From Ariolimax columbianus (taxonomy: Eukaryota; Mollusca; Gastropoda; Stylommatophora; Arionidae): DNA of 64,000 nt. Location: NCBI GenBank assembly GCA_036924085.1, contig JAVGWX010000008.1, forward strand, positions 56,322,814 to 56,386,813, written 5' to 3'. The notes under the pieces are model-generated. The model ran no database searches. It was not told the origin of the DNA and saw only the letters and a list, made by a program, of their open reading frames with translations. Positions 1 through 64,000 of the stretch are shown here, piece by piece (positions within the stretch are counted from its first letter, which is position 1; every line of letters begins with the position of its first letter). The translations under genes and the position numbers were made by a program.

Positions 1-310
1 CTCGAGGATGACGGCTTAGTGGAGGCTGACGTCTTAGTGGAGGCTGACGGCTTAGTGGAGGCTGACGGCTTAGTGGAGGCTGACGGTTTAGTGGAGGCTG
101 ACGGCTTAGTGGAGGCTGACGGCTTTGTGGAGGCTGACGGCTTAGCGGAGGCTGACGGCTTAGTGGAGGCTGACGGCTTAGTGGAGGCTGACGGCTTAGT
201 GGAGTCTGACGGCTTTGTGGAGGCTGACGGCTTAGCGGAGGCTGACGGCTTAGTGGAGGCTGACGGCTTAGTGGAGGCTGACGGCTTAGTGGAGGATGAC
301 GGCTTAATGT
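1..310. repeat. 18-bp minisatellite, left copy
   Basis: About 17 tandem units of 18 bp (consensus GAGGCTGACGGCTTAGTG). The array runs off the left edge of the window. Since 18 is a multiple of three, it gives a spurious acidic reading frame (repeating EADGLV). The same array reappears at 9712-10041 in the duplicated flank of LINE copy 1. Confidence 0.95.
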
Positions 311-540
311 GGAATGAAGAATAAATCCGCAGCACATCAATTCATGTTAAAGAGATGAGGGACTAGCGACCCCAACGTGCAAAATAAATTACCATATAAA
401 CCCCGACTCAATTAAACGCAGAAAGCGTTTTGTCGCAACCATCTGATGGACCAATAATTCCGACTAGGCTGAAAAAGGGACAAGACGTTTCTCTTAAAGC
501 AGGTTACAGTCCCTTCTACCCTACCACATAACCCTAATTA

Positions 541-1066
541 CTTTTCCCTTTCACCTGACCTTAGTTACCCTTCCCTCCAACCTGACCCTAACTACTCTTC
601 CCTCCCACCTGCGCCTAACTACTCTTCCTTCCCAGCAGACATGAATTGCATTTCCCTCCCACTTGACCCTAATTACTCTTCCCTCCCACCTGACCCTAAT
701 TACTCTTCCATCCCACCTGACCCTAATTACTCTTCCCTCCCACCTGACCCTAATTACTCTTCCCTCCCACCTGACCCTAATTACTCTTCCCTCCCACTTG
801 ACCCTAATTACTCTTCCATCCCACTTGACCCTAATTACTCTTCCCTCCCACTTGACCCTAATTACTCTTCCATCCCACCTGACCCTAATTACTCTTCCCT
901 CCCACATGACCCTAATTACTATTCCATCCCACCTGACCCTAATTACTCTTCCCTCCCACCTGACCCTAATTACTCTTCCCTCCCACCTGACCCTAATTAC
1001 TCTTCTCTCCCACCTGACCCTAATTACCCTTCCCTCCCACCTGACCCAAATTATTTTTTCCTTCCA
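541..1066. repeat. 27-bp minisatellite, left copy
   Basis: About 19 tandem units of 27 bp containing CCTGACCCTAATTACTCTTC. Because 27 is divisible by three, several frames stay open (repeating PPDPNYSSL on the plus strand); this is a by-product of the period, not a gene. Each unit holds one CCCTAA hexamer but the array is not telomeric. The right copy at 10248-10630 has about five fewer units. Confidence 0.95.
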
Positions 1067-1400
1067 TAATTACTTGTCCTCTCTCGCTAGACCTCGATTA
1101 CACTAACCACTCCCCCCTCCCGCATCTCCCCACCCCCACTCACTCCCCCAACCCACCCCACCCCTCTCTCACAGATATGGTATAACGTAGCAGTTACAAC
1201 AACGGAATGGGATCAAGATGCTGAGCAGCGCATGAGCTGCAGTGGTCAGCGACCCATAGCTGACTGCTAGCGTCAGGGCCAGCGAACCAAAGCTGCCAAG
1301 ACCCTTCTACACCTCCACGCGGTAATCCTGGATAACAGGCTGCATCAGGGCAGACTGGCTAAGGAGAAGATATCGAAGAGGGAATGCTAACCAGGTACTC
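1067..1400. other. Spacer without recognisable gene
   Basis: A C-rich tract (about 1105-1170) is followed by unique sequence. It is shared with the right-hand repeat (10636-10966). No coding or RNA feature is seen. Confidence 0.6.
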
Positions 1401-1401
1401 T

Positions 1402-1475
1402 AAAAATGCTTGCTGAAGTCGGATGTGTTGGACCGAAAGGTGCAAATATCGCAGTCAAGCTGTAAACTGCGACAC
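1402..1475 (+). mobile_element. SINE fragment interrupted by LINE copy 1
   Basis: Contains the conserved core beginning GCTGAAGTCGGATGTG, as in the more complete copies at 10962-11165 and 21902-22161. It stops where the LINE copy 1 tail starts. The rest of the SINE appears only on the far side, in the right flanking repeat, so LINE copy 1 inserted into this SINE. Confidence 0.75.
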
Positions 1476-1504
1476 TTCTTCTTCTTATTATTCTTCGTTC
1501 GCAG

Positions 1505-4500
1505 TCAGACAGTAACCATTATTTTTTCGAAAAAAGCGGCGGTCATCCTGAGGCTCTCGCCACTGCCATAGAGCTTGTCTTGCAGTTCCACTGGTAATGG
1601 CCACATCTGCTCTCTCTGATCCTCGTATGTCGGGCAGTTCTGCAGCAGATGTTCAGCGGTCATTTTACCAGTACCGCACGGGCATTCGTCGGTACACCCT
1701 ATCTTCAATTTGTTGAATAGGTGGTACCTCAGTCTGTTGTGGCCAGTGCGAAGTCTGAAGACAACGACCTGCTCTCTTCGGTTCAACTGGTAATAGGCAT
1801 CGTTTTTGGTGTAACCAGTATGTTCGGTTTCCCATTTGGTCATGTATCTGGTTTTGATAAGCCGTTTTGACTCTTCGTACGTCATACTGGTATCTGTTTG
1901 TGGTAGTCTTGCACCTTCTTTTGTTAGTCTGTCTGCCTCCTCGTTGCCTTGGATGTTGCAGTGTGACGCAACCCACTGTACCACTACCCTTTTTGGTGCG
2001 GACTGCTGGCACAGTTTGCAGAGTGCTGCTCTTAAGTCATTAAGCTCAGTGTTTTTCTGGCTTTTTAGCGCTGTGACTACGGCGAGAGCATCTGTCAGCA
2101 GGACTATGTGGCTCTCATTTTCACTGTGTGTCACCATTTCTTCCACTGCCGCCCTCAGTGCCTCTGCCTCCGCTCTGAAATTGCTTGTATACTTACCAGT
2201 AGCGAGTGACAGTGTTATTTGTCTGCCATTTGGTAGGTTCAGGAATGCTCCTGCCCCTCCGTTCTGTGTAGTGTTTGTTACAGAACCGTCGGTGTATGCA
2301 TGGGTCCAGTCCATGCTTGGGTAGCTTTTCGTTATGAAGCTTAGGGTAGTATCTCTCCTTTCTTTTTCAGTCTGGCAGTTTTTGTTTGCAATACCTGGTA
2401 TATTTTCTACCACCTCTGGAAATATATCCTGCCTCCAGGTAGGTTTTCGTACAGTAGTGATGGGTTTTGGTGTTGTTAGTGCGTTTATGGGATCTTCGTG
2501 CATCTTTGCTTTGGCTGTTTCTGCAAAGTTTCTCCGCTTTAGTTTCCCATTTCCCAAATTGTTTAGTCTCTGGTGCATTGGATGGTCAGTCAGTGTTCGG
2601 AGTTTCTCTGACTGCAGAAGGGCTCTGCAGTCTCTTCTATCGGTCATGGATTGCAGTTTTGTAATCTTTTCAAGTTCTACAATTGGTGTTGACTTCATGC
2701 CACCTGTTATAATTCTCATGGCTTGGTTTTGAAGTTTGTTAACTTTATCGAAGTTCGCCTTCGCTGCTGTTGTCCATGCCGCAATGCCATACTCGAGAAC
2801 TGGTCTCACTCTTCCAGTGTACAGTTTCTTTAGTATGCCTTCGTCTGTTCCCCAGCTTGTGCCAGCAAGTTTCATCATGATTGCCATTCTTTCTCTGGCT
2901 TTCATTCGGTTTCTCTCAATCTCACTTTTCCATGTCATGCGCCGATCAAATGTGACTCCCAGATAGGGTGGGTTGTCGTTTGGCTGCAGGATTTTGCCAT
3001 TTAGACTTAATTTGGTACTTTGGGGTTTTAATGAAAGCGAGAATATTGTGCACGTGGTTTTTTCCTCGTTTATTTTGACCAGCCATGAGTTCGCACACTC
3101 TTCCAGCGATGTTAGGGCCGTCTGCATCCGATTTCTTGCTATGGTGAGATTCTTTTCAGAGGTCCACATAGCCAGATCGTCTGCAAACATTGAGCTATGG
3201 ACTCTTCTTGGTATATTCTCTGTAACATCGTTTATATATACCAGGAAGAGTGTGGGTGACAATACTCTCCCTTGGGGTACTCCCTGCTCGAGTGTCACCT
3301 TTTTGCTCATCTGCTTTTGTACTTGGACTCTGGCCGTTCTTTGTTTGAGGTAGTGGTTGATCCACTTGTACATCTTCCCACAGACATCACTTCTTCTTAG
3401 CTTGACTCTAAGTCCATCCTTCCAGACTTTGTCAAATGCCTTTTCCAGATCCACCCAAACAGCTACTGTGTGTTTCTGTGCCTGGTAGGCATCTTCTATC
3501 TCCTGGGCTATGAGGATGACCTGGTCCTCAGTGGATCTGTGCTGTCTGAAGCCGGCTTGCTGTGGAATTAGTATTCGTTTTTCTTCCAGATGCCACATCA
3601 GTCTGGTGTTTATCATCCGTTCCATCAGCTTGCCGACACAGCTCAGTAGGCTGATGGGCCTGTATCCATTTGGATCTGTTTTATCCTTTCCTGTTTTTGG
3701 TACTGGTACCAGTATTGCGTCTTTCCATGCCTGGGGTACAATACCCCTTTTCCAGCTTTGGTTCAGGACTGATAGTAATTTCTTCTTCGCTGTTTGGCCC
3801 AGCCCCATCAGCATTTCGTTTGTTATCCCGTCTTTTCCGGGAGATTTCCTTTTCTTTAGTGTTCTCATAGCCTCTTCCATTTCGCGCATTGTTAGTTTGG
3901 CCATCATGTGCTCTTCAGGAGCCGTATTTATGTTTTCGTGTCCCTTTAGCTCTTCGCTAATGTCTGTATGCTTATCTGCAGGGACCTCGATGTGGTTTGC
4001 TCTGGCATAGTGATCGACAAAGGCGTTAGCGGCTTTCTTACCTGTGATCAAGTTCTCGCCCTGCTTGATAGTAATTTGTTTATTTGACGGGGTTTCGTCG
4101 TTCATGGCTCTGACTAGCTTCCATAGCTTGTTCCCGTCTTTGTCCAGGTTTAGACTTTCCGTTTTATTTTTCCAGCTTTCTCTTGCTGTTTGCCTGAGAG
4201 TGTGTTTGTACTTCGCCGCGGCGGCTTTGAGGGCGATGTTTGCCTCCATGGATTTTTCTCGCTCTGCCATGTTCCTAGCATTTGTTACTGCATCTTCCAC
4301 TTTCTGCAACTCATCATTCCAGTAGGGCTTATAGTTTTTTTTCTAGCTCCTCTTGGGATGGTTTTAGTGGCGGCTTGCATTATTGCCTTGCTCTCTACCA
4401 TGGGCTTCATTTTTGAGTGTCGTGTGTTGATGGTTTCACACAGCCCATCTGTCAGGATTGCAAATCTGTTCCAGTCGGCTCGTTTGTAATTCCAACGTGG

Positions 4501-5409
4501 GAGCGGTTTTGTTTCCTGTGGGCCTACTTCCATGTCAATGGTTAGTCTGATCGGCCTGTGGTCGCTACCTGCCAGTTGGTTTAGCACCTGGCGGTCTATT
4601 TTATGGTGTATGTCCTGTGTGGAGAAGGCCAAATCTGGAGTCGAGGTGGTATGCCATGTTCTTGAATAGAAGCTAGGGCTATCCTCCGGCCTATTGATTA
4701 GGGAGAGATTTGCATCTATCTCCCAATCTTCCACTTCGTCACCTCTGTTGTCTGTGTCAGAGTATCCCCATCTCTCCGAGTGGCTGTTGAAATCTCCAAC
4801 TACTATGCAGTTGGAGTCTCTGACCTCCATACTCGAGAGCGATAGGTCTCTATTTGGTGGTTCGTACAGATTGAAAATGCGGAGCTTCGTCTCTTGGGCC
4901 ATTATGTCAACTCCTACAATTTCTGCTTGTCCGGTGTGATTGACAGATACCGCGCTACTCGGTATGCAGTTTCTGGTCAGTATCAGGACCCCTCCTTTGT
5001 GGCCTTCTCTATCTAGACGGAAGGTCTGGTATCCTCTGATTGAGAATTTATGGTTATTGTTGAGGTGCGTTTCCTGGATACATGCCACGTCAATCTTACC
5101 TTCATGCAGGTGGTGTGTTAGGGAAAGTTTTTTGTTAATGACTCCCTCCGCATTCCACTGTAGTATTTTGAGGGTCTTGAGGTTTTGGCCAATAGAAGTT
5201 GCCCCATAGCCATGTGCCTTGACTCCACGACACATGGGTGGGTGACCACCAGTAGTCAAGGGTGGACCCCTTCGAGGCGTGAGGCCCGGCACTATCGCTG
5301 CCTGGCGGGACTCCGCAGGATGAGCGCCATGCGTTTTTCTGATAGGTTGTACTGCCATCATACTGCGATTTACGTTGCACTGTTTTGTTAGGCTTGCGGC
5401 CCCGTGCAT
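1505..5409 (-). pseudogene. LINE ORF2 (endonuclease-RT-RNase H), copy 1, one frameshift
   Basis: Encodes the retrotransposition protein: endonuclease nicks target DNA, reverse transcriptase copies the RNA at the nick, and RNase H removes the template. The N-terminal 374 codons (5409-4285) carry the endonuclease, with motifs QWNAEG, CIQETH, VVGDFNSH and GSDHRPI. The other 934 codons (4309-1505) hold RT motifs (NGYRPISLLS, WVDLEKAFD, FADD), RNase H (AYTDGSV, FRAEAEAL, LLTDAL, NEEADRL) and a C-terminal CPCGTG...EHLLQNC motif. The halves are out of frame: a T-run near 4334-4342 is two bases longer than in copy 2. A nearby in-frame 6-bp deletion removes two residues. RT box B reads VPQGRVLSP rather than the usual VPQGGVLSP. 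The RNase H half is uninterrupted here, unlike copies 2 and 4. Start ATG (MHGAAS) is conserved in copies 1-3. Confidence 0.9.
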
Positions 5410-5546
5410 CCGATTTCAACAGGCGTTTCTGTAGGGATGCCCTCCTTAGCCTTTGGCTGTCCCCAGCCTATCTGCAAGGCAGCAGTTGTTTATGATCAGA
5501 GTTGTCTCTCTTATGGAAGTTGTCTTACTAGACTGTCGAGTCTTCG

Positions 5547-5945
5547 CTACTCGTGTCTATAGGGTGCAATGATGATATGTGAGATGATATATGAGATGGA
5601 CTGGTTTACCCGGAAGAGAGGCAGTCCAGTGTGTCTGTATCCCAGGATCGTCACGTCCTGCCAGAAACGTAGCATTTGCATGTGAGTGGGGTATCTCTTT
5701 TTCCTTTTATTCTCTTGGCTTCTATGCAGGGATGGTACGCCTAGCATTCCCCGCCACCTGGGGTGTTGACACAGTGGGGCAGGTGTGCAATGTCCGCTGG
5801 TCTGCATCTCTTCTGCGTCCAGCATGATAGTTATATGGCTGATAACGTACAGAGGTAGATATCGTAGCCGGAGTGCATTTAGCCAGAGGACAAGCCTGGT
5901 AATGTCACAGAGATGTTGTTCGCCTGGTGTGCGGACAACTCTCAT
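5547..5945 (-). CDS. Conserved leader reading frame, 132 codons, unknown function
   Basis: Open frame upstream of ORF2 in copy 1, also intact in copy 3 (55429-55827) with few substitutions. In copy 2 it is broken by a 2-bp deletion. It begins MRVVRTPGEQHLCD and is rich in H, R and L; no zinc knuckle, coiled coil or other Gag-like feature is visible. It sits where ORF1 would be in a two-ORF LINE, but I cannot recognise a family. It may be a real ORF1 or a fortuitous frame in a structured leader. Confidence 0.35.
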   Translation of the reverse strand: MRVVRTPGEQHLCDITRLVLWLNALRLRYLPLYVISHITIMLDAEEMQTSGHCTPAPLCQHPRWRGMLGVPSLHRSQENKRKKRYPTHMQMLRFWQDVTILGYRHTGLPLFRVNQSISYIISHIIIAPYRHE

Positions 5946-6123
5946 GGTCAGTGGTTGAGTCTTGACAGTTCACAGTGAGGTGGCTGCTCTACTGTTTTCG
6001 ACACCCCAACCAGGTACTAAGTCTTTGGTTGGTGGTTTCGCACCCCATCGTCGTATAAGGTGAGTATCAAGCAGTTGTCCGCCCGCTTTGATTGGCGGAC
6101 GGCAAGGACCTCTTTCTGTGGCT

Positions 6124-6390
6124 CTACCTGATAGGGCTGGGGCGCAAGCCCCAGGTCCCGAGCATGTAGGAGCCTCCCATTGCAGTGGTGCTGAGATTTT
6201 GGGCGGGATTGCGGCTTACAAGGGTTCGGCCGTAATCCCCCACATGGTAGCCTCGCGCCCTTGGCTTATCAGCCTGGTACGTGAACCAAAGTGTCTGCGG
6301 CTCCTCTCGATTTGAGCTGGTTTTCCGTAGCAACGCCCTGTCATTTGTAGGGTAAAACTGACCTGTCTTCAGATGATCTATTTCCAGCAC
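6124..6390 (-). CDS. Conserved leader reading frame, 88 codons, unknown function
   Basis: Open frame immediately downstream of the last leader hairpin, present in copy 1, copy 2 (87 codons, one codon deleted) and copy 3 (54984-55250). It begins MLEID and ends GLRPSPIR. The copy 2 indel is in frame. The product is basic with no recognised domain. Coding status is uncertain; family-wide substitution ratios would decide. Confidence 0.3.
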   Translation of the reverse strand: MLEIDHLKTGQFYPTNDRALLRKTSSNREEPQTLWFTYQADKPRARGYHVGDYGRTLVSRNPAQNLSTTAMGGSYMLGTWGLRPSPIR

Positions 6391-6989
6391 CCGTTCACTA
6401 TTTGGTCAGACGAATTTATTGAGGGCTTTTGTTTGTCAATGACCAGGTATTTGAAATCTGCGATTTCTGCGGAGTTAAACACGATTTCCGTAGCGTTCTT
6501 TCATTTGAGTGTTGTAGAGCTGACTTGTCATCCGTGAGTCTAATACCAGCGTACGTTCATTATTAGACCCAAACGGCAGTGCTCTCGATTTGTCAGTTGT
6601 TCTACAGCATTGGCGTGTTCAGTCAAATTAAGCCGCAGGTTCCACACCTGGTGGTGCCCTTCCGTCAATTCCCTTAGCGAGACAATCTAGTTTCTTAGGG
6701 GGTAGCCCCAGATTTTCGAGGGTCTAATTCCAGCACATGTTCTCTATTAGACCCCACGAAGGTGTACTATTGATAGTCATTCTGCAGTATTGGCGTGTTA
6801 AGTTAATTTAAGCCTCAGGCTCCACTCCTGATAGTGCTCTTCCGTCAATTCCTTTTTCAGAACACTGGGTGCAGACCAGACTGGGCGACAGGGGGAATAA
6901 CCCCAGATTTCTGAGAGTCTAAATCCAGCACCAGTTCCATATTAGACCCCAGAAGAGTGGTCTCGGCATGGCAATCATTTCAGTGTTGG
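6345..6989 (-). repeat. Tandem LINE leader: hairpins alternating with 18S-like segments, copy 1
   Basis: On the minus strand, four occurrences of a hairpin motif (stem GGGTCTAAT / ATTAGACCC, loop with GAAC and GCTGG) are spaced roughly 160-195 nt. Between them lie two divergent copies of the 18S segment AAGGAATTGACGG...AACACG (about 6855-6794 and 6679-6614). The first unit's 18S segment is the genuine end of the adjacent 18S fragment at 6990-7050. The array therefore begins in real 18S and continues as degenerate copies. Confidence 0.85.
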
Positions 6990-8228
6990 CCGTGTTGAGT
7001 CAAATTAAGCCGCAGGCTCCACTCCTGGTGGGGCCCTTCCGTCAATTCCTTTAAGTTTCAGCTTTGCAACCATACTTCCCCCGGAACCCAAACACTTTGG
7101 TTTCCCGGAAGCTGCCCGCAGAGTCATCGAAGCAACTCCTGCGGATCGCTAGTCGGCATCGTTTATGGTCAGAACTACGACGGTATCTGATCGTCTTCGC
7201 GCCTCTGACTTTCGTTCTTGATTAATGAAAACATTCTTGACAAATGCTTTCGCAGTAGCTCGTCTTGCGGCGATCCAAGAATTTCACCTCTAACGCCGCA
7301 ATACGAATGCCCCCGTTTGTCCCTGTTAATCATTACCTCCAGTTCCGAAAACCAACAAAATAGAGCCGAGGTCCTATTCCATTATTCCATGCACCATTAT
7401 TCAGGCAGCCGAGGCCTGCTTTGAACACTCTAATTTTTTCAAAGTAAACGGGCCGGCCACCCAGGACGCTCAGCGAAGAGCACCCGTGGGAGAGAGCCGG
7501 CAGACGGTAGGGCAGGAGACAACGGGAAGTGAACCGGCGCGAGCCGGACCGCCCGCCTGCGCCTGAGATCCAACTACGAGCTTTTTAACTGCAACAACTT
7601 TAATATACGCTATTGGAGCTGGAATTACCGCGGCTGCTGGCACCAGACTTGCCCTCCAATAGATCCTCGTTAAAGGGTTTAAAGTGTACTCATTCCAATT
7701 ACGGGGCCTCGAAAGAGTCCCGTATTGTTATTTTTCGTCACTACCTCCCCGTGCCGGGAGTGGGTAAGTTGCGCGCCTGCTGCCTTCCTTGGTTTTGTAG
7801 CTGTTTCTCATGCTCCCTCTCCGGAATCGAACCCTGATTCCCCGTTACCCGTTACAAACATGGTAGGCATGTCACGTACCATCGACATTTGATAGGGCTG
7901 ACATTTGAAAGATGCGTCGCCGGCACATGAGGCCATGCGATCAGCACAAAGTTATCCAGAGTCACCAGTGGGGACGCCGCAACCCCGCGAGGGGAAACGA
8001 CGATTGGTTTTGAACTAATAAAAGCGCTCTTTCCGCGAGGGTCGGAGCTTGGTAAGCATGTATTAGCTCTAGAATTGCCACAGTTATCCAAGTAGGATCG
8101 TGTCATCTAAGGAACCTCGACTGATTTAATGAGCCATTCGCGGTTTCACCGTGAGACAGTGTGAACTTAGACATGCATGGCTTAATCTTTGAGACAAGCA
8201 TATGACTACTGGCAGGATCAACCAGATA
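6990..8228 (-). rRNA. Truncated 18S rRNA (5' two-thirds), copy 1
   Basis: Minus-strand 18S begins TATCTGGTTGATCCTGCCAG at 8228. It includes the universal 530-loop segment GTGCCAGCAGCCGCGGTAAT and ends after TTTGACTCAACACGG at 6990, where LINE leader sequence follows. About 1,239 of roughly 1,850 nt are present, so it cannot give a functional small-subunit rRNA. It agrees with copy 2 over nearly its whole length. This is rDNA carried in a mobile chimera, not part of an rDNA array: no 5.8S or 28S follows. Confidence 0.93.
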
Positions 8229-8405
8229 TCTGTCGGAGACGTACGTACAGCACACACCGGTCGGCGGAGGAAGGGTGTGTAAAAAGCCTCGCTGGGACAA
8301 CGGCCGCAGGGACCGACTGATGGGACGGACGGACGGTTTGTTCCACCCGTCCCTCACTCCGTCGACCTAGGAACGCCTGACAGGGGCCTCCCACACGCAC
8401 CAGAC
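8229..8405 (-). other. 5' external transcribed spacer fragment, copy 1
   Basis: Lies directly upstream of the 18S 5' end and matches the corresponding sequence in copies 2 and 3 (GC-rich, with GTCC/GGAC runs). It is the shortest of the three ETS pieces (177 bp versus 437 and 635 bp), consistent with variable 5' truncation. Confidence 0.75.
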
Positions 8406-8883
8406 TTGTGGTTACTACGTTATTGTTAATTATTGTTAATGTTACTAAATTATAAATTTAGATTAGTTAGATATTTTTAGTAATATTCTGACGAATACAT
8501 TTTGATCGAAACATGAACTGCTGTTTTATTTGTCCTATTGGAATAATAAAACTGATAGGATTACATATGTCGAAATTTGTAATTTTTATTTGTAGAATTA
8601 ATTAACTGATCATCTGTTTTTAAAATAAATCTGTTATGTGGGGAAGTTTTTGCTAGCTTTTTTTCATTCTTGCACAAGAGAATTATTTCCCATCACACAG
8701 GCAAGCATGTAATGTTCCTTTCTGAACACGTAGCCATTCGATCATATTTCATTTGCATCTTCGACGCTACTTCTTCTCCTGTTTCACAGAAACAATTTCT
8801 CTCGTATGACCATCTTCTTAAAACAAGTCAACTGAGCTTCCTTTCTTTTGCTCATCATCTCTAGCACGAGAGAAGAGAAAGAG

Positions 8884-8885
<2 letters not shown>

Positions 8886-8951
<66 letters not shown>

Positions 8952-8960
8952 CGAGCGAGA
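8886..8960. repeat. (GA)n microsatellite
   Basis: Near-pure GA dinucleotide run of about 75 bp with a few interruptions. It produces a spurious serine/leucine frame on the opposite strand. Confidence 0.9.
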
Positions 8961-9067
8961 AGTGCGTTACATTTCGATGATTTAATGAATTCCAAAGAAT
9001 CACCTCACAGCGCACAAGCGAACATTATAATGAAGTTTTCTTGATGAAGTCTCTACAACTGTCGACT

Positions 9068-9140
9068 TAAAATAGTTTTAACGATTTAGGGTTTTCACGA
9101 TTTAGGGTTTTAACGATGTAGGGTTTTAACGATTTAGGAA
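9068..9140. repeat. Short 19-bp tandem repeat with TTTAGGG
   Basis: About four units of GATTTAGGGTTTTAAC-like sequence. It carries TTTAGGG once per unit but the 19-bp period is not a telomere repeat. Confidence 0.7.
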
Positions 9141-9317
9141 ACGCTCAAGAGGCACTTCAGCTTTCAAAGTTAAATATATGAGTATTTCTAATCCACTGGA
9201 ACAATCTTGTGTAACTGATAGTACTTTTCTTGATTTCATTGTGAGAACAGAATAGTTTCGGTCTTCCTTTTTGACGTCTGTCCTGAATCAGCACATACAA
9301 CAGTTACTTGTAGACGA

Positions 9318-9480
9318 TCTAACCAGAACAATCTCCAGAGTGCGCAGTTGTGCACACATCCCTATGAAACTGTTGAACATACTCTTTTTGAATGTCTGGC
9401 ATGTGTCGGTGTTAGGAAAGAACTTCTTTCGCTGAAGCCAGACAAATGGTACAGCTTATACAAAACAAACAATAGCTCAC
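9318..9480 (+). pseudogene. LINE ORF2 C-terminal zinc-motif fragment
   Basis: The plus-strand frame reads NLQSAQLCTHPYETVEHTLF followed by ECLAC, resembling the Cys-His motif (C...H...ETVEH...C) at the end of many non-LTR retrotransposon proteins. No RT domain is found upstream. A short, old fragment; recognition is by motif only. Confidence 0.4.
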
Positions 9481-9711
9481 AAACACTTACAGATACCACT
9501 ACATGGCATTGGGCCAAAGGACAGGTGTCCACAGGCTGCTGGATCAATTACCAACCAATCAAGCAGAATAGAATGTAGCACTTATCCCACAAAACATGAT
9601 TAACAAAAGAAGGATTAAATAATCACAGAAACTTCCCAGACGCTGCTGTTGTTATAAGCTACTCGTGCTGAAGGGAGTTAACTCTCTCTTGACAACGTTT
9701 ATTTGTGGGTC

Positions 9712-10041
9712 TCGAGGCTGACGGCTTAGTGGAGGCTGACGTCTTAGTGGAGGCTGACGGCTTAGTGGAGGCTGACGGCTTAGTGGAGGCTGACGGCTTA
9801 GGGGAGGCTGACGGCTTAGTGGAGGCTGACGGCTTTGTGGAGGCTGACGGCTTAGCGGAGGCTGACGGCTTAGTGGAGGCTGACGGCTTAGTGGAGTCTG
9901 ACGGCTTTGTGGAGGCTGACGGCTTAGCGGAGGCTGACGGCTTAGTAGAGGCTGACGGCTTAGTGGAGGCTGACGGCTTAGTGGAGGATGACGGCTTAGT
10001 GGAGGCTGACGGCTTAGTGGAGGATGACGGCTTAATGTGGA
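9712..10041. repeat. 18-bp minisatellite, right copy
   Basis: Same 18-bp unit as at 1-310, starting with the same CTCGAGG and a variant unit containing GACGTC. About 18 units. Part of the long direct repeat flanking LINE copy 1. Confidence 0.95.
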
Positions 10042-10247
10042 ATGAAGAATAAATCCGCAGCACATCAATTCATGTTAAAGAGATGAGGGACTAGCGACCC
10101 CAACGTGCAAAATAAATTACCATATAAACCCCGACTCAATTAAACGCAGAAAGCGTTTTGTCGCAACCATCTGATGGACCAATAATTCCGACTAGGCTGA
10201 AAAAGGGACAAGACGTTTCTCTTAAAGCAGGTTACAGTCGCTTCTAC

Positions 10248-10630
10248 CCTACCACATAACCCTAATTACTCTTCCCTTTCACCTGACCTTAGTTACCCTT
10301 CCCTCCAACCTGACCCTAACTACTCTTCCCTCCCACCTGACCCTAATTACTCTTCCTTCCCACCTGCGCCTAACTACTCTTCCTTCCCAGCAGACATGAA
10401 TTGCATTTCCCTCCCACTTGACCCTAATTACTCTTCCCTCCCACCTGACCCTAATTACTCTTCCCTCACACATGACCCTAATTACTATTCCATCCCACCT
10501 GACCCTAATTACTCTTCCCTCCCACCTGACCCTAATTACTCTTCCCTCCCACCTGACCCTAATTACTCTTCCCTCCCACCTGACCCTAATTACCCTTCCC
10601 TCCCACCTGACCCAAAATACTTTTTCCTTC
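10248..10630. repeat. 27-bp minisatellite, right copy
   Basis: Same unit as 541-1066, with about 14 units instead of 19, so the array has expanded or contracted since the flanks were duplicated. Confidence 0.95.
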
Positions 10631-10961
10631 CATAATTACTTGTCCTCTCTCGCTAGACCTCGATTACACTAACCACTCCCCCCTCCCGCATCTCCCCACC
10701 CCCACTCACTCCCCCAACCCACCCCACCCCTCTCTCACAGATATGGTATAACGTAGCAGTTACAACAACGGAATGGGATCAAGATGCTGAGCAGCGCATG
10801 AGCTGCAGTGGTCAGCGACCCATAGCTGACTGCTAGCGTCAGGGCCAGCGAACCAAAGCTGCCAAGACCCTTCTACACCTCCACGCGGTAATCCTGGATA
10901 ACAGGCTGCATCAGGGCAGACTGGCTAAGGAGAAGGGATCGAAGAGGGAATGCTAACCAGG

Positions 10962-11165
10962 TACTCTAAAAATGCTTGCTGAAGTCGGATGTGTTGGACC
11001 GAAAGGTGCAAATATCGCAGTCAAGCTGTAAACTGCGACACAACGCATTCCTTTCTCTGGACTACATTCTGCTACTTAAGCCCTTGTCAGGGTTTGGTAG
11101 TGGGAGATTGAGAATGAACGAAGCCAAGCCAAGCCAAGCCAAGCCAACAACGGAACGTGTAATAC
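10962..11165 (+). mobile_element. SINE with (AAGCC)n tail
   Basis: Contains the shared core GCTGAAGTCGGATGTG, then GTGCAAATATCGCAG and TGTAAACTGCGAC, and a 3' half matching 21902-22161 (GGTAGTGGGAGATTGAGAA). The tail is AAGCC repeats. No clear tRNA-like A and B boxes are visible upstream, so it may be 5'-truncated. This is the uninterrupted form of the SINE broken at 1475. Confidence 0.65.
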
Positions 11166-11845
11166 ATCCTACAGCTTGACGTCACAGATGGGAACAAAAA
11201 ATCAAAGGCAGTCCAATCGTAGAGGTTGAAGTCACGGATGAAGTGTTAGAGACCACATAATGATAACTATTCAACTTCATGTGCTGTGGCAACAGATTCC
11301 CTTGCCTTCACCAACTCAGCCTCACAGATTTTGCCAGCCGTTTTAACTGATGAGCACTACAGCCATGCCTCGAACCTGATCCCTTTACTGTGAGAGACTT
11401 GAGCTCTAGCCGATCATCTTTTCGTACACCCAACATAAGAAACATAAACAAACTGACTGCAGAAAAACAAAAATTAACCAACCTCGCTCTCGAATTCTAA
11501 CATTTACCGGAACCTACCTGAAGGTTCCAACAATATCAAAAAAGTCATCGACCTTGGAAGTAATGTGACAATACACTAAAAGTCTGGTGGTTCTGATTTA
11601 TAGGAAGTAGCAGAGCACACCTTTCTGGCTTCAAAGACCATTAACCGGCAGAGGTTGGTTAACAGCAATTGTGACACCTGTGGTAAGTGGGGGTAATAAC
11701 CAATGCGATAATATGACAACCCATAATTTTATTTCCAGCGCAAGGATAATATTTTTCAGAACATTTCTTACAATTATTAAGATAACTTGCGTATGAATTG
11801 AAGCGTTTAGTAAAGTTATCGTGTTTACTTGTGAATTGTAAACTA
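11166..11845. other. No recognisable feature
   Basis: Unique-looking AT-rich sequence; I see no gene, RNA or repeat in it. Confidence 0.5.
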
Positions 11846-12836
11846 AGTGACGGACCATAGATGTATATCTATGATGTTGGAAAACATGTTGGGAGAAGTT
11901 GTAAACTAATTCACGGAACATGACATTTTGTGCTGGGAGAAGTTGTAAACTAATTTACAAAACATGACATTTTGTGTTGGGAGAAGTTGTAAGCTAATTG
12001 ACGGAACATGACATTTTATCCTGGGAGAAGTTGTAAACTAATTCACAGAACATGACATTTTGTGTTGGGAGACGTTGTAAACTAATTTACAAAACATGAC
12101 ATTTTGTGTTGGGAGAAGTTGTAAACTAATTCACGGAACATGACATTTTGTGCTGGGAGAAGTTGTAAACTATGTGACGGAATATGACATTTTATGTTGG
12201 AAGAAGTTGTAAACTAATTGACGGAACATGACATTTTATCCTGGGAGAAGTTGTAAACTAATTCACAGAACATGACATTTTATGCTGGGAGAAGTTGTAA
12301 GCTAATTCACAGAACATGACATTTTGTGTTGGGAGAAGTTGTAAACTAATTCACGGAACATGACATTTTGTGCTGGGAGAAGTTGTAAACTAAGTGATGG
12401 AATATGACATTTTATGTTGGGAGAAGTTGTAAACTAATCGACGGAACATGATATTTTGTGCTGGGAGAAGTTGTAAACTAAGTGACGGAATATGACATTT
12501 TATGTTGGGAGAAGTTGTAAACTAATTGACGGAACATGATATTTTGTGCTGGGAGAAGTTGTAAACTAAATGACGGAATATGACATTTTATGTTGGGAGA
12601 AGTTGTAAACTAATTGACGAAACATTACATTTTATGCTGGGAGAAGTTGTAAGTTAATTGACGGAACATGACATTTTGAACTAGGAGAAGTTGTAAGCTA
12701 ATTGACGGAACATGACATGTTGTACTAGGAGAAGTTGTAAGCTAATTGACGGAACATGACATTTTATGCTGGGAGAAGTTGTAAACTAATTGACGGAACA
12801 TGACATTTTGTACTAGGAGAAGTTGTTAACAGATAG
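11846..12836. repeat. 44-bp minisatellite
   Basis: About 22 tandem units of 44 bp, each with GGGAGAAGTTGTAAACTAAT and a segment near GACGGAACATGACATTTT. Units alternate between a few variants (TTCACGG, TTGACGG, GTGACGG), suggesting higher-order blocks. No coding frame persists. Confidence 0.95.
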
Positions 12837-13430
12837 AGGCGACATACATGTTTTTTATGATCGTTGTTAATAAATAGATGTCACATCAAGACTGCAAAAC
12901 TGCACCAGATAGCTTCTGCACATACACGATTCTACATGGCCAAGTATAATACGACATATATTTGACATAGAGAATTACATGAACTGATACAGCTTGAGTT
13001 TTAGGAGAAAAATTAAAGTTGGATAAGACGCACTCTCTAAAGTAAATCTAATAACCAACGGTCAATGAGTTAAATTTATGTAAATGATGGAAGTGAAGAG
13101 CTGAGAAGAGAAATAACACTTGACAACAATGGAAGAGGAGATTACTTCAGCTCATTCTCTTTGAAAAGTTCAATTAGACGATGCAATATAGGTATTAATA
13201 GAGACAATCAAGCACAGCCCTAAGTTGAAGTGGAAACCAGAATGAGGATTATATTTTAGATTCAATTGTTGGAGTCTCATTATAGAGAAGGAGGGCGTTA
13301 AAGTAGAGAGATGAGGCAGGGCCTCTGAAGAAACAAACTACCGCTGATCGCATTGTGAATTCGATCGCTGAAATAAATATGTTCAATAATTATTATATTC
13401 ACGAGGATATAATAGAGTCATTAATATACG
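12837..13430. other. No recognisable feature
   Basis: AT-rich unique sequence between the 44-bp array and the mariner fragment; nothing identified. Confidence 0.5.
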
Positions 13431-13814
13431 AGGCGTATTCAAATGAAACCGGACCAAACTGCTCCAAGTGAACATAAGTACAATTCTCATGATCACGTCA
13501 CTTCTGGTGTCAACAGCATATACCAACCGTCAAGTTTGCAAAATTTCATTATCCTCTGACTTATAGTTTCCTCAGCAGACAGTTGAAAACATGGCGGGTG
13601 TGATACCAAATCCGTCCAGAGCTAATCAGCGAACGGTGATTCGGTTTCTAACAGCTGAATGATGTCTAACAGGTGACATTCATCGCAGAATGCAGGCAGT
13701 GTATGGTGACAAAAGTGTTTCGAAGATAACAGTGAAGAACTGATCAACGATGTCTAAAGAAGGTCGTGAGTTAAGGCAATAATATGCTCCAGACCTGGTG
13801 TCGAAAGATCTTTC

Positions 13815-13815
<1 letters not shown>
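13431..13815 (+). mobile_element. Mariner transposon fragment (5' end and HTH region)
   Basis: Begins with a terminal-repeat-like GAGGCGTATTCAAATGA, as does the related copy at 39686. The degenerate frame reads MAGVIPNPSRANQRTVIRFL, a stop, then DIHRRMQAVYGDKSVSKITV. This is the N-terminal helix-turn-helix DNA-binding region of a mariner transposase (compare 41108-41416). The catalytic DDD domain is missing and several stops are present. It ends in a 14-nt palindrome (CGAAAGATCTTTCG) and an (AT)n run. Clearly dead. Confidence 0.7.

Positions 13816-13866
<51 letters not shown>
13814..13866. repeat. (AT)n microsatellite
   Basis: Pure AT dinucleotide run of about 50 bp. Confidence 0.95.
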
Positions 13867-13871
<5 letters not shown>

Positions 13872-13932
13872 TTGACTTTCTGGCGTACTATGTCGCGGCA
13901 TAGATACGTGGATAGATTTCCAAACGATCTGT

Positions 13933-13937
<5 letters not shown>

Positions 13938-13968
<31 letters not shown>

Positions 13969-14202
13969 GTTCGCCTTATTTCTCTAATCCCCAAGGCGGT
14001 GTGCGTTGCACTGTGGTTTTTATTTTGCGCCTGTCGGCCCAATGCATCCGACTTCAGCATGCATTTTATGTAAGGGTCTGCTTCCTCCTGCATTTTCTAA
14101 GGGTTTGCTTCCCCGGGGTAACGGCAGGTGCTGTGATGGGGATCGAACCCAGCACCTTCGGATTGTGAGCCGTGCCACTTATCCACTAGGCCACGCCGTC
14201 CC
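13938..14202 (-). mobile_element. tRNA-derived SINE with target-site duplication
   Basis: On the minus strand it starts GGGACGGCGTGG at 14202, with a pol III A box (TGGCCTAGTGG, near 14183-14193) and B box (GGTTCGATCCC, near 14139-14150). A central core follows (GCTGAAGTCGGATGCATTGG near 14060), ending in poly(A), seen as poly(T) at 13938-13967. CGATCTGTTATTT flanks it at 13925-13937 and 14203-14215, a 13-bp duplication that defines the insertion. The core is shared with the other SINEs here and resembles the start of LINE ORF2. Confidence 0.9.
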
Positions 14203-14215
14203 CGATCTGTTATTT

Positions 14216-14569
14216 AAAATAATAGATTCGAATAATTCGAAGGTTTCATAAAACCGACTACCTGTTACCAATATATATAATAAGTCACGAATTACCTGTA
14301 CAACTAGCGTCAATCACATCTGATTTTCGGAAGTGCACATGCCTTTCTTAATTAAAAAGAATAGACATACATTGTAGGTCTAATTATATGTATCATTTCA
14401 ATTCGATTAATGGAGATTCACTAATTGACATCAGGCCACCAAGATAGCTATTTATGTTATGCTCTTAGCGGTGGCTTCTTTGATGTGTTGCAACAGAACA
14501 TAAGTCTCTCTAAACGGAACGCTTGCTGTGAATGCAAATGTTAAGTCACGGAACAATAATAATAATAAT
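14216..14569. other. No recognisable feature
   Basis: AT-rich unique sequence; no gene or repeat recognised. Confidence 0.5.
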
Positions 14570-16880
14570 GTTCGCTTAGGCATCTGAGACCCGTTGCGTC
14601 GGTCGAACGCCACCATGACCAGTTGAAACGGCTCTCTGCCAGACCTCTTCTACAGCAAGGGGCGAAGTTGCTATCTGTTGAGGTCACGTGTTTCGGGGAC
14701 GACCTCCCATGCCCTTTCAGCCAGTTGGTTGGGATACCCTTAGAATTTTAACTGCCTTGAGAAAGATCTGGTGAACTTGGACTTTCTGATCCAGTCGGAT
14801 AAAATGTCCAAACAGGCAAAGGGTACGACGGTACAGGAATTCTGATACAGTTTGGAGGTTCGTCATACTAGAGACATCGACATTTTGTACTGGATCGTAA
14901 CAACGAATTCCAAGAATACGTCGTTGATTCCGCATTTGAAAGAACTCGAGTCTTGAGATGTCTTTTTCAGCAGAGTCCAAGTATTAGCTCCATACATTAG
15001 CACTGAAATCACACACGACTGGTAGATACGCAGCTTTGAACTCAGGGATAATCTACTATTGTTCCACACGAGGCGGAGGTCGTTCATCACTGAAGTAGCG
15101 AAGACAATCCGTCTTGACATATCTGGGCTGCTGCGTCCATCAGATGACATTGTGCTTCCGAGATAAGAAAGTTCATTTACGCTATCCGCTGTTTGACCGC
15201 GAACTACAATGCTCTGGGACCTTGTATCATATCCAGATACTCAAGCGACTATGCTATCCGGACTTAGCAGAACTATGTCATCCGCGTAGACAGTCAGTAA
15301 TGCACGTTTGGTCAATAGTGATTCCATGGTGCTGAGAGAAGAGGCGGTTAAGTAGCCAGTCGACAAACCGACAGAAGAGATCGGGAGCAAGGACGCAGTC
15401 CTGTCTGACCCCCGTAGATGTTAGTAATGTTTCAGAGAGAGTGCCCCCGAGACGGATTCTGACACAGGTATTCGTATGCAACGCCTTAATCAAATCTAGA
15501 AGAGGAGCAGCAGTTCCGATGCCTTGCATGGCTTTCCACGGCGCCGATCTGTCCATCGAGTCGAATACCGCCGTTAAGTCCACGTACGCAGCGCAAAGGT
15601 TGCTAGTAAATGTGAGGTGTAACTCTATCAGGATGACGGAGCGCGAGGATGGCATCCACTGTTGATTAATCTGGCGTGAAATCCGACTTGTGTGGCGACG
15701 TTTTGAGACTAGCAGCGGTTTTAGTCGGGCCAACAGCACGTGAACGAATACCTTGCCTGGAGCTGAAAGCAGCATTATTGGCCTATAATTGTTGCAGTCA
15801 GTGCGGTTACTCTTTTCTTTATAAAGGGCGACAACTATCCCATCACGCCAATCAGCTGGAACACTTCCAGTCCTCCAGACCTGAAAGAAGAGGTGGTGTA
15901 GAGCAGAACTGACAGTGTCAAATGCACATTTCAGCAGGTCCGGCGGGATGAGAACGGAGTCCGCGGCACATCCATCTTTTAGCTTGCGTATGGTTGCCTG
16001 GATTTCTGCCAGAGTTGGGTCAGTGCTAGTCTGTGGATAAAGGAGAAGTTGCTACACATTCATCATCCTGGTCAAGGCAGGCCGTGGTTGGTGGATAGTT
16101 CAAGGCAGGCCGTGGTTGGTGGCTTATTCAAGGCAGGCCGTGGGTGGTGGATGGTTCAAGACAAGCGTGTAGTGCTCACTCCACCTAGCCACCACTTCTT
16201 CATGCGTTGTGCAGGGTGAGCCATCTGACTTATTCACAAACTGCAGCGAGGTAACACATGACAGCATGGAGATATTTCTCGGCAGTACTCGGGTCGAGTT
16301 TGAGAAGCTGGACATTAGTCTTGTGGGGCTGCGTTGGTTTGAAAGAGGCATGGACTGATGGAGAACATCGCTGTCAGCAGGCGGTGATCAGTGTTAGCTG
16401 AGGCCTCTGTGCCTCGAAGAGCACGGCAGGAGGTCACCGAGTCGAGACTTCTCACCAGAATATGGCCGATTTCCTTCCTGAATTTTGGTCGTTAGAAATC
16501 CACGTGTGTCGGTGGATAATTATACGATGGTACCACGACCCGGTGATCTTCAGGTTGAAAGTAGCGCAGAATTATCGGAACCTTTATGAGTTGTCATTCA
16601 CGAATCTGCTACCAAATGGCCCAGGACAGACTCGAAGTCATAACGACTAGATCCTGAGACTGAGTTGAAATCGTCCAGCAGAATGAGTTCATCATGACCA
16701 GGAACTGTGGCAGTAGCATTGGTTATGTCTTGATAAAAGTCGTCCTTTACTTGAGGTAAAGTCAGGTCAGTGGTGGCATAGGCGACCATTATAGATAGGT
16801 AGCCGTATTTATTCCTTAGACGTGACAGGAGAAGCCTATCGGAGATACCTTGCCAGGATGTCATACACAATCGCAGTGGG
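14570..16880 (-). pseudogene. Degenerate RTE-like LINE (endonuclease-RT)
   Basis: Minus-strand pieces appear in the right order for one old element. An endonuclease segment (16870-16598) contains ISDRLLLSRLRNKYG and LLDDFNSVSG. A linker (16351-16124) has EEVVARWSEHY. The RT core (15775-15278) has SAPGKVFVHVLLARL, AAYVDLTAVFDSMDR and GVRQDCVLAPDLFC. C-terminal pieces (15150-14717) have YQSCVISVLMYGANTWTLL and RRILGIRCYD. The RT box GVRQGC has become GVRQDC. Frames are broken by several stops and shifts, so it is inactive. Neighbours are unrelated repeats. The clade (RTE-like) is by motif resemblance. Confidence 0.75.
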
Positions 16881-17860
16881 GGTTCTCTTACACCACTCAG
16901 ATGAACAAAGACACTCTTACATTAAAGCAAGTTTGCAGGGCAACGATCAGTGCAAATATTAATTCGTCCAGAAACATGAGAACACCCGAAACAGACACAA
17001 ACACCGGAGCTATCGTGACGGCAGCTAATCAAGCGCAGCTCAAACTTGTTAATTCCCATTCTCTCATAAGGGATTCCAATAGCTGAAAGGTAAATGTGCT
17101 TGTCTCTCAATAAACAAAAACGTATCGAGTTTCGAATCTCCCAAGTTTCAAGCCCTGTATTGTTTGACGGGAAGTGAGACCAGCGTTTAGTCATATTAGA
17201 TTTATGAAAAACATGAAGATCCCGTGTACATGATGTGTACGTTAAAGACCTTGACGGTTGAAAATCAATAAGGTTTTATTGTTAGCAGCTGTCAGGAAAA
17301 ATGCTAAAAAGTAATGACATTCCTAATCAAAATGAAATCTGCCATCCCACAGGCCTAGAAAGCGGCATGAATTATACATTGTAAAACGATGAACCAATTA
17401 CCCATAACCTACCGCTACCTGTAAAATGATGATGAACCAATTACGCATAACCTTCCGCTGCCTGGCAGCAGGCATAACCTGCCTGTTTCAATACCAGGAT
17501 TCCAATTATTCTTTTAGGTTTGTCTTCTTCAGACTTTAATTGTCATAAATCTGTCTGCATGACAATATTTGTGTATCTCTCCTTGAGTCTGCATACATCC
17601 CTGGTGTCGGCAAGTGGCCTTGCCACGAATCGAGTAGAGTTCAGCACAGCCATGACGGAGAAAACGTTCTGGAAACAAATGTCACATAGTATAAGGAGCG
17701 TGTACACAGATATTCAGAGTTTGTCTTCCGTCTCCGAAAGGACTATACGTGGGACTCATGTCCTTAAGACCAGAGGACGCTTGAATATTATGGAATTCTA
17801 GCTTCCAACTTTTACGCTTTCGTTAGCTCATTAAGAGGCGAGCGTCTTGCTTTTTAGTTA
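16881..17860. other. No recognisable gene
   Basis: Possibly the remaining 5' part of the degenerate LINE at 14570-16880, but no motif is recognisable; includes a short partly duplicated stretch (about 17385-17465). No other feature is seen. Confidence 0.4.
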
Positions 17861-17861
17861 C

Positions 17862-18412
17862 AGCAATTCCACGAAACTGATCAAGCCAGTTTTAATGGAC
17901 CCACAATGTCCCACGAAACTGATCAAGCCAGTCTTAAAGGACCCACAATGTCCCACGAAACTGATCAGGCCAGTTTTAATGGACCCAAAATGTCCCACGA
18001 AACTGATCAGGCCAGTTTTAATGGACCCACAATGTCCCACGAAACTGATCAATCAGTCTTAATGGACCAACAATGTCCCACGAAACTGATCAGGCCAGTC
18101 TTAATGGACCCAAAATGTCCCACGAAACTGATCAAGCCAGTCTTAATGGACCCACAATGTCCCACGAAACTGATCAAGCGAGTTTTAATGGACCCACAAT
18201 GTCCCACGAAACTGATCAAGCCAGTCTTAATGGACCCACAATGTCCCAGGAAACTGATCAAGCCAGTCTTAATGGACCCACAATGTCCCACGAAACTGAT
18301 CAAGCGAGTTTTAATGGACCCACAATGTCCCAGGAAACTGATCAAGCCAGTCTTAATGGACCCACAATGTCCCAGGAAACTGATCAAGCCAGTCTAATGG
18401 ACCCAAAATGTC
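17862..18412. repeat. 42-bp minisatellite
   Basis: About 13 units of 42 bp containing TGTCCCACGAAACTGATCAA and GGACCCACAA. The period is a multiple of three, so long frames appear on both strands (plus: repeating MSHETDQASLNGPT). No flanking exon, signal peptide or conserved start supports translation. Confidence 0.95.
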
Positions 18413-18589
18413 CTGCTGTCCGAAGGGCGACATTCAAACTTCTAGCACGGCGACACTGGAATGTCAATGTCCCTTTCCGTTTAGGCCAAATGCTCAAGTC
18501 GCGTGAATAATGTAAACCAAATAATATTTGTGTCTTCGTTTTCAGTCAAATCAAGCCAAGTCATTTCGTAACCGGTGAGGTCGTTGGGG

Positions 18590-18740
18590 CACACATGAAG
18601 ACACACTCAACCCACCCACCCCCCCCCCACCCCCCCCCCCCCATTTTCTCTGTCAGCGTCTGCTGCTTGTGCCTTCTCTGGCTGGAGATTGGTCCATTAT
18701 TTTATGTTGTCCTCCCATCCTCTTTTGCACCTTTCATCGT
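18590..18740 (-). pseudogene. Poly(C) tract and LINE C-terminal fragment
   Basis: A near-pure C run (about 18618-18641) precedes sequence closely related to 39065-39190. There the minus strand reads IIKEWTNL...DDRERWRGFV, a typical C-terminal end of endonuclease-RT LINE proteins. Here the frame is more decayed. A short fossil fragment. Confidence 0.5.
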
Positions 18741-19670
18741 TTCACTTACTGTAAATTACGCATCCATATACAGTTGGGTAGACTGGAGAGTACCTCAATC
18801 TGTATCAAACCTGAAATCTTTTCTGCGATGGACCAGTACTTTAACAATATGCCACTCACCTTCAAGATAGCCAACTTGGGTTTAGAAAGTAACACTTCAG
18901 AAACTTGTTTTCTGGCAATTGATCAGAAAATTGGTTTTACTGTTTTTTTGCGTTTTAATTTTTAAATTTTCGGAGTATTACTTGCCCTTACAAATTTGTA
19001 TTGGCTTCATAAACGATTTCTGGCTTAGTTTCAGTTTTTCCGATGATGGGCATGGGAAAATGGAGTGTGGGGCAAGGAGAATAAGAAAAATCAATTTGAC
19101 TTCAATATTTTCAAATTATTTTCAAGGAAATGGAGAAAAGTGTAATTTCCGAAAAAAGTATAATAGACACAAGTACATAACCAACATAGTTTATGTTTAA
19201 GATAATGTCATACTACAATACGAGTTTCAGAACTATGTGTGTGCTTAATGTATTACTAACATTTGGAAGACCGGGTGGTATTTTTCAACAAAGCAAAGCT
19301 GGTCTCATAAATTCTAATATAAGCTGTTATATTGTACCAGTATAATCTATAGAACAGAAAATGATGTTTGTGAGACCATTACATTTACTCATCTAGATGA
19401 TCGTGTGTCAAATTATAACCATAGTGGAATACCGTTCTAAATCAGAACTGGACCTTTGACGAACATACCAATGAAATAGAAATATTGTGGCCTAAGATAT
19501 AGAAGTGTTTATAGCAGCCAGCGACACATAGCTCGATCCTTGTGTCAGATTAAGCCATCCAGAACTGAACGATGCCATCTTTTGCCCCCAATTGTCGGCC
19601 CTGGAAACAGACTGCACACACGTAGAGTGGTTTCGATTTTAGGAATCGAACAGTTAAGGTAAACCGAGTC
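18741..19670. other. No recognisable feature
   Basis: AT-rich sequence with short chance open frames; nothing supported. Confidence 0.5.
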
Positions 19671-19671
19671 A

Positions 19672-19745
19672 CCCATGCTGAAATCGGATGTGACGGACCG
19701 AAATGCGCAGATATCGCAGCCTAGTTGCAAACTGTGACACCACGT
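19672..19745 (+). mobile_element. SINE core fragment
   Basis: Divergent copy of the shared SINE core (GCTGAAATCGGATGTGACGG, then GCGCAGATATCGCAG). No tail or duplication is visible; an old fragment. Confidence 0.5.
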
Positions 19746-20262
19746 CAAAACGTCAATTTCATAACGATCTCCAAAGAAGAGGGATATCGAAATCAAGATA
19801 TTTGTCCATGCTACATTAAAATATATGGGAAGTTAGGCATCTTCGCTTGACGAACGATGCTTTCTCAAAGTCAATGAGCAACCCTCTTTGATAATCTGCA
19901 GCATCATCACTTAAAATACAAATATCTAAGCTGCGGCAGTACTGAAGGCTAAAAGTCGATTCAAACACCAATAGGTAATTGATCCGTGACCGCACCAGGA
20001 CAAAAACAAAAACATACTTACAGTACGGCCATGGACAACATCAACAAAAGCCAACGAAAATAACTAACACATAATAACAAAAGTCAAGCCGTGACAAACC
20101 CTTGCACATCCTGGCACATCCTGCAATGGCAGCAAACTTAAACACTCATTTTACAGTATGTATTGATTTTTCTCGTAATTTTTTTCAATTTTTTTCGTAG
20201 TTTTTTTGTTTTTTAGGGAGTTTCTGACGAATGTCTTGTGGCCGTAATGTTGGTATTGTTTC
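19746..20262. other. No recognisable feature
   Basis: Unique-looking sequence, nothing identified. Confidence 0.5.
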
Positions 20263-20428
20263 TTTTTTGTCCTGGTGTGGTCAGCGAGCAATTACCTATA
20301 TGTGTTTTTGTCCTGATGCAGTCACTGAGCCATTACCTATTTGTCTTTTTGTCCTGGTACTGTCACTGAGCCATTACCTACATGTGTTTTTGTCCTGGTA
20401 TTGTCACTGAGCCATTATCTGTATGTGT
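20263..20428. repeat. 41-bp tandem repeat, four units
   Basis: Four units of about 41 bp built on TTTTTGTCCTGGT, GTCACTGAGCCATTACC and ATGTG, with the first unit most divergent. Confidence 0.85.
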
Positions 20429-20478
20429 TTTTATCGCACAACATACTTGCTGGATTGTTATCCAGCTGTTCTTCTTTC

Positions 20479-20733
20479 TATGGATACCACTCATCAGAAA
20501 ACAGGGATACCACTCATCAGAAAACATGGATACCACTCATCAGAAAACATGGATACCACTCATCAGAAAACATGGATACCACTCATCAGAAAACATGGAT
20601 ACCACTCATCAGAAAACATGGATACCCCTCATCAGAAAACATGGATACCACTCATCAGAAAACATGGATACCACTCATCAGAAAACATGGATACCACTCA
20701 TCAGAAAACATGGATACCACTCATGGAAAAAAC
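20479..20733. repeat. 23-bp minisatellite
   Basis: About 11 near-perfect units of GGATACCACTCATCAGAAAACAT-type sequence (23 bp). High unit identity suggests recent expansion; the last units decay at the right edge. Confidence 0.95.
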
Positions 20734-21890
20734 CTAGATATCACTCGTGAGAAAACAATTCTAAACGATAGTGTTTAAGCTAGATGCATAAACATCCTGT
20801 AGAGCCTAAAAATTATAACGCATTCTGCCTCTTGTTTTCCCTTTCAAGTGAGGCAATTTCTAGATACCCCAGTACCAACATACAATGTCTGCTACACGGC
20901 ACTGGGCCAATGAGTAAGACCCACTGAGTGCTGGGTAGATAAGACAAGCGACATGTGTTGTAAGAACCAGAACATGAGTACATGGAGGCTCGTGCAGAAT
21001 AGAAGGCCAAGGTCAAAACACTACAATCAGGGGAAGGAATATGTGAGAACTTCAAGTAAGAGAGTTGTAAACAAAGAATGTTTGTCCGTGACAAAGAACA
21101 AACATTTTTTGCCGGAGAGGATCAAGTGTTAAAGACCTAATTTGACTAGAGCTAAAGCGGTTTATGAAGTGAGGCAGACTGATCACTTCATTACTGAATT
21201 TCATTCCATAGCATTAATCCAGGTACCGAATAAAAGCTAGGATAAACAGAGCTATTCAATAGTGTGGATTGAATTATGTAGTTGACCGTGAGACGCGAGC
21301 ATTCTACTGCTACTCTTCTCGGAAAAAAATTAACGAAGTGGTGGACAACAATTGGGGGCCAGAAGGTGAGAAGAGGAGGTCCATTTGTTACCATCTAATC
21401 GCATTACATAACAGATTTTGCGTCGGTAGAGCAGAGAGGGGCCCCTGAAAGGACACAGCAGGAGTGTCTACAGTGAGTAAGATACATGAATCATCAGCAG
21501 TATCTGCACTCTTTGCCTTTTCCTGAAATGGAATTGAGCACCTTTGGATCTCCCCAGAGTGCAATGACCTTAATTCTTAATACAGTAGAACAAAGCAATA
21601 CAGAACAACTTACGTTATAGATCTATCAGAAATAGAGATTTATCCTTGCACATAAAAAACACAGAAAAGAAAGTTAAGAACAGAAATAGAAAGTTAAAGA
21701 TGTCGAGAGAGCAGGAACGGTTCCTCAAAGAAACGTGGACTTGTGTATGTTCTGCAAATATGTGCTCAACAAGGAACTGAAAAAAGCTTTCCTCCTCGTG
21801 AAACTGGAGACATGTGCTCCGCTGGGAGCTGAAATATGTTGAATACTAGTAGCCTATACGTACTTGTGTTCTCTTGCCCCCTTACATTTC
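20734..21890. other. No recognisable feature
   Basis: Unique-looking sequence without motifs I recognise. Confidence 0.5.
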
Positions 21891-21901
21891 ACTCTCTTTA
21901 A

Positions 21902-22161
21902 TTTGGTGAAAGGCTAATCCGGTACTCAAAAATGCCTGCTGAAGTCGGATGTGGTAGAACGCAAGGTGCAAATATCACAGTCAAGCTGTAAACTGCGATA
22001 CAACGCATCCCGTTCTTTGGACAACATCCTGCTTCTTGCAAAGTCCTTTTCAAGGCTTGGTAGTGGAAGATTGAGAACGAACAAAGACGAAGACGAAGAA
22101 GAAGAAGAAGAAGAAGAAGAAGAAGAAGAAGAAGAAGAAGAAGAAGAAGAAGAAGAAGAAA
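21902..22161 (+). mobile_element. SINE with (GAA)n tail and target-site duplication
   Basis: Contains the shared core GCTGAAGTCGGATGTGG and the 3' half CTTGGTAGTGGAAGATTGAG, ending in a pure (GAA)n tail of about 75 bp (to 22161). ACTCTCTTTAA occurs at both 21891-21901 and 22162-22172, an 11-bp target-site duplication. The GAA tail matches the tail of the I-like LINE family here, which would fit mobilisation by that LINE; only the tail is visibly shared. Confidence 0.8.
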
Positions 22162-22172
22162 ACTCTCTTTAA

Positions 22173-23481
22173 CAATTTAACACCAACACGAAACTTGCTC
22201 TTCGTGTCAAACTGGTAACTTTTAAAGAATGTAGAAAGGAATGGTCCATTATTTTGGTATTTGTTATCATGGCAAGGTCTTTGCTCTGCCGCGTTACAGC
22301 GAATTGACAACATTGATTACTCATTAACTCCTACACTCCAGAACATTTGGACTTCCGGACACACTTATGTTTTAAATGGAAAACTCCAGGTAGGAAATAA
22401 AGAAATGTTTATTTTTTCGCGAAAAGATGTTGAGAAACTGTCAAATATAAGTATGATAATAGTCCAAGCCATTATATCAGCTGTGTAGCATTGTTAAAAA
22501 GTTTGCAAGACAAAATATCGGCTCTGCGGTGAATCTCAGGCCCTTCCATTGCACACTGGTTTGGCTGTCTTCTGAGGGCGCACAAAACTGGCATAGGTAT
22601 ATACAGACACGCACATGCATCAAAACACTGGTTTATGTGTCTTGATATCGCCCAATGGACTACGGTCTGGAGGGGAACGGGCGCGCCTCCGCCAGTAGAA
22701 ACTAGTGAGGTAAACATCTAAGCAACACCTAAATCGGCTCTGTGGAATGAAGTAGTTAATATTTCTGCTATGCCACTGCCTACGAGTTTATAATATGCGA
22801 CTGGTTAATATCTATTGAGAGATGGCTATGCCGTCAATCAAAATAAATTATTTTGTCACTCCGTGAAACGCAACAATATCCGATGTTCTAAATGTCAATA
22901 ATTTGTATGTCCAGAAAAGAAAAATTTACAAGTCAAGGAAAGAAACGAAGTCCTATCAGATACGTCAGTGCATATCTCTGCTGTCTTGTTACCATGACAA
23001 ATAAGAACAGCCCCACTTCTGCTTTCTAAAAATGGCGTAATGTTAAGTACTAGCAATCTTATCATACATAACAATTTGAGGGGAAAAAACACTATTTGAG
23101 ACTTGCACAAAGGGAATAGGTCCTTATTTCTTGTAAGGAGTCATCTGCAGTCATGGCTCTCTGTAAACTGAATGGAGTGGAAAATATGCGCCCGTGCACA
23201 CACACATACACGTACATACATAATAAATACATACATACATACACACATACACACGCACGCACCAAGGGTAGAGGACCCCAGTCTTACGAGTTGTCCTATT
23301 AGTGGCCCTATTTTGAACCCGCTGTAATGTTGTGTGTTATCCATCAACAATTTCCGCAGCAGTTTTTGACTTTCATCATAGTCATGTTCCACACCGACTA
23401 ACGCAAGTGAACAACTATTTCCACAACTTAGTGTCTCATGTTATTTTCGTGCCATCATCATGTAGCATGTCCTTTATAGAA
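22173..23481. other. No recognisable gene; microsatellite at 23195-23262
   Basis: Mostly unique-looking sequence. A mixed CACA/CATA run lies at about 23195-23262. Nothing else supported. Confidence 0.5.
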
Positions 23482-23487
23482 CGTCGC

Positions 23488-26400
23488 TCATATCACAGTC
23501 TGTCTGAAAGAAACTATTTCCTTTGCCAAATATCCCGCATCCACCACAGTCACACCCAGGCACTCCTGGATATCCTGGTACCATCGTCTTCTTGGTCTAC
23601 CCCTTCCTCTTTTGCCTGGCACCATACCTTCCATCACTGTTCTCTCAAGACCGCTGTGTCTCTTGATGTGACCAAAGTATTTACATTTTCTGGCCATAAT
23701 GGCATTGATAAATAAGTTCTTCTCTGTGCTCAACTCTTGCCGAATGTCTACATTTGTCTTTTTCTCCATCTAGGGTATTCTGGTGATTTTTCCGTAACAT
23801 TTTAACTAGAAGGATTCGATTCTTTGTCTAGAAGTTTTGGTAATCGTCCATGATTCGCAGTCATTAAGCATTCACATGAAAAACACAGGCTCTAAAGACT
23901 TTTACTTTTGTCGTTTTGTTGGTGCTCTGCCATAATTTCTTGAGGTTGTTCAGTCTCTGCATTGCCAAGGCTATTCTTCTTCTGATTTCTCTCGATCAGT
24001 CGCCATTCTTGTTAATTCTGTAGCCTAGATTTTCAAAATGTGTGACCTGATCTATTTCCTCACCACCCACTGTAAATTTATGCTGATATTGTGTTTTTTT
24101 CGGTGGTCATTATCTTTGTTTTGTGTATGTTTATGAACAGGTTTTGATCTTTACTGTGTCTATTTACAGCATAAATTAGCTGTTCTAGCCGTTCTGCACT
24201 TTTTGATAGTATCACTGTGTGGTCTGTGTATCGTAACTCTGGAATCTCGTACCATCCAATCGTAAATGTATCAAAACTGTCAATGTTCTCGTCTTCTCTA
24301 ACATTTCTCATTACACATTCCACATATATGTTGTATAGATAAGGTGAGAGGATACATCCCTGTCTTACTCCCTTTTGTACTGCAAACCTGATGTTTGCCC
24401 AGATACTCGGAAAGCGGCTCATTAATCTTGGTATAATGTTTCAATGAGATGTATAATGTGCACAGGAAACCCCATTTCTTTCATGATGTTCCACAGATTT
24501 TGATGTTTTACCGTATCAAATGCCTTGGTGAAATCAATGAAACATGTGGGCAGGTCTACATTAAACTCTCTACATTTTTCATAGATATTCGTCATATTGA
24601 ATATGTAGTCGAAAGGAAAAGACAAAACAGATCCAAATGGATACAGGCCTATCAGCCTACTGAGCTGTGTCGACAAACTGATGGAACGTATGATAAACAC
24701 CAGACTGATGTGGCATCTGGAAGAAAAACGCATATTAATTCCACAGCACGCAGGCTTTAGAGAGCACAGATCCACTGAGGATCAGGTCATCCTCATAGCC
24801 AAGGAAATAGAAGAAGATGCCTACCAGGAACAGAAACACACAGTAGCGGTTTGGGTGGACCTGGAAAAGGCATTTGACGAAGTCTGGAAAGATGGACTTA
24901 GAGACAAGCTAAGAAGAAGTGAAGTGTGTGGGAAAATGTATAAGTGGATCAACCACTACCTCAAAAACAGAACGGCCAGAGTTCAAGAACAAGGGCAGAT
25001 GAGCAAAAAGGTGACACTTGAGCAGGGAGTACCCCAAGGAGGAGTACTGTCACCCACACTCTTCCTGGTGTATATAAATGACATTACAGAGAATATACCA
25101 AGGAGAGTCCATAGCGCAATGTTTGCAGACGATCTGGCTATGTGGACCTCTGAAAAGAATCTCACCATAGCATGAAATCGGATGCATCAGGCCCTAACAT
25201 CGCTGGAAGAGTTGGCGAACTCATGGCTGGTAAAAATAAACGAGGAAAAAACTACATGTACAATATTCTCGCTATCAATCAAACCCCAAAACACCAAATT
25301 AAGTCTAAACGGCAAATACCTGCATCCAAACGACAACCCAAACTACCTGGGAGTCACATTTGATCGGCGCATGACATGGACAAGTCAGATCGAGAGAAAC
25401 CGAATGAGAGCCGCAGAAAGAATGGCAATCATGAGGAAACTTGCTGGCACAAGCTGGGGAGCAGACGAAAGTATACTAAAGAAACTGTACACTGGAAGAG
25501 TGAGACCAGTTCTCGAGTATGGCATTGCGGCATGGACAACAGCAGCAAAGGCGAACTTCGATAAAACTAGCAAACTCCAAAACCAAGCCATGAGAGTTAT
25601 AACAGGAGACATGAAGTCAACGCCAATTTGTAGAATTTGAAAAGATTACAAAACTGCAATCCATGACCGACAGAAGAGACTGCAGAGCCCAGCTGCAATC
25701 AGAAAAACTCAGAAGACTGACTAACCATCCAATGCCCCAAGACTAAACAATTTCGGAAATGGGAAACTAAAGCGAAGAAACTTTGCAGAAATAGCCAAAG
25801 CAAAGATGCACGAAAACCCCATCCCTACTGTACGACAACCTACCTGGAGGCAGCATATATTTCCAGAGGTGGTAGAAAATATACCAGGTATTGGAAACAA
25901 AAACTGCCAGTCAGAAAAAGAAAGAAGAGATACTACCCTGAGTTATATAACGGAAAACTGTCCAAGCATGGACTGGACTCATGCATACACCGACGTTTCC
26001 GTAACAAACACAACACAGAACGGAGGGGCAGGAGCATTTCTGAACCTACCAAATGGCAGAAAAATAACAATGTAATTCGCTACTGGAAAATACACAAGCA
26101 ATTTCAGAGCTGAGGCAGAGGCACTGAGGGCGGCAGTGGAAGAAATGGTGACAGGTAAAAGGAATGAAAGCCACATAGTCCTGCTTACAGATGCTCTGGC
26201 CGAAGTCACAGCACTGAAAAGCCAGAAAAATACTGAACTTAATGATTTAAGAGCAGAACTCTGCCAACTATGCCAGCAGTCTGCCCCAAAAAGGGTAGTG
26301 GTGCAGTGGGTTCCATCTCACTGCAACATCCAAGGCAACGAGGAGGCAGACAGACTGGCAAAAAAAGGTGCAAAACTACCACAACCAGATACTAGTATGA

Positions 26401-27220
26401 CATACGCATAGTCAAAACGGCTTATTAGAGCTAGATACATGACCAAATGGGAAACCGAACATACTGGCTACACCAAAAACGATGCCTATTACCAGCTGAA
26501 CAGAAGAGAGCAGGTCGTGGTCTTCAGACTTCGCACTGGCGACAATAGACTGAGGTACCACCTATCCAACAAATTGAAGATAGGTGGAACCGACGAATGC
26601 CCGTGTGGTACCGGGAAAATGACTGCAAAACTGCCCAACATTCGAGGATCAGAGAGAGCAGATGTGGCCATCACCAGTGGCAACACTAGACAAGCTCTAT
26701 GGCAGTGTCGACAGCCTCAGGATGACCGCTGCCTTTTTCGAAAAAATAATGGTTACTGTCTGACTGCGTACGATGAAGAAGAAGAAGAAGAAGAATATGT
26801 AGTCCCTGGTCCCTTTGTCTTTTCTAAAACCTATTTCGATCACGGGAATTTCAGATTCAAATGTTTTCTCTATCCTTCTTAATAGGATCCGCAAGAGTAT
26901 CTTGCTAGCGTATTTGATTATCGCGATAGTTTGGTAGTTTGTGCACAGCTTTAGATTGCCTTTTTTGGGGAGAGGAATATAAATTGATTTCTTCATGCTT
27001 CTATCCACTCTGCGCTGTGCCATATCCGTTTACGCAGATTGTGATAAATCGAACACTGGTCTCCCCTCCTGCTTGTAATAGCTCTGCTTGGATATCATCA
27101 CATCCTATCTTGTTGCTGTATATTTTCTATGTCCTTACACGTGTCCAGTATATATCTTCTTTTATCTTTTCTTTATTCTCGTCTATATTTTCTTGCACAG
27201 TTTTTGGGACCAATGACACG
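23488..27220 (-). pseudogene. RTE/CR1-like LINE, interrupted by a truncated I-like LINE
   Basis: Minus-strand RT fragments: KSIYIPLPKKGNLK...YASKILLRILLRR and GFRKDKGTRDYI (27023-26805), continuing across the insertion to FNMTNIYEKC...CFIDFTKAFDTVKH (24598-24422), then KGVRQGCILSPYLYNIYVE (24422-24078). A C-terminal segment with KCKYFGHIKRH and GKRGRGRPRRRWYQDI lies at 23769-23488. Removing the insertion and one 12-bp duplication restores the frame exactly between DYI and FNM. Several stops remain. The part from 23761 to 27220 is present again in the right-hand repeat (34660-38119), but the C-terminal 23488-23760 is not. Confidence 0.85.
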
Positions 27221-27495
27221 TAAAGAAACTATCAATGACATCTGAGTTTTGCTAGAGAAATCTAAAGCAATTAATGGTATTACAAGATAGTCTCTGTTCT
27301 GGAATTAGCATGGCAGTAAATGTAGAGTTAGAACAAAGCACACACAGGATTTGGAAACAAACACAAATGTAGCGGGTAGAAGTAAAGATCACAATTGATG
27401 AAGGTCAGAGCATAGTGTATTTGTATTGGAAATATGTTTTCCACAGAGCGATCAACAGATTTGTTGATTGATTAATTGAGTTGGTTGATTGATTT
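23761..27495 (+). repeat. Long direct repeat X, left copy (3,735 bp)
   Basis: Starts at TTTCTCCATCTAGGG and ends at TTGGTTGATTGATTT. It is repeated at 34660-38394 with a constant offset of 10,899 bp. Differences noticed: 23968/34867, 25213/36112, 25832/36731 and 27131/38030. The repeat ends exactly where the (TTC)n tail of LINE copy 2 begins. It cuts through the middle of the RTE/CR1-like element, so its ends are not transposon ends. Confidence 0.95.
24611..26792 (+). mobile_element. 5'-truncated I-like LINE relative with target-site duplication
   Basis: Plus-strand remnant of the same LINE family as copies 1-4. It starts in the RT domain (GKDKTDPNGY, motif NGYRPISLLS), followed by VWVDLEKAFDEVWK, VPQGGVLSPTLF and MFADDLAMW. 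RNase H remnants (AYTDVSVTNTTQ, with the motif's G changed to V) and an EEADRL segment follow, ending with a stop and (GAA)n tail. Stops interrupt it after NLTIA, in RNase H and elsewhere, and frameshifts are present near the C-terminus. GAATATGTAGTC at 24599-24610 and 26793-26804 is a 12-bp duplication. It is an ordinary truncated LINE insertion, older than the flanking duplication that copied it. Confidence 0.92.
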
Positions 27496-27519
27496 CTTCT
27501 TCTTCTTCTGCGTACACAG

Positions 27520-30500
27520 TCAGACAGTAACCATTATTTTTTCGAAAAAAGCGGCGGTCATCCTGAGACTCTCGCCACTACCATAGAGCTTGTCTTGCAG
27601 TTCCACTGGCAATGGCCACATCTGCTCTCTCTGATCCTCGTATGTCGGGCAGTTCTGCAGCAGATGTTCAGTGGTCATTTTACCAGTACCGCACGGGCAT
27701 TCGTCGGTACACCCTATCTTCAATTTGTTGAAGAGGTGGTACCTCAGTCTGTTGTGGCCAGTGCGAAGTCTGAAGACAACGACCTGCTCTCTTCGGTTCA
27801 ACTGGTAATAGGCATCGTTTTTGGTGTAACCAGTATGTTCGGTTTCCCATTTGGACATGTACCTGGCTTTGATAAGCCGTTTTGACTCTTCGTACGTCAT
27901 ACTGGTATCTATTTGTGGTAGCCTTGCACCTTCTTTTGCCAGTCTGTCTGCCTCCTCGTTGCCTTGGATGTTGCAGTGTGACGGAACCCACTGTACCACT
28001 ACCCTTTTTGGTGCGGACTGTTGGCACAGTTTTCAGAGTGCTGCTCTTAAGTCATTAAGCTCAGTGTTTTTCTGGCTTTTTAGCGCTGTGACTACTTCGA
28101 GAGCATCTGTCAGCAGGACTATATGGCTCTCATTTTCACTGTGTGTTGCCATTTCTTCCACTGCCGCCCTCAGTGCCTCTGCCTCTGCTCTGAAATTGCT
28201 CGTGTACTTACCAGTAGCGAATGACAGTGTTATTTTTCTGCCATTTGGTAGGTTCAGGAATGCTCCTGCCCCTCCGTTCTGTGTAGTGTTTGTTACAGAA
28301 CCGTCGGTGTATGCATGGGTCCAGTCCATGCTTGGGTAGCTTTTCGTTATGAAGCTTAGGGTAGTGTCTCTCCTTTCTTTTTCGGTCTGGCAGTTTTTGT
28401 TTGCAATACCTGGTATATTTTCTACCACCTCTGGAAATATATCCTGCCTCCAAGTAGGTTTTCGAACAGTATTGATGGGTTTTGGTGTTGTTAGTGCGTT
28501 TATGGGATCTTCGTGCATCTTTGCTTTGGCTATTTCTGCAAAGTTTCTCCGCTTTAGTTTCCCAGTTCCCAGATTGCTTAGCCTCTGGTACATTGGATGG
28601 TCCGTCAGTCTTCGGAGTTTCTCTGACTGCAGCTGGGCTCTGCAGTCTCTTCTGTCGGTCATGGATTGCAGTTTTGTAATCTTTTCAAGTTCTACAATTG
28701 GCGTTGACTTCATGCCACCTGTTATGATTCTCATGGCTTGGTTTTGAAGTTTGTTAACTTTATCGAAGTTCGCCTTCGCTGCTGTGGTCCATGCCGCGAT
28801 GCCATACTCGAGAACTGGTCTCACTCTTCCAGTGTACAGTTTCTTTAGTATGCCTTCGTCTGCTCCCCAGTTTGTGCCAGCAAGTTTCCTCATGATCGCC
28901 ATTCTTTCTCTGGCTTTCATTCGGTTTCTCTCAATCTGACTTTTCCATGTCATGCGCCGATCAAATGTGACTCCCAGATAGGTTGGGTTGTCGTTTGGCT
29001 GCAGGATTTTGCCATTTAGGCTTAGTTTGGTACTTTGGGGTTTTAATGAGAGCGAGAATATTGTGCACGTGGTTTTCTCCTCGTTTATTTTGACCAGCCA
29101 TGAGTTCGCCCACTCTTCCAGCGATGTTAGGGCCGTTTGCATCCGATTTCTTGCTATGGTGAGATTCTTTTCAGAGGTCCACATAGCCAGATCGTCTGCA
29201 AACATTGAGCTATGGACTCTTCTTGGTATATTCTCTGTAATATCGTTTATATATACCAGGAAGAGTGTGGGTGACAGTACTCCCCCTTGGGGTACTCCCT
29301 GCTCGAGTGTCACCTTTTTGCTCATCTGCCCTTGTACTTGGACTCTGGCCGTTCTTTGTTTGAGGTAGTGGTTGATCCACTTGTACATCTTCCCACAAAC
29401 ATCACTTCTTCTTAGCTTGACTCTAAGTCCATCCTTCCAGACTTTGTCAAATGCCTTTTCCAGATCCACCCAAACAGCTACTGTGTGTTTCTGTGCCTGG
29501 TAGGCATCTTCTATCTCTTGGGCTATGAGGATGACCTGGTCCTCAGTGGATCTGTGCTGTCTAAAGCCGGCTTGCTGTGGAATTAGTATTCGTTTTTCTT
29601 CCAGATGCCACATCAGTCTGGTGTTTATCATCCGTTCCATCAGCTTGCCGACACAGCTCAGTAGGCTTATGGGCCTGTATCCATTCGGATCTGTTTTGTC
29701 CTTTCCTGTTTTTGGTACTGGTACCAGTATTGCATCTTTCCATGCCTGGGGTACAATACCCCTTTTCCAGCTTTGGTTCAGGACTGATAGTAGTTTTTTC
29801 TTCGCTGTTTGGCCCAGCCCCATCAGCATTTCGTTTGTTATCCCGTCTTTTCCGGGAGATTTCCTTCTCTTTAGTGTTCTCATAGCCTCTTCCATTTCGC
29901 GCATTGTTAGTTTGGCCATCATGTGCTCTTCAGGAGCCGTATTCATGTTTTCGTGCCCCTTTAGCTCTTCGCTAATGTCTGTATGCTTATCTGCAGGGAC
30001 CTCGATGTGGTTTGCTCTGGCATAGTGATCGACAAAGGCGTTTGCGGCTTTCTTACCTGTGATCAAGTTCTCGCCTTGCTTGATAGTAATTTGTTTATTT
30101 GACGGGGTTTCGTCGTTCATGGCTCTGACTAGCTTCCATAGCTTGTTCCCTTCTTTGTCCAGGTTTAAACTTTCCGTTTTATTTTTCCAACTTTCTCTTG
30201 CTGTTTGCTTGAGAGTATGTTTGTACTTCGCCGCGGCGGCTTTGAGGGCGATGTTTGCCTCCACGGATTTTTCTCGTTCTGCCATGTTCCTAGCAATTGT
30301 TACTGCATCTTCCACTTTCTGTAACTCATCATTCCAGTAGGGCTTATAGTTTTTCCTAGCTCCTCTTGGGATGGTTTCAGTGGCGGCTTGCATTATTGCC
30401 TTGCTTAGGCTCTCTACCATGGGCTTCATTTTGGTGTTTCGTGTGTTGATGGTTTCACACAGCCCATCTGTCAGGATTGCAAATCTGTCCCAGTCGGCTC

Positions 30501-31428
30501 GTTTGTAATTCCAACGTGGGAGCGGTTTTGTTTCCTGTGGGCCTACTTCCATGTCAATGGTTAGCCTGATCGGCCTGTGGTCGCTACCTGCCAGTTGGTT
30601 TAGCACCTGGCGGTCTATTTTATAGTGTATGTCCTGTGTGGAGAAGGCCAAATCTGGAGTCGAGGTGGTATGCCATGTTCTTGAATAGAAGCTAGGGCTG
30701 TCCTCCGGCCTATTGATTAGGGAGAGATTTGCATCTATCTCCCAATCTTCCACTTCGTCACCTCTGCTGTCTGTGTCAGAGTATCCCCATCTCTCCGAGT
30801 GGCTGTTGAAATCTCCAACCACTATGCAGTTGGAGTCTCTGACCTCCATACTCGAGAGCGATAGGTCTCTGTTTGGTGGTCCGTACAGATTGAAAATGCG
30901 GAGCTTCGTCTCTTGAGCCATTATGTCAACTCCTACAATTTCTGCTTGTCCGGTGTGATTGACAGGTACCGCGCTACTCGGTATGCTGTTTCTGGTCAGT
31001 ATCAGGACCCCTCTTTTGTGGCCTTCTCTATCTAGACGGAAAGTCTGGTATCCTCTGATTGAGAATTTATGGTTATTGTTGAGGTGCGTTTCCTGGATAC
31101 ATGCCACGTCAATCTTACCTTCATGCAGGTGATGTGTTAGGGAAAGTTTTTTGTTAATGACTCCCTCCGCATTCCACTGTAATATTCTGAGGGTCTTGAA
31201 GTTTTGGCCAATAGTCGTTTCCCCATAGCCATGTGCCTTGACTCCACGACACATGGGTGGGTGACCACCAGTAGTCAAGGGTGGGCCCCTTCGAGGCGTG
31301 GGGCCCGGCGCTATCGCTGCCTGGCGGGTCTCCTCAGGATGAGCGCCATACGTTTTTCGAATAGGTTGTGCTGCCATCATTCTGTGATTTACGTTGCACT
31401 GTTTTGTTAGGCTTGCGGCCCCGTGCAT
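27520..31428 (-). pseudogene. LINE ORF2, copy 2: full length with one in-frame TGA in RNase H
   Basis: Reading frame of 1,131 codons, then TGA (28033-28035), then 170 further codons in the same frame to the natural stop. Endonuclease spans about residues 80-292 (QWNAEG 84-89, QET 112-114, GDFNSH 205-210, SDH 282-284). RT spans about 520-800 (VDLEKAFD with D655, VPQGGVLSP 712-720, FADD 743-746). RNase H lies from about 1035 (D1042, E1082, D1108). The TGA replaces a Cys codon (TGC in copy 1) and separates the third RNase H acidic residue from the EEAD segment and the C-terminal Cys-His motif. Endonuclease and RT could still be made. It is probably an inherited nonsense mutation, since copy 4 shares it. 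Confidence 0.9.
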
Positions 31429-31575
31429 CCGATTTCAACAGGCGTTTCTGTAGGGATGCCCTCCTTAGCCTTTGGCTGTCCCCAGCCTATCTGCAAGGCA
31501 GCAGTTGTTTACGATCAGAGTTTTCTCTCCTATGGAAGTTGTCTTACCAGACTATCGAGTCTTCACTACTCGTGT

Positions 31576-31957
31576 CTATAGGGTGCAATGATGGTATGTG
31601 ATATATGAGATGGACTGGTTTACCCGGAAGAGAGGCAGTCCAGTGTGTCTGTATCCCAGGATCGTCACGTCCTGCCAGAAACGTAGCATTTGCATGTGAG
31701 TGGGGTATCTCTTTTTCCCTTTATTTTCTTGGCTTCTATGCAGGGATGGTACGCCTAGCATTCCCCGCCACCTGGGGTGTTGACACAGTGGGGCAGGTGT
31801 GCAATGTCCGCTGGTCTGCATCTCTTCTGCGTCCAGCATGATAGTTATGGCTGATAACGTACAGAGGTAGATATCGTAACCGGAGTGCATTTAGCCAGAG
31901 GACAAGCCTGGTAATGTCGCAGAGATGTTGATCGCCTGGTGTGCGGACAACTCTCAT
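31576..31957 (-). pseudogene. Leader reading frame (132-codon type), frameshifted, copy 2
   Basis: Same frame as 5547-5945 and 55429-55827, but a 2-bp deletion near 31848 (within GATAGTTATGGC) splits it into overlapping pieces. This shows that loss of the frame has been tolerated in one otherwise well-preserved copy, weakening the case that it encodes an essential protein. Confidence 0.4.
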
Positions 31958-32136
31958 GGTCAGTGGTTGAGTCTTGACAGTTCACAGTGTGGTGGCTGCT
32001 CTACTGTTTTCGACACCCCGACCAGGTTCTAAGTCTTTGGTTGGTGTTTTTCGCACCCCATCGCCGTATAGGGTGAGTATCAAGCAGTTTTCCGCCCGCT
32101 TTGATTTGCGGGCGGCAAGGACCTCTTACTGTGGCT

Positions 32137-32400
32137 CTACCTGATAGGGCTGGGGCGCAAGCCCCAGGTCCCGAGCATGTAGGAGCCTCCCATTGCAGTG
32201 GTGCTGAGATTTTGGGCGGGATTGCGGCTTTCAAGGGTTCGGCCGTAATCCCCCACATGGTAGCCTCGCGCCCTTGGCTTATCAGCCTGGTACGTGAACC
32301 AAAGTGTCTGCGGCTCCTCTCGATTTGAGCTGGTTTTCCGTAGCAACGCCCTGTCATTTGTAGGGTAAAACTGACCTGTCTTCAGATCTATTTCCAGCAC
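32137..32400 (-). CDS. Conserved leader reading frame, 87 codons, copy 2
   Basis: Counterpart of 6124-6390 and 54984-55250, one codon shorter through a 3-bp deletion after MLEID. Basic, no recognised domain, uncertain coding status. Confidence 0.3.
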   Translation of the reverse strand: MLEIDLKTGQFYPTNDRALLRKTSSNREEPQTLWFTYQADKPRARGYHVGDYGRTLESRNPAQNLSTTAMGGSYMLGTWGLRPSPIR

Positions 32401-32982
32401 CCGTTCACTATTTGGTCAGACGAATTTATTGAGGGCTTTTGTTTGTCAATGACCAGGTATTTGAAATCTGCGGAGTTAAACACGATTTCCGTAGCGTTCT
32501 TTCATTTGAGCTGACTTGTCGTCCGTGAGTCTAATACCAGCGTACGTTCATTATTAGACCCAAACGGCAGTGCTCTCAATTTGTCAGTTGTTCTACAGTA
32601 TTGGCGTGTTCAGTCTAATTAAGCCGCAGGTTCCACACCTGGTGGTGCCCTTCCGTCAATTCCCTTAGCGAGACAATCAAGTTTCTTAAAGGGTAGCCCC
32701 AAAGATTTTCGAGGGTCTAATTCCAGCACATGTTCTCTATTAGACCCCACTAAGGTGTACTTTTTGATAGTCATTCTGCAGTATTGGCGTGGTAAGTTAA
32801 CTTAGGTCTCAGGCTCCACTCCTGATAGTGCTCTTCCGTCAATTCCTTTATCAAACACTGGATGCAGACAAAACCGAGCCACAGGGGACATAACCCCAGA
32901 TTTCTGGGGGTCTAAGTCCAGCACCAGTTCCATATTAGACTCCAGAAGAGTGGTCTCGGCATGTCAATCATTTCAGTGTTGG
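32350..32982 (-). repeat. Tandem LINE leader: hairpins and 18S-like segments, copy 2
   Basis: Same four hairpins and two 18S-like segments as copy 1, with a few substitutions and small indels. The junction with true 18S is at the same base (after AACACGG), followed by CCAACACTGAAATGATTG as in copy 1 but with one substitution (GACATGCC for GCCATGCC). Confidence 0.85.
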
Positions 32983-33006
32983 CCGTGTTGAGTCAAATTA
33001 AGCCGC

Positions 33007-33055
<49 letters not shown>

Positions 33056-34222
33056 TTTGCAACCATACTTCCCCCGGAACCCAAACACTTTGGTTTCCCG
33101 GAAGCTGCCCGCAGAGTCATCGAAGCAACTCCTGCGGATCGCTAGTCGGCATCGTTTATGGTCAGAACTACGACGGTATCTGATCGTCTTCGCGCCTCTG
33201 ACTTTCGTTCTTGATTAATGAAAACATTCTTGACAAATGCTTTCGCAGTAGCTCGTCTTGCGGCGATCCAAGAATTTCACCTCTAACGCCGCAATACGAT
33301 TGCCCCCGTTTGTCCCTGTTAATCATTACCTCCAGTTCCGAAAACCAACAAAATAGAACCGAGGTCCTATTCCATTATTCCATGCACCATTATTCAGGCA
33401 GCCGAGGCCTGCTTTGAACACTCTAATTTTTTCAAAGTAAACGCGCCGGCCACCCAGGACGCTCAGCGAAGAGCACCCGTGGGAGAGAGCCGGCAGACGG
33501 TAGGGCAGGAGACAACGGGCAGTGAACCGGCGCGAGCCGGACCGCCCGCCTGCGCCTGAGATCCAACTACGAGCTTTTTAACTGCAACAACTTTAATATA
33601 CGCTATTGGAGCTGGAATTACCGCGGCTGCTGGCACCAGACTTGCCCTCCAATAGATCCTCGTTAAAGGGTTTAAAGTGTACTCATTCCAATTACGGGGC
33701 CTCGAAAGAGTCCCGTATTGTTATTTTTCGTCACTACCTCCCCGTGCCGGGAGTGGGTAAGTTGCGCGCCTGCTGCCTTCCTTGGATGTGGTAGCCGTTT
33801 CTTATGCTCCCTCTCCGGAATCGAACCCTGATTCCCCGTTACCCGTTACAAACATGGTAGGCATGTCACGTACCATCGACATTTGATAGGGCAGACATTT
33901 GAAAGATGCGTCGCCGGCACATGAGGCCATGCGATCAGCACAAAGTTATCCAGAGTCACCAATGGGGACGCCGCAACCCCGCGAGGGGAAACGACGATTG
34001 GTTTTGAACTAATAAAAGCGCTCTTTCCGCGAGGGTCGGAGCTTGGTAAGCATGTATTAGCTCTAGAATTGCCACAGTTATCCAAGTAGGATCGTGTCAT
34101 CTAAGGAACCTCGACTGATTTAATGAGCCATTCGCGGTTTCACCGTGAGACAGTGTGAACTTAGACATGCATGGCTTAATCTTTGAGACAAGCATATGAC
34201 TACTGGCAGGATCAACCAGATA
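32983..34222 (-). rRNA. Truncated 18S rRNA (5' two-thirds), copy 2
   Basis: About 1,240 nt of 18S on the minus strand, from TATCTGGTTGATCC (34222) to AACACGG (32983), then LINE leader. Nearly identical to copy 1 and truncated at the same position. Not part of an rDNA array. Confidence 0.93.
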
Positions 34223-34659
34223 TCTGTCGGAGACGTACGTACAGCACACACCGGTCGGCGGAGGAAGGGTGTGTAAAAAGCCTCGCTGGGACGACGGCCG
34301 CAGGGACCGACTGACGGGACGGACGGTTTGTTCCACCCGTCCCTCACTCCGTCGACCTAGGACCGCCTGACAGGGGCCTCCCACACGCACCAGACGACCG
34401 ACCGACCGGGCTCGCTCGAGGAGGGATGGCAGCGCTCTGTGCAGAACGGATCCCAACGACCTCGGCGACGAATTTCACTGGGACTAGAGACACAATTTGG
34501 CCTGCCCTTCTTCTCCGTAGGGAGAACGCAGGGCCTCGAGGCAACGATTCCTGCTTTCCATTTGCCGGTCACAAGCTCTTTGCGAGAGTCGGACCACCAG
34601 CGAGACGTACTGTCGAGCTCTGCTATAAGCCTTAGATAAATCACCACGGACGGACCACG
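34223..34659 (-). other. 5' external transcribed spacer fragment, copy 2
   Basis: Matches the ETS of copy 3 and extends 260 bp further upstream than copy 1, stopping at CCGTCCGTGGTGATTT-side sequence where repeat X begins. Several small GC-rich frames here are fortuitous. Confidence 0.8.
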
Positions 34660-34976
34660 TTTCTCCATCTAGGGTATTCTGGTGATTTTTCCGTAACATT
34701 TTAACTAGAAGGATTCGATTCTTTGTCTAGAAGTTTTGGTAATCGTCCATGATTCGCAGTCATTAAGCATTCACATGAAAAACACAGGCTCTAAAGACTT
34801 TTACTTTTGTCGTTTTGTTGGTGCTCTGCCATAATTTCTTGAGGTTGTTCAGTCTCTGCATTGCCATGGCTATTCTTCTTCTGATTTCTCTCGATCAGTC
34901 GCCATTCTTGTTAATTCTGTAGCCTAGATTTTCAAAATGTGTGACCTGATCTATTTCCTCACCACCCACTGTAAAT

Positions 34977-37900
34977 TTATGCTGATATTGTGTTTTTTTC
35001 GGTGGTCATTATCTTTGTTTTGTGTATGTTTATGAACAGGTTTTGATCTTTACTGTGTCTATTTACAGCATAAATTAGCTGTTCTAGCCGTTCTGCACTT
35101 TTTGATAGTATCACTGTGTGGTCTGTGTATCGTAACTCTGGAATCTCGTACCATCCAATCGTAAATGTATCAAAACTGTCAATGTTCTCGTCTTCTCTAA
35201 CATTTCTCATTACACATTCCACATATATGTTGTATAGATAAGGTGAGAGGATACATCCCTGTCTTACTCCCTTTTGTACTGCAAACCTGATGTTTGCCCA
35301 GATACTCGGAAAGCGGCTCATTAATCTTGGTATAATGTTTCAATGAGATGTATAATGTGCACAGGAAACCCCATTTCTTTCATGATGTTCCACAGATTTT
35401 GATGTTTTACCGTATCAAATGCCTTGGTGAAATCAATGAAACATGTGGGCAGGTCTACATTAAACTCTCTACATTTTTCATAGATATTCGTCATATTGAA
35501 TATGTAGTCGAAAGGAAAAGACAAAACAGATCCAAATGGATACAGGCCTATCAGCCTACTGAGCTGTGTCGACAAACTGATGGAACGTATGATAAACACC
35601 AGACTGATGTGGCATCTGGAAGAAAAACGCATATTAATTCCACAGCACGCAGGCTTTAGAGAGCACAGATCCACTGAGGATCAGGTCATCCTCATAGCCA
35701 AGGAAATAGAAGAAGATGCCTACCAGGAACAGAAACACACAGTAGCGGTTTGGGTGGACCTGGAAAAGGCATTTGACGAAGTCTGGAAAGATGGACTTAG
35801 AGACAAGCTAAGAAGAAGTGAAGTGTGTGGGAAAATGTATAAGTGGATCAACCACTACCTCAAAAACAGAACGGCCAGAGTTCAAGAACAAGGGCAGATG
35901 AGCAAAAAGGTGACACTTGAGCAGGGAGTACCCCAAGGAGGAGTACTGTCACCCACACTCTTCCTGGTGTATATAAATGACATTACAGAGAATATACCAA
36001 GGAGAGTCCATAGCGCAATGTTTGCAGACGATCTGGCTATGTGGACCTCTGAAAAGAATCTCACCATAGCATGAAATCGGATGCATCAGGCCCTAACATC
36101 GCTGGAAGAGTGGGCGAACTCATGGCTGGTAAAAATAAACGAGGAAAAAACTACATGTACAATATTCTCGCTATCAATCAAACCCCAAAACACCAAATTA
36201 AGTCTAAACGGCAAATACCTGCATCCAAACGACAACCCAAACTACCTGGGAGTCACATTTGATCGGCGCATGACATGGACAAGTCAGATCGAGAGAAACC
36301 GAATGAGAGCCGCAGAAAGAATGGCAATCATGAGGAAACTTGCTGGCACAAGCTGGGGAGCAGACGAAAGTATACTAAAGAAACTGTACACTGGAAGAGT
36401 GAGACCAGTTCTCGAGTATGGCATTGCGGCATGGACAACAGCAGCAAAGGCGAACTTCGATAAAACTAGCAAACTCCAAAACCAAGCCATGAGAGTTATA
36501 ACAGGAGACATGAAGTCAACGCCAATTTGTAGAATTTGAAAAGATTACAAAACTGCAATCCATGACCGACAGAAGAGACTGCAGAGCCCAGCTGCAATCA
36601 GAAAAACTCAGAAGACTGACTAACCATCCAATGCCCCAAGACTAAACAATTTCGGAAATGGGAAACTAAAGCGAAGAAACTTTGCAGAAATAGCCAAAGC
36701 AAAGATGCACGAAAACCCCATCCCTACTGTTCGACAACCTACCTGGAGGCAGCATATATTTCCAGAGGTGGTAGAAAATATACCAGGTATTGGAAACAAA
36801 AACTGCCAGTCAGAAAAAGAAAGAAGAGATACTACCCTGAGTTATATAACGGAAAACTGTCCAAGCATGGACTGGACTCATGCATACACCGACGTTTCCG
36901 TAACAAACACAACACAGAACGGAGGGGCAGGAGCATTTCTGAACCTACCAAATGGCAGAAAAATAACAATGTAATTCGCTACTGGAAAATACACAAGCAA
37001 TTTCAGAGCTGAGGCAGAGGCACTGAGGGCGGCAGTGGAAGAAATGGTGACAGGTAAAAGGAATGAAAGCCACATAGTCCTGCTTACAGATGCTCTGGCC
37101 GAAGTCACAGCACTGAAAAGCCAGAAAAATACTGAACTTAATGATTTAAGAGCAGAACTCTGCCAACTATGCCAGCAGTCTGCCCCAAAAAGGGTAGTGG
37201 TGCAGTGGGTTCCATCTCACTGCAACATCCAAGGCAACGAGGAGGCAGACAGACTGGCAAAAAAAGGTGCAAAACTACCACAACCAGATACTAGTATGAC
37301 ATACGCATAGTCAAAACGGCTTATTAGAGCTAGATACATGACCAAATGGGAAACCGAACATACTGGCTACACCAAAAACGATGCCTATTACCAGCTGAAC
37401 AGAAGAGAGCAGGTCGTGGTCTTCAGACTTCGCACTGGCGACAATAGACTGAGGTACCACCTATCCAACAAATTGAAGATAGGTGGAACCGACGAATGCC
37501 CGTGTGGTACCGGGAAAATGACTGCAAAACTGCCCAACATTCGAGGATCAGAGAGAGCAGATGTGGCCATCACCAGTGGCAACACTAGACAAGCTCTATG
37601 GCAGTGTCGACAGCCTCAGGATGACCGCTGCCTTTTTCGAAAAAATAATGGTTACTGTCTGACTGCGTACGATGAAGAAGAAGAAGAAGAAGAATATGTA
37701 GTCCCTGGTCCCTTTGTCTTTTCTAAAACCTATTTCGATCACGGGAATTTCAGATTCAAATGTTTTCTCTATCCTTCTTAATAGGATCCGCAAGAGTATC
37801 TTGCTAGCGTATTTGATTATCGCGATAGTTTGGTAGTTTGTGCACAGCTTTAGATTGCCTTTTTTGGGGAGAGGAATATAAATTGATTTCTTCATGCTTC

Positions 37901-38119
37901 TATCCACTCTGCGCTGTGCCATATCCGTTTACGCAGATTGTGATAAATCGAACACTGGTCTCCCCTCCTGCTTGTAATAGCTCTGCTTGGATATCATCAC
38001 ATCCTATCTTGTTGCTGTATATTTTCTATTTCCTTACACGTGTCCAGTATATATCTTCTTTTATCTTTTCTTTATTCTCGTCTATATTTTCTTGCACAGT
38101 TTTTGGGACCAATGACACG
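34977..38119 (-). pseudogene. RTE/CR1-like LINE remnant, duplicate copy
   Basis: Duplicate of the minus-strand element at 23761-27220, again split by the truncated I-like LINE. GVRQGCILSP at about 35270, FIDFTKAFDTV near 35440 and PLPKKGNLK near 37860 are all present. The C-terminal end is missing because the repeat boundary at 34660 cuts it off against rDNA spacer. Confidence 0.85.
35510..37691 (+). mobile_element. 5'-truncated I-like LINE relative, duplicate copy
   Basis: Second copy of 24611-26792 inside repeat X, with the same stops and the same flanking GAATATGTAGTC. One substitution gives the family-typical EEWANSW here, where the left copy has EELANSW. It is a product of the flank duplication, not an independent insertion. 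Confidence 0.92.
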
Positions 38120-38394
38120 TAAAGAAACTATCAATGACATCTGAGTTTTGCTAGAGAAATCTAAAGCAATTAATGGTATTACAAGATAGTCTCTGTTCTG
38201 GAATTAGCATGGCAGTAAATGTAGAGTTAGAACAAAGCACACACAGGATTTGGAAACAAACACAAATGTAGCGGGTAGAAGTAAAGATCACAATTGATGA
38301 AGGTCAGAGCATAGTGTATTTGTATTGGAAATATGTTTTCCACAGAGCGATCAACAGATTTGTTGATTGATTAATTGAGTTGGTTGATTGATTT

Positions 38395-39015
38395 GAACTG
38401 TCTTATTTCCTCTACCGATCTGTAGGTTGTGTTTTACGCATTTTACCTTCAGTCACACTCTGTTCGAATCATTCCCTTCCCATGCCAACAAAATCTAAAT
38501 AGTTTCACTCCATGACTTGAGTACATTGCTATCTTTTTGCATTGGCCGCCGTTAACAAATCCTCATTACTCTTCATTGCTGCCCTTGGTACCCTTAACAT
38601 TCTAAATGAGGTTTGCGCAGCATTAATTTTTGTTCATGTCAGTGAATAAAGACGGATTGCGTTTAATTATGTTCAATTCAAAAGTAAATTTTTGTTTGAC
38701 ATGTGCTTTTGTACTTCTTATTTGAAGAATTAATAACTTCTTGAGAACAAAAGCAAACTCGGAGGCGACAAGGAAATAAAGAAAACAGGATGATTTATCC
38801 CGATTTTTCCACTGACGTGTTAAGTTTCGTTTGAGTTCACACCGCTCACACTAATCCATCACAAGTGACAGTTTCCGGAACAGCTTAGACAGTTAATGTA
38901 GGGGGTCAGTTTGATGTATGTGAAAAACTATCCAAAGACAATGACACAGTTACCGCCAAGAAATAAGCCTGATCTTTTTCTTTCGGTCTGTCTGTTTCAC
39001 TTCAGAGCTGGGGTC
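38395..39015. other. No recognisable feature
   Basis: AT-rich unique sequence following repeat X; nothing identified. Confidence 0.5.
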
Positions 39016-39650
39016 TCAAACGGAAACTGTCTCGTGAGATGTATAATGAAAAATGCGATGGTCGTAAGGTCGTTGAGGCACACATGAAGATATCCTCACA
39101 AACCCACGCCACCGTTCTCTGTCATCAGCAGCTGCCTGTGCCTCTTCTGGTCGGAGATTGGTCCATTCTTTTATGATGTCCTCCACATCTTTTTGAGACG
39201 GCATATTCGTCGTTTGCCTTACACCTTTCCGTGCAGGATCGTATTTACAAGACCATTTGATCTCAATATATGACTGTATCAAGCGATTTTTCTTCTTTTG
39301 ACAGTTGCCAAAAGGTCTTCAAAAGGCCCTATTGCTGTTGTAATTTTATCTCGTATTTTCTCATTTGTAATTCGATCTTTATAAGTGATGTTTAAATCTC
39401 TTCGGAAACATCAAACTCTAAGGCATGTATCCTTTGCTGAAGGTCAGCTGTAACTGTCCATGTCTCATAAGCATAGAGGTATATTGATAGTACTAATGTA
39501 CGCATTAATCTGCTTTTCGTGCATAGTGCTAACCGTTTATCTTGCCAGATTTTGTTAAGCCGTGCAAGCGCCGCTATTGTCTGTGATATTCTGGCCAACA
39601 CCTCACATTTTAGTCTTAGAGCTAGTAAAGACAAAACCAAGAGACCAAGA
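39016..39650 (-). pseudogene. LINE C-terminal fragment (endonuclease-RT type)
   Basis: Minus strand 39640-39392 reads LARISQTIAALARLNKIWQ and SIYLYAYETWTVTADLQQRI. Then 39282-39016 gives VEDIIKEWTNLRPEEAQAAA and DRERWRGFV. This is the usual region after the RT domain in RTE-like elements. The two pieces are in different frames and no RT core is present. A related fragment lies at 18590-18740. Confidence 0.7.
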
Positions 39651-39730
39651 GCGAGTGAAGGAAATATCGAGAGACAAATCTAAGAGGTGTGTTCAAATGA
39701 TACGGGACCTAACTGCACCAAGTGACTTTA

Positions 39731-41039
39731 AAAAGGGCGTGTCATAAGTCTTTACCCTGACTGTGAAGGAGTAGGAAGAAAAAGTTGAAATTTTGCATAA
39801 ATGTAGCTCATTCAATTTGGACTAGACTTGAGAAGTATGAATGTCTCTCTTTGATGGGCTTACTCGGTATGGTGCATGGCGCAACACACTTTATTTACCT
39901 GATCTGCTACTTTAACGGTTTGTCAGAAAAATTGTAAAATCAGAGGCCAGAATTGTGATAAAACTCTTGATTCTGCAGGGAAAAACACCTACAGAAATAC
40001 ACAGGGAGATGGAACCAGTGTTTGATGAATTCTGTCCTTCGCATACTTCTGTAAAAAATTGGTGTATGCAGTTTAAGTGCTGATCTTCCAAGATCTTCCA
40101 AAATCAGGAAGATCATCCTGAGAGTGCAGCAATGAAAATGCTGCAAGAGTGAAGAAAATTATTGACCAGGATAGAAAAATGACAATTGTAGAGCCTTCTA
40201 GGTCAGCAAAAATGAATGAAAGTACAATTTTTAGAATTTTACATAACAGACTGAACATGATAAAAGTGTGTGCCCGCTGGGTCCTCGGTCTGCTGATATC
40301 TGAGCAGACACAAACGAGGGTTGATTGCTGGGGCCAGTTGCTCAAAATGTGTTTGTCGAAAAACATGTTACCCCCGATGGTGATTGTAGATGAGACTTTG
40401 CTTCACCCTAATGACCCAGAATCCAAAATTTTTAGAATGCAGTGGAAAACCCCGGGTTCACCACCACATGTCAAGCAAAGAGCACAGAAATCTGCAAGAA
40501 AAGTGATACTGATTGTTTTTTGGGACGTCAAATGTGTCATATTGAAAGATTACCTGCCTCGTGGCAATACGGTTAATGGGAAATAATGTGCAGTTCTCCT
40601 TACCAAACTAAGAAAGACTGTGACCAGAAAACGAGGGATAGCGCGCACTCAAATGCTGTCTTTGCTTCAAGACAACGTGCCTTCCTATAAAGCAAGGCTT
40701 ATGCTGCAAATAGCCATTTCAATATTGAAATTCTTCTACACCCACCATATTCTCCGGATTTAGCTCCATCAGACTTTTTTTTGGTTCCAAATCTTAAAAA
40801 ACGACTGAAAGGAAATCATTTTGACAGTGACGAAGATGTGATACTGGCTTGTGGTAACTGGTTTAGTTAGAAAAATAGGTTAGTTTCACCTGAAGGTTTT
40901 TTCACGGTCACGCAGAGATGGCAGAAATGTATAAATGCAGGTGGTGGCTACATTGAGAAGGAATAAGCACTGTGCCGAATTTCAACTTTCTCCTCCTACT
41001 CCTTCATGGTCAGAATAAAGACTTATGACAAGCCCCTTG
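39731..41039 (+). mobile_element. Inner mariner element with terminal inverted repeats
   Basis: 1,309 bp, a typical mariner length. The left end (from GGGCGTGTCATAAGTCTTTA) and the right end, reverse-complemented (from GGGGCTTGTCATAAGTCTTT), form imperfect inverted repeats of about 60 bp. A TA dinucleotide flanks both sides (39729-39730 and 41040-41041), the expected mariner target duplication. It contains a broken transposase. Confidence 0.88.
39900..40960 (+). pseudogene. Mariner transposase, degenerate (DD34D type)
   Basis: Cut-and-paste transposase that binds the terminal repeats and moves the element. The HTH region reads SEARIVIKLLILQGKTPTEI. The catalytic part includes IVDETLLHPNDPESK (first Asp), QDNVPSYKA (second) and HPPYSPDLAPSDFF (third); spacing between the last two is about 34, as in mariners. 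Breaks: a stop after MQFKC, frameshifts on both sides of the RTRVDCWGQLL region, a stop after VNGK, and another shift before HPPYS. It cannot encode a working enzyme. Confidence 0.82.
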
Positions 41040-41107
41040 TATGTACGATGCACTCGATGACGTCACTTCTGATGTAAACAACAGAAACCAGCTGTCAAGT
41101 TTGCAAA

Positions 41108-41416
41108 ATGTCATTATCCTCTGACTCAAAGTATCCTCAGCAGACCGTTGAAAACATGACGGGTGTGATACGGAATCCGTCCAGAGTTGATCAGCGAGCG
41201 GTGATTCGGTTTCTAACAGGTGAAGAATGTCGATCAGTTGACATTCATCGCAGAATACAGGCAGTGTATGGTGACAAAAGTGTGTCAAACATAACAGTGA
41301 GGTGCTGGACAACGATGTTTAAAGAAGGACTTGAGTTAACGAAAAATCTTCCGAGACCAGGTCAAGCGCATATTGTTGCGTCAGAATCACTAAAATTAAT
41401 GCAGCGATACGGGTGA
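41108..41416 (+). pseudogene. Mariner transposase N-terminal (HTH) fragment
   Basis: Open frame of 102 codons with GVIRNPSRVDQRAVIRFLTG, HRRIQAVYGDKSVSNITV and NLPRPGQAHIV. This is the paired HTH and linker of a mariner transposase; the usual continuation would be the DDD catalytic domain, which is missing. The homologous region at 13431-13815 is more decayed. Confidence 0.7.
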
Positions 41417-41434
41417 ATCGTCGCCACACATTTG

Positions 41435-41493
41435 TCACCTTACACTGCCTGCATTCTGCGATGAAAGTCAACTGATCGACATCCTTCAAGTCG
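41435..41493 (-). repeat. Inverted copy of mariner HTH segment
   Basis: The reverse complement (GTCGATCAGTTGAC...TTCATCGCAGAATGCAGG) matches 41222-41281 with a few changes, making a foldback of about 58-nt arms around a 150-nt loop. It directly adjoins the 31-bp array. Confidence 0.8.
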
Positions 41494-42245
41494 ATTGACC
41501 AAGACCTGTGTGAAGACAAGTCGAAAGACCAATAGCCACCTGAATACAATGTCGATGGACCAAGACCTGAATGGATACAATGTCGATGGACCAAGACCTG
41601 TATGGATAAAATGTCGATGGACCAAGACCTGCATGGATAAAATACCGATGGAGCAAGACCTGTATGCAGACAAATCGATGGACCAAGACCTGTATGAAGA
41701 CAAATCGATGGAGCAAGACCTGTATGCAGACAAATCGATGGACCAAGACCTGTATGAAGACAAATGGAGGGACCAAGACCTGTATGAAGACAAATCGATG
41801 GACCAAGACCTGTATGGATACAATGTCGATGGACCAAGACCTGTATGAAGACAAATCGATGGACCAAGACCTGTATGGATACAATGTCGATGGACCAAGA
41901 CCTGTATGGATACAATGTCGATGGACCAAGACCTGTATGGATACAATGTCGATGGACCAAGACCTGTATGGATACAATGTCGATGGACCAAGACCTGTAT
42001 GGATACAATGTCGATGGACCAAGACCTGTATGGATACAATGTCGATGGACCAAGACCTGTATGAAGACAAATGGAGGGACCAAGACATGTATGAAGACAA
42101 ATGGAGGGACCAAGACATGTATGAAGACAAATCGATGGACCAAGACCTGTATGGAGACAAATGGAGGGACCAAGACCTGTATGAATACAATGTCAATGGA
42201 CCAAGACCTGTATGCAGACAATGTTGATGGACCAAGAGCCACAAG
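41494..42245. repeat. 31-bp minisatellite
   Basis: About 24 units of 31 bp (GATGGACCAAGACCTGTATG plus GATACAATGTC), with a variant ending GAAGACAAATC. Since 31 is not a multiple of three, each frame walks through all phases; the long opposite-strand frames are artefacts of a stop-free monomer. Confidence 0.95.
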
Positions 42246-43485
42246 AAAGCGATAGCTATATACTTAGATCCATCTGGAGATAAAGTCTTCTTTCCTAGAG
42301 TGTTGGTAATCAACATCAAATAGTACACTTCTTCTTTTCTAAAATGTTGATGATCAATATCTTGTGTCATGTTTCATCTCCTTTACTAAAGTTTTTGTAA
42401 ACAACATCCTGTGCCACACTTCGTATCTTCATACAAGTTTTGATAAACCACATCCTGCATTGCACTCCTTCTTTGTTACGCTATTCAATGATACGATTCC
42501 CTTTCTCTGCATGGACTATGGTTCCCTCCTTTAAAGCGATGCAACTTTAGTTGCATTGGTAATATCGGGATGCAAGTGTCACTTAAAGGTGAGGATCATC
42601 ATTTCATTCCGTAAAAACATGCCAATTAAGCGTCCCATCGCTTTCATTACTACCTTTATTCTCAGCGATATTTCTCGGCATTCAAAATCTTCTCTCGTTC
42701 ATTTCCTCCTCATCATTTTTCATTCATCATTCCCTTTTGTTCTCGTTACTTGCCAGATTGATATTTCTAATTCTTTTTTGGTAGCATGAATAATCCTATG
42801 GTGTTTACATGTAATACTTCCTGCATCCCTTTTTCTGTGCTGATCAATGAATGTGTTGCGTTCTTTTCATTTATGTCGGTTCAATTGATCATTCCGTTTG
42901 TTTATTCATCGAACAACTCTTCCCTCTCTGTCCCACTCTTAAATTTCATTAGACATGCTCAAGTACTGTCATTGCTGAAAGTGGCAGTTTCGCCAAAGCA
43001 CCCATTTGCAGCTGGGTGGACTGGAAGAGTCGTTCATACCATGACAAAAAATTATGACATGCCTGATCTGTAAAGCTGAGTAAGGCGAGATTCGAACCAG
43101 GTACATTTAGATTATTATCCGCGCTCACAGCCCAGAGGTAACCGAATATCCAACTGAACAATATCTGCACTCAAACACTAGTTGTAAGTCTACATTAGAT
43201 AACAGGGCCTCAGAATATATATCTTTATGGGAGCAATCAGTTAGACATGGACAACGATGTGAACAGATATCAATCACGAACGACATATGTGTTAGGGGCT
43301 TACAATGGACAACTTCCAACTCTGACGTAATCACAACATACCGGAATAACACAACCCGAGTTATAGGTCATGTATGATTAAGCGTCATATCTTCATTGAT
43401 GATATAGTTTCAGTATGCGCCGACACATTGACAGCTTACTGATTTGCTTCTGTAACTTCCGTTTCGAGAGCTCTTGGTTAGCTAA
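42246..43485. other. No recognisable feature
   Basis: AT-rich sequence with short open frames lacking any recognisable domain; nothing supported. Confidence 0.5.
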
Positions 43486-43487
43486 TG

Positions 43488-44460
43488 TTTTCTCTCTAGG
43501 ACCAATTTTTAACATTTGCAGTTGTTGGAAACTGATGATTCCTTTCTAAGACGAATTTTTAACATTTGTAATTGTTGGAAACTGATGTTTTCTTTCTATG
43601 ACCAATTTTTAACATTTGTAATTGTTGGAAACTGATGTTTTCTTTCTATGACCAATTTTGTGTGGTTTGTAATTGTTGGAAACTGATGTTTTCTCTTTAG
43701 GACTAATTTTTTGTGGCTTGTAATTGTTGGAAACTGATGTTTTCTCTTTAGGACTAATTTTGTGTGGTTTGTAATTGTTGGAAACTGATGTTTTCTCTTT
43801 AGGACCAATTTTTTGTGGCTTGTAATTGTTGGAAACTGATGTTTTCTCTTTAGGACCAATTTTAAATTGTTGGAAACTGATGTTTTCTCTTTAGGACCAC
43901 TTTGTAATTGTTGGAAACATGTTTTCTCTTTAGGACCACTTTGTAATTGTTGGAACCATGTTTTCTCTTTAGGACCAATTTTTTGTAGCTTGTAATTGTT
44001 GGAAACTGATGTTTTCTCTTTAGGACCAATTTTAAATTGTTGGAAACTGATGTTTTCTCTTTAGGACCAACTTGTAATTGTTGGAAACTGATGTTTTCTC
44101 TTTAGGACCACTTTGTAATTGTTGGAAACATGTTTTCTCTTTAGGACCAATTTTTTGTAGCTTGTAATTGTTGGAAACTGATGTTTTCTCTTTAGGACCA
44201 ATTTTAAATTGTTGGAAACTGATGTTTTCTCTTTAGGACCAACTTGTAATTGTTGGAAACTGATGTTTTCTCTTTAGGACCACTTTGTAATTGTTGGAAA
44301 CATGTTTTCTCTTTAGGACCAATTTTTTGTGGCTTGTAATTGTTGGAAACTGTTTTATTTCTAGTACCAATTTGCTTAGGTTGTGGTTGTTGGAAGACGA
44401 TGTTTTCTATTTAGAACTGATGTTTTCTGTCTTAGACCAATCTGTTACAGTTGTAATTGT
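43488..44460. repeat. 51-bp minisatellite with shortened variants
   Basis: Units built on TTGGAAACTGATGTTTTCTC, TTTAGGACCAATTTT and GTAATTG. The full unit is about 51 bp; shorter variants of about 36-41 bp lack parts. A composite of long and short units repeats two to three times between about 43850 and 44320, a simple higher-order arrangement. Confidence 0.92.
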
Positions 44461-44834
44461 TGCTACATCATGTTGCTATCAAAGTTCCGTCATATCATTC
44501 AATCCAAATAGCCCTGCATTTTCTCTTTTGTCTAAAACCGTAATTTCTTTCTTGTCGTATGTCTGTGATAGCTCATTTAGTTTCTTTCTCATGAGAAAGG
44601 TATTCCCAAAACAGGTACTGCTGTCAAGGATGAAGTGATAGGAACTTCATTCTACTAGGTCTCCGTTTTTATGAGATGATGTGGTCAGTATTCTCTGCCT
44701 TTTCTTCCCTAACAGTGTCCGGTGTACATTTACAGCTGGGTTGACTGATCTGATGATTCATCCATTTTTTTTCTATCTGACAATGCATTAGGCTCAGTGA
44801 GTAGTTTCTACAATATTTTAGTGTCGTTATTTTT

Positions 44835-45440
44835 TGTTCATCATCATTGTCATCGTCGTTATCATCATCGTCAACAACATCCTCATCGTTGTCGTCGTCA
44901 ACATCATCATCATCGTCGTCGTCGTCAACATCATCATCAACATTGTCATCATCATTATCGTCATCTAAATCATCGTCATCATTATCATCAACATCATCGT
45001 CATCATCATCCTTATCATCATTAACATCGTCATCATCGTCATTATTCTCATCGTCATCATCATCGTCGTCATCGTCATCGTCAACATCATCATCGTCGTC
45101 ATCGTCATCGTCAACATCATCATCGTCGTCATCGTCATCGCCAACATCATCATCATCATCGTCGTCATCGTCAACATTATCATCATCAACATTGTCCTCA
45201 TCATTCTTGTCATCATTAACATCATCATCATCATCATCGTCATCATCATCATCGTCAACATTGTCATCGACATCAATCACCGTCATCAAACACCATAAAT
45301 CAGTCATTATAATCAATCTTCATCATCACCAACCATCCTCATTAACCCTCATCACCAATCACCAACATCAACAATCATCATGATTATTATCAACATCATT
45401 ACCACCACTACCAGTACTATCATCACGATCATCATCATTC
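44835..45440. repeat. (CAT/CGT)n trinucleotide tract
   Basis: Irregular ATC/GTC trinucleotide repeats over about 450 bp, decaying to 45440. It yields poly-Ser on the plus strand and poly-Asp on the minus strand; low-complexity translations, not genes. Confidence 0.93.
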
Positions 45441-46209
45441 ACTTAATCATAAGTACTCCCGTAACATGAAAGGTCGTCGATGCACCAACTCGGTTTTGTG
45501 CCAGGATATTTGCTAGCTATGGACTTTCATGTCCCTTTTCTGATGTTGTCTTTTCATCTCTTTTTCTGCCTCCCTCTCTTACGTTTCCCAGTCACAGTAT
45601 CTTGCAGGATCGTCTTGGTCAACCTAGACGTTCTTGATACATTCCCATATCATTTGAGATTTAAATGGCTCGCCAAGTCAGACATTAATAATGTTTCATT
45701 TCTCAAACATTTTTCGTTTAATGCATTTGTTACTCTACTCAACATTGCCTATCCACTACGACTGACACTGGTAACAAGTAGTTGGTAAAAATAGTACTAT
45801 CCACTTGTCGTATGGTCTCCCATTCTGATGTAGTGTTTAAGTAGTGCTGACAGATAGTGAAAACCACCCGGATGCTGTGTGACATGTACTTCTATCAAAC
45901 CATCCAACCACCTTTCAAATGCCTCGTGTGTACTTTAACTTTTGGGTCGGTCCTTTGTGTGCTTTTATATTCTTGAGGGTTTGACGTTTCACTAAGTGAG
46001 AAACGTGCTTCTGTTTCCCTGATTAATCTGTGATTGATTCGCATTTTCAGTCCAAGTGAAGCATAGTTGATCTCGTTGTAGGATGTCGGTAACTGAACAT
46101 TTTTACTGGCGGTTTCGAAAGATATGGTTTAACATGATGAGGCTACTAACTTCGTGTACAACCCATATTATTCGCATTCTACAACACACTTGAGAGGTGA
46201 GAAGACTAA
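45441..46209. other. No recognisable feature
   Basis: Unique-looking sequence between two repeats; nothing identified. Confidence 0.5.
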
Positions 46210-47112
46210 CGTCTGGTCAGGCAAAACGTACTAGTTTGACAAGGATTCTAAAGGAACAAGTCACTAGTTATGATTCTAATATGACAAGGATTCTAATAAC
46301 AGATCACGAGCAAGGATTCTAATGGGACAGATCACTAACAAAGATTCTAACAGGACACATCACTAGCAAGGATTCTAATGTGACAAGTCACTAGCAAAGA
46401 TTTTAATGGGGCAGATCACGCGCAAGAATTCTAATGGGACAGATCACTAGCAAAGAATTCTAATGGGACAGATCACGTACAAGGATTCTAATGTGACAAA
46501 CCATTAGCAAGGATTCTAATGGGACAGGTCACGGGCAAGATTTCTAACGTGACAGATCCCTAGCAAAGATTTTAATGTGAAAAGTCACTAGCTAGGATTC
46601 TATTTTGACAAGTCATTAGCAAGGATTCTAATGTGACAAGTCACTAGCAAGGATTCTAGCCGGGCAGGTCACTGGCAAGGATTGTCACATGACAGGTCGC
46701 TATCAAGGATTCAAACATGACAGGTCGCTAGCAAGGATTCTAACATGACAGGTCGCTATCAAGGATTCTAACGTGACAGGTCGCTAGTAAGGATTCTAAC
46801 AGGACAGGTCACGAGCAAGGATTCTAACATGACAGGTCGCTAGGAAGGATTCTAACATGCCAGGTCGCTATCAAGGATTCTAACATGACAGGTCGCTAGC
46901 AAGAATTCTAACGTGACAGGTCGCTAGTAAGGATTCTAACGTGACAGGTCGCTAGTAAGGATTCTAACATGACAGGTCGCTAGCAAGGATTCTAACATGA
47001 CAGGTCGCTAGAAAGGATTCTAACATGACAGGTCGCTAGCAAGGATTCTAACAGGACAGGTCGCTAGCAAGGATTCTAACAGACAGACAGGTCACGAGCA
47101 AATAATCTGACA
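46210..47112. repeat. 28-bp minisatellite, type A
   Basis: About 32 units of AAGGATTCTAACATGACAGG plus TCGCTAGC (28 bp). The left half is divergent and the right half homogeneous. The GACAGGTCRCTA core is shared with the type B array at 47345. Confidence 0.93.
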
Positions 47113-47344
47113 GGACAGCTCACTAAAGATAAAGGTTGTCAAATAGCAAACATTGCTGTCGGAGATAAAGTGGTAGTCTTTTTTGTCCAAAGCCACCTCG
47201 TGTTTATGAGATTGGGTAAGAAGTTCCTTTTCTCGCTTGAGCCACGTACATATTTACTGCTTCATCGACTAGAGCTGGAAGGTAACGAAGGTTGAACACC
47301 TTACGTTTGCCGTCAAAACTGTACGCTCTAACACTATGCTTATC

Positions 47345-49275
47345 AGACATGCTGGTCACTATGAAGGTGCGTGACGTGACAGATCATTATAAATTACCCT
47401 GACGGGACAAGTCACTATCAAGGGCCCTGATGGGTCAGATCACCATAAAGGGGCGTGACGGGACAGGTCACGATCAAGGGCCTTGCCGGGACAGATCACT
47501 ATCAAGGGCCCTGACGGACAGGAAAATATGAAGGGGCTGACGGACAGGAAACTATTAAGGGGCTTAACGGGACAGGTCGCTGGTAAGGAGCGTGACGGGA
47601 CAGGTGACTATCAAGAGGCCTGAATGAACAGGTCACTTTCAAGGGGCCTGACGGGACAAGTCACTATCAACGGGCCTGACGGGACATATCACTATCAAGG
47701 GCCCTGCCGGGACAGGTCGCTGGTACGGAGCCTGACGTTACAGTTCACTATCAAGGGACCTGACGGGACAGGAACATATCAAGGGGCCTAACGGGACAAG
47801 TCACTATCAAGGGACCTGACGGGACAGGTCGCTGGTAAGGAGCGTGACGGGACAGGTGACTATCAAGAGGCCTGACGGGACAAGTCACTATCAAGGGGCC
47901 TGAACGAACAGGTCACTATCAAGGGTCCTGCCAAGACAGGTCACTGGTACGGAGCCGACGTTACAGGTCACTATCAAGGGACCTGACGGGACAAGTCACT
48001 ATCAAAGGACCTGACGGGACAAGTGACTATCAAGGGGCCTGACGGGACAAGTCACTATCAAGGGACCTGACGGGACAATTCACTATCAAGGGACCTGACG
48101 GGACAGGTGACTATCAAGGGGCCTGACGGGACAAGTCACTATCAAGGGACCTGACGGGACAAGTCACTATCAAGGGACCTGACGGGACAGGTCACTATCA
48201 AGGGACCTGACGGGACAAGTCACTATCAAGGGGCCTGACGGGAAAAGTCACTATCAAGGGACCTGACGGACAGGAATCTATCAAAGGGCCTAATGGGACA
48301 GGTCGCTGGTAAGGAGCGTGACTGGACAGGTCGATGGTAAGGAGCCTGACGGGACAGGTGACTATCAAGGGGCCTGACGGGACAAGTCACTATCAAGGGA
48401 CCTGACGGGACAGGTCACTATCAAGGGGCCTGACGGGACAAGTCACTATCAAGGGGCCTGACGGGACAAGTCACTATCAAGGGACCTGACGGGACAAGTC
48501 ACTATCAAGGGACCTGACGGGACAGGTGACTATCAAGGGGCCTGACGGGACAAGTCACTATCAAGGGACCTGACGGGACAAGTCACTATCAAGGGACCTG
48601 ACGGGACAGGTCACTATCAAGGGACCTGACGGGACAAGTCACAATCAAGGGGCCTGACGGGAAAAGTCACTATCAAGGGACCTGACGGACAGGAATCTAT
48701 CAAAGGACCTAATGGGACAGGTCGCTGGTAAGGAGCGTGACTGGACAGGTCGATGGTAAGGAGCCTGACGGGACAGGTGACTATCAAGGGGCCTGACGGG
48801 ACAAGTCACTATCAAGGGACCTGACGGGACAGGTCACTATCAAGGGGCATGACGGGACAAGTCACTATCAAGGGACCTGACGGGACAGGTCACTATCAAG
48901 GGATCTGACGGGACAGGAAAATATGAAGGGGCTGACGGACAGGAAACTATCAAGGGGCCTAATGGGACAGGTCGCTGGTAAGGAGCGTGACGGGACAGGT
49001 CACTATCAAGAGTCCTGAATGAACAGGTTACTATCAAGTGGGCTGACGGGACAGGTCACTATCAAGGTGACTGACGGAACAGGTCACTATCAAGGGGACT
49101 GACGGGACAGGTCACTATCAAGAGTCCTGAATGAACAGGTTACTATCAAGTGGGCTGACGGGACAGGTCACTATCAAGGTGACTGACGGAACAGGTCACT
49201 ATCAAGGGGACTGACGGGACAGGTCACTATCAAGAGGCCTGATGAGACAGATCGCTGGTAAGAAGCCTGACTAGA
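47345..49275. repeat. 28-bp minisatellite, type B, with 419-bp higher-order period
   Basis: About 68 units of GGGACCTGACGGGACAAGTC plus ACTATCAA. Marker variants (GGAAAAGTCACTATC, then GGACAGGAATCTATC, then GGTCGATGGTAAGG) recur at 48241 and 48660, 419 bp apart, i.e. about 15 monomers, showing a block duplication. A second small block repeats at about 49000-49230. All reading frames are artefacts. Confidence 0.95.
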
Positions 49276-50490
49276 CTGATCAATAGTTTGTATAGCCAGC
49301 GAGTCACATGAACTATCAGTTTCAAATAACCCTTAACATATGCACACTGAGATTGACTCCTGCTAGGAGATTACCCGGACTGTCGTAACATCGATTGAAC
49401 TTAACAGAACATAATATTATTTAATCAATAATGTAAATCAATTATTATTACATTATCAATCAATCAATCAAAACCATTCAATTCCCTTGGGAGCACAGGT
49501 CTTCAACAACTACACGCCAAGCCCTTCCTACTTGGATCATCAATTCAAGCTCTGTAGACTCCATCCTCGTTTCCTTTATGTTTGTGTCTTTCTCTCTTCA
49601 GCAGTGTGTGTTTTGGTCTTCTCAACTTTTTTTAGTTTGGAGCTTCTAGGAAAAAAGACTGTTTTGCTGTGCTATCAACAAGTTATTTTATATCATATCC
49701 AGTACCAGCACCTTCATCTCACGTCATGCTCTATTGATATATATGTGAAGTTTTTCAATAGTTCTTCAAAGTGATCTTTCCATGTCATCCGTGGAAAAGA
49801 AAACTGGAACGGAATTTTAAGAAAATAGGGAAGTCTTTGAAAGAGCAGACACGGTTGGCTCACGACAGAACAGTTTGACTGTTGTTTATCGAAGGCGTTG
49901 GCTGCACATAGAGTTGAAAGGCTATTATTGATCGTTTTATCGATTGATTGATTGATTGATTGATTCTGCACATGTACCTAATTATGAAAACATGTACTTA
50001 TTTCCTTGCTTTTTTGTTTTGTTTGTTTTTTGTTCTTCTGGTTTCAGAGCCATGCAAATGATACGATGTTAATGTCATTAATATTAGAAAATGTGAAAGT
50101 AGATGTACAGTAAAATATGAGAGTTTTACTCCGTTATTTATCGTTAATTGAAATGAATATATTTGTTAATGTTACCTTTACTAGTAAGGTTAAGATAGTT
50201 AAGATGTTTTCAATGGAATGCCCATGGCAACCAACTTTCGGGAAAATAACTGAAGTTGCAACACCAAAAGCGTTTTAGATGTGAATCTGTTATTTTCGTT
50301 TTGGTTTTATATTGCACACACTTAATTCTAGAAAATAGACCGCTGAACCCCCCTTGCTTTTGTTGACTTCAGGGACGACTTTGATTATTTGGATAGATCT
50401 GCTCTGTGAAATATCTTGGGATGTGTATGAATCTCCGAAACATTTATGTGGCTAATAAAGGAAAAGTATCTTTGCCGCAACCAACACCAG
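49276..50490. other. No recognisable gene; short inverted ATCA/GATT runs
   Basis: (ATCA)n at about 49456-49474 and (GATT)n at about 49940-49966 are complementary and could form a foldback of about 500 bp. The minus strand between them contains MTWKDHFEELLKNF, faintly like the linker of RTE-type LINEs. Nothing firmer. Confidence 0.4.
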
Positions 50491-50499
50491 CACAACAGC

Positions 50500-51090
50500 T
50501 GACGCCAGCCAGGATCGTATTAACAAATTCACAACATCGTCTGGCGTCCGACAGAAACGTGTCCTAGCACCCTGGTTGTTCTGACATGATATAGATTGGA
50601 TCCATGCACAAATGGAATCGTGCTTCCCGTAAGTCTATGTCGGATAATTGCGGTTGACTTACCTATTGCGAAGACGACGTTTCATACCAAGTTCCAATTG
50701 TCAGACCTTGATGAACCATTGGAGCATCTAGAACAGTCAGCTTCTCACCTGAGCTGCACATTTTCTGGGCGAAGACCAAGTTTTGGCAGTTGGTCGCGCC
50801 AATCACAACAATCCTACATGTAATTCATCTCCCTGGGCATGATACTGACAGCTGATGCACACTGTAACCCAGACATCACTCGGGGGATCGGATTTCTGAC
50901 ATTATCAATGAACTATCTGCGCAGAGTCTGATCCTAGCAGAGGTTCTCCCTGAAAATGAAGATCACTTGTATAGATCCACGGCAATCCAATCCTCTTCTA
51001 CGGATCCTAAACCTGGACAGTCTGCTGCTCGAGGCCGTCCACGGGCGCAACCAAAGATGTATCCTTGGAGTCTACTGGTAATACATGATC
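50500..51090 (+). pseudogene. Degenerate RTE-like LINE fragment (RT to C-terminus)
   Basis: The plus strand reads TTSSGVRQKRVLAPWLF near 50535 (family motif GVRQGCVLAP), then a stop and HDIDWIH. Fragments resembling the post-RT region follow (SCTFSGRRPSFGS..., PDITRGIGFLTLSMNYL, and GRNQRCILGVYW near 51040). Same family as 14570-16880 by motif. Multiple stops and frameshifts; fossil. Confidence 0.6.
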
Positions 51091-51836
51091 ACTGATCTCT
51101 CCCCTCCCTATAAACACAATGTGAGAACATTTGATCAACGCTGAATCGACGCCGACTCTCTTCGACTATGTGATCTGCCTCTCTCAGGAAAGTCTCGACT
51201 GCTTCTACAACTTTACCTGGAAATACGAAGCGGGAAAAGACATCATCCTTCGTGAAATCTTTCTCGAAGCCGACCGCGCAACAACTGACTGCGACAAATC
51301 GCCTCCATCAACAATACACGCTACCTGGGGTTCTGCCATCAAGTCTGGTCATGGACGGTCAGAGGGATATGTTCTGTTTGCCTAGTCGGATTACTTGACC
51401 TTAGCATATACACAAGTCTCGAAGTTGTAAGTGCTTTCAAATAATGGTTTTCTCTTCATAGCATTAACTATGAGTTTCTTATATTCGTACTCTAGGAAAT
51501 ATTTCTTATATAATTCAGTTAGTGAAACATCCTTGATGTTTTGTCTTGAGATCTCAGTTATCATGCGGTTAAATGAATCTAATTTGCAAAGAAGGTAGAG
51601 GATGTACCACGTTATCATCAAGTGGAGAAGAGAATATTTTGCATTTGCGCCTTTTGTTATAAAATTATGGAACCTGGTGTTGAATTTGTCATCAGACTTC
51701 AACTTGTCCACAAATGAATTGCAATTAAAAAAATAATTGTTTAGATTCAAATTGTGTGTGAAAATGATAAGTGTTGACTTTCCCAGAATCGAAGTTTATT
51801 ATGAAATGACTTAATGTATTCATACAGTACAACCAT
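51091..51836. other. No recognisable feature
   Basis: Short open frames (for example 51131-51385) without recognised domains. The right end, ATACAGTACAACCAT at 51822-51836, may be the target-site duplication of LINE copy 3. Confidence 0.45.
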
Positions 51837-52471
51837 CTGGGGTAGTTGTCTCGCCGCAGCGACTCAATTTCAACCAGTGTTCGTAAAGCGATCTCAGTCC
51901 CGCCAGGCGGAGCGATAGCGCGGGCTTGTGGAAAACGCGCGCCTGCCTTTCCCCGTAGAGCGAATTGGGTGCGGTTTGTTGCAGCGGCTCCTCCACCGAG
52001 GTGCGCTGGTCTGGTCCGTATCAGGAAACGTGGTCCGTCCGTGGTGATTTATCTAAGGCTTATAGCAGAGCTCGACAGTACGTCTCGCTGGTGGTCCGAC
52101 TCTCGCAAAGAGCTTGTGACCGGCAAATGGAAAGCAGGAATCGTTGCCTCGAGGCCCTGCGTTCTCCTACGGAGAAGGGCAGGCCGGCAGGCCAAATTGT
52201 CTCTAGTCCCAGTGAAATTCATCGCCGAGGTCGTTGGGATCCGTTCTGCACAGAGCGCTGCCATCCCTCCTCGAGCGAGCCCGGTCGGTCGGTCGTCTGG
52301 TGCGTGTGGGAGGCCCCTGTCAGGCGGTCCTAGGTCGACGGAGTGAGGGACGGGTGGAACAAACCGTCCGTCCGTCCCATCAGTCGGTCCCTGCTTCCGT
52401 CGTCCCAGCGAGGCTTTTTACACACCCTTCCTCCGCAGACCGGTGTGTGCTGTACGTACGTCTCCGACAGA
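51837..52471 (+). other. 5' external transcribed spacer, copy 3
   Basis: 635 bp immediately upstream of 18S, the longest ETS of the three. It is GC-rich, with runs such as GGTCGGTCGGTCG and CGTCCGTCCGTCC. It matches copies 1 and 2 where they overlap. A pol I promoter could lie in it but none can be recognised by eye. Confidence 0.75.
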
Positions 52472-54229
52472 TATCTGGTTGATCCTGCCAGTAGTCATAT
52501 GCTTGTCTCAAAGATTAAGCCATGCATGTCTAAGTTCACACTGTCTCACGGTGAAACCGCGAATGGCTCATTAAATCAGTCGAGGTTCCTTAGATGACAC
52601 GATCCTACTTGGATAACTGTGGCAATTCTAGAGCTAATACATGCTTACCAAGCTCCGACCCTCGCGGAAAGAGCGCTTTTATTAGTTCAAAACCAATCGT
52701 CGTTTCCCCTCGCGGGGTTGCGGCGTCCCCACTGGTGACTCTGGATAACTTTGTGCTGATCGCATGGCCTCATGTGCCGGCGACGCATCTTTCAAATGTC
52801 TGCCCTATCAAATGTCGATGGTACGTGACATGCCTACCATGTTTGTAACGGGTAACGGGGAATCAGGGCTCGATTCCGGAGAGGGAGCATGAGAAACGGC
52901 TACCACATCCAAGGAAGGCAGCAGGCGCGCAACTTACCCACTCCCGGCACGGGGAGGTAGTGACGAAAAATAACAATACGGGACTCTTTCGAGGCCCCGT
53001 AATTGGAATGAGTACACTTTAAACCCTTTAACGAGGATCTATTGGAGGGCAAGTCTGGTGCCAGCAGCCGCGGTAATTCCAGCTTCAATAGCGTATATTA
53101 AAGTTGTTGCAGTTAAAAAGCTCGAAGTTGGATCTCAGGCGCAGGCGGGCGGTCGGCTCGCGCCGGTTCACTGCCCGTTGTCTCCTGCCCTACCGTCTGC
53201 CGGCTCTCTCCCACGGGTGCTCTTCGCTGAGCGTCCTGGGTGGCCGGCGCGTTTACTTTGAAAAAATTAGAGTGTTCAAAGCAGGCCTCGGCTGCCTGAA
53301 TAATGGTGCATGGAATAATGGAATAGGACCTCGGTTCTATTTTGTTGGTTTTCGGAACTGGGGGTAATGATTAACAGGGACAAACGGGGGCATTCGTATT
53401 GCGGCGTTAGAGGTGAAATTCTTGGATCGCCGCAAGACGAGCTACTGCGAAAGCATTTGTCAAGAATGTTTTCATTAATCAAGAACGAAAGTCAGAGGCG
53501 CGAAGACGATCAGATACCGTCGTAGTTCTGACCATAAACGACGCCGACTAGCGATCCGCAGGAGTTGCTTCGATGACTCTGCGGGCAGCTTCCGGGAAAC
53601 CAAAGTGTTTGGGTTCCGGGGCAAGTATGGTTGCAAAGCTGAAACTTAATTTGACTCAACACGGGAAAACTCACCCGGTCCGGACACTGTAAGGATTGAC
53701 AGATTGATAGCTCTTTCTTGATTCGGTGGGTAGTGGTGCATGGCCGTTCTTAGTTGGTGGAGCGATTTGTCTGGTTAATTCCGATAACGAACGAGACTCT
53801 AGCCTATTAAATAGTTCGCCGGTCCCTCGATGCGCCGGCGCAACTTCTTAGAGGGACGAGTGGCGTTTAGCCACACGAGATTGAGCAATAACAGGTCTGT
53901 GATGCCCTTAGATGTCCGTGGCCGCACGCGCGCTACACTGAAGGAATCAGCGTGGATTCCTCCCTGGCCCGAAAGGGTTGGGAAACCCGTTGAATCTCCT
54001 TCGGGCTAGGGATTGGGGCTTGTAGTTCTTCCCCATGAACGAGGAATTCCCAGTAAGCGCGAGTCATAAGCTCGCGTTGATTACGTCCCTGCCCTTTGTA
54101 CACACACACACACCGCCCGTCGCTACTATCGATTCAGCGGTTCAGTGAGGGCCTCGGATTGGTCTCGGTCTGGTGCGCAAGTGCCGGCACCGTTGGCCGA
54201 GAAGAAGCTCGAACTCGATCGCTTGGAGA

Positions 54230-54281
<52 letters not shown>
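52472..54281 (+). rRNA. 18S rRNA pseudogene, nearly full length
   Basis: Begins TATCTGGTTGATCCTGCCAG and ends with CCTGCGGAAGGATCATTA, the standard 3' end. Two changes strike invariant positions. First, 46 nt are missing at 53648/53649 between two CTTA repeats, removing AAGGAATTGACGG through GCGGCTTA. Second, the universal GTACACACCGCCCGTC near 54098 reads GTACACACACACACACCGCC, eight extra bases. A C-to-T change in CCAGCTCCAATAGCG is also present. Such an rRNA should not function. The missing 46 nt are the core of the segment repeated in the LINE leader. No 5.8S or 28S follows. Confidence 0.95.
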
Positions 54282-54408
54282 TCGGTCTCTCTTTTTTTCG
54301 CCTAGCCTTTTTCCCAACTCTGCAAGGAGGACGGATTTAGACGGGGAGGATAAAAAAGCTGATTGATTATTATTGTACGCAAACGAGAAGCCTATGTCGG
54401 GCTCGGGG
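54282..54408 (+). other. ITS1-like spacer between 18S and LINE leader
   Basis: 127 bp after the 18S 3' end, starting TCGGTCTCTCTTTTTTTCGC and ending at GGGCTCGGGG, before the leader start GAGACCACTCTTC. Its position suggests truncated ITS1; copies 1 and 2 lack it. Confidence 0.5.
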
Positions 54409-55020
54409 GAGACCACTCTTCTGGGGTCTAATATGGAACTGGTGCTGGATTTAGACCCTCAGAAATCTTGAGCTATGCCTCCTGTGGCCCGGTTTGGTCT
54501 GCATCCAGTGTCCTGAAAAAGGAATTGACGGAAGAGCACTATCAGGAGTGGAGCCTGAGGCTCAAATTAACTTAACACGCCAATACTGCAGAATGACTAT
54601 CAAAAACTACACCTTCGTGGGGTCTAATAGAGAACATGTGCTGGAATTAGACCCTCGAAAATCTGGGGCTACCCCCTAAGAAACTTGATTGTCTCGCTAA
54701 GGGAATTGACGGAAGGGCACCACAAGGTGTGGAACCTGCGGCTTAATTTGACTGAACACGCCAATACTGTAGAACAACTGACAAATCGAGAGCACTGCCG
54801 TTTGGGTCTAATAATGAACGTACGCTGGTATTAGACTCACGAATGACAAGTCAGCTCTCAAACACTCAAATGAAAGAACGCTACGGAAATCGTGTTTAAC
54901 TCCGCAGAAACCGCAGATTTCAAATACCTGGTCATTGACAAACAAAAGCCCTCAATAAATTCGTCTGACCAAATAGTGAACGGGTGCTGGAAATAGATCA
55001 TCTGAAGACAGGTCAGTTTT
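54409..55020 (+). repeat. Tandem LINE leader: hairpins and 18S-like segments, copy 3
   Basis: Hairpins at about 54425-54457, 54620-54654, 54803-54838 and (degenerate) 54963-55015. Stems are GGGTCTAA/TTAGACCC, GGGTCTAAT/ATTAGACCC, GTCTAATA/TATTAGAC and CTGACC/GGTCAG. Loops share GAAC and GCTGG. 18S-like segments lie at 54519-54581 and 54699-54761, each ending AACACGCCAATACTG. Stem bases change while pairing is kept in the third hairpin, which suggests selection on structure. Confidence 0.85.
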
Positions 55021-55250
55021 ACCCTACAAATGACAGGGCGTTGCTACGGAAAACCAGCTCAAATCGAGAGGAGCCGCAGACACTTTGGTTCACGTACCAG
55101 GCTGATAAGCCAAGGGCGCGAGGCTACCATGTGGGGGATTACGGCCGAACCCTTGTAAGCCGCAATCCCGCCCAAAATCTCAGCACCACTGCAATGGGAG
55201 GCTCCTACATGCTCGGGACCTGGGGCTTGCGCCCCAGCCCTATCAGGTAG
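54984..55250 (+). CDS. Conserved leader reading frame, 88 codons, copy 3
   Basis: Counterpart of 6124-6390 and 32137-32400; starts in the fourth hairpin. Unknown function and uncertain coding status. Confidence 0.3.
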   Translation: MLEIDHLKTGQFYPTNDRALLRKTSSNREEPQTLWFTYQADKPRARGYHVGDYGRTLVSRNPAQNLSTTAMGGSYMLGTWGLRPSPIR

Positions 55251-55428
55251 AGCCACAGTAAGAGGTCCTTGCCGTCCGCCAATCAAAGCGGGCGGACAAC
55301 TGCTTGATACTCACCTTATACGGCGATTGGGTCCGAAACCACCAACCAAAGACCTAGTACCTGGTCGGGGTGTCGAAAACAGTAGAGCAGCCACCTCACT
55401 GTGAACTGTCAAGACTCAACCACTGACC

Positions 55429-55827
55429 ATGAGAGTTGTCCGCACACCAGGCGAACAACATCTCTGTGACATTACCAGGCTTGTCCTCTGGCTAAATGCA
55501 CTCCGGCTACGATATCTACCTCTGTACGTTATCAGCCATATAACTATCATGCTGGACGCAGAAGAGATGCAGACCAGCGGACATTGCACACCTGCCCCAC
55601 TGTGTCAACACCCCAGGTGGCGGGGAATGCTAGGCGTACCATCCCTGCATAGAAGCCAAGAAAATAAAAGGAAAAAGAGATACCCCACTCACATGCAAAT
55701 GCTACGTTTCTGGCAGGACGTGACGATCCTGGGATACAGACACACTGGACTGCCTCTCTTCCGGGTAAACCGGTCCATCTCATATATCATCTCATATATC
55801 ATCATTGCACCCTATAGACACGAGTAG
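55429..55827 (+). CDS. Conserved leader reading frame, 132 codons, copy 3
   Basis: Counterpart of 5547-5945, same length and nearly identical. It lies 136 bp upstream of the ORF2 start. No recognised domain. Confidence 0.35.
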   Translation: MRVVRTPGEQHLCDITRLVLWLNALRLRYLPLYVISHITIMLDAEEMQTSGHCTPAPLCQHPRWRGMLGVPSLHRSQENKRKKRYPTHMQMLRFWQDVTILGYRHTGLPLFRVNRSISYIISYIIIAPYRHE

Positions 55828-55963
55828 TGAAGACTCGATAGTCTAGTAAGACAACTTCCATAAGAGAGACAACTCTGATCATAAACAACTGCTGCCTTGC
55901 AGATAGACTGGGGACAGCCAAAGGCTAAGGAGGCATCCCTACAGAAACGCCTGTTGAAATCGG

Positions 55964-58900
55964 ATGCACGGGGCCGCAAGCCTAACAAAACAGTGCAACG
56001 TAAATCGCAGTATGATGGCAGTACAACCTATCAGAAAAACGCATGGCGCTCATCCTGCGGAGTCCCGCCAGGCAGCGATAGTGCCGGGCCTCACGCCTCG
56101 AAGGGGCCCACCCTTGACTACTGGTGGTCACCCACCCATGTGTCGTGGAGTCAAGGCACATGGCTATGGGGCAACTTCTATTGGCCAAAACCTCAAGACC
56201 CTCAATATACTACGGTGGAATGCGGAGGGAGTCATTAACAAAAAAACTTTCCCTAACACACCACCTGCATGAAGGTAAGATTGACGTGGCATGTATCCAG
56301 GAAACGCACCTCAACAATAACCATAAATTCTCAATCAGAGGATACCAGACCTTCCGTCTAGATAGAGAAGGCCCCAAAGGAGGGGTCCTGATACTGACCA
56401 GAAACTGCATACCGAGTAGCGCGGTATCTGTCAATCACACCGGACAAGCAGAAATTGTAGGAGTTGACATAATGGCCCAAGAGACGAAGCTCCGCATTTT
56501 CAATCTGTACGGACCACCCAATAGAGACCTATCGCTCTCGAATATGGAGGTCAGAGACTCCAACTGCATAGTAGTTGGAGATTTCAACAGCCACTCGGAG
56601 AGATGGGGATACTCTGACACAGACAGCAGAGGTGACGAAGTGGAAGATTGGGAGATAGATGCAAATCTCTCCCTAATCAATAGGCCGGAGGATAGCCCTA
56701 GCTTCTATTCAAGAACATGGCATACCACCTCGACTCCAGATTTGGCCTTCTCCACACAGGACATACACCATAAAATAGACCGCCAGGTGCTAAACCAACT
56801 GGCAGGTAGCGACCACAGGCCGATCAGACTAACCATTGACATGGAAGTAGGCCCACAGGAAACAAAACCGCTCCCACGTTGGAATTACTAACGAGCCGAC
56901 TGGGACAGATTTGCAATCCTGACAGATGGGCTGTGTGAAACCATCAACACACGACACTCAAAAATGAAGCCCATGGTAGAGAGCCTAAGCAAGGCAATAA
57001 TGCAAGCCGCCACTGAAACCATCCCAAGAGGAGCTAGGAAAAACTATAAGCCCTACTGGAATGATGAGTTGCAGAAAGTGGAAGATGCAGTAACAAATGC
57101 TAGGAACATGGCAGAGCGAGAAAAATCCATGGAGGCAAACATCGCCCTCAAAGCCGCCGCGGCGAAGTACAAACACACTCTCAGGCAAACAGCAAGAGAA
57201 AGCTGGAAAAATAAAACGGAAAGTCTAAACCTGGACAAAGACGGGAACAAGCTATGGAAGCTAGTCAGAGCCATGAACGACGAAACCCCGTCAAATAAAC
57301 AAATTACTATCAAGCAGGGCGAGAACTTGATCACAGGTAAGAAAGCCGCTAACGCCTTTGTCGATCACTATGCCAGAGCAAACCACATCGAGGTCCCTGC
57401 AGATAAGCATACAGACATTAGCGAAGAGCTAAAGGGACACGAAAACATAAATACGGCTCCTGAAGAGCACATGATGGCCAAACTAACAATGCGCGAAATG
57501 GAAGAGGCTAGGAGAACACTAAAGAAAAGGAAATCTCCCGGAAAAGACGGGATAACAAACGAAATGCTGATGGGGCTGGGCCAAACAGCGAAGAGGAAAT
57601 TACTATCAGTCCTTAACCAAAGCTGGAAAAGGGGTATTGTACCCCAGGCATGGAAAGACGCAATACTGGTACCAGTACCAAAAACAGGAAAGGATAAAAC
57701 AGATCCAAATGGATACAGGCCCATCAGCCTACTGAGCTGTGTCGGCAAGCTGATGGAACGGATGATAAACACCAGACTGATGTGGCATCTGGAAGAAAAA
57801 CGAATACTAATTCCACAGCAAGCCGGCTTCAAACAGCACAGATCCACTGAGAACCAGGTCATCCTCATAGCCCAGGAGATAGAAGATGCCTATCAGGCAC
57901 AGAAACACAAAGTAGCTGTTTGGGTGGATCTGGAAAAGGCATTTGACAAAGTCTGGAAGGATGGACTTAGAGTCAAGCTAAGAAGAAGTGATGTCGGTGG
58001 GAAGATGTACAAGTGGATCAACCACTACCTCAAACAAAGAACGGCCAGAGTCCAAGTACAAGGGCAGATGAGCAAAAAGGTGACACTCGAGCAGGGAGTA
58101 CCCCAAGGGGGAGTATTGTCACCCACACTCTTCCTGGTATATATTAACGATATTACAGAGAATATACCAAGAAGAGTCCATAGCTCAATGTTTGCAGACG
58201 ATCTGGCTATGTGGACCTCTGAAAAGAATCTCACCATAGCAAGAAATCGGATGCAGACGGCCCTAACATCGCTGGAAGAGTGGGTGAACTCATGGCTGGT
58301 CAAAATAAACGAGGAGAAAACCGGATGCACAATATTCTCGCTTTCATTAAAACCCCAAAGTACCAAATTAAGTCTAAATGGCAAATTCCTGCAGCCAAAC
58401 GACAACCCAACCTATCTGGGAGTCACATTTGATCGGCGCATGACATGGAAAAGTCAGATTGACAGAAACCGAATGAAAGCCAGAGAAAGAATGGCAATCA
58501 TGAGGAAACTTGCTGGCACAAGCTGGGGAGCAGACGAAGGCATACTAAAGAAACTGTATACTGGAAGAGTGAGACCAGTTCTCGAGTATGGCATTGCGGC
58601 ATGGACAACAACAGCGAAGGCGAACTTCGATAAAGTTAACAAACTTCAAAACCAAGCCATGAGAATTATAACAGGTGGCATGAAGTCAACGCCAATTGTA
58701 GAACTTGAAAAGATTACAAAACTGCAATCCATGACCGATAGAAGAGACTGCAGAGCCCAGCTGCAGTGAGAGAAACTTCGAAGACTGACTGACCATCCAA
58801 TGCACCGGAGACTAAACAATTTGGGAAATGGGAAACTAAAGCGGAGAAACTTTGCAGAAATAGCCAAAGCAAAGATGCACGAAGATCCCATAAACGCACT

Positions 58901-59873
58901 AACAACACCAAAACCCATCACTACTGTACGAAAACCTACCTGGAGGCAGGATATATTTCCAGAGGTGGTAGAAAATATACCAGGTATTGCAAACAAAAAC
59001 TGCCAGACTGAAAAAGAAAGGAGAGATACTACCCTAAGCTTCATAACGAAAAGCTACCCAAGCATGGACTGGACCCATGCATACACCGACGGTTCTGTAA
59101 CAAACACTACACAGAACGGAGGGGCAGGAGCATTCCTGAACCTACCAAATGGCAGACAAATAACACTGTCACTCGCTACTGGTAAGTACACAAGCAATTT
59201 CAGAGCGGAGGCAGAGGCACTGAGGGCGGCAGTGGAAGAAATGGTGACACACAGTGAAAATGAGAGCCATATAGTCCTACTGACAGATGCTCTCGCCGTA
59301 GTCACAGCGCTAAAAAGCCAGAAAAACACTGAGCTTAATGACTTAAGAGCAGCACTCTGCAAACTGTGCCAGCAGTCCGCACCAAAAAGGGCAGTGGTAC
59401 AGTGGATTCCGTCACACTGCAACATCCAAGGCAACGAGGAGGCAGACAGACTGGCAAAAGAAGGTGCAAGACTACCACAAACAGATACCAGTATGACGTA
59501 CGAAGAGTCAAAACGGCTTATCAAAGCCAGATACATGACCAAATGGGAAACCGAACATACTGGTTACACCAAAAACGATGCCTATTACCAGTTGAACCGA
59601 AGAGAGCAGGTCGTTGTCTTCAGACTTCGCACTGGCCACAACAGACTGAGGTACCACCTATTCAACAAATTGAAGATAGGGTGTACCGACGAATGCCCGT
59701 GCGGTACTGGTAAAATGACCGCTGAACATCTGCTGCAGAACTGCCCGACATACGAGGATCAGAGAGAGCAGATGTGGCCATTACCAGTGGAACTGCAAGA
59801 CAAGCTCTATGGCAGTGGCGAGAGCCTCAGGATGACCGCCGCTTTTTTCGAAAAAATAATGGTTACTGTCTGA
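55964..59873 (+). pseudogene. LINE ORF2, copy 3: one frameshift, two nonsense codons
   Basis: Same protein as copies 1 and 2, beginning MHGAASLTKQCNV at 55964. An extra A in the run near 56240 shifts the frame after about 90 codons; the correct frame then continues to a TAA at 56889-56891 (a Lys codon elsewhere) and a TGA at 58767-58769 (a Ser codon in copy 2). The final 357 codons carry RNase H (AYTDGSV, FRAEAEAL, LLTDAL, EEADRL) and CPCGTG...EHLLQNC. RT motifs WVDLEKAFD, VPQGGVLSP and FADD are intact. Only about ten bases separate the natural stop (59871-59873) from the GAA tail, and these contain the palindrome CTGCGTACGCAG. Inactive. Confidence 0.92.
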
Positions 59874-59912
59874 CTGCGTACGCAGAAGAAGAAGAAGATA
59901 CAGCACAACCGT

Positions 59913-60799
59913 GCTTGAGTTTGTAACTTAGCGTAGAGTTCTTTCAGATGAGCTGTAACTTTGACAGGAAATGTCACACCACAAAGTTATTTTTATGTTT
60001 TCTTTCTCCGCATTTATCTCTCTTTGAATTCATAAAAGCGTCATCCCGTTACTTAACCAATGCACTTCCAAGTAAAATATAAGGACGCCATGCTTGAATT
60101 AAACGTTTTCCAGAAATAGTTAAAATTGACGCTGGTTTTTTGCACTATACTTAAATGACCTATCTCTGTGTTCGTCTCTCCAAAACCAGCCCATCTTGTC
60201 TCCAAACAACTAGTACGTCCCATCTATACCTAAGCATTTCATGTGACCGTTCGTTCAGTTTGCCCACCTGTTCTCACATTTCACGTGGCAATAATGACAT
60301 TGTCACGTGTTCTGAGTTTCTGTCTGGACGGGTTGGTCTTATAGTCGTGCTTGTGTCGGTATTAAAGTCGTGCTCGTGTCGTCCTGGCAATATCGTCGCA
60401 TTCTTGTTCTCCCTAACCGTTTTCTGCAATAATGGTGTGTCTTGAGCCACTACACACCTGGCGGAGCCAATTTCTCTCCAGGTGACTTGATAGGGAACTT
60501 GACCTTGTATATAGCCCACAGCATTTTGCATTCGTCCATGTCCTGCCCGTCCGCAGAGTTTCAGCGTACGCAATACACCCTGGCTGCCGCGTTTACTACT
60601 CCCCCGCCTACTCCTCCCCCGTTTCCTTCTTGGAGGGACAGTGGCGATATATTTTCTAACAAAAATATGTAACATGATATGGCAAACATGAGAATGGCCC
60701 ACAAGCTGGACAACATCATTGATCATGGTGATAGGAGAACGGCCCACTAGCTGGACACACTCATTGACCATAGTGATACCAAAGAAGGGTAATCTCCAA
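59913..60799. other. No recognisable gene
   Basis: Unique-looking sequence. Two similar stretches of about 45 bp (near 60685-60730 and 60732-60780, AACGGCCCACTAGCTGGACA-type) form a minor tandem repeat. No coding region is supported. Confidence 0.45.
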
Positions 60800-61457
60800 C
60801 AGTGACAGAACTACAGAACCATCAGTCTGATTAGCCACGCCAGTAAAGTTATGCTCAAGGTCGTCCTTAACAGACTACAGACACCAGCAGAAGAAATTAT
60901 TGAGGAAGAATAAGCGGGTTTCAAATGTGGTTGAAGCACAATAGAACACATTGTTAACCTGCGCTTGATCAGGGACAATAAATACACTCAGCACAAACAG
61001 AAATTGTACCAGGTCGTCCTTGACTTTAAAAAGGCTTTTGATAGGTTGTGACATGAGGCTTTATTGGAAACTGCGCAAGTACAAGATAGTATGGCGGCTC
61101 ACCCACGTCATTGAAAAACTATACTCGATGCCAGCAGTGCAGTTTCCCTCAATGGAACCACAGGTGCGTGGTTCCGCACGACAGTCGGCGTGCGACAGGG
61201 GTGTCTCCTCTCTCCAATACTTTTCAATGTTTTACTAGAACACATAATCTCAGAAGCGTTGGATGAACACGTGGACACGGTCAGTATAGGTGGACGCACA
61301 CTCACTAACCTCCGGTTTGCCGACGACATTACCGGTCTGGATGAAACAGAGCCTCAACTTGTAAGCTTAGTCGCTAACCTGGACAATGCTGCCCAGAAAT
61401 TTGAGATGGAAATCAGTGTAGAGAAGAGCAAGATCATGGTAAACGCCCTAAGGGGTA
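60800..61457 (+). pseudogene. RTE/CR1-like LINE RT fragment, interrupted by copy 4
   Basis: Plus-strand RT: NYRTISLISHASKVMLKVVL..., VVLDFKKAFDRL, FRTTVGVRQGCLLSPILFNV (shifted frame), LRFADDITGLDE and EISVEKSKIMVNALRGI. The YADD-type catalytic box is present as FADD. Stops and frameshifts inactivate it. It ends abruptly at GGGGTATT, where the (TTC)n tail of LINE copy 4 begins, so copy 4 inserted into it. The RT continuation should lie beyond copy 4, outside this window. Confidence 0.85.
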
Positions 61458-64000
61458 TTTCTTCTTCTTCTTCTTCTGCGTACACAGTCAGACAGTAACC
61501 ATTATTTTTTCGAAAAAAGCGGCGGTCATCCTGAGACTCTCGCCACTACCATAGAGCTTGTCTTGCAGTTCCACTGGCAATGGCCACATCTGCTCTCTCT
61601 GATCCTCGTATGTCGGGCAGTTCTGCAGCAGATGTTCAGTGGTCATTTTACCAGTACCGCACGGGCATTCGTCGGTACACCCTATCTTCAATTTGTTGAA
61701 GAGGTGGTACCTCAGTCTGTTGTGGCCAGTGCGAAGTCTGAAGACAACGACCTGCTCTCTTCGGTTCAACTGGTAATAGGCATCGTTTTTGGTGTAACCA
61801 GTATGTTCGGTTTCCCATTTGGACATGTACCTGGCTTTGATAAGCCGTTTTGACTCTTCGTACGTCATACTGGTATCTATTTGTGGTAGCCTTGCACCTT
61901 CTTTTGCCAGTCTGTCTGCCTCCTCGTTGCCTTGGATGTTGCAGTGTGACGGAACCCACTGTACCACTACCCTTTTTGGTGCGGACTGTTGGCACAGTTT
62001 TCAGAGTGCTGCTCTTAAGTCATTAAGCTCAGTGTTTTTCTGGCTTTTTAGCGCTGTGACTACTTCGAGAGCATCTGTCAGCAGGACTATATGGCTCTCA
62101 TTTTCACTGTGTGTTGCCATTTCTTCCACTGCCGCCCTCAGTGCCTCTGCCTCTGCTCTGAAATTGCTCGTGTACTTACCAGTAGCGAATGACAGTGTTA
62201 TTTTTCTGCCATTTGGTAGGTTCAGGAATGCTCCTGCCCCTCCGTTCTGTGTAGTGTTTGTTACAGAACCGTCGGTGTATGCATGGGTCCAGTCCATGCT
62301 TGGGTAGCTTTTCGTTATGAAGCTTAGGGTAGTGTCTCTCCTTTCTTTTTCGGTCTGGCAGTTTTTGTTTGCAATACCTGGTATATTTTCTACCACCTCT
62401 GGAAATAAATCCTGCCTCCAAGTAGGTTTTCGTACAGTATTGATGGGTTTTGGTGTTGTTAGTGCGTTTATGGGATCTTCGTGCATCTTTGCTTTGGCTA
62501 TTTCTGCAAAGTTTCTCCGCTTTAGTTTCCCAGTTCCCAGATTGCTTAGCCTCTGGTACATTGGATGGTCCGTCAGTCTTCGGAGTTTCTCTGACTGCAG
62601 CTGGGCTCTGCAGTCTCTTCTGTCGGTCATGGATTGCAGTTTTGTAATCTTTTCAAGTTCTACAATTGGCGTTGACTTCATGCCACCTGTTATGATTCTC
62701 ATGGCTTGGTTTTGAAGTTTGTTAACTTTATCGAAGTTCGCCTTCGCTGCTGTTGTCCATGCCGCGATGCCATGCTCGAGAACTGGTCTCACTCTTCCAG
62801 TGTACAGTTTCTTTAGTATGCCTTCGTCTGCTCCCCAGCTTGTGCCAGCAAGTTTCCTCATGATCGCCATTCTTTCTCTGGCTTTCATTCGGTTTCTCTC
62901 AATCTGACTTTTCCATGTCATGCGCCGATCAAATGTGACTCCCAGATAGGTTGGGTTGTCGTTTGGCTGCAGGATTTTGCCATTTAGGCTTAGTTTGGTA
63001 CTTTGGGGTTTTAATGAGAGCGAGAATATTGTGCACGTGGTTTTCTCCTCGTTTATTTTGACCAGCCATGAGTTCGCCCACTCTTCCAGCGATGTTAGGG
63101 CCGTTTGCATCCGATTTCTTGCTATGGTGAGATTCTTTTCAGAGGTCCACATAGCCAGATCGTCTGCAAACATTGAGCTATGGACTCTTCTTGGTATATT
63201 CTCTGTAATATCGTTTATATATACCAGGAAGAGTGTGGGTGACAGTACTCCCCCTTGGGGTACTCCCTGCTCGAGTGTCACCTTTTTGCTCATCTGCCCT
63301 TGTACTTGGACTCTGGCCGTTCTTTGTTTGAGGTAGTGGTTGATCCACTTGTACATCTTCCCACAAACATCACTTCTTCTTAGCTTGACTCTAAGTCCAT
63401 CCTTCCAGACTTTGTCAAATGCCTTTTCCAGATCCACCCAAACAGCTACTGTGTGTTTCTGTGCCTGGTAGGCATCTTCTATCTCTTGGGCTATGAGGAT
63501 GACCTGGTCCTCAGTGGATCTGTGCTGTCTAAAGCCGGCTTGCTGTGGAATTAGTATTCGTTTTTCTTCCAGATGCCACATCAGTCTGGTGTTTATCATC
63601 CGTTCCATCAGCTTGCCGACACAGCTCAGTAGGCTTATGGGCCTGTATCCATTCGGATCTGTTTTGTCCTTTCCTGTTTTTGGTACTGGTACCAGTATTG
63701 CATCTTTCCATGCCTGGGGTACAATACCCCTTTTCCAGCTTTGGTTCAGGACTGATAGTAGTTTTTTCTTCGCTGTTTGGCCCAGCCCCATCAGCATTTC
63801 GTTTGTTATCCCGTCTTTTCCGGGAGATTTCCTTCTCTTTAGTGTTCTCATAGCCTCTTCCATTTCGCGCATTGTTAGTTTGGCCATCATGTGCTCTTCA
63901 GGAGCCGTATTTATGTTTTCGTGCCCCTTTAGCTCTTCGCTAATGTCTGTATGCTTATCTGCAGGGACCTCGATGTGGTTTGCTCTGGCATAGTGATCGA
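61458..64000 (-). mobile_element. I-like LINE copy 4, 3' part, runs off window
   Basis: Minus-strand 3' portion of the same family, nearly identical to copy 2 (27486-30030), beginning with the (GAA)n tail and the same TGTGTACGCAG 3' end. The window ends inside ORF2, so whether 18S is attached is unknown. Confidence 0.93.
61488..64000 (-). pseudogene. LINE ORF2, copy 4, partial, with in-frame TGA
   Basis: The frame is open from the window edge to TGA at 62001-62003, then continues in frame to the natural stop at 61488. It contains RT (WVDLEKAFD, VPQGGVLSP, FADD), RNase H (AYTDGSV, FRAEAEAL, LLTDAL) and, past the TGA, NEEADRL and CPCGTG...EHLLQNC. The TGA lies at the same Cys codon as in copy 2. 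It differs from copy 2 at few residues (for example LEHGIAAW for LEYGIAAW). Confidence 0.92.

Follow-up and report, generated by a model that had tools for sequence, protein, structure and literature searches.

In a stretch of genomic DNA of 64,000 nt (hereafter, the window), copies of a LINE are found downstream of the 5' ETS and 18S sequence of pre-rRNA. This raises the question of whether the ribosomal and retrotransposon parts spread together as one mobile unit, as the original prediction held, or are joined anew. A single LINE family is represented in the window by five copies, c1 to c5 (Table 1), and the 3' end of all five has a (GAA)n-like tail. Three of them (c1, c2, and c3) are full-length and lie on the minus, minus, and plus strands, respectively; they had been predicted, and self-BLAST recovered them at the same coordinates. 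Rfam, self-BLAST, and the domain search also agree with the prediction on the order of the parts, namely ETS, 18S, leader, ORF, and GAA tail, and on their orientation.

The reading frame of c2 matches Exo_endo_phos, RVT_1, and RNase_H in the domain search. Its APE domain was found with values of 4.1e-18 (Exo_endo_phos_2) and 6.5e-12 (Exo_endo_phos), and a stop codon is located within the RNase H region. The frame of c3 contains two premature in-frame stops and a frameshift near its start. The single frame of c2 combines APE, RT, and RNase H, as is characteristic of the I superfamily (Ingi/Nimb), and the LINE is accordingly assigned to this superfamily, in which it is probably Ingi-like. Within the 120 best-scoring of 1,946 protein matches, the highest-ranking are unnamed (67% identity), and the named ones include proteins of two snails, Littorina saxatilis (45–47%) and Batillaria attramentaria (54%, with 78% of the query covered), so that a gastropod host is probable; the 54% match may point to the Ingi placement, but it is only a lead. 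The EN-RT-RNase H order is shared with the mollusc Ingi/Nimb elements. Nimb and Ingi are reported as I-superfamily clades across molluscs, together with one unknown clade (PMC10294476), and counts of these elements are reported for gastropods (PMC11203168); unlike the LINE described here, the elements are not credited with an rRNA-built leader in the accessible portions of these two reports. Of the 70 loci matched in genome contigs, 10 are LINE relatives (26–31%) covering much of the query, and the remaining ones are short RT matches. BLAST of the c3 18S and leader against the matched loci found nothing similar, and no relatives with DNA context were found in viral contigs. An exact 16-mer match was present in 31 contigs, which is near chance level by the search's own estimate.

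Table 1. Positions of the LINE copies, their ribosomal parts, and the flanking repeats in the window.
Feature	Position	Strand	Basis or remark
c1 left direct repeat, cut by the window edge	4..1475	.	matches 9732-11041; ends exactly at the LINE 3' end
c1 LINE (3-unit leader, ORF frames, GAA tail)	1476..6989	-	sequence comparison, domain search
c1 ETS, 177 nt (8229-8405), and 18S to AACACGG (6990-8228)	6990..8405	-	
c1 right direct repeat	8406..11041	.	9732-11041 seen; 8406-9731 presumed
c2 flanking direct repeat, copy 1, 3,735 bp, contains c5	23761..27495	.	4 mismatches and no gaps vs copy 2
c5, 5'-truncated relative, cut off within the ORF	24614..26793	+	89% identity
c2 LINE (3-unit leader, ORF, GAA tail)	27496..32982	-	sequence comparison, domain search
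c2 ETS, 437 nt (34223-34659), and 18S to AACACGG (32983-34222)	32983..34659	-	
c2 flanking direct repeat, copy 2	34660..38394	.	vs copy 1
c3 left target duplication, ATACAGTACAACC	51822..51834	+	12/13 identical to the right copy
c3 5' ETS of pre-rRNA, 637 nt	51835..52471	+	aligned with c1/c2 ETS; directly abuts the target duplication
c3 18S, complete save for a 46-nt deletion	52472..54281	+	RF01960, 1481.8 bits, model 1-1831
c3 ITS1, 127 nt, after the 18S 3' end, absent in c1/c2	54282..54408	+	
c3 leader units	54409..54931	+	local alignments above shuffles, unit alignment, identities
c3 leader 28S-like hairpins	54424, 54620, 54804	+	
c3 leader 18S-like 62-nt pieces	54518-54579, 54699-54760	+	
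c3 divergent 28S 3' domain, reaching the 28S 3' end	54932..55437	+	RF02543; 54932-55173 via a provisional human 28S sequence
c3 remaining 5' UTR, EN-RT-RNase H frame, and 3' end with (GAA)n	55438..59897	+	
c3 right target duplication, ATACAGCACAACC	59898..59910	+	sequence
c4, 3' part of a fourth copy, leaves the window	61459..64000	-	99.76% identity to c2

Matches to SSU rRNA were found by Rfam at 52472-54281 (+), 33075-34219 (-), and 7082-8225 (-). The 5' ends of c3 (51835), c2 (34659), and c1 (8405) lie 637, 437, and 177 nt upstream of 18S, in agreement with the predicted differences in the ETS cut-offs. A junction of 18S and LINE at AACACGG, the site named with the prediction, is found in c1 and c2 but not in c3. 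Both c1 and c2 leave 18S at an identical base, AACACGG/CCAACACTG (the slash marks the junction), after 1,239 and 1,240 nt of 18S, respectively, and the letters around it are ...TTTGACTCAACACGG/CCAACACTGAAATG... The Rfam 18S consensus continues beyond this base, whereas the copies do not (run on c2). The 63-nt 18S piece beside the junction is equal to the Rfam consensus at every base in c2 and has one change in c1. In c3, by contrast, 18S extends to its full 3' end and is followed by ITS1, which meets the LINE leader at 54409; the leader is entered at GAGACC, 25 nt inside the c1/c2 joining point. The rRNA carried by c3 (ETS-18S-ITS1) thus reaches up to 2,574 nt. All three copies that extend to the leader carry rRNA.

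The LINE sequences form two subfamilies, c1 with c3 and c2 with c4. Between the subfamilies, dS is 0.079–0.081 and dN/dS is 0.19–0.23; for c1 and c3, dS is 0.019 and dN/dS is 0.75. Movement as a unit would predict the same split in the rRNA, but the rRNA does not have it. The divergence tests are post hoc and overlapping and draw on three copies, with gap columns excluded; in them, changes unique to c2 were found at 3 of 1,177 positions of 18S, against 34 of 1,528 in the non-coding LINE (leader and 5' UTR; Fisher 2.8e-6) and 128 of 5,427 in the whole LINE (Fisher 4.5e-8), so that their density is approximately nine times higher in the LINE. The rates of 18S and LINE in c1 and c3 do not differ significantly (p 0.26–0.58), as expected for mutations that arose after insertion. 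The ETS, whose sequence is not conserved, agrees with 18S more weakly: c2 and c3 differ in it at 8 of 434 positions, whereas 34 changes would be expected at dS (P 8e-8) and 16 at the rate of the leader (P 0.02; Fisher 0.07). For ETS and 18S together, the c2–c3 comparison gives 17/1612 against 49/1529 in the LINE (p=2.8e-5), and the corresponding values are p=1.7e-5 for c1–c2 and 0.12 within the subfamily. The LINE subfamilies had already split when the rRNA was acquired. Since the c2-unique changes are far sparser in 18S, the rRNA was taken up anew near each insertion and not inherited with the LINE, and the idea of ETS, 18S, and LINE as one mobile unit is not supported.

The leader had been predicted to contain hairpins. 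These are present, but the leader itself is derived from rRNA, as indicated by Rfam and alignments. Behind the junction, it is composed of units of approximately 180 nt. There are three of them in c1 and in c2, while the c3 leader contains the two inner units and part of the outer one. Each unit includes a 62-nt 18S piece (AAAGGAATTGACGG...AACACG), a linker, and a 28S-like hairpin. The end of the 18S piece lies within one base of the c1/c2 junction in every unit, and the boundary AACACG(G)/CCAAYACTG is found again in both inner units. The 18S pieces of the inner c3 units are identical to the c2 18S at 54/62 and 57/62 positions; their local alignment scores are 104 and 92, compared to 28 for the best of 200 shuffles, which rules out a chance origin. 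With the middle hairpin as a query, the three others score 50, 42, and 36 (best of 200 shuffles, 28), and when the three leader hairpins are aligned with a provisional human 28S sequence, their scores are 43, 44, and 38 (shuffle maxima 32, 36, and 29; 300 shuffles each). After the units comes a divergent 28S 3' domain, for which the Rfam scores are 61.5–68.7 bits across the three copies. In c3, RF02543 gives 61.5–67.9 bits for 55035/55037-55437 and extends to model position 3399 of 3401, and the 54900-55200 region scores 190 against the provisional human 28S (best of 300 shuffles, 32).

When the units are compared with one another, their 18S pieces are 77–92% alike and the rest is 57–66% alike (7 comparisons, Fisher 5e-7 to 0.06). 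Because the likeness of the 18S pieces exceeds that of the rest, they seem either to postdate the divergence of the units or to have been renewed. There is no such contrast when the same unit is compared between copies (1–5 changes in 61 positions of 18S and 3–5 in 111–121 of the rest; 6 comparisons). Of the inner 18S pieces, that of unit 1 has more changes than that of unit 2, an order that, judging by these sequences, does not fit simple layer-by-layer growth. The fold of the c1 5' unit is no more stable than shuffles (z -0.77) and that of the c3 leader is weakly more stable (z -1.65; 1 of 20 shuffles as stable); we therefore do not claim a selected leader structure. Rfam, run at gathering scores, found no HDV-like ribozyme at the junction; a permissive Rfam run on c3 54280-56000 and a crude low-power descriptor, which rarely fires on shuffles either, also gave none.

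The whole ETS-18S-ITS1-LINE sequence of c3 is enclosed by a 13-bp duplication with one mismatch. Sense RNA located 5' of the LINE inside the target duplication, as in chimeric insertions of the L1 type, is thus found in c3, whereas c1 and c2 are sense fusions lying between long direct repeats. A 12-bp target duplication, GAATATGTAGTC, was identified for c5. In self-BLAST, flanks belonging to different copies have no match longer than 100 bp; a single 32-bp match connects a c2 flank and a c1 flank. Consequently, c1, c2, and c3 are separate insertions and not segmental duplicates. The visible 3' ends of all five copies lie in unrelated non-rDNA sequence, so no site specificity is seen within the window. 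The predicted reinsertion of pre-rRNA/LINE fusions agrees with this picture in that the parts were joined at the RNA or cDNA level, as indicated by the sense orientation, the ragged 5' ends, the GAA tails, and the 13-bp duplication of c3.

The kilobase-scale direct repeats around c1 and c2 did not figure in the original prediction. c2 sits exactly between its two repeats, which are 99.9% identical. The visible left repeat of c1 is approximately 1.47 kb in length, and its right copy would be 2,636 bp if it starts at the c1 end. Outside the minisatellite arrays, 3 of 617 bases differ between the c1 repeats, and the array lengths have changed too. This divergence makes mis-assembly unlikely for c1, while for the c2 repeat it keeps some residual probability. 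Among the four insertions with both ends visible, two have target repeats more than 100-fold longer than the other two. In a model for L1, a cDNA end is joined to a sister-chromatid break; it was proposed for a 22.6-Mb tumour duplication (PMC7058536).

How did the LINE acquire its rRNA? We propose that it repeatedly forms RNA-level fusions with pre-rRNA and that the fused cDNA would be inserted elsewhere by target-primed reverse transcription. Source copies would most likely reside within 18S genes, immediately after ...CTCAACACGG, where Pol I would transcribe a 5'ETS-18S-LINE read-through RNA. In that case, c1 and c2 may be dispersed, 5'-shortened copies of the read-through RNA, and the repeated 62-nt 18S piece in the leader may be what remains of earlier 5' junctions. 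This is postulated for R2, in which upstream rRNA is often retained on the RNA and anneals to the target. In c3, the RT would have jumped at the 5' region of the LINE RNA onto a pre-rRNA ending in ITS1. We estimate the probability of this combination of 18S residence, read-through for c1 and c2, and a template jump for c3 at about 0.5. Read-through is favoured because c1 and c2, from subfamilies with a dS of 0.079, share their junction to the base; because the same boundary recurs in both inner leader units; because the LINE lineages separated before the rRNA was acquired; because the 63-nt 18S piece at the junction is consensus in c2 although the adjoining LINE has diverged; and because rRNA is present in every copy reaching the leader. 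The precedent of R2 also argues for it (PMC3774820, PMC3414825), and the young rRNA fits an 18S homogenised in the rDNA array. The read-through from 18S suggested originally is thus the best account for c1 and c2, but it does not suit the ITS1 junction of c3 without a jump or a second rDNA site, and the need for one of these counts against the proposed combination. The location of all five visible 3' ends outside rDNA also speaks against it; a LINE inside an intact 18S gene was not seen within the 64-kb window. Further points against it are that 18S residence does not explain the 28S 3'-end segment of the leader, that Rfam at gathering scores and the low-power descriptor found no HDV-like ribozyme at the junction, and that the decay order of the inner 18S pieces misfits layer-by-layer growth. 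I/Ingi elements are not known to be rDNA-specific, which also counts against residence in 18S.

A less probable but serious competitor is that template switching alone produced c1, c2, and c3 from LINE RNA transcribed from dispersed copies. In c1 and c2, cDNA of the 62-nt 18S-like piece at the 5' end would anneal to abundant pre-rRNA, and copying would continue through 18S into the ETS; in c3, the RT would jump end-to-end onto pre-rRNA cut in ITS1, and the leader would record earlier jumps to the 28S 3' end and to 18S. A single mechanism would then cover all three junctions, c3 would need no second insertion site, and the absence of site specificity at the five 3' ends would be accounted for. 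The acceptor of c3, ETS-18S-ITS1, may resemble a pre-rRNA processing intermediate, and the 28S segment of the leader stops at the 28S 3' end (3399 of 3401), as it would after an end-to-end jump. There are precedents in the L1/28S chimera (PMC13174262) and in the jumps of R2 to U12 and tRNA in vivo (PMC3414825). On the other hand, switching would have to occur in all three copies that reach the leader. In addition, a 63-nt piece encoded by the LINE should drift, but c1 and c2 differ in it at one position, compared to 2.4–5 expected (P 0.31 to 0.04), which is a weak objection.

Inheritance of ETS, 18S, and LINE as one element appears very improbable, even though order and orientation are alike in three copies and the junction is alike in two. 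18S and ETS lack the divergence of the LINE (for ETS alone against the leader rate, p 0.02–0.07), and the junction of c3 differs and includes ITS1; this explanation could be rescued only if the rRNA of the element evolves several times slower than its own leader. Least probable of all is a segmental duplication or an assembly artefact. A haplotype mis-join could mimic the 99.9% identical repeat around c2, but the flanks and 5' ends differ among the three copies, as does the c3 junction, the repeats flanking c1 have diverged both outside the arrays and in array length, and c3 and c5 have ordinary duplications of 12–13 bp. Descent of the rDNA-bearing copies from one segmental duplication, named in advance as part of the outcome that would overturn the prediction, is likewise at odds with flanks that share no match longer than 100 bp.

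The closest parallels to the proposed residence in 18S are R2 and its relatives. The R2 RNA of many species is reported to be cleaved up to 36 nt upstream, inside 28S rRNA, and for the 5' junctions, where upstream rRNA is tandemly duplicated, the authors propose a 5'-extension model (PMC3774820). Template jumps of R2 to U12 and tRNA are reported in vivo (PMC3414825), and R8 is described as an R2 lineage in Hydra 18S (PMC5035012). The likeness to R2/R8 would consist of co-transcription with rRNA, presumed in our case, upstream rRNA at the RNA 5' end, duplications at 5' junctions, and 5' extension. However, the LINE described here encodes an APE endonuclease together with RNase H, whereas the R2 clade has a restriction-like endonuclease and no APE. 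Unlike R2/R8, it occupies dispersed non-rDNA sites and carries ETS and 18S to new places; it also has 28S sequence in its leader, and the low-sensitivity searches found no ribozyme. R-type LINEs specific to rDNA use one fixed rRNA site, whereas here the five visible 3' ends are elsewhere. Their 5' junction with rRNA is constant; here it is at the same base in c1 and c2 and in ITS1 in c3. R7 is, like our LINE, an APE-type element. As an 18S-specific R1-type element, for example R7Ag, it would share the 18S target gene with our LINE (PMC6530143, PMC7265360). R7Ag is reported to need a long poly(A) tail (PMC6530143/PMC7265360), whereas the tail here is (GAA)n and there is no site specificity in the window.

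Chimeras of L1 and 28S rRNA were reported at 18 loci, with a median of 269 nt and 83% in the sense orientation (PMC13174262). These chimeras and the U12 and tRNA jumps of R2 resemble our copies in that reverse transcription joins an RNA to the 5' end of the LINE, for 28S/L1 mostly in the sense orientation (PMC13174262, PMC3414825). Nevertheless, the L1-joined segments are given as 50–482 nt (PMC13174262), compared to up to 2,574 nt of ETS-18S-ITS1 here, and in contrast to both systems, rRNA accompanies all three leader-bearing copies and older rRNA layers are present in the leader. Among the listed titles and abstract openings of open-licence papers, none describes a LINE carrying ETS and 18S.

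If our reading is correct, dispersed genomic copies would show the route by which an rRNA 5' end is added to a LINE, with fresh captures beside old layers, so that they can be compared directly, and rRNA retention of the R2 type would be linked with template switching of the L1 type. It would also reveal a direct source of ETS-bearing 18S pseudogenes, which may confuse barcoding and the assembly of rDNA. With their kilobase-scale repeats, two of the insertions also offer a case on which the idea of LINE-driven tandem duplication in the germ line could be tested. A broader picture, which we put forward tentatively, is that of an APE/RNase H LINE at home in 18S genes with a Pol I promoter, whose leader would be a stratigraphy of rRNA captures and whose read-through transcripts would spread ETS-18S pseudogenes genome-wide, often with kilobase target duplication.

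The deletion in the c3 18S, relative to c1/c2, is located between two CTTAA repeats at approximately 53650. As a lead, it may reflect the hypermodified m1acp3-Psi of 18S h31, whose location in the c3 sequence is presumed. In human 18S, m1acp3-Psi is reported to cause reverse-transcription mismatches at U1248 (PMC9340255).

The second rDNA-bearing LINE copy (c2) and the partial copy leaving the window (c4) have the same stop codon interrupting the frame within the RNase H region, at frame codon 1132 in c2 (near 28033) and near 62001 in c4. This common stop suggests that the source of both copies was probably already truncated at this point and nevertheless remained mobile, or was mobilised in trans.

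Kilobase-scale direct repeats take the place of short target duplications around two of the LINE copies that carry 5'ETS and 18S. The c2 copy is bounded exactly by 23761-27495 and 34660-38394; c1 is bounded in the same way, as far as visible, by repeats at 4-1475 and 9732-11041.

Ten LINE relatives (L032-L041), with 26-31% identity, lie in bacterial assemblies, six of the ten being labelled as bivalve symbionts. These relatives are probably contamination by host DNA. Within the window, a 257-aa frame at 15278-16051 (-) looks by eye like a fragment of a different reverse transcriptase.

A 284-bp dispersed repeat occurs at 13491-13774 and 41056-41339 in the same orientation (87% identity). Minisatellite arrays are plentiful, with units mostly of 28-51 bp and one array of ~1.9 kb; several reading frames are open across the array at 41 kb.

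Minisatellite arrays in the window
Feature	Position
Minisatellite array	11890-12830
Minisatellite array	17869-18413
Minisatellite array	41490-42237
Minisatellite array	43485-44352
Minisatellite array	46285-47101
Minisatellite array	47354-49250
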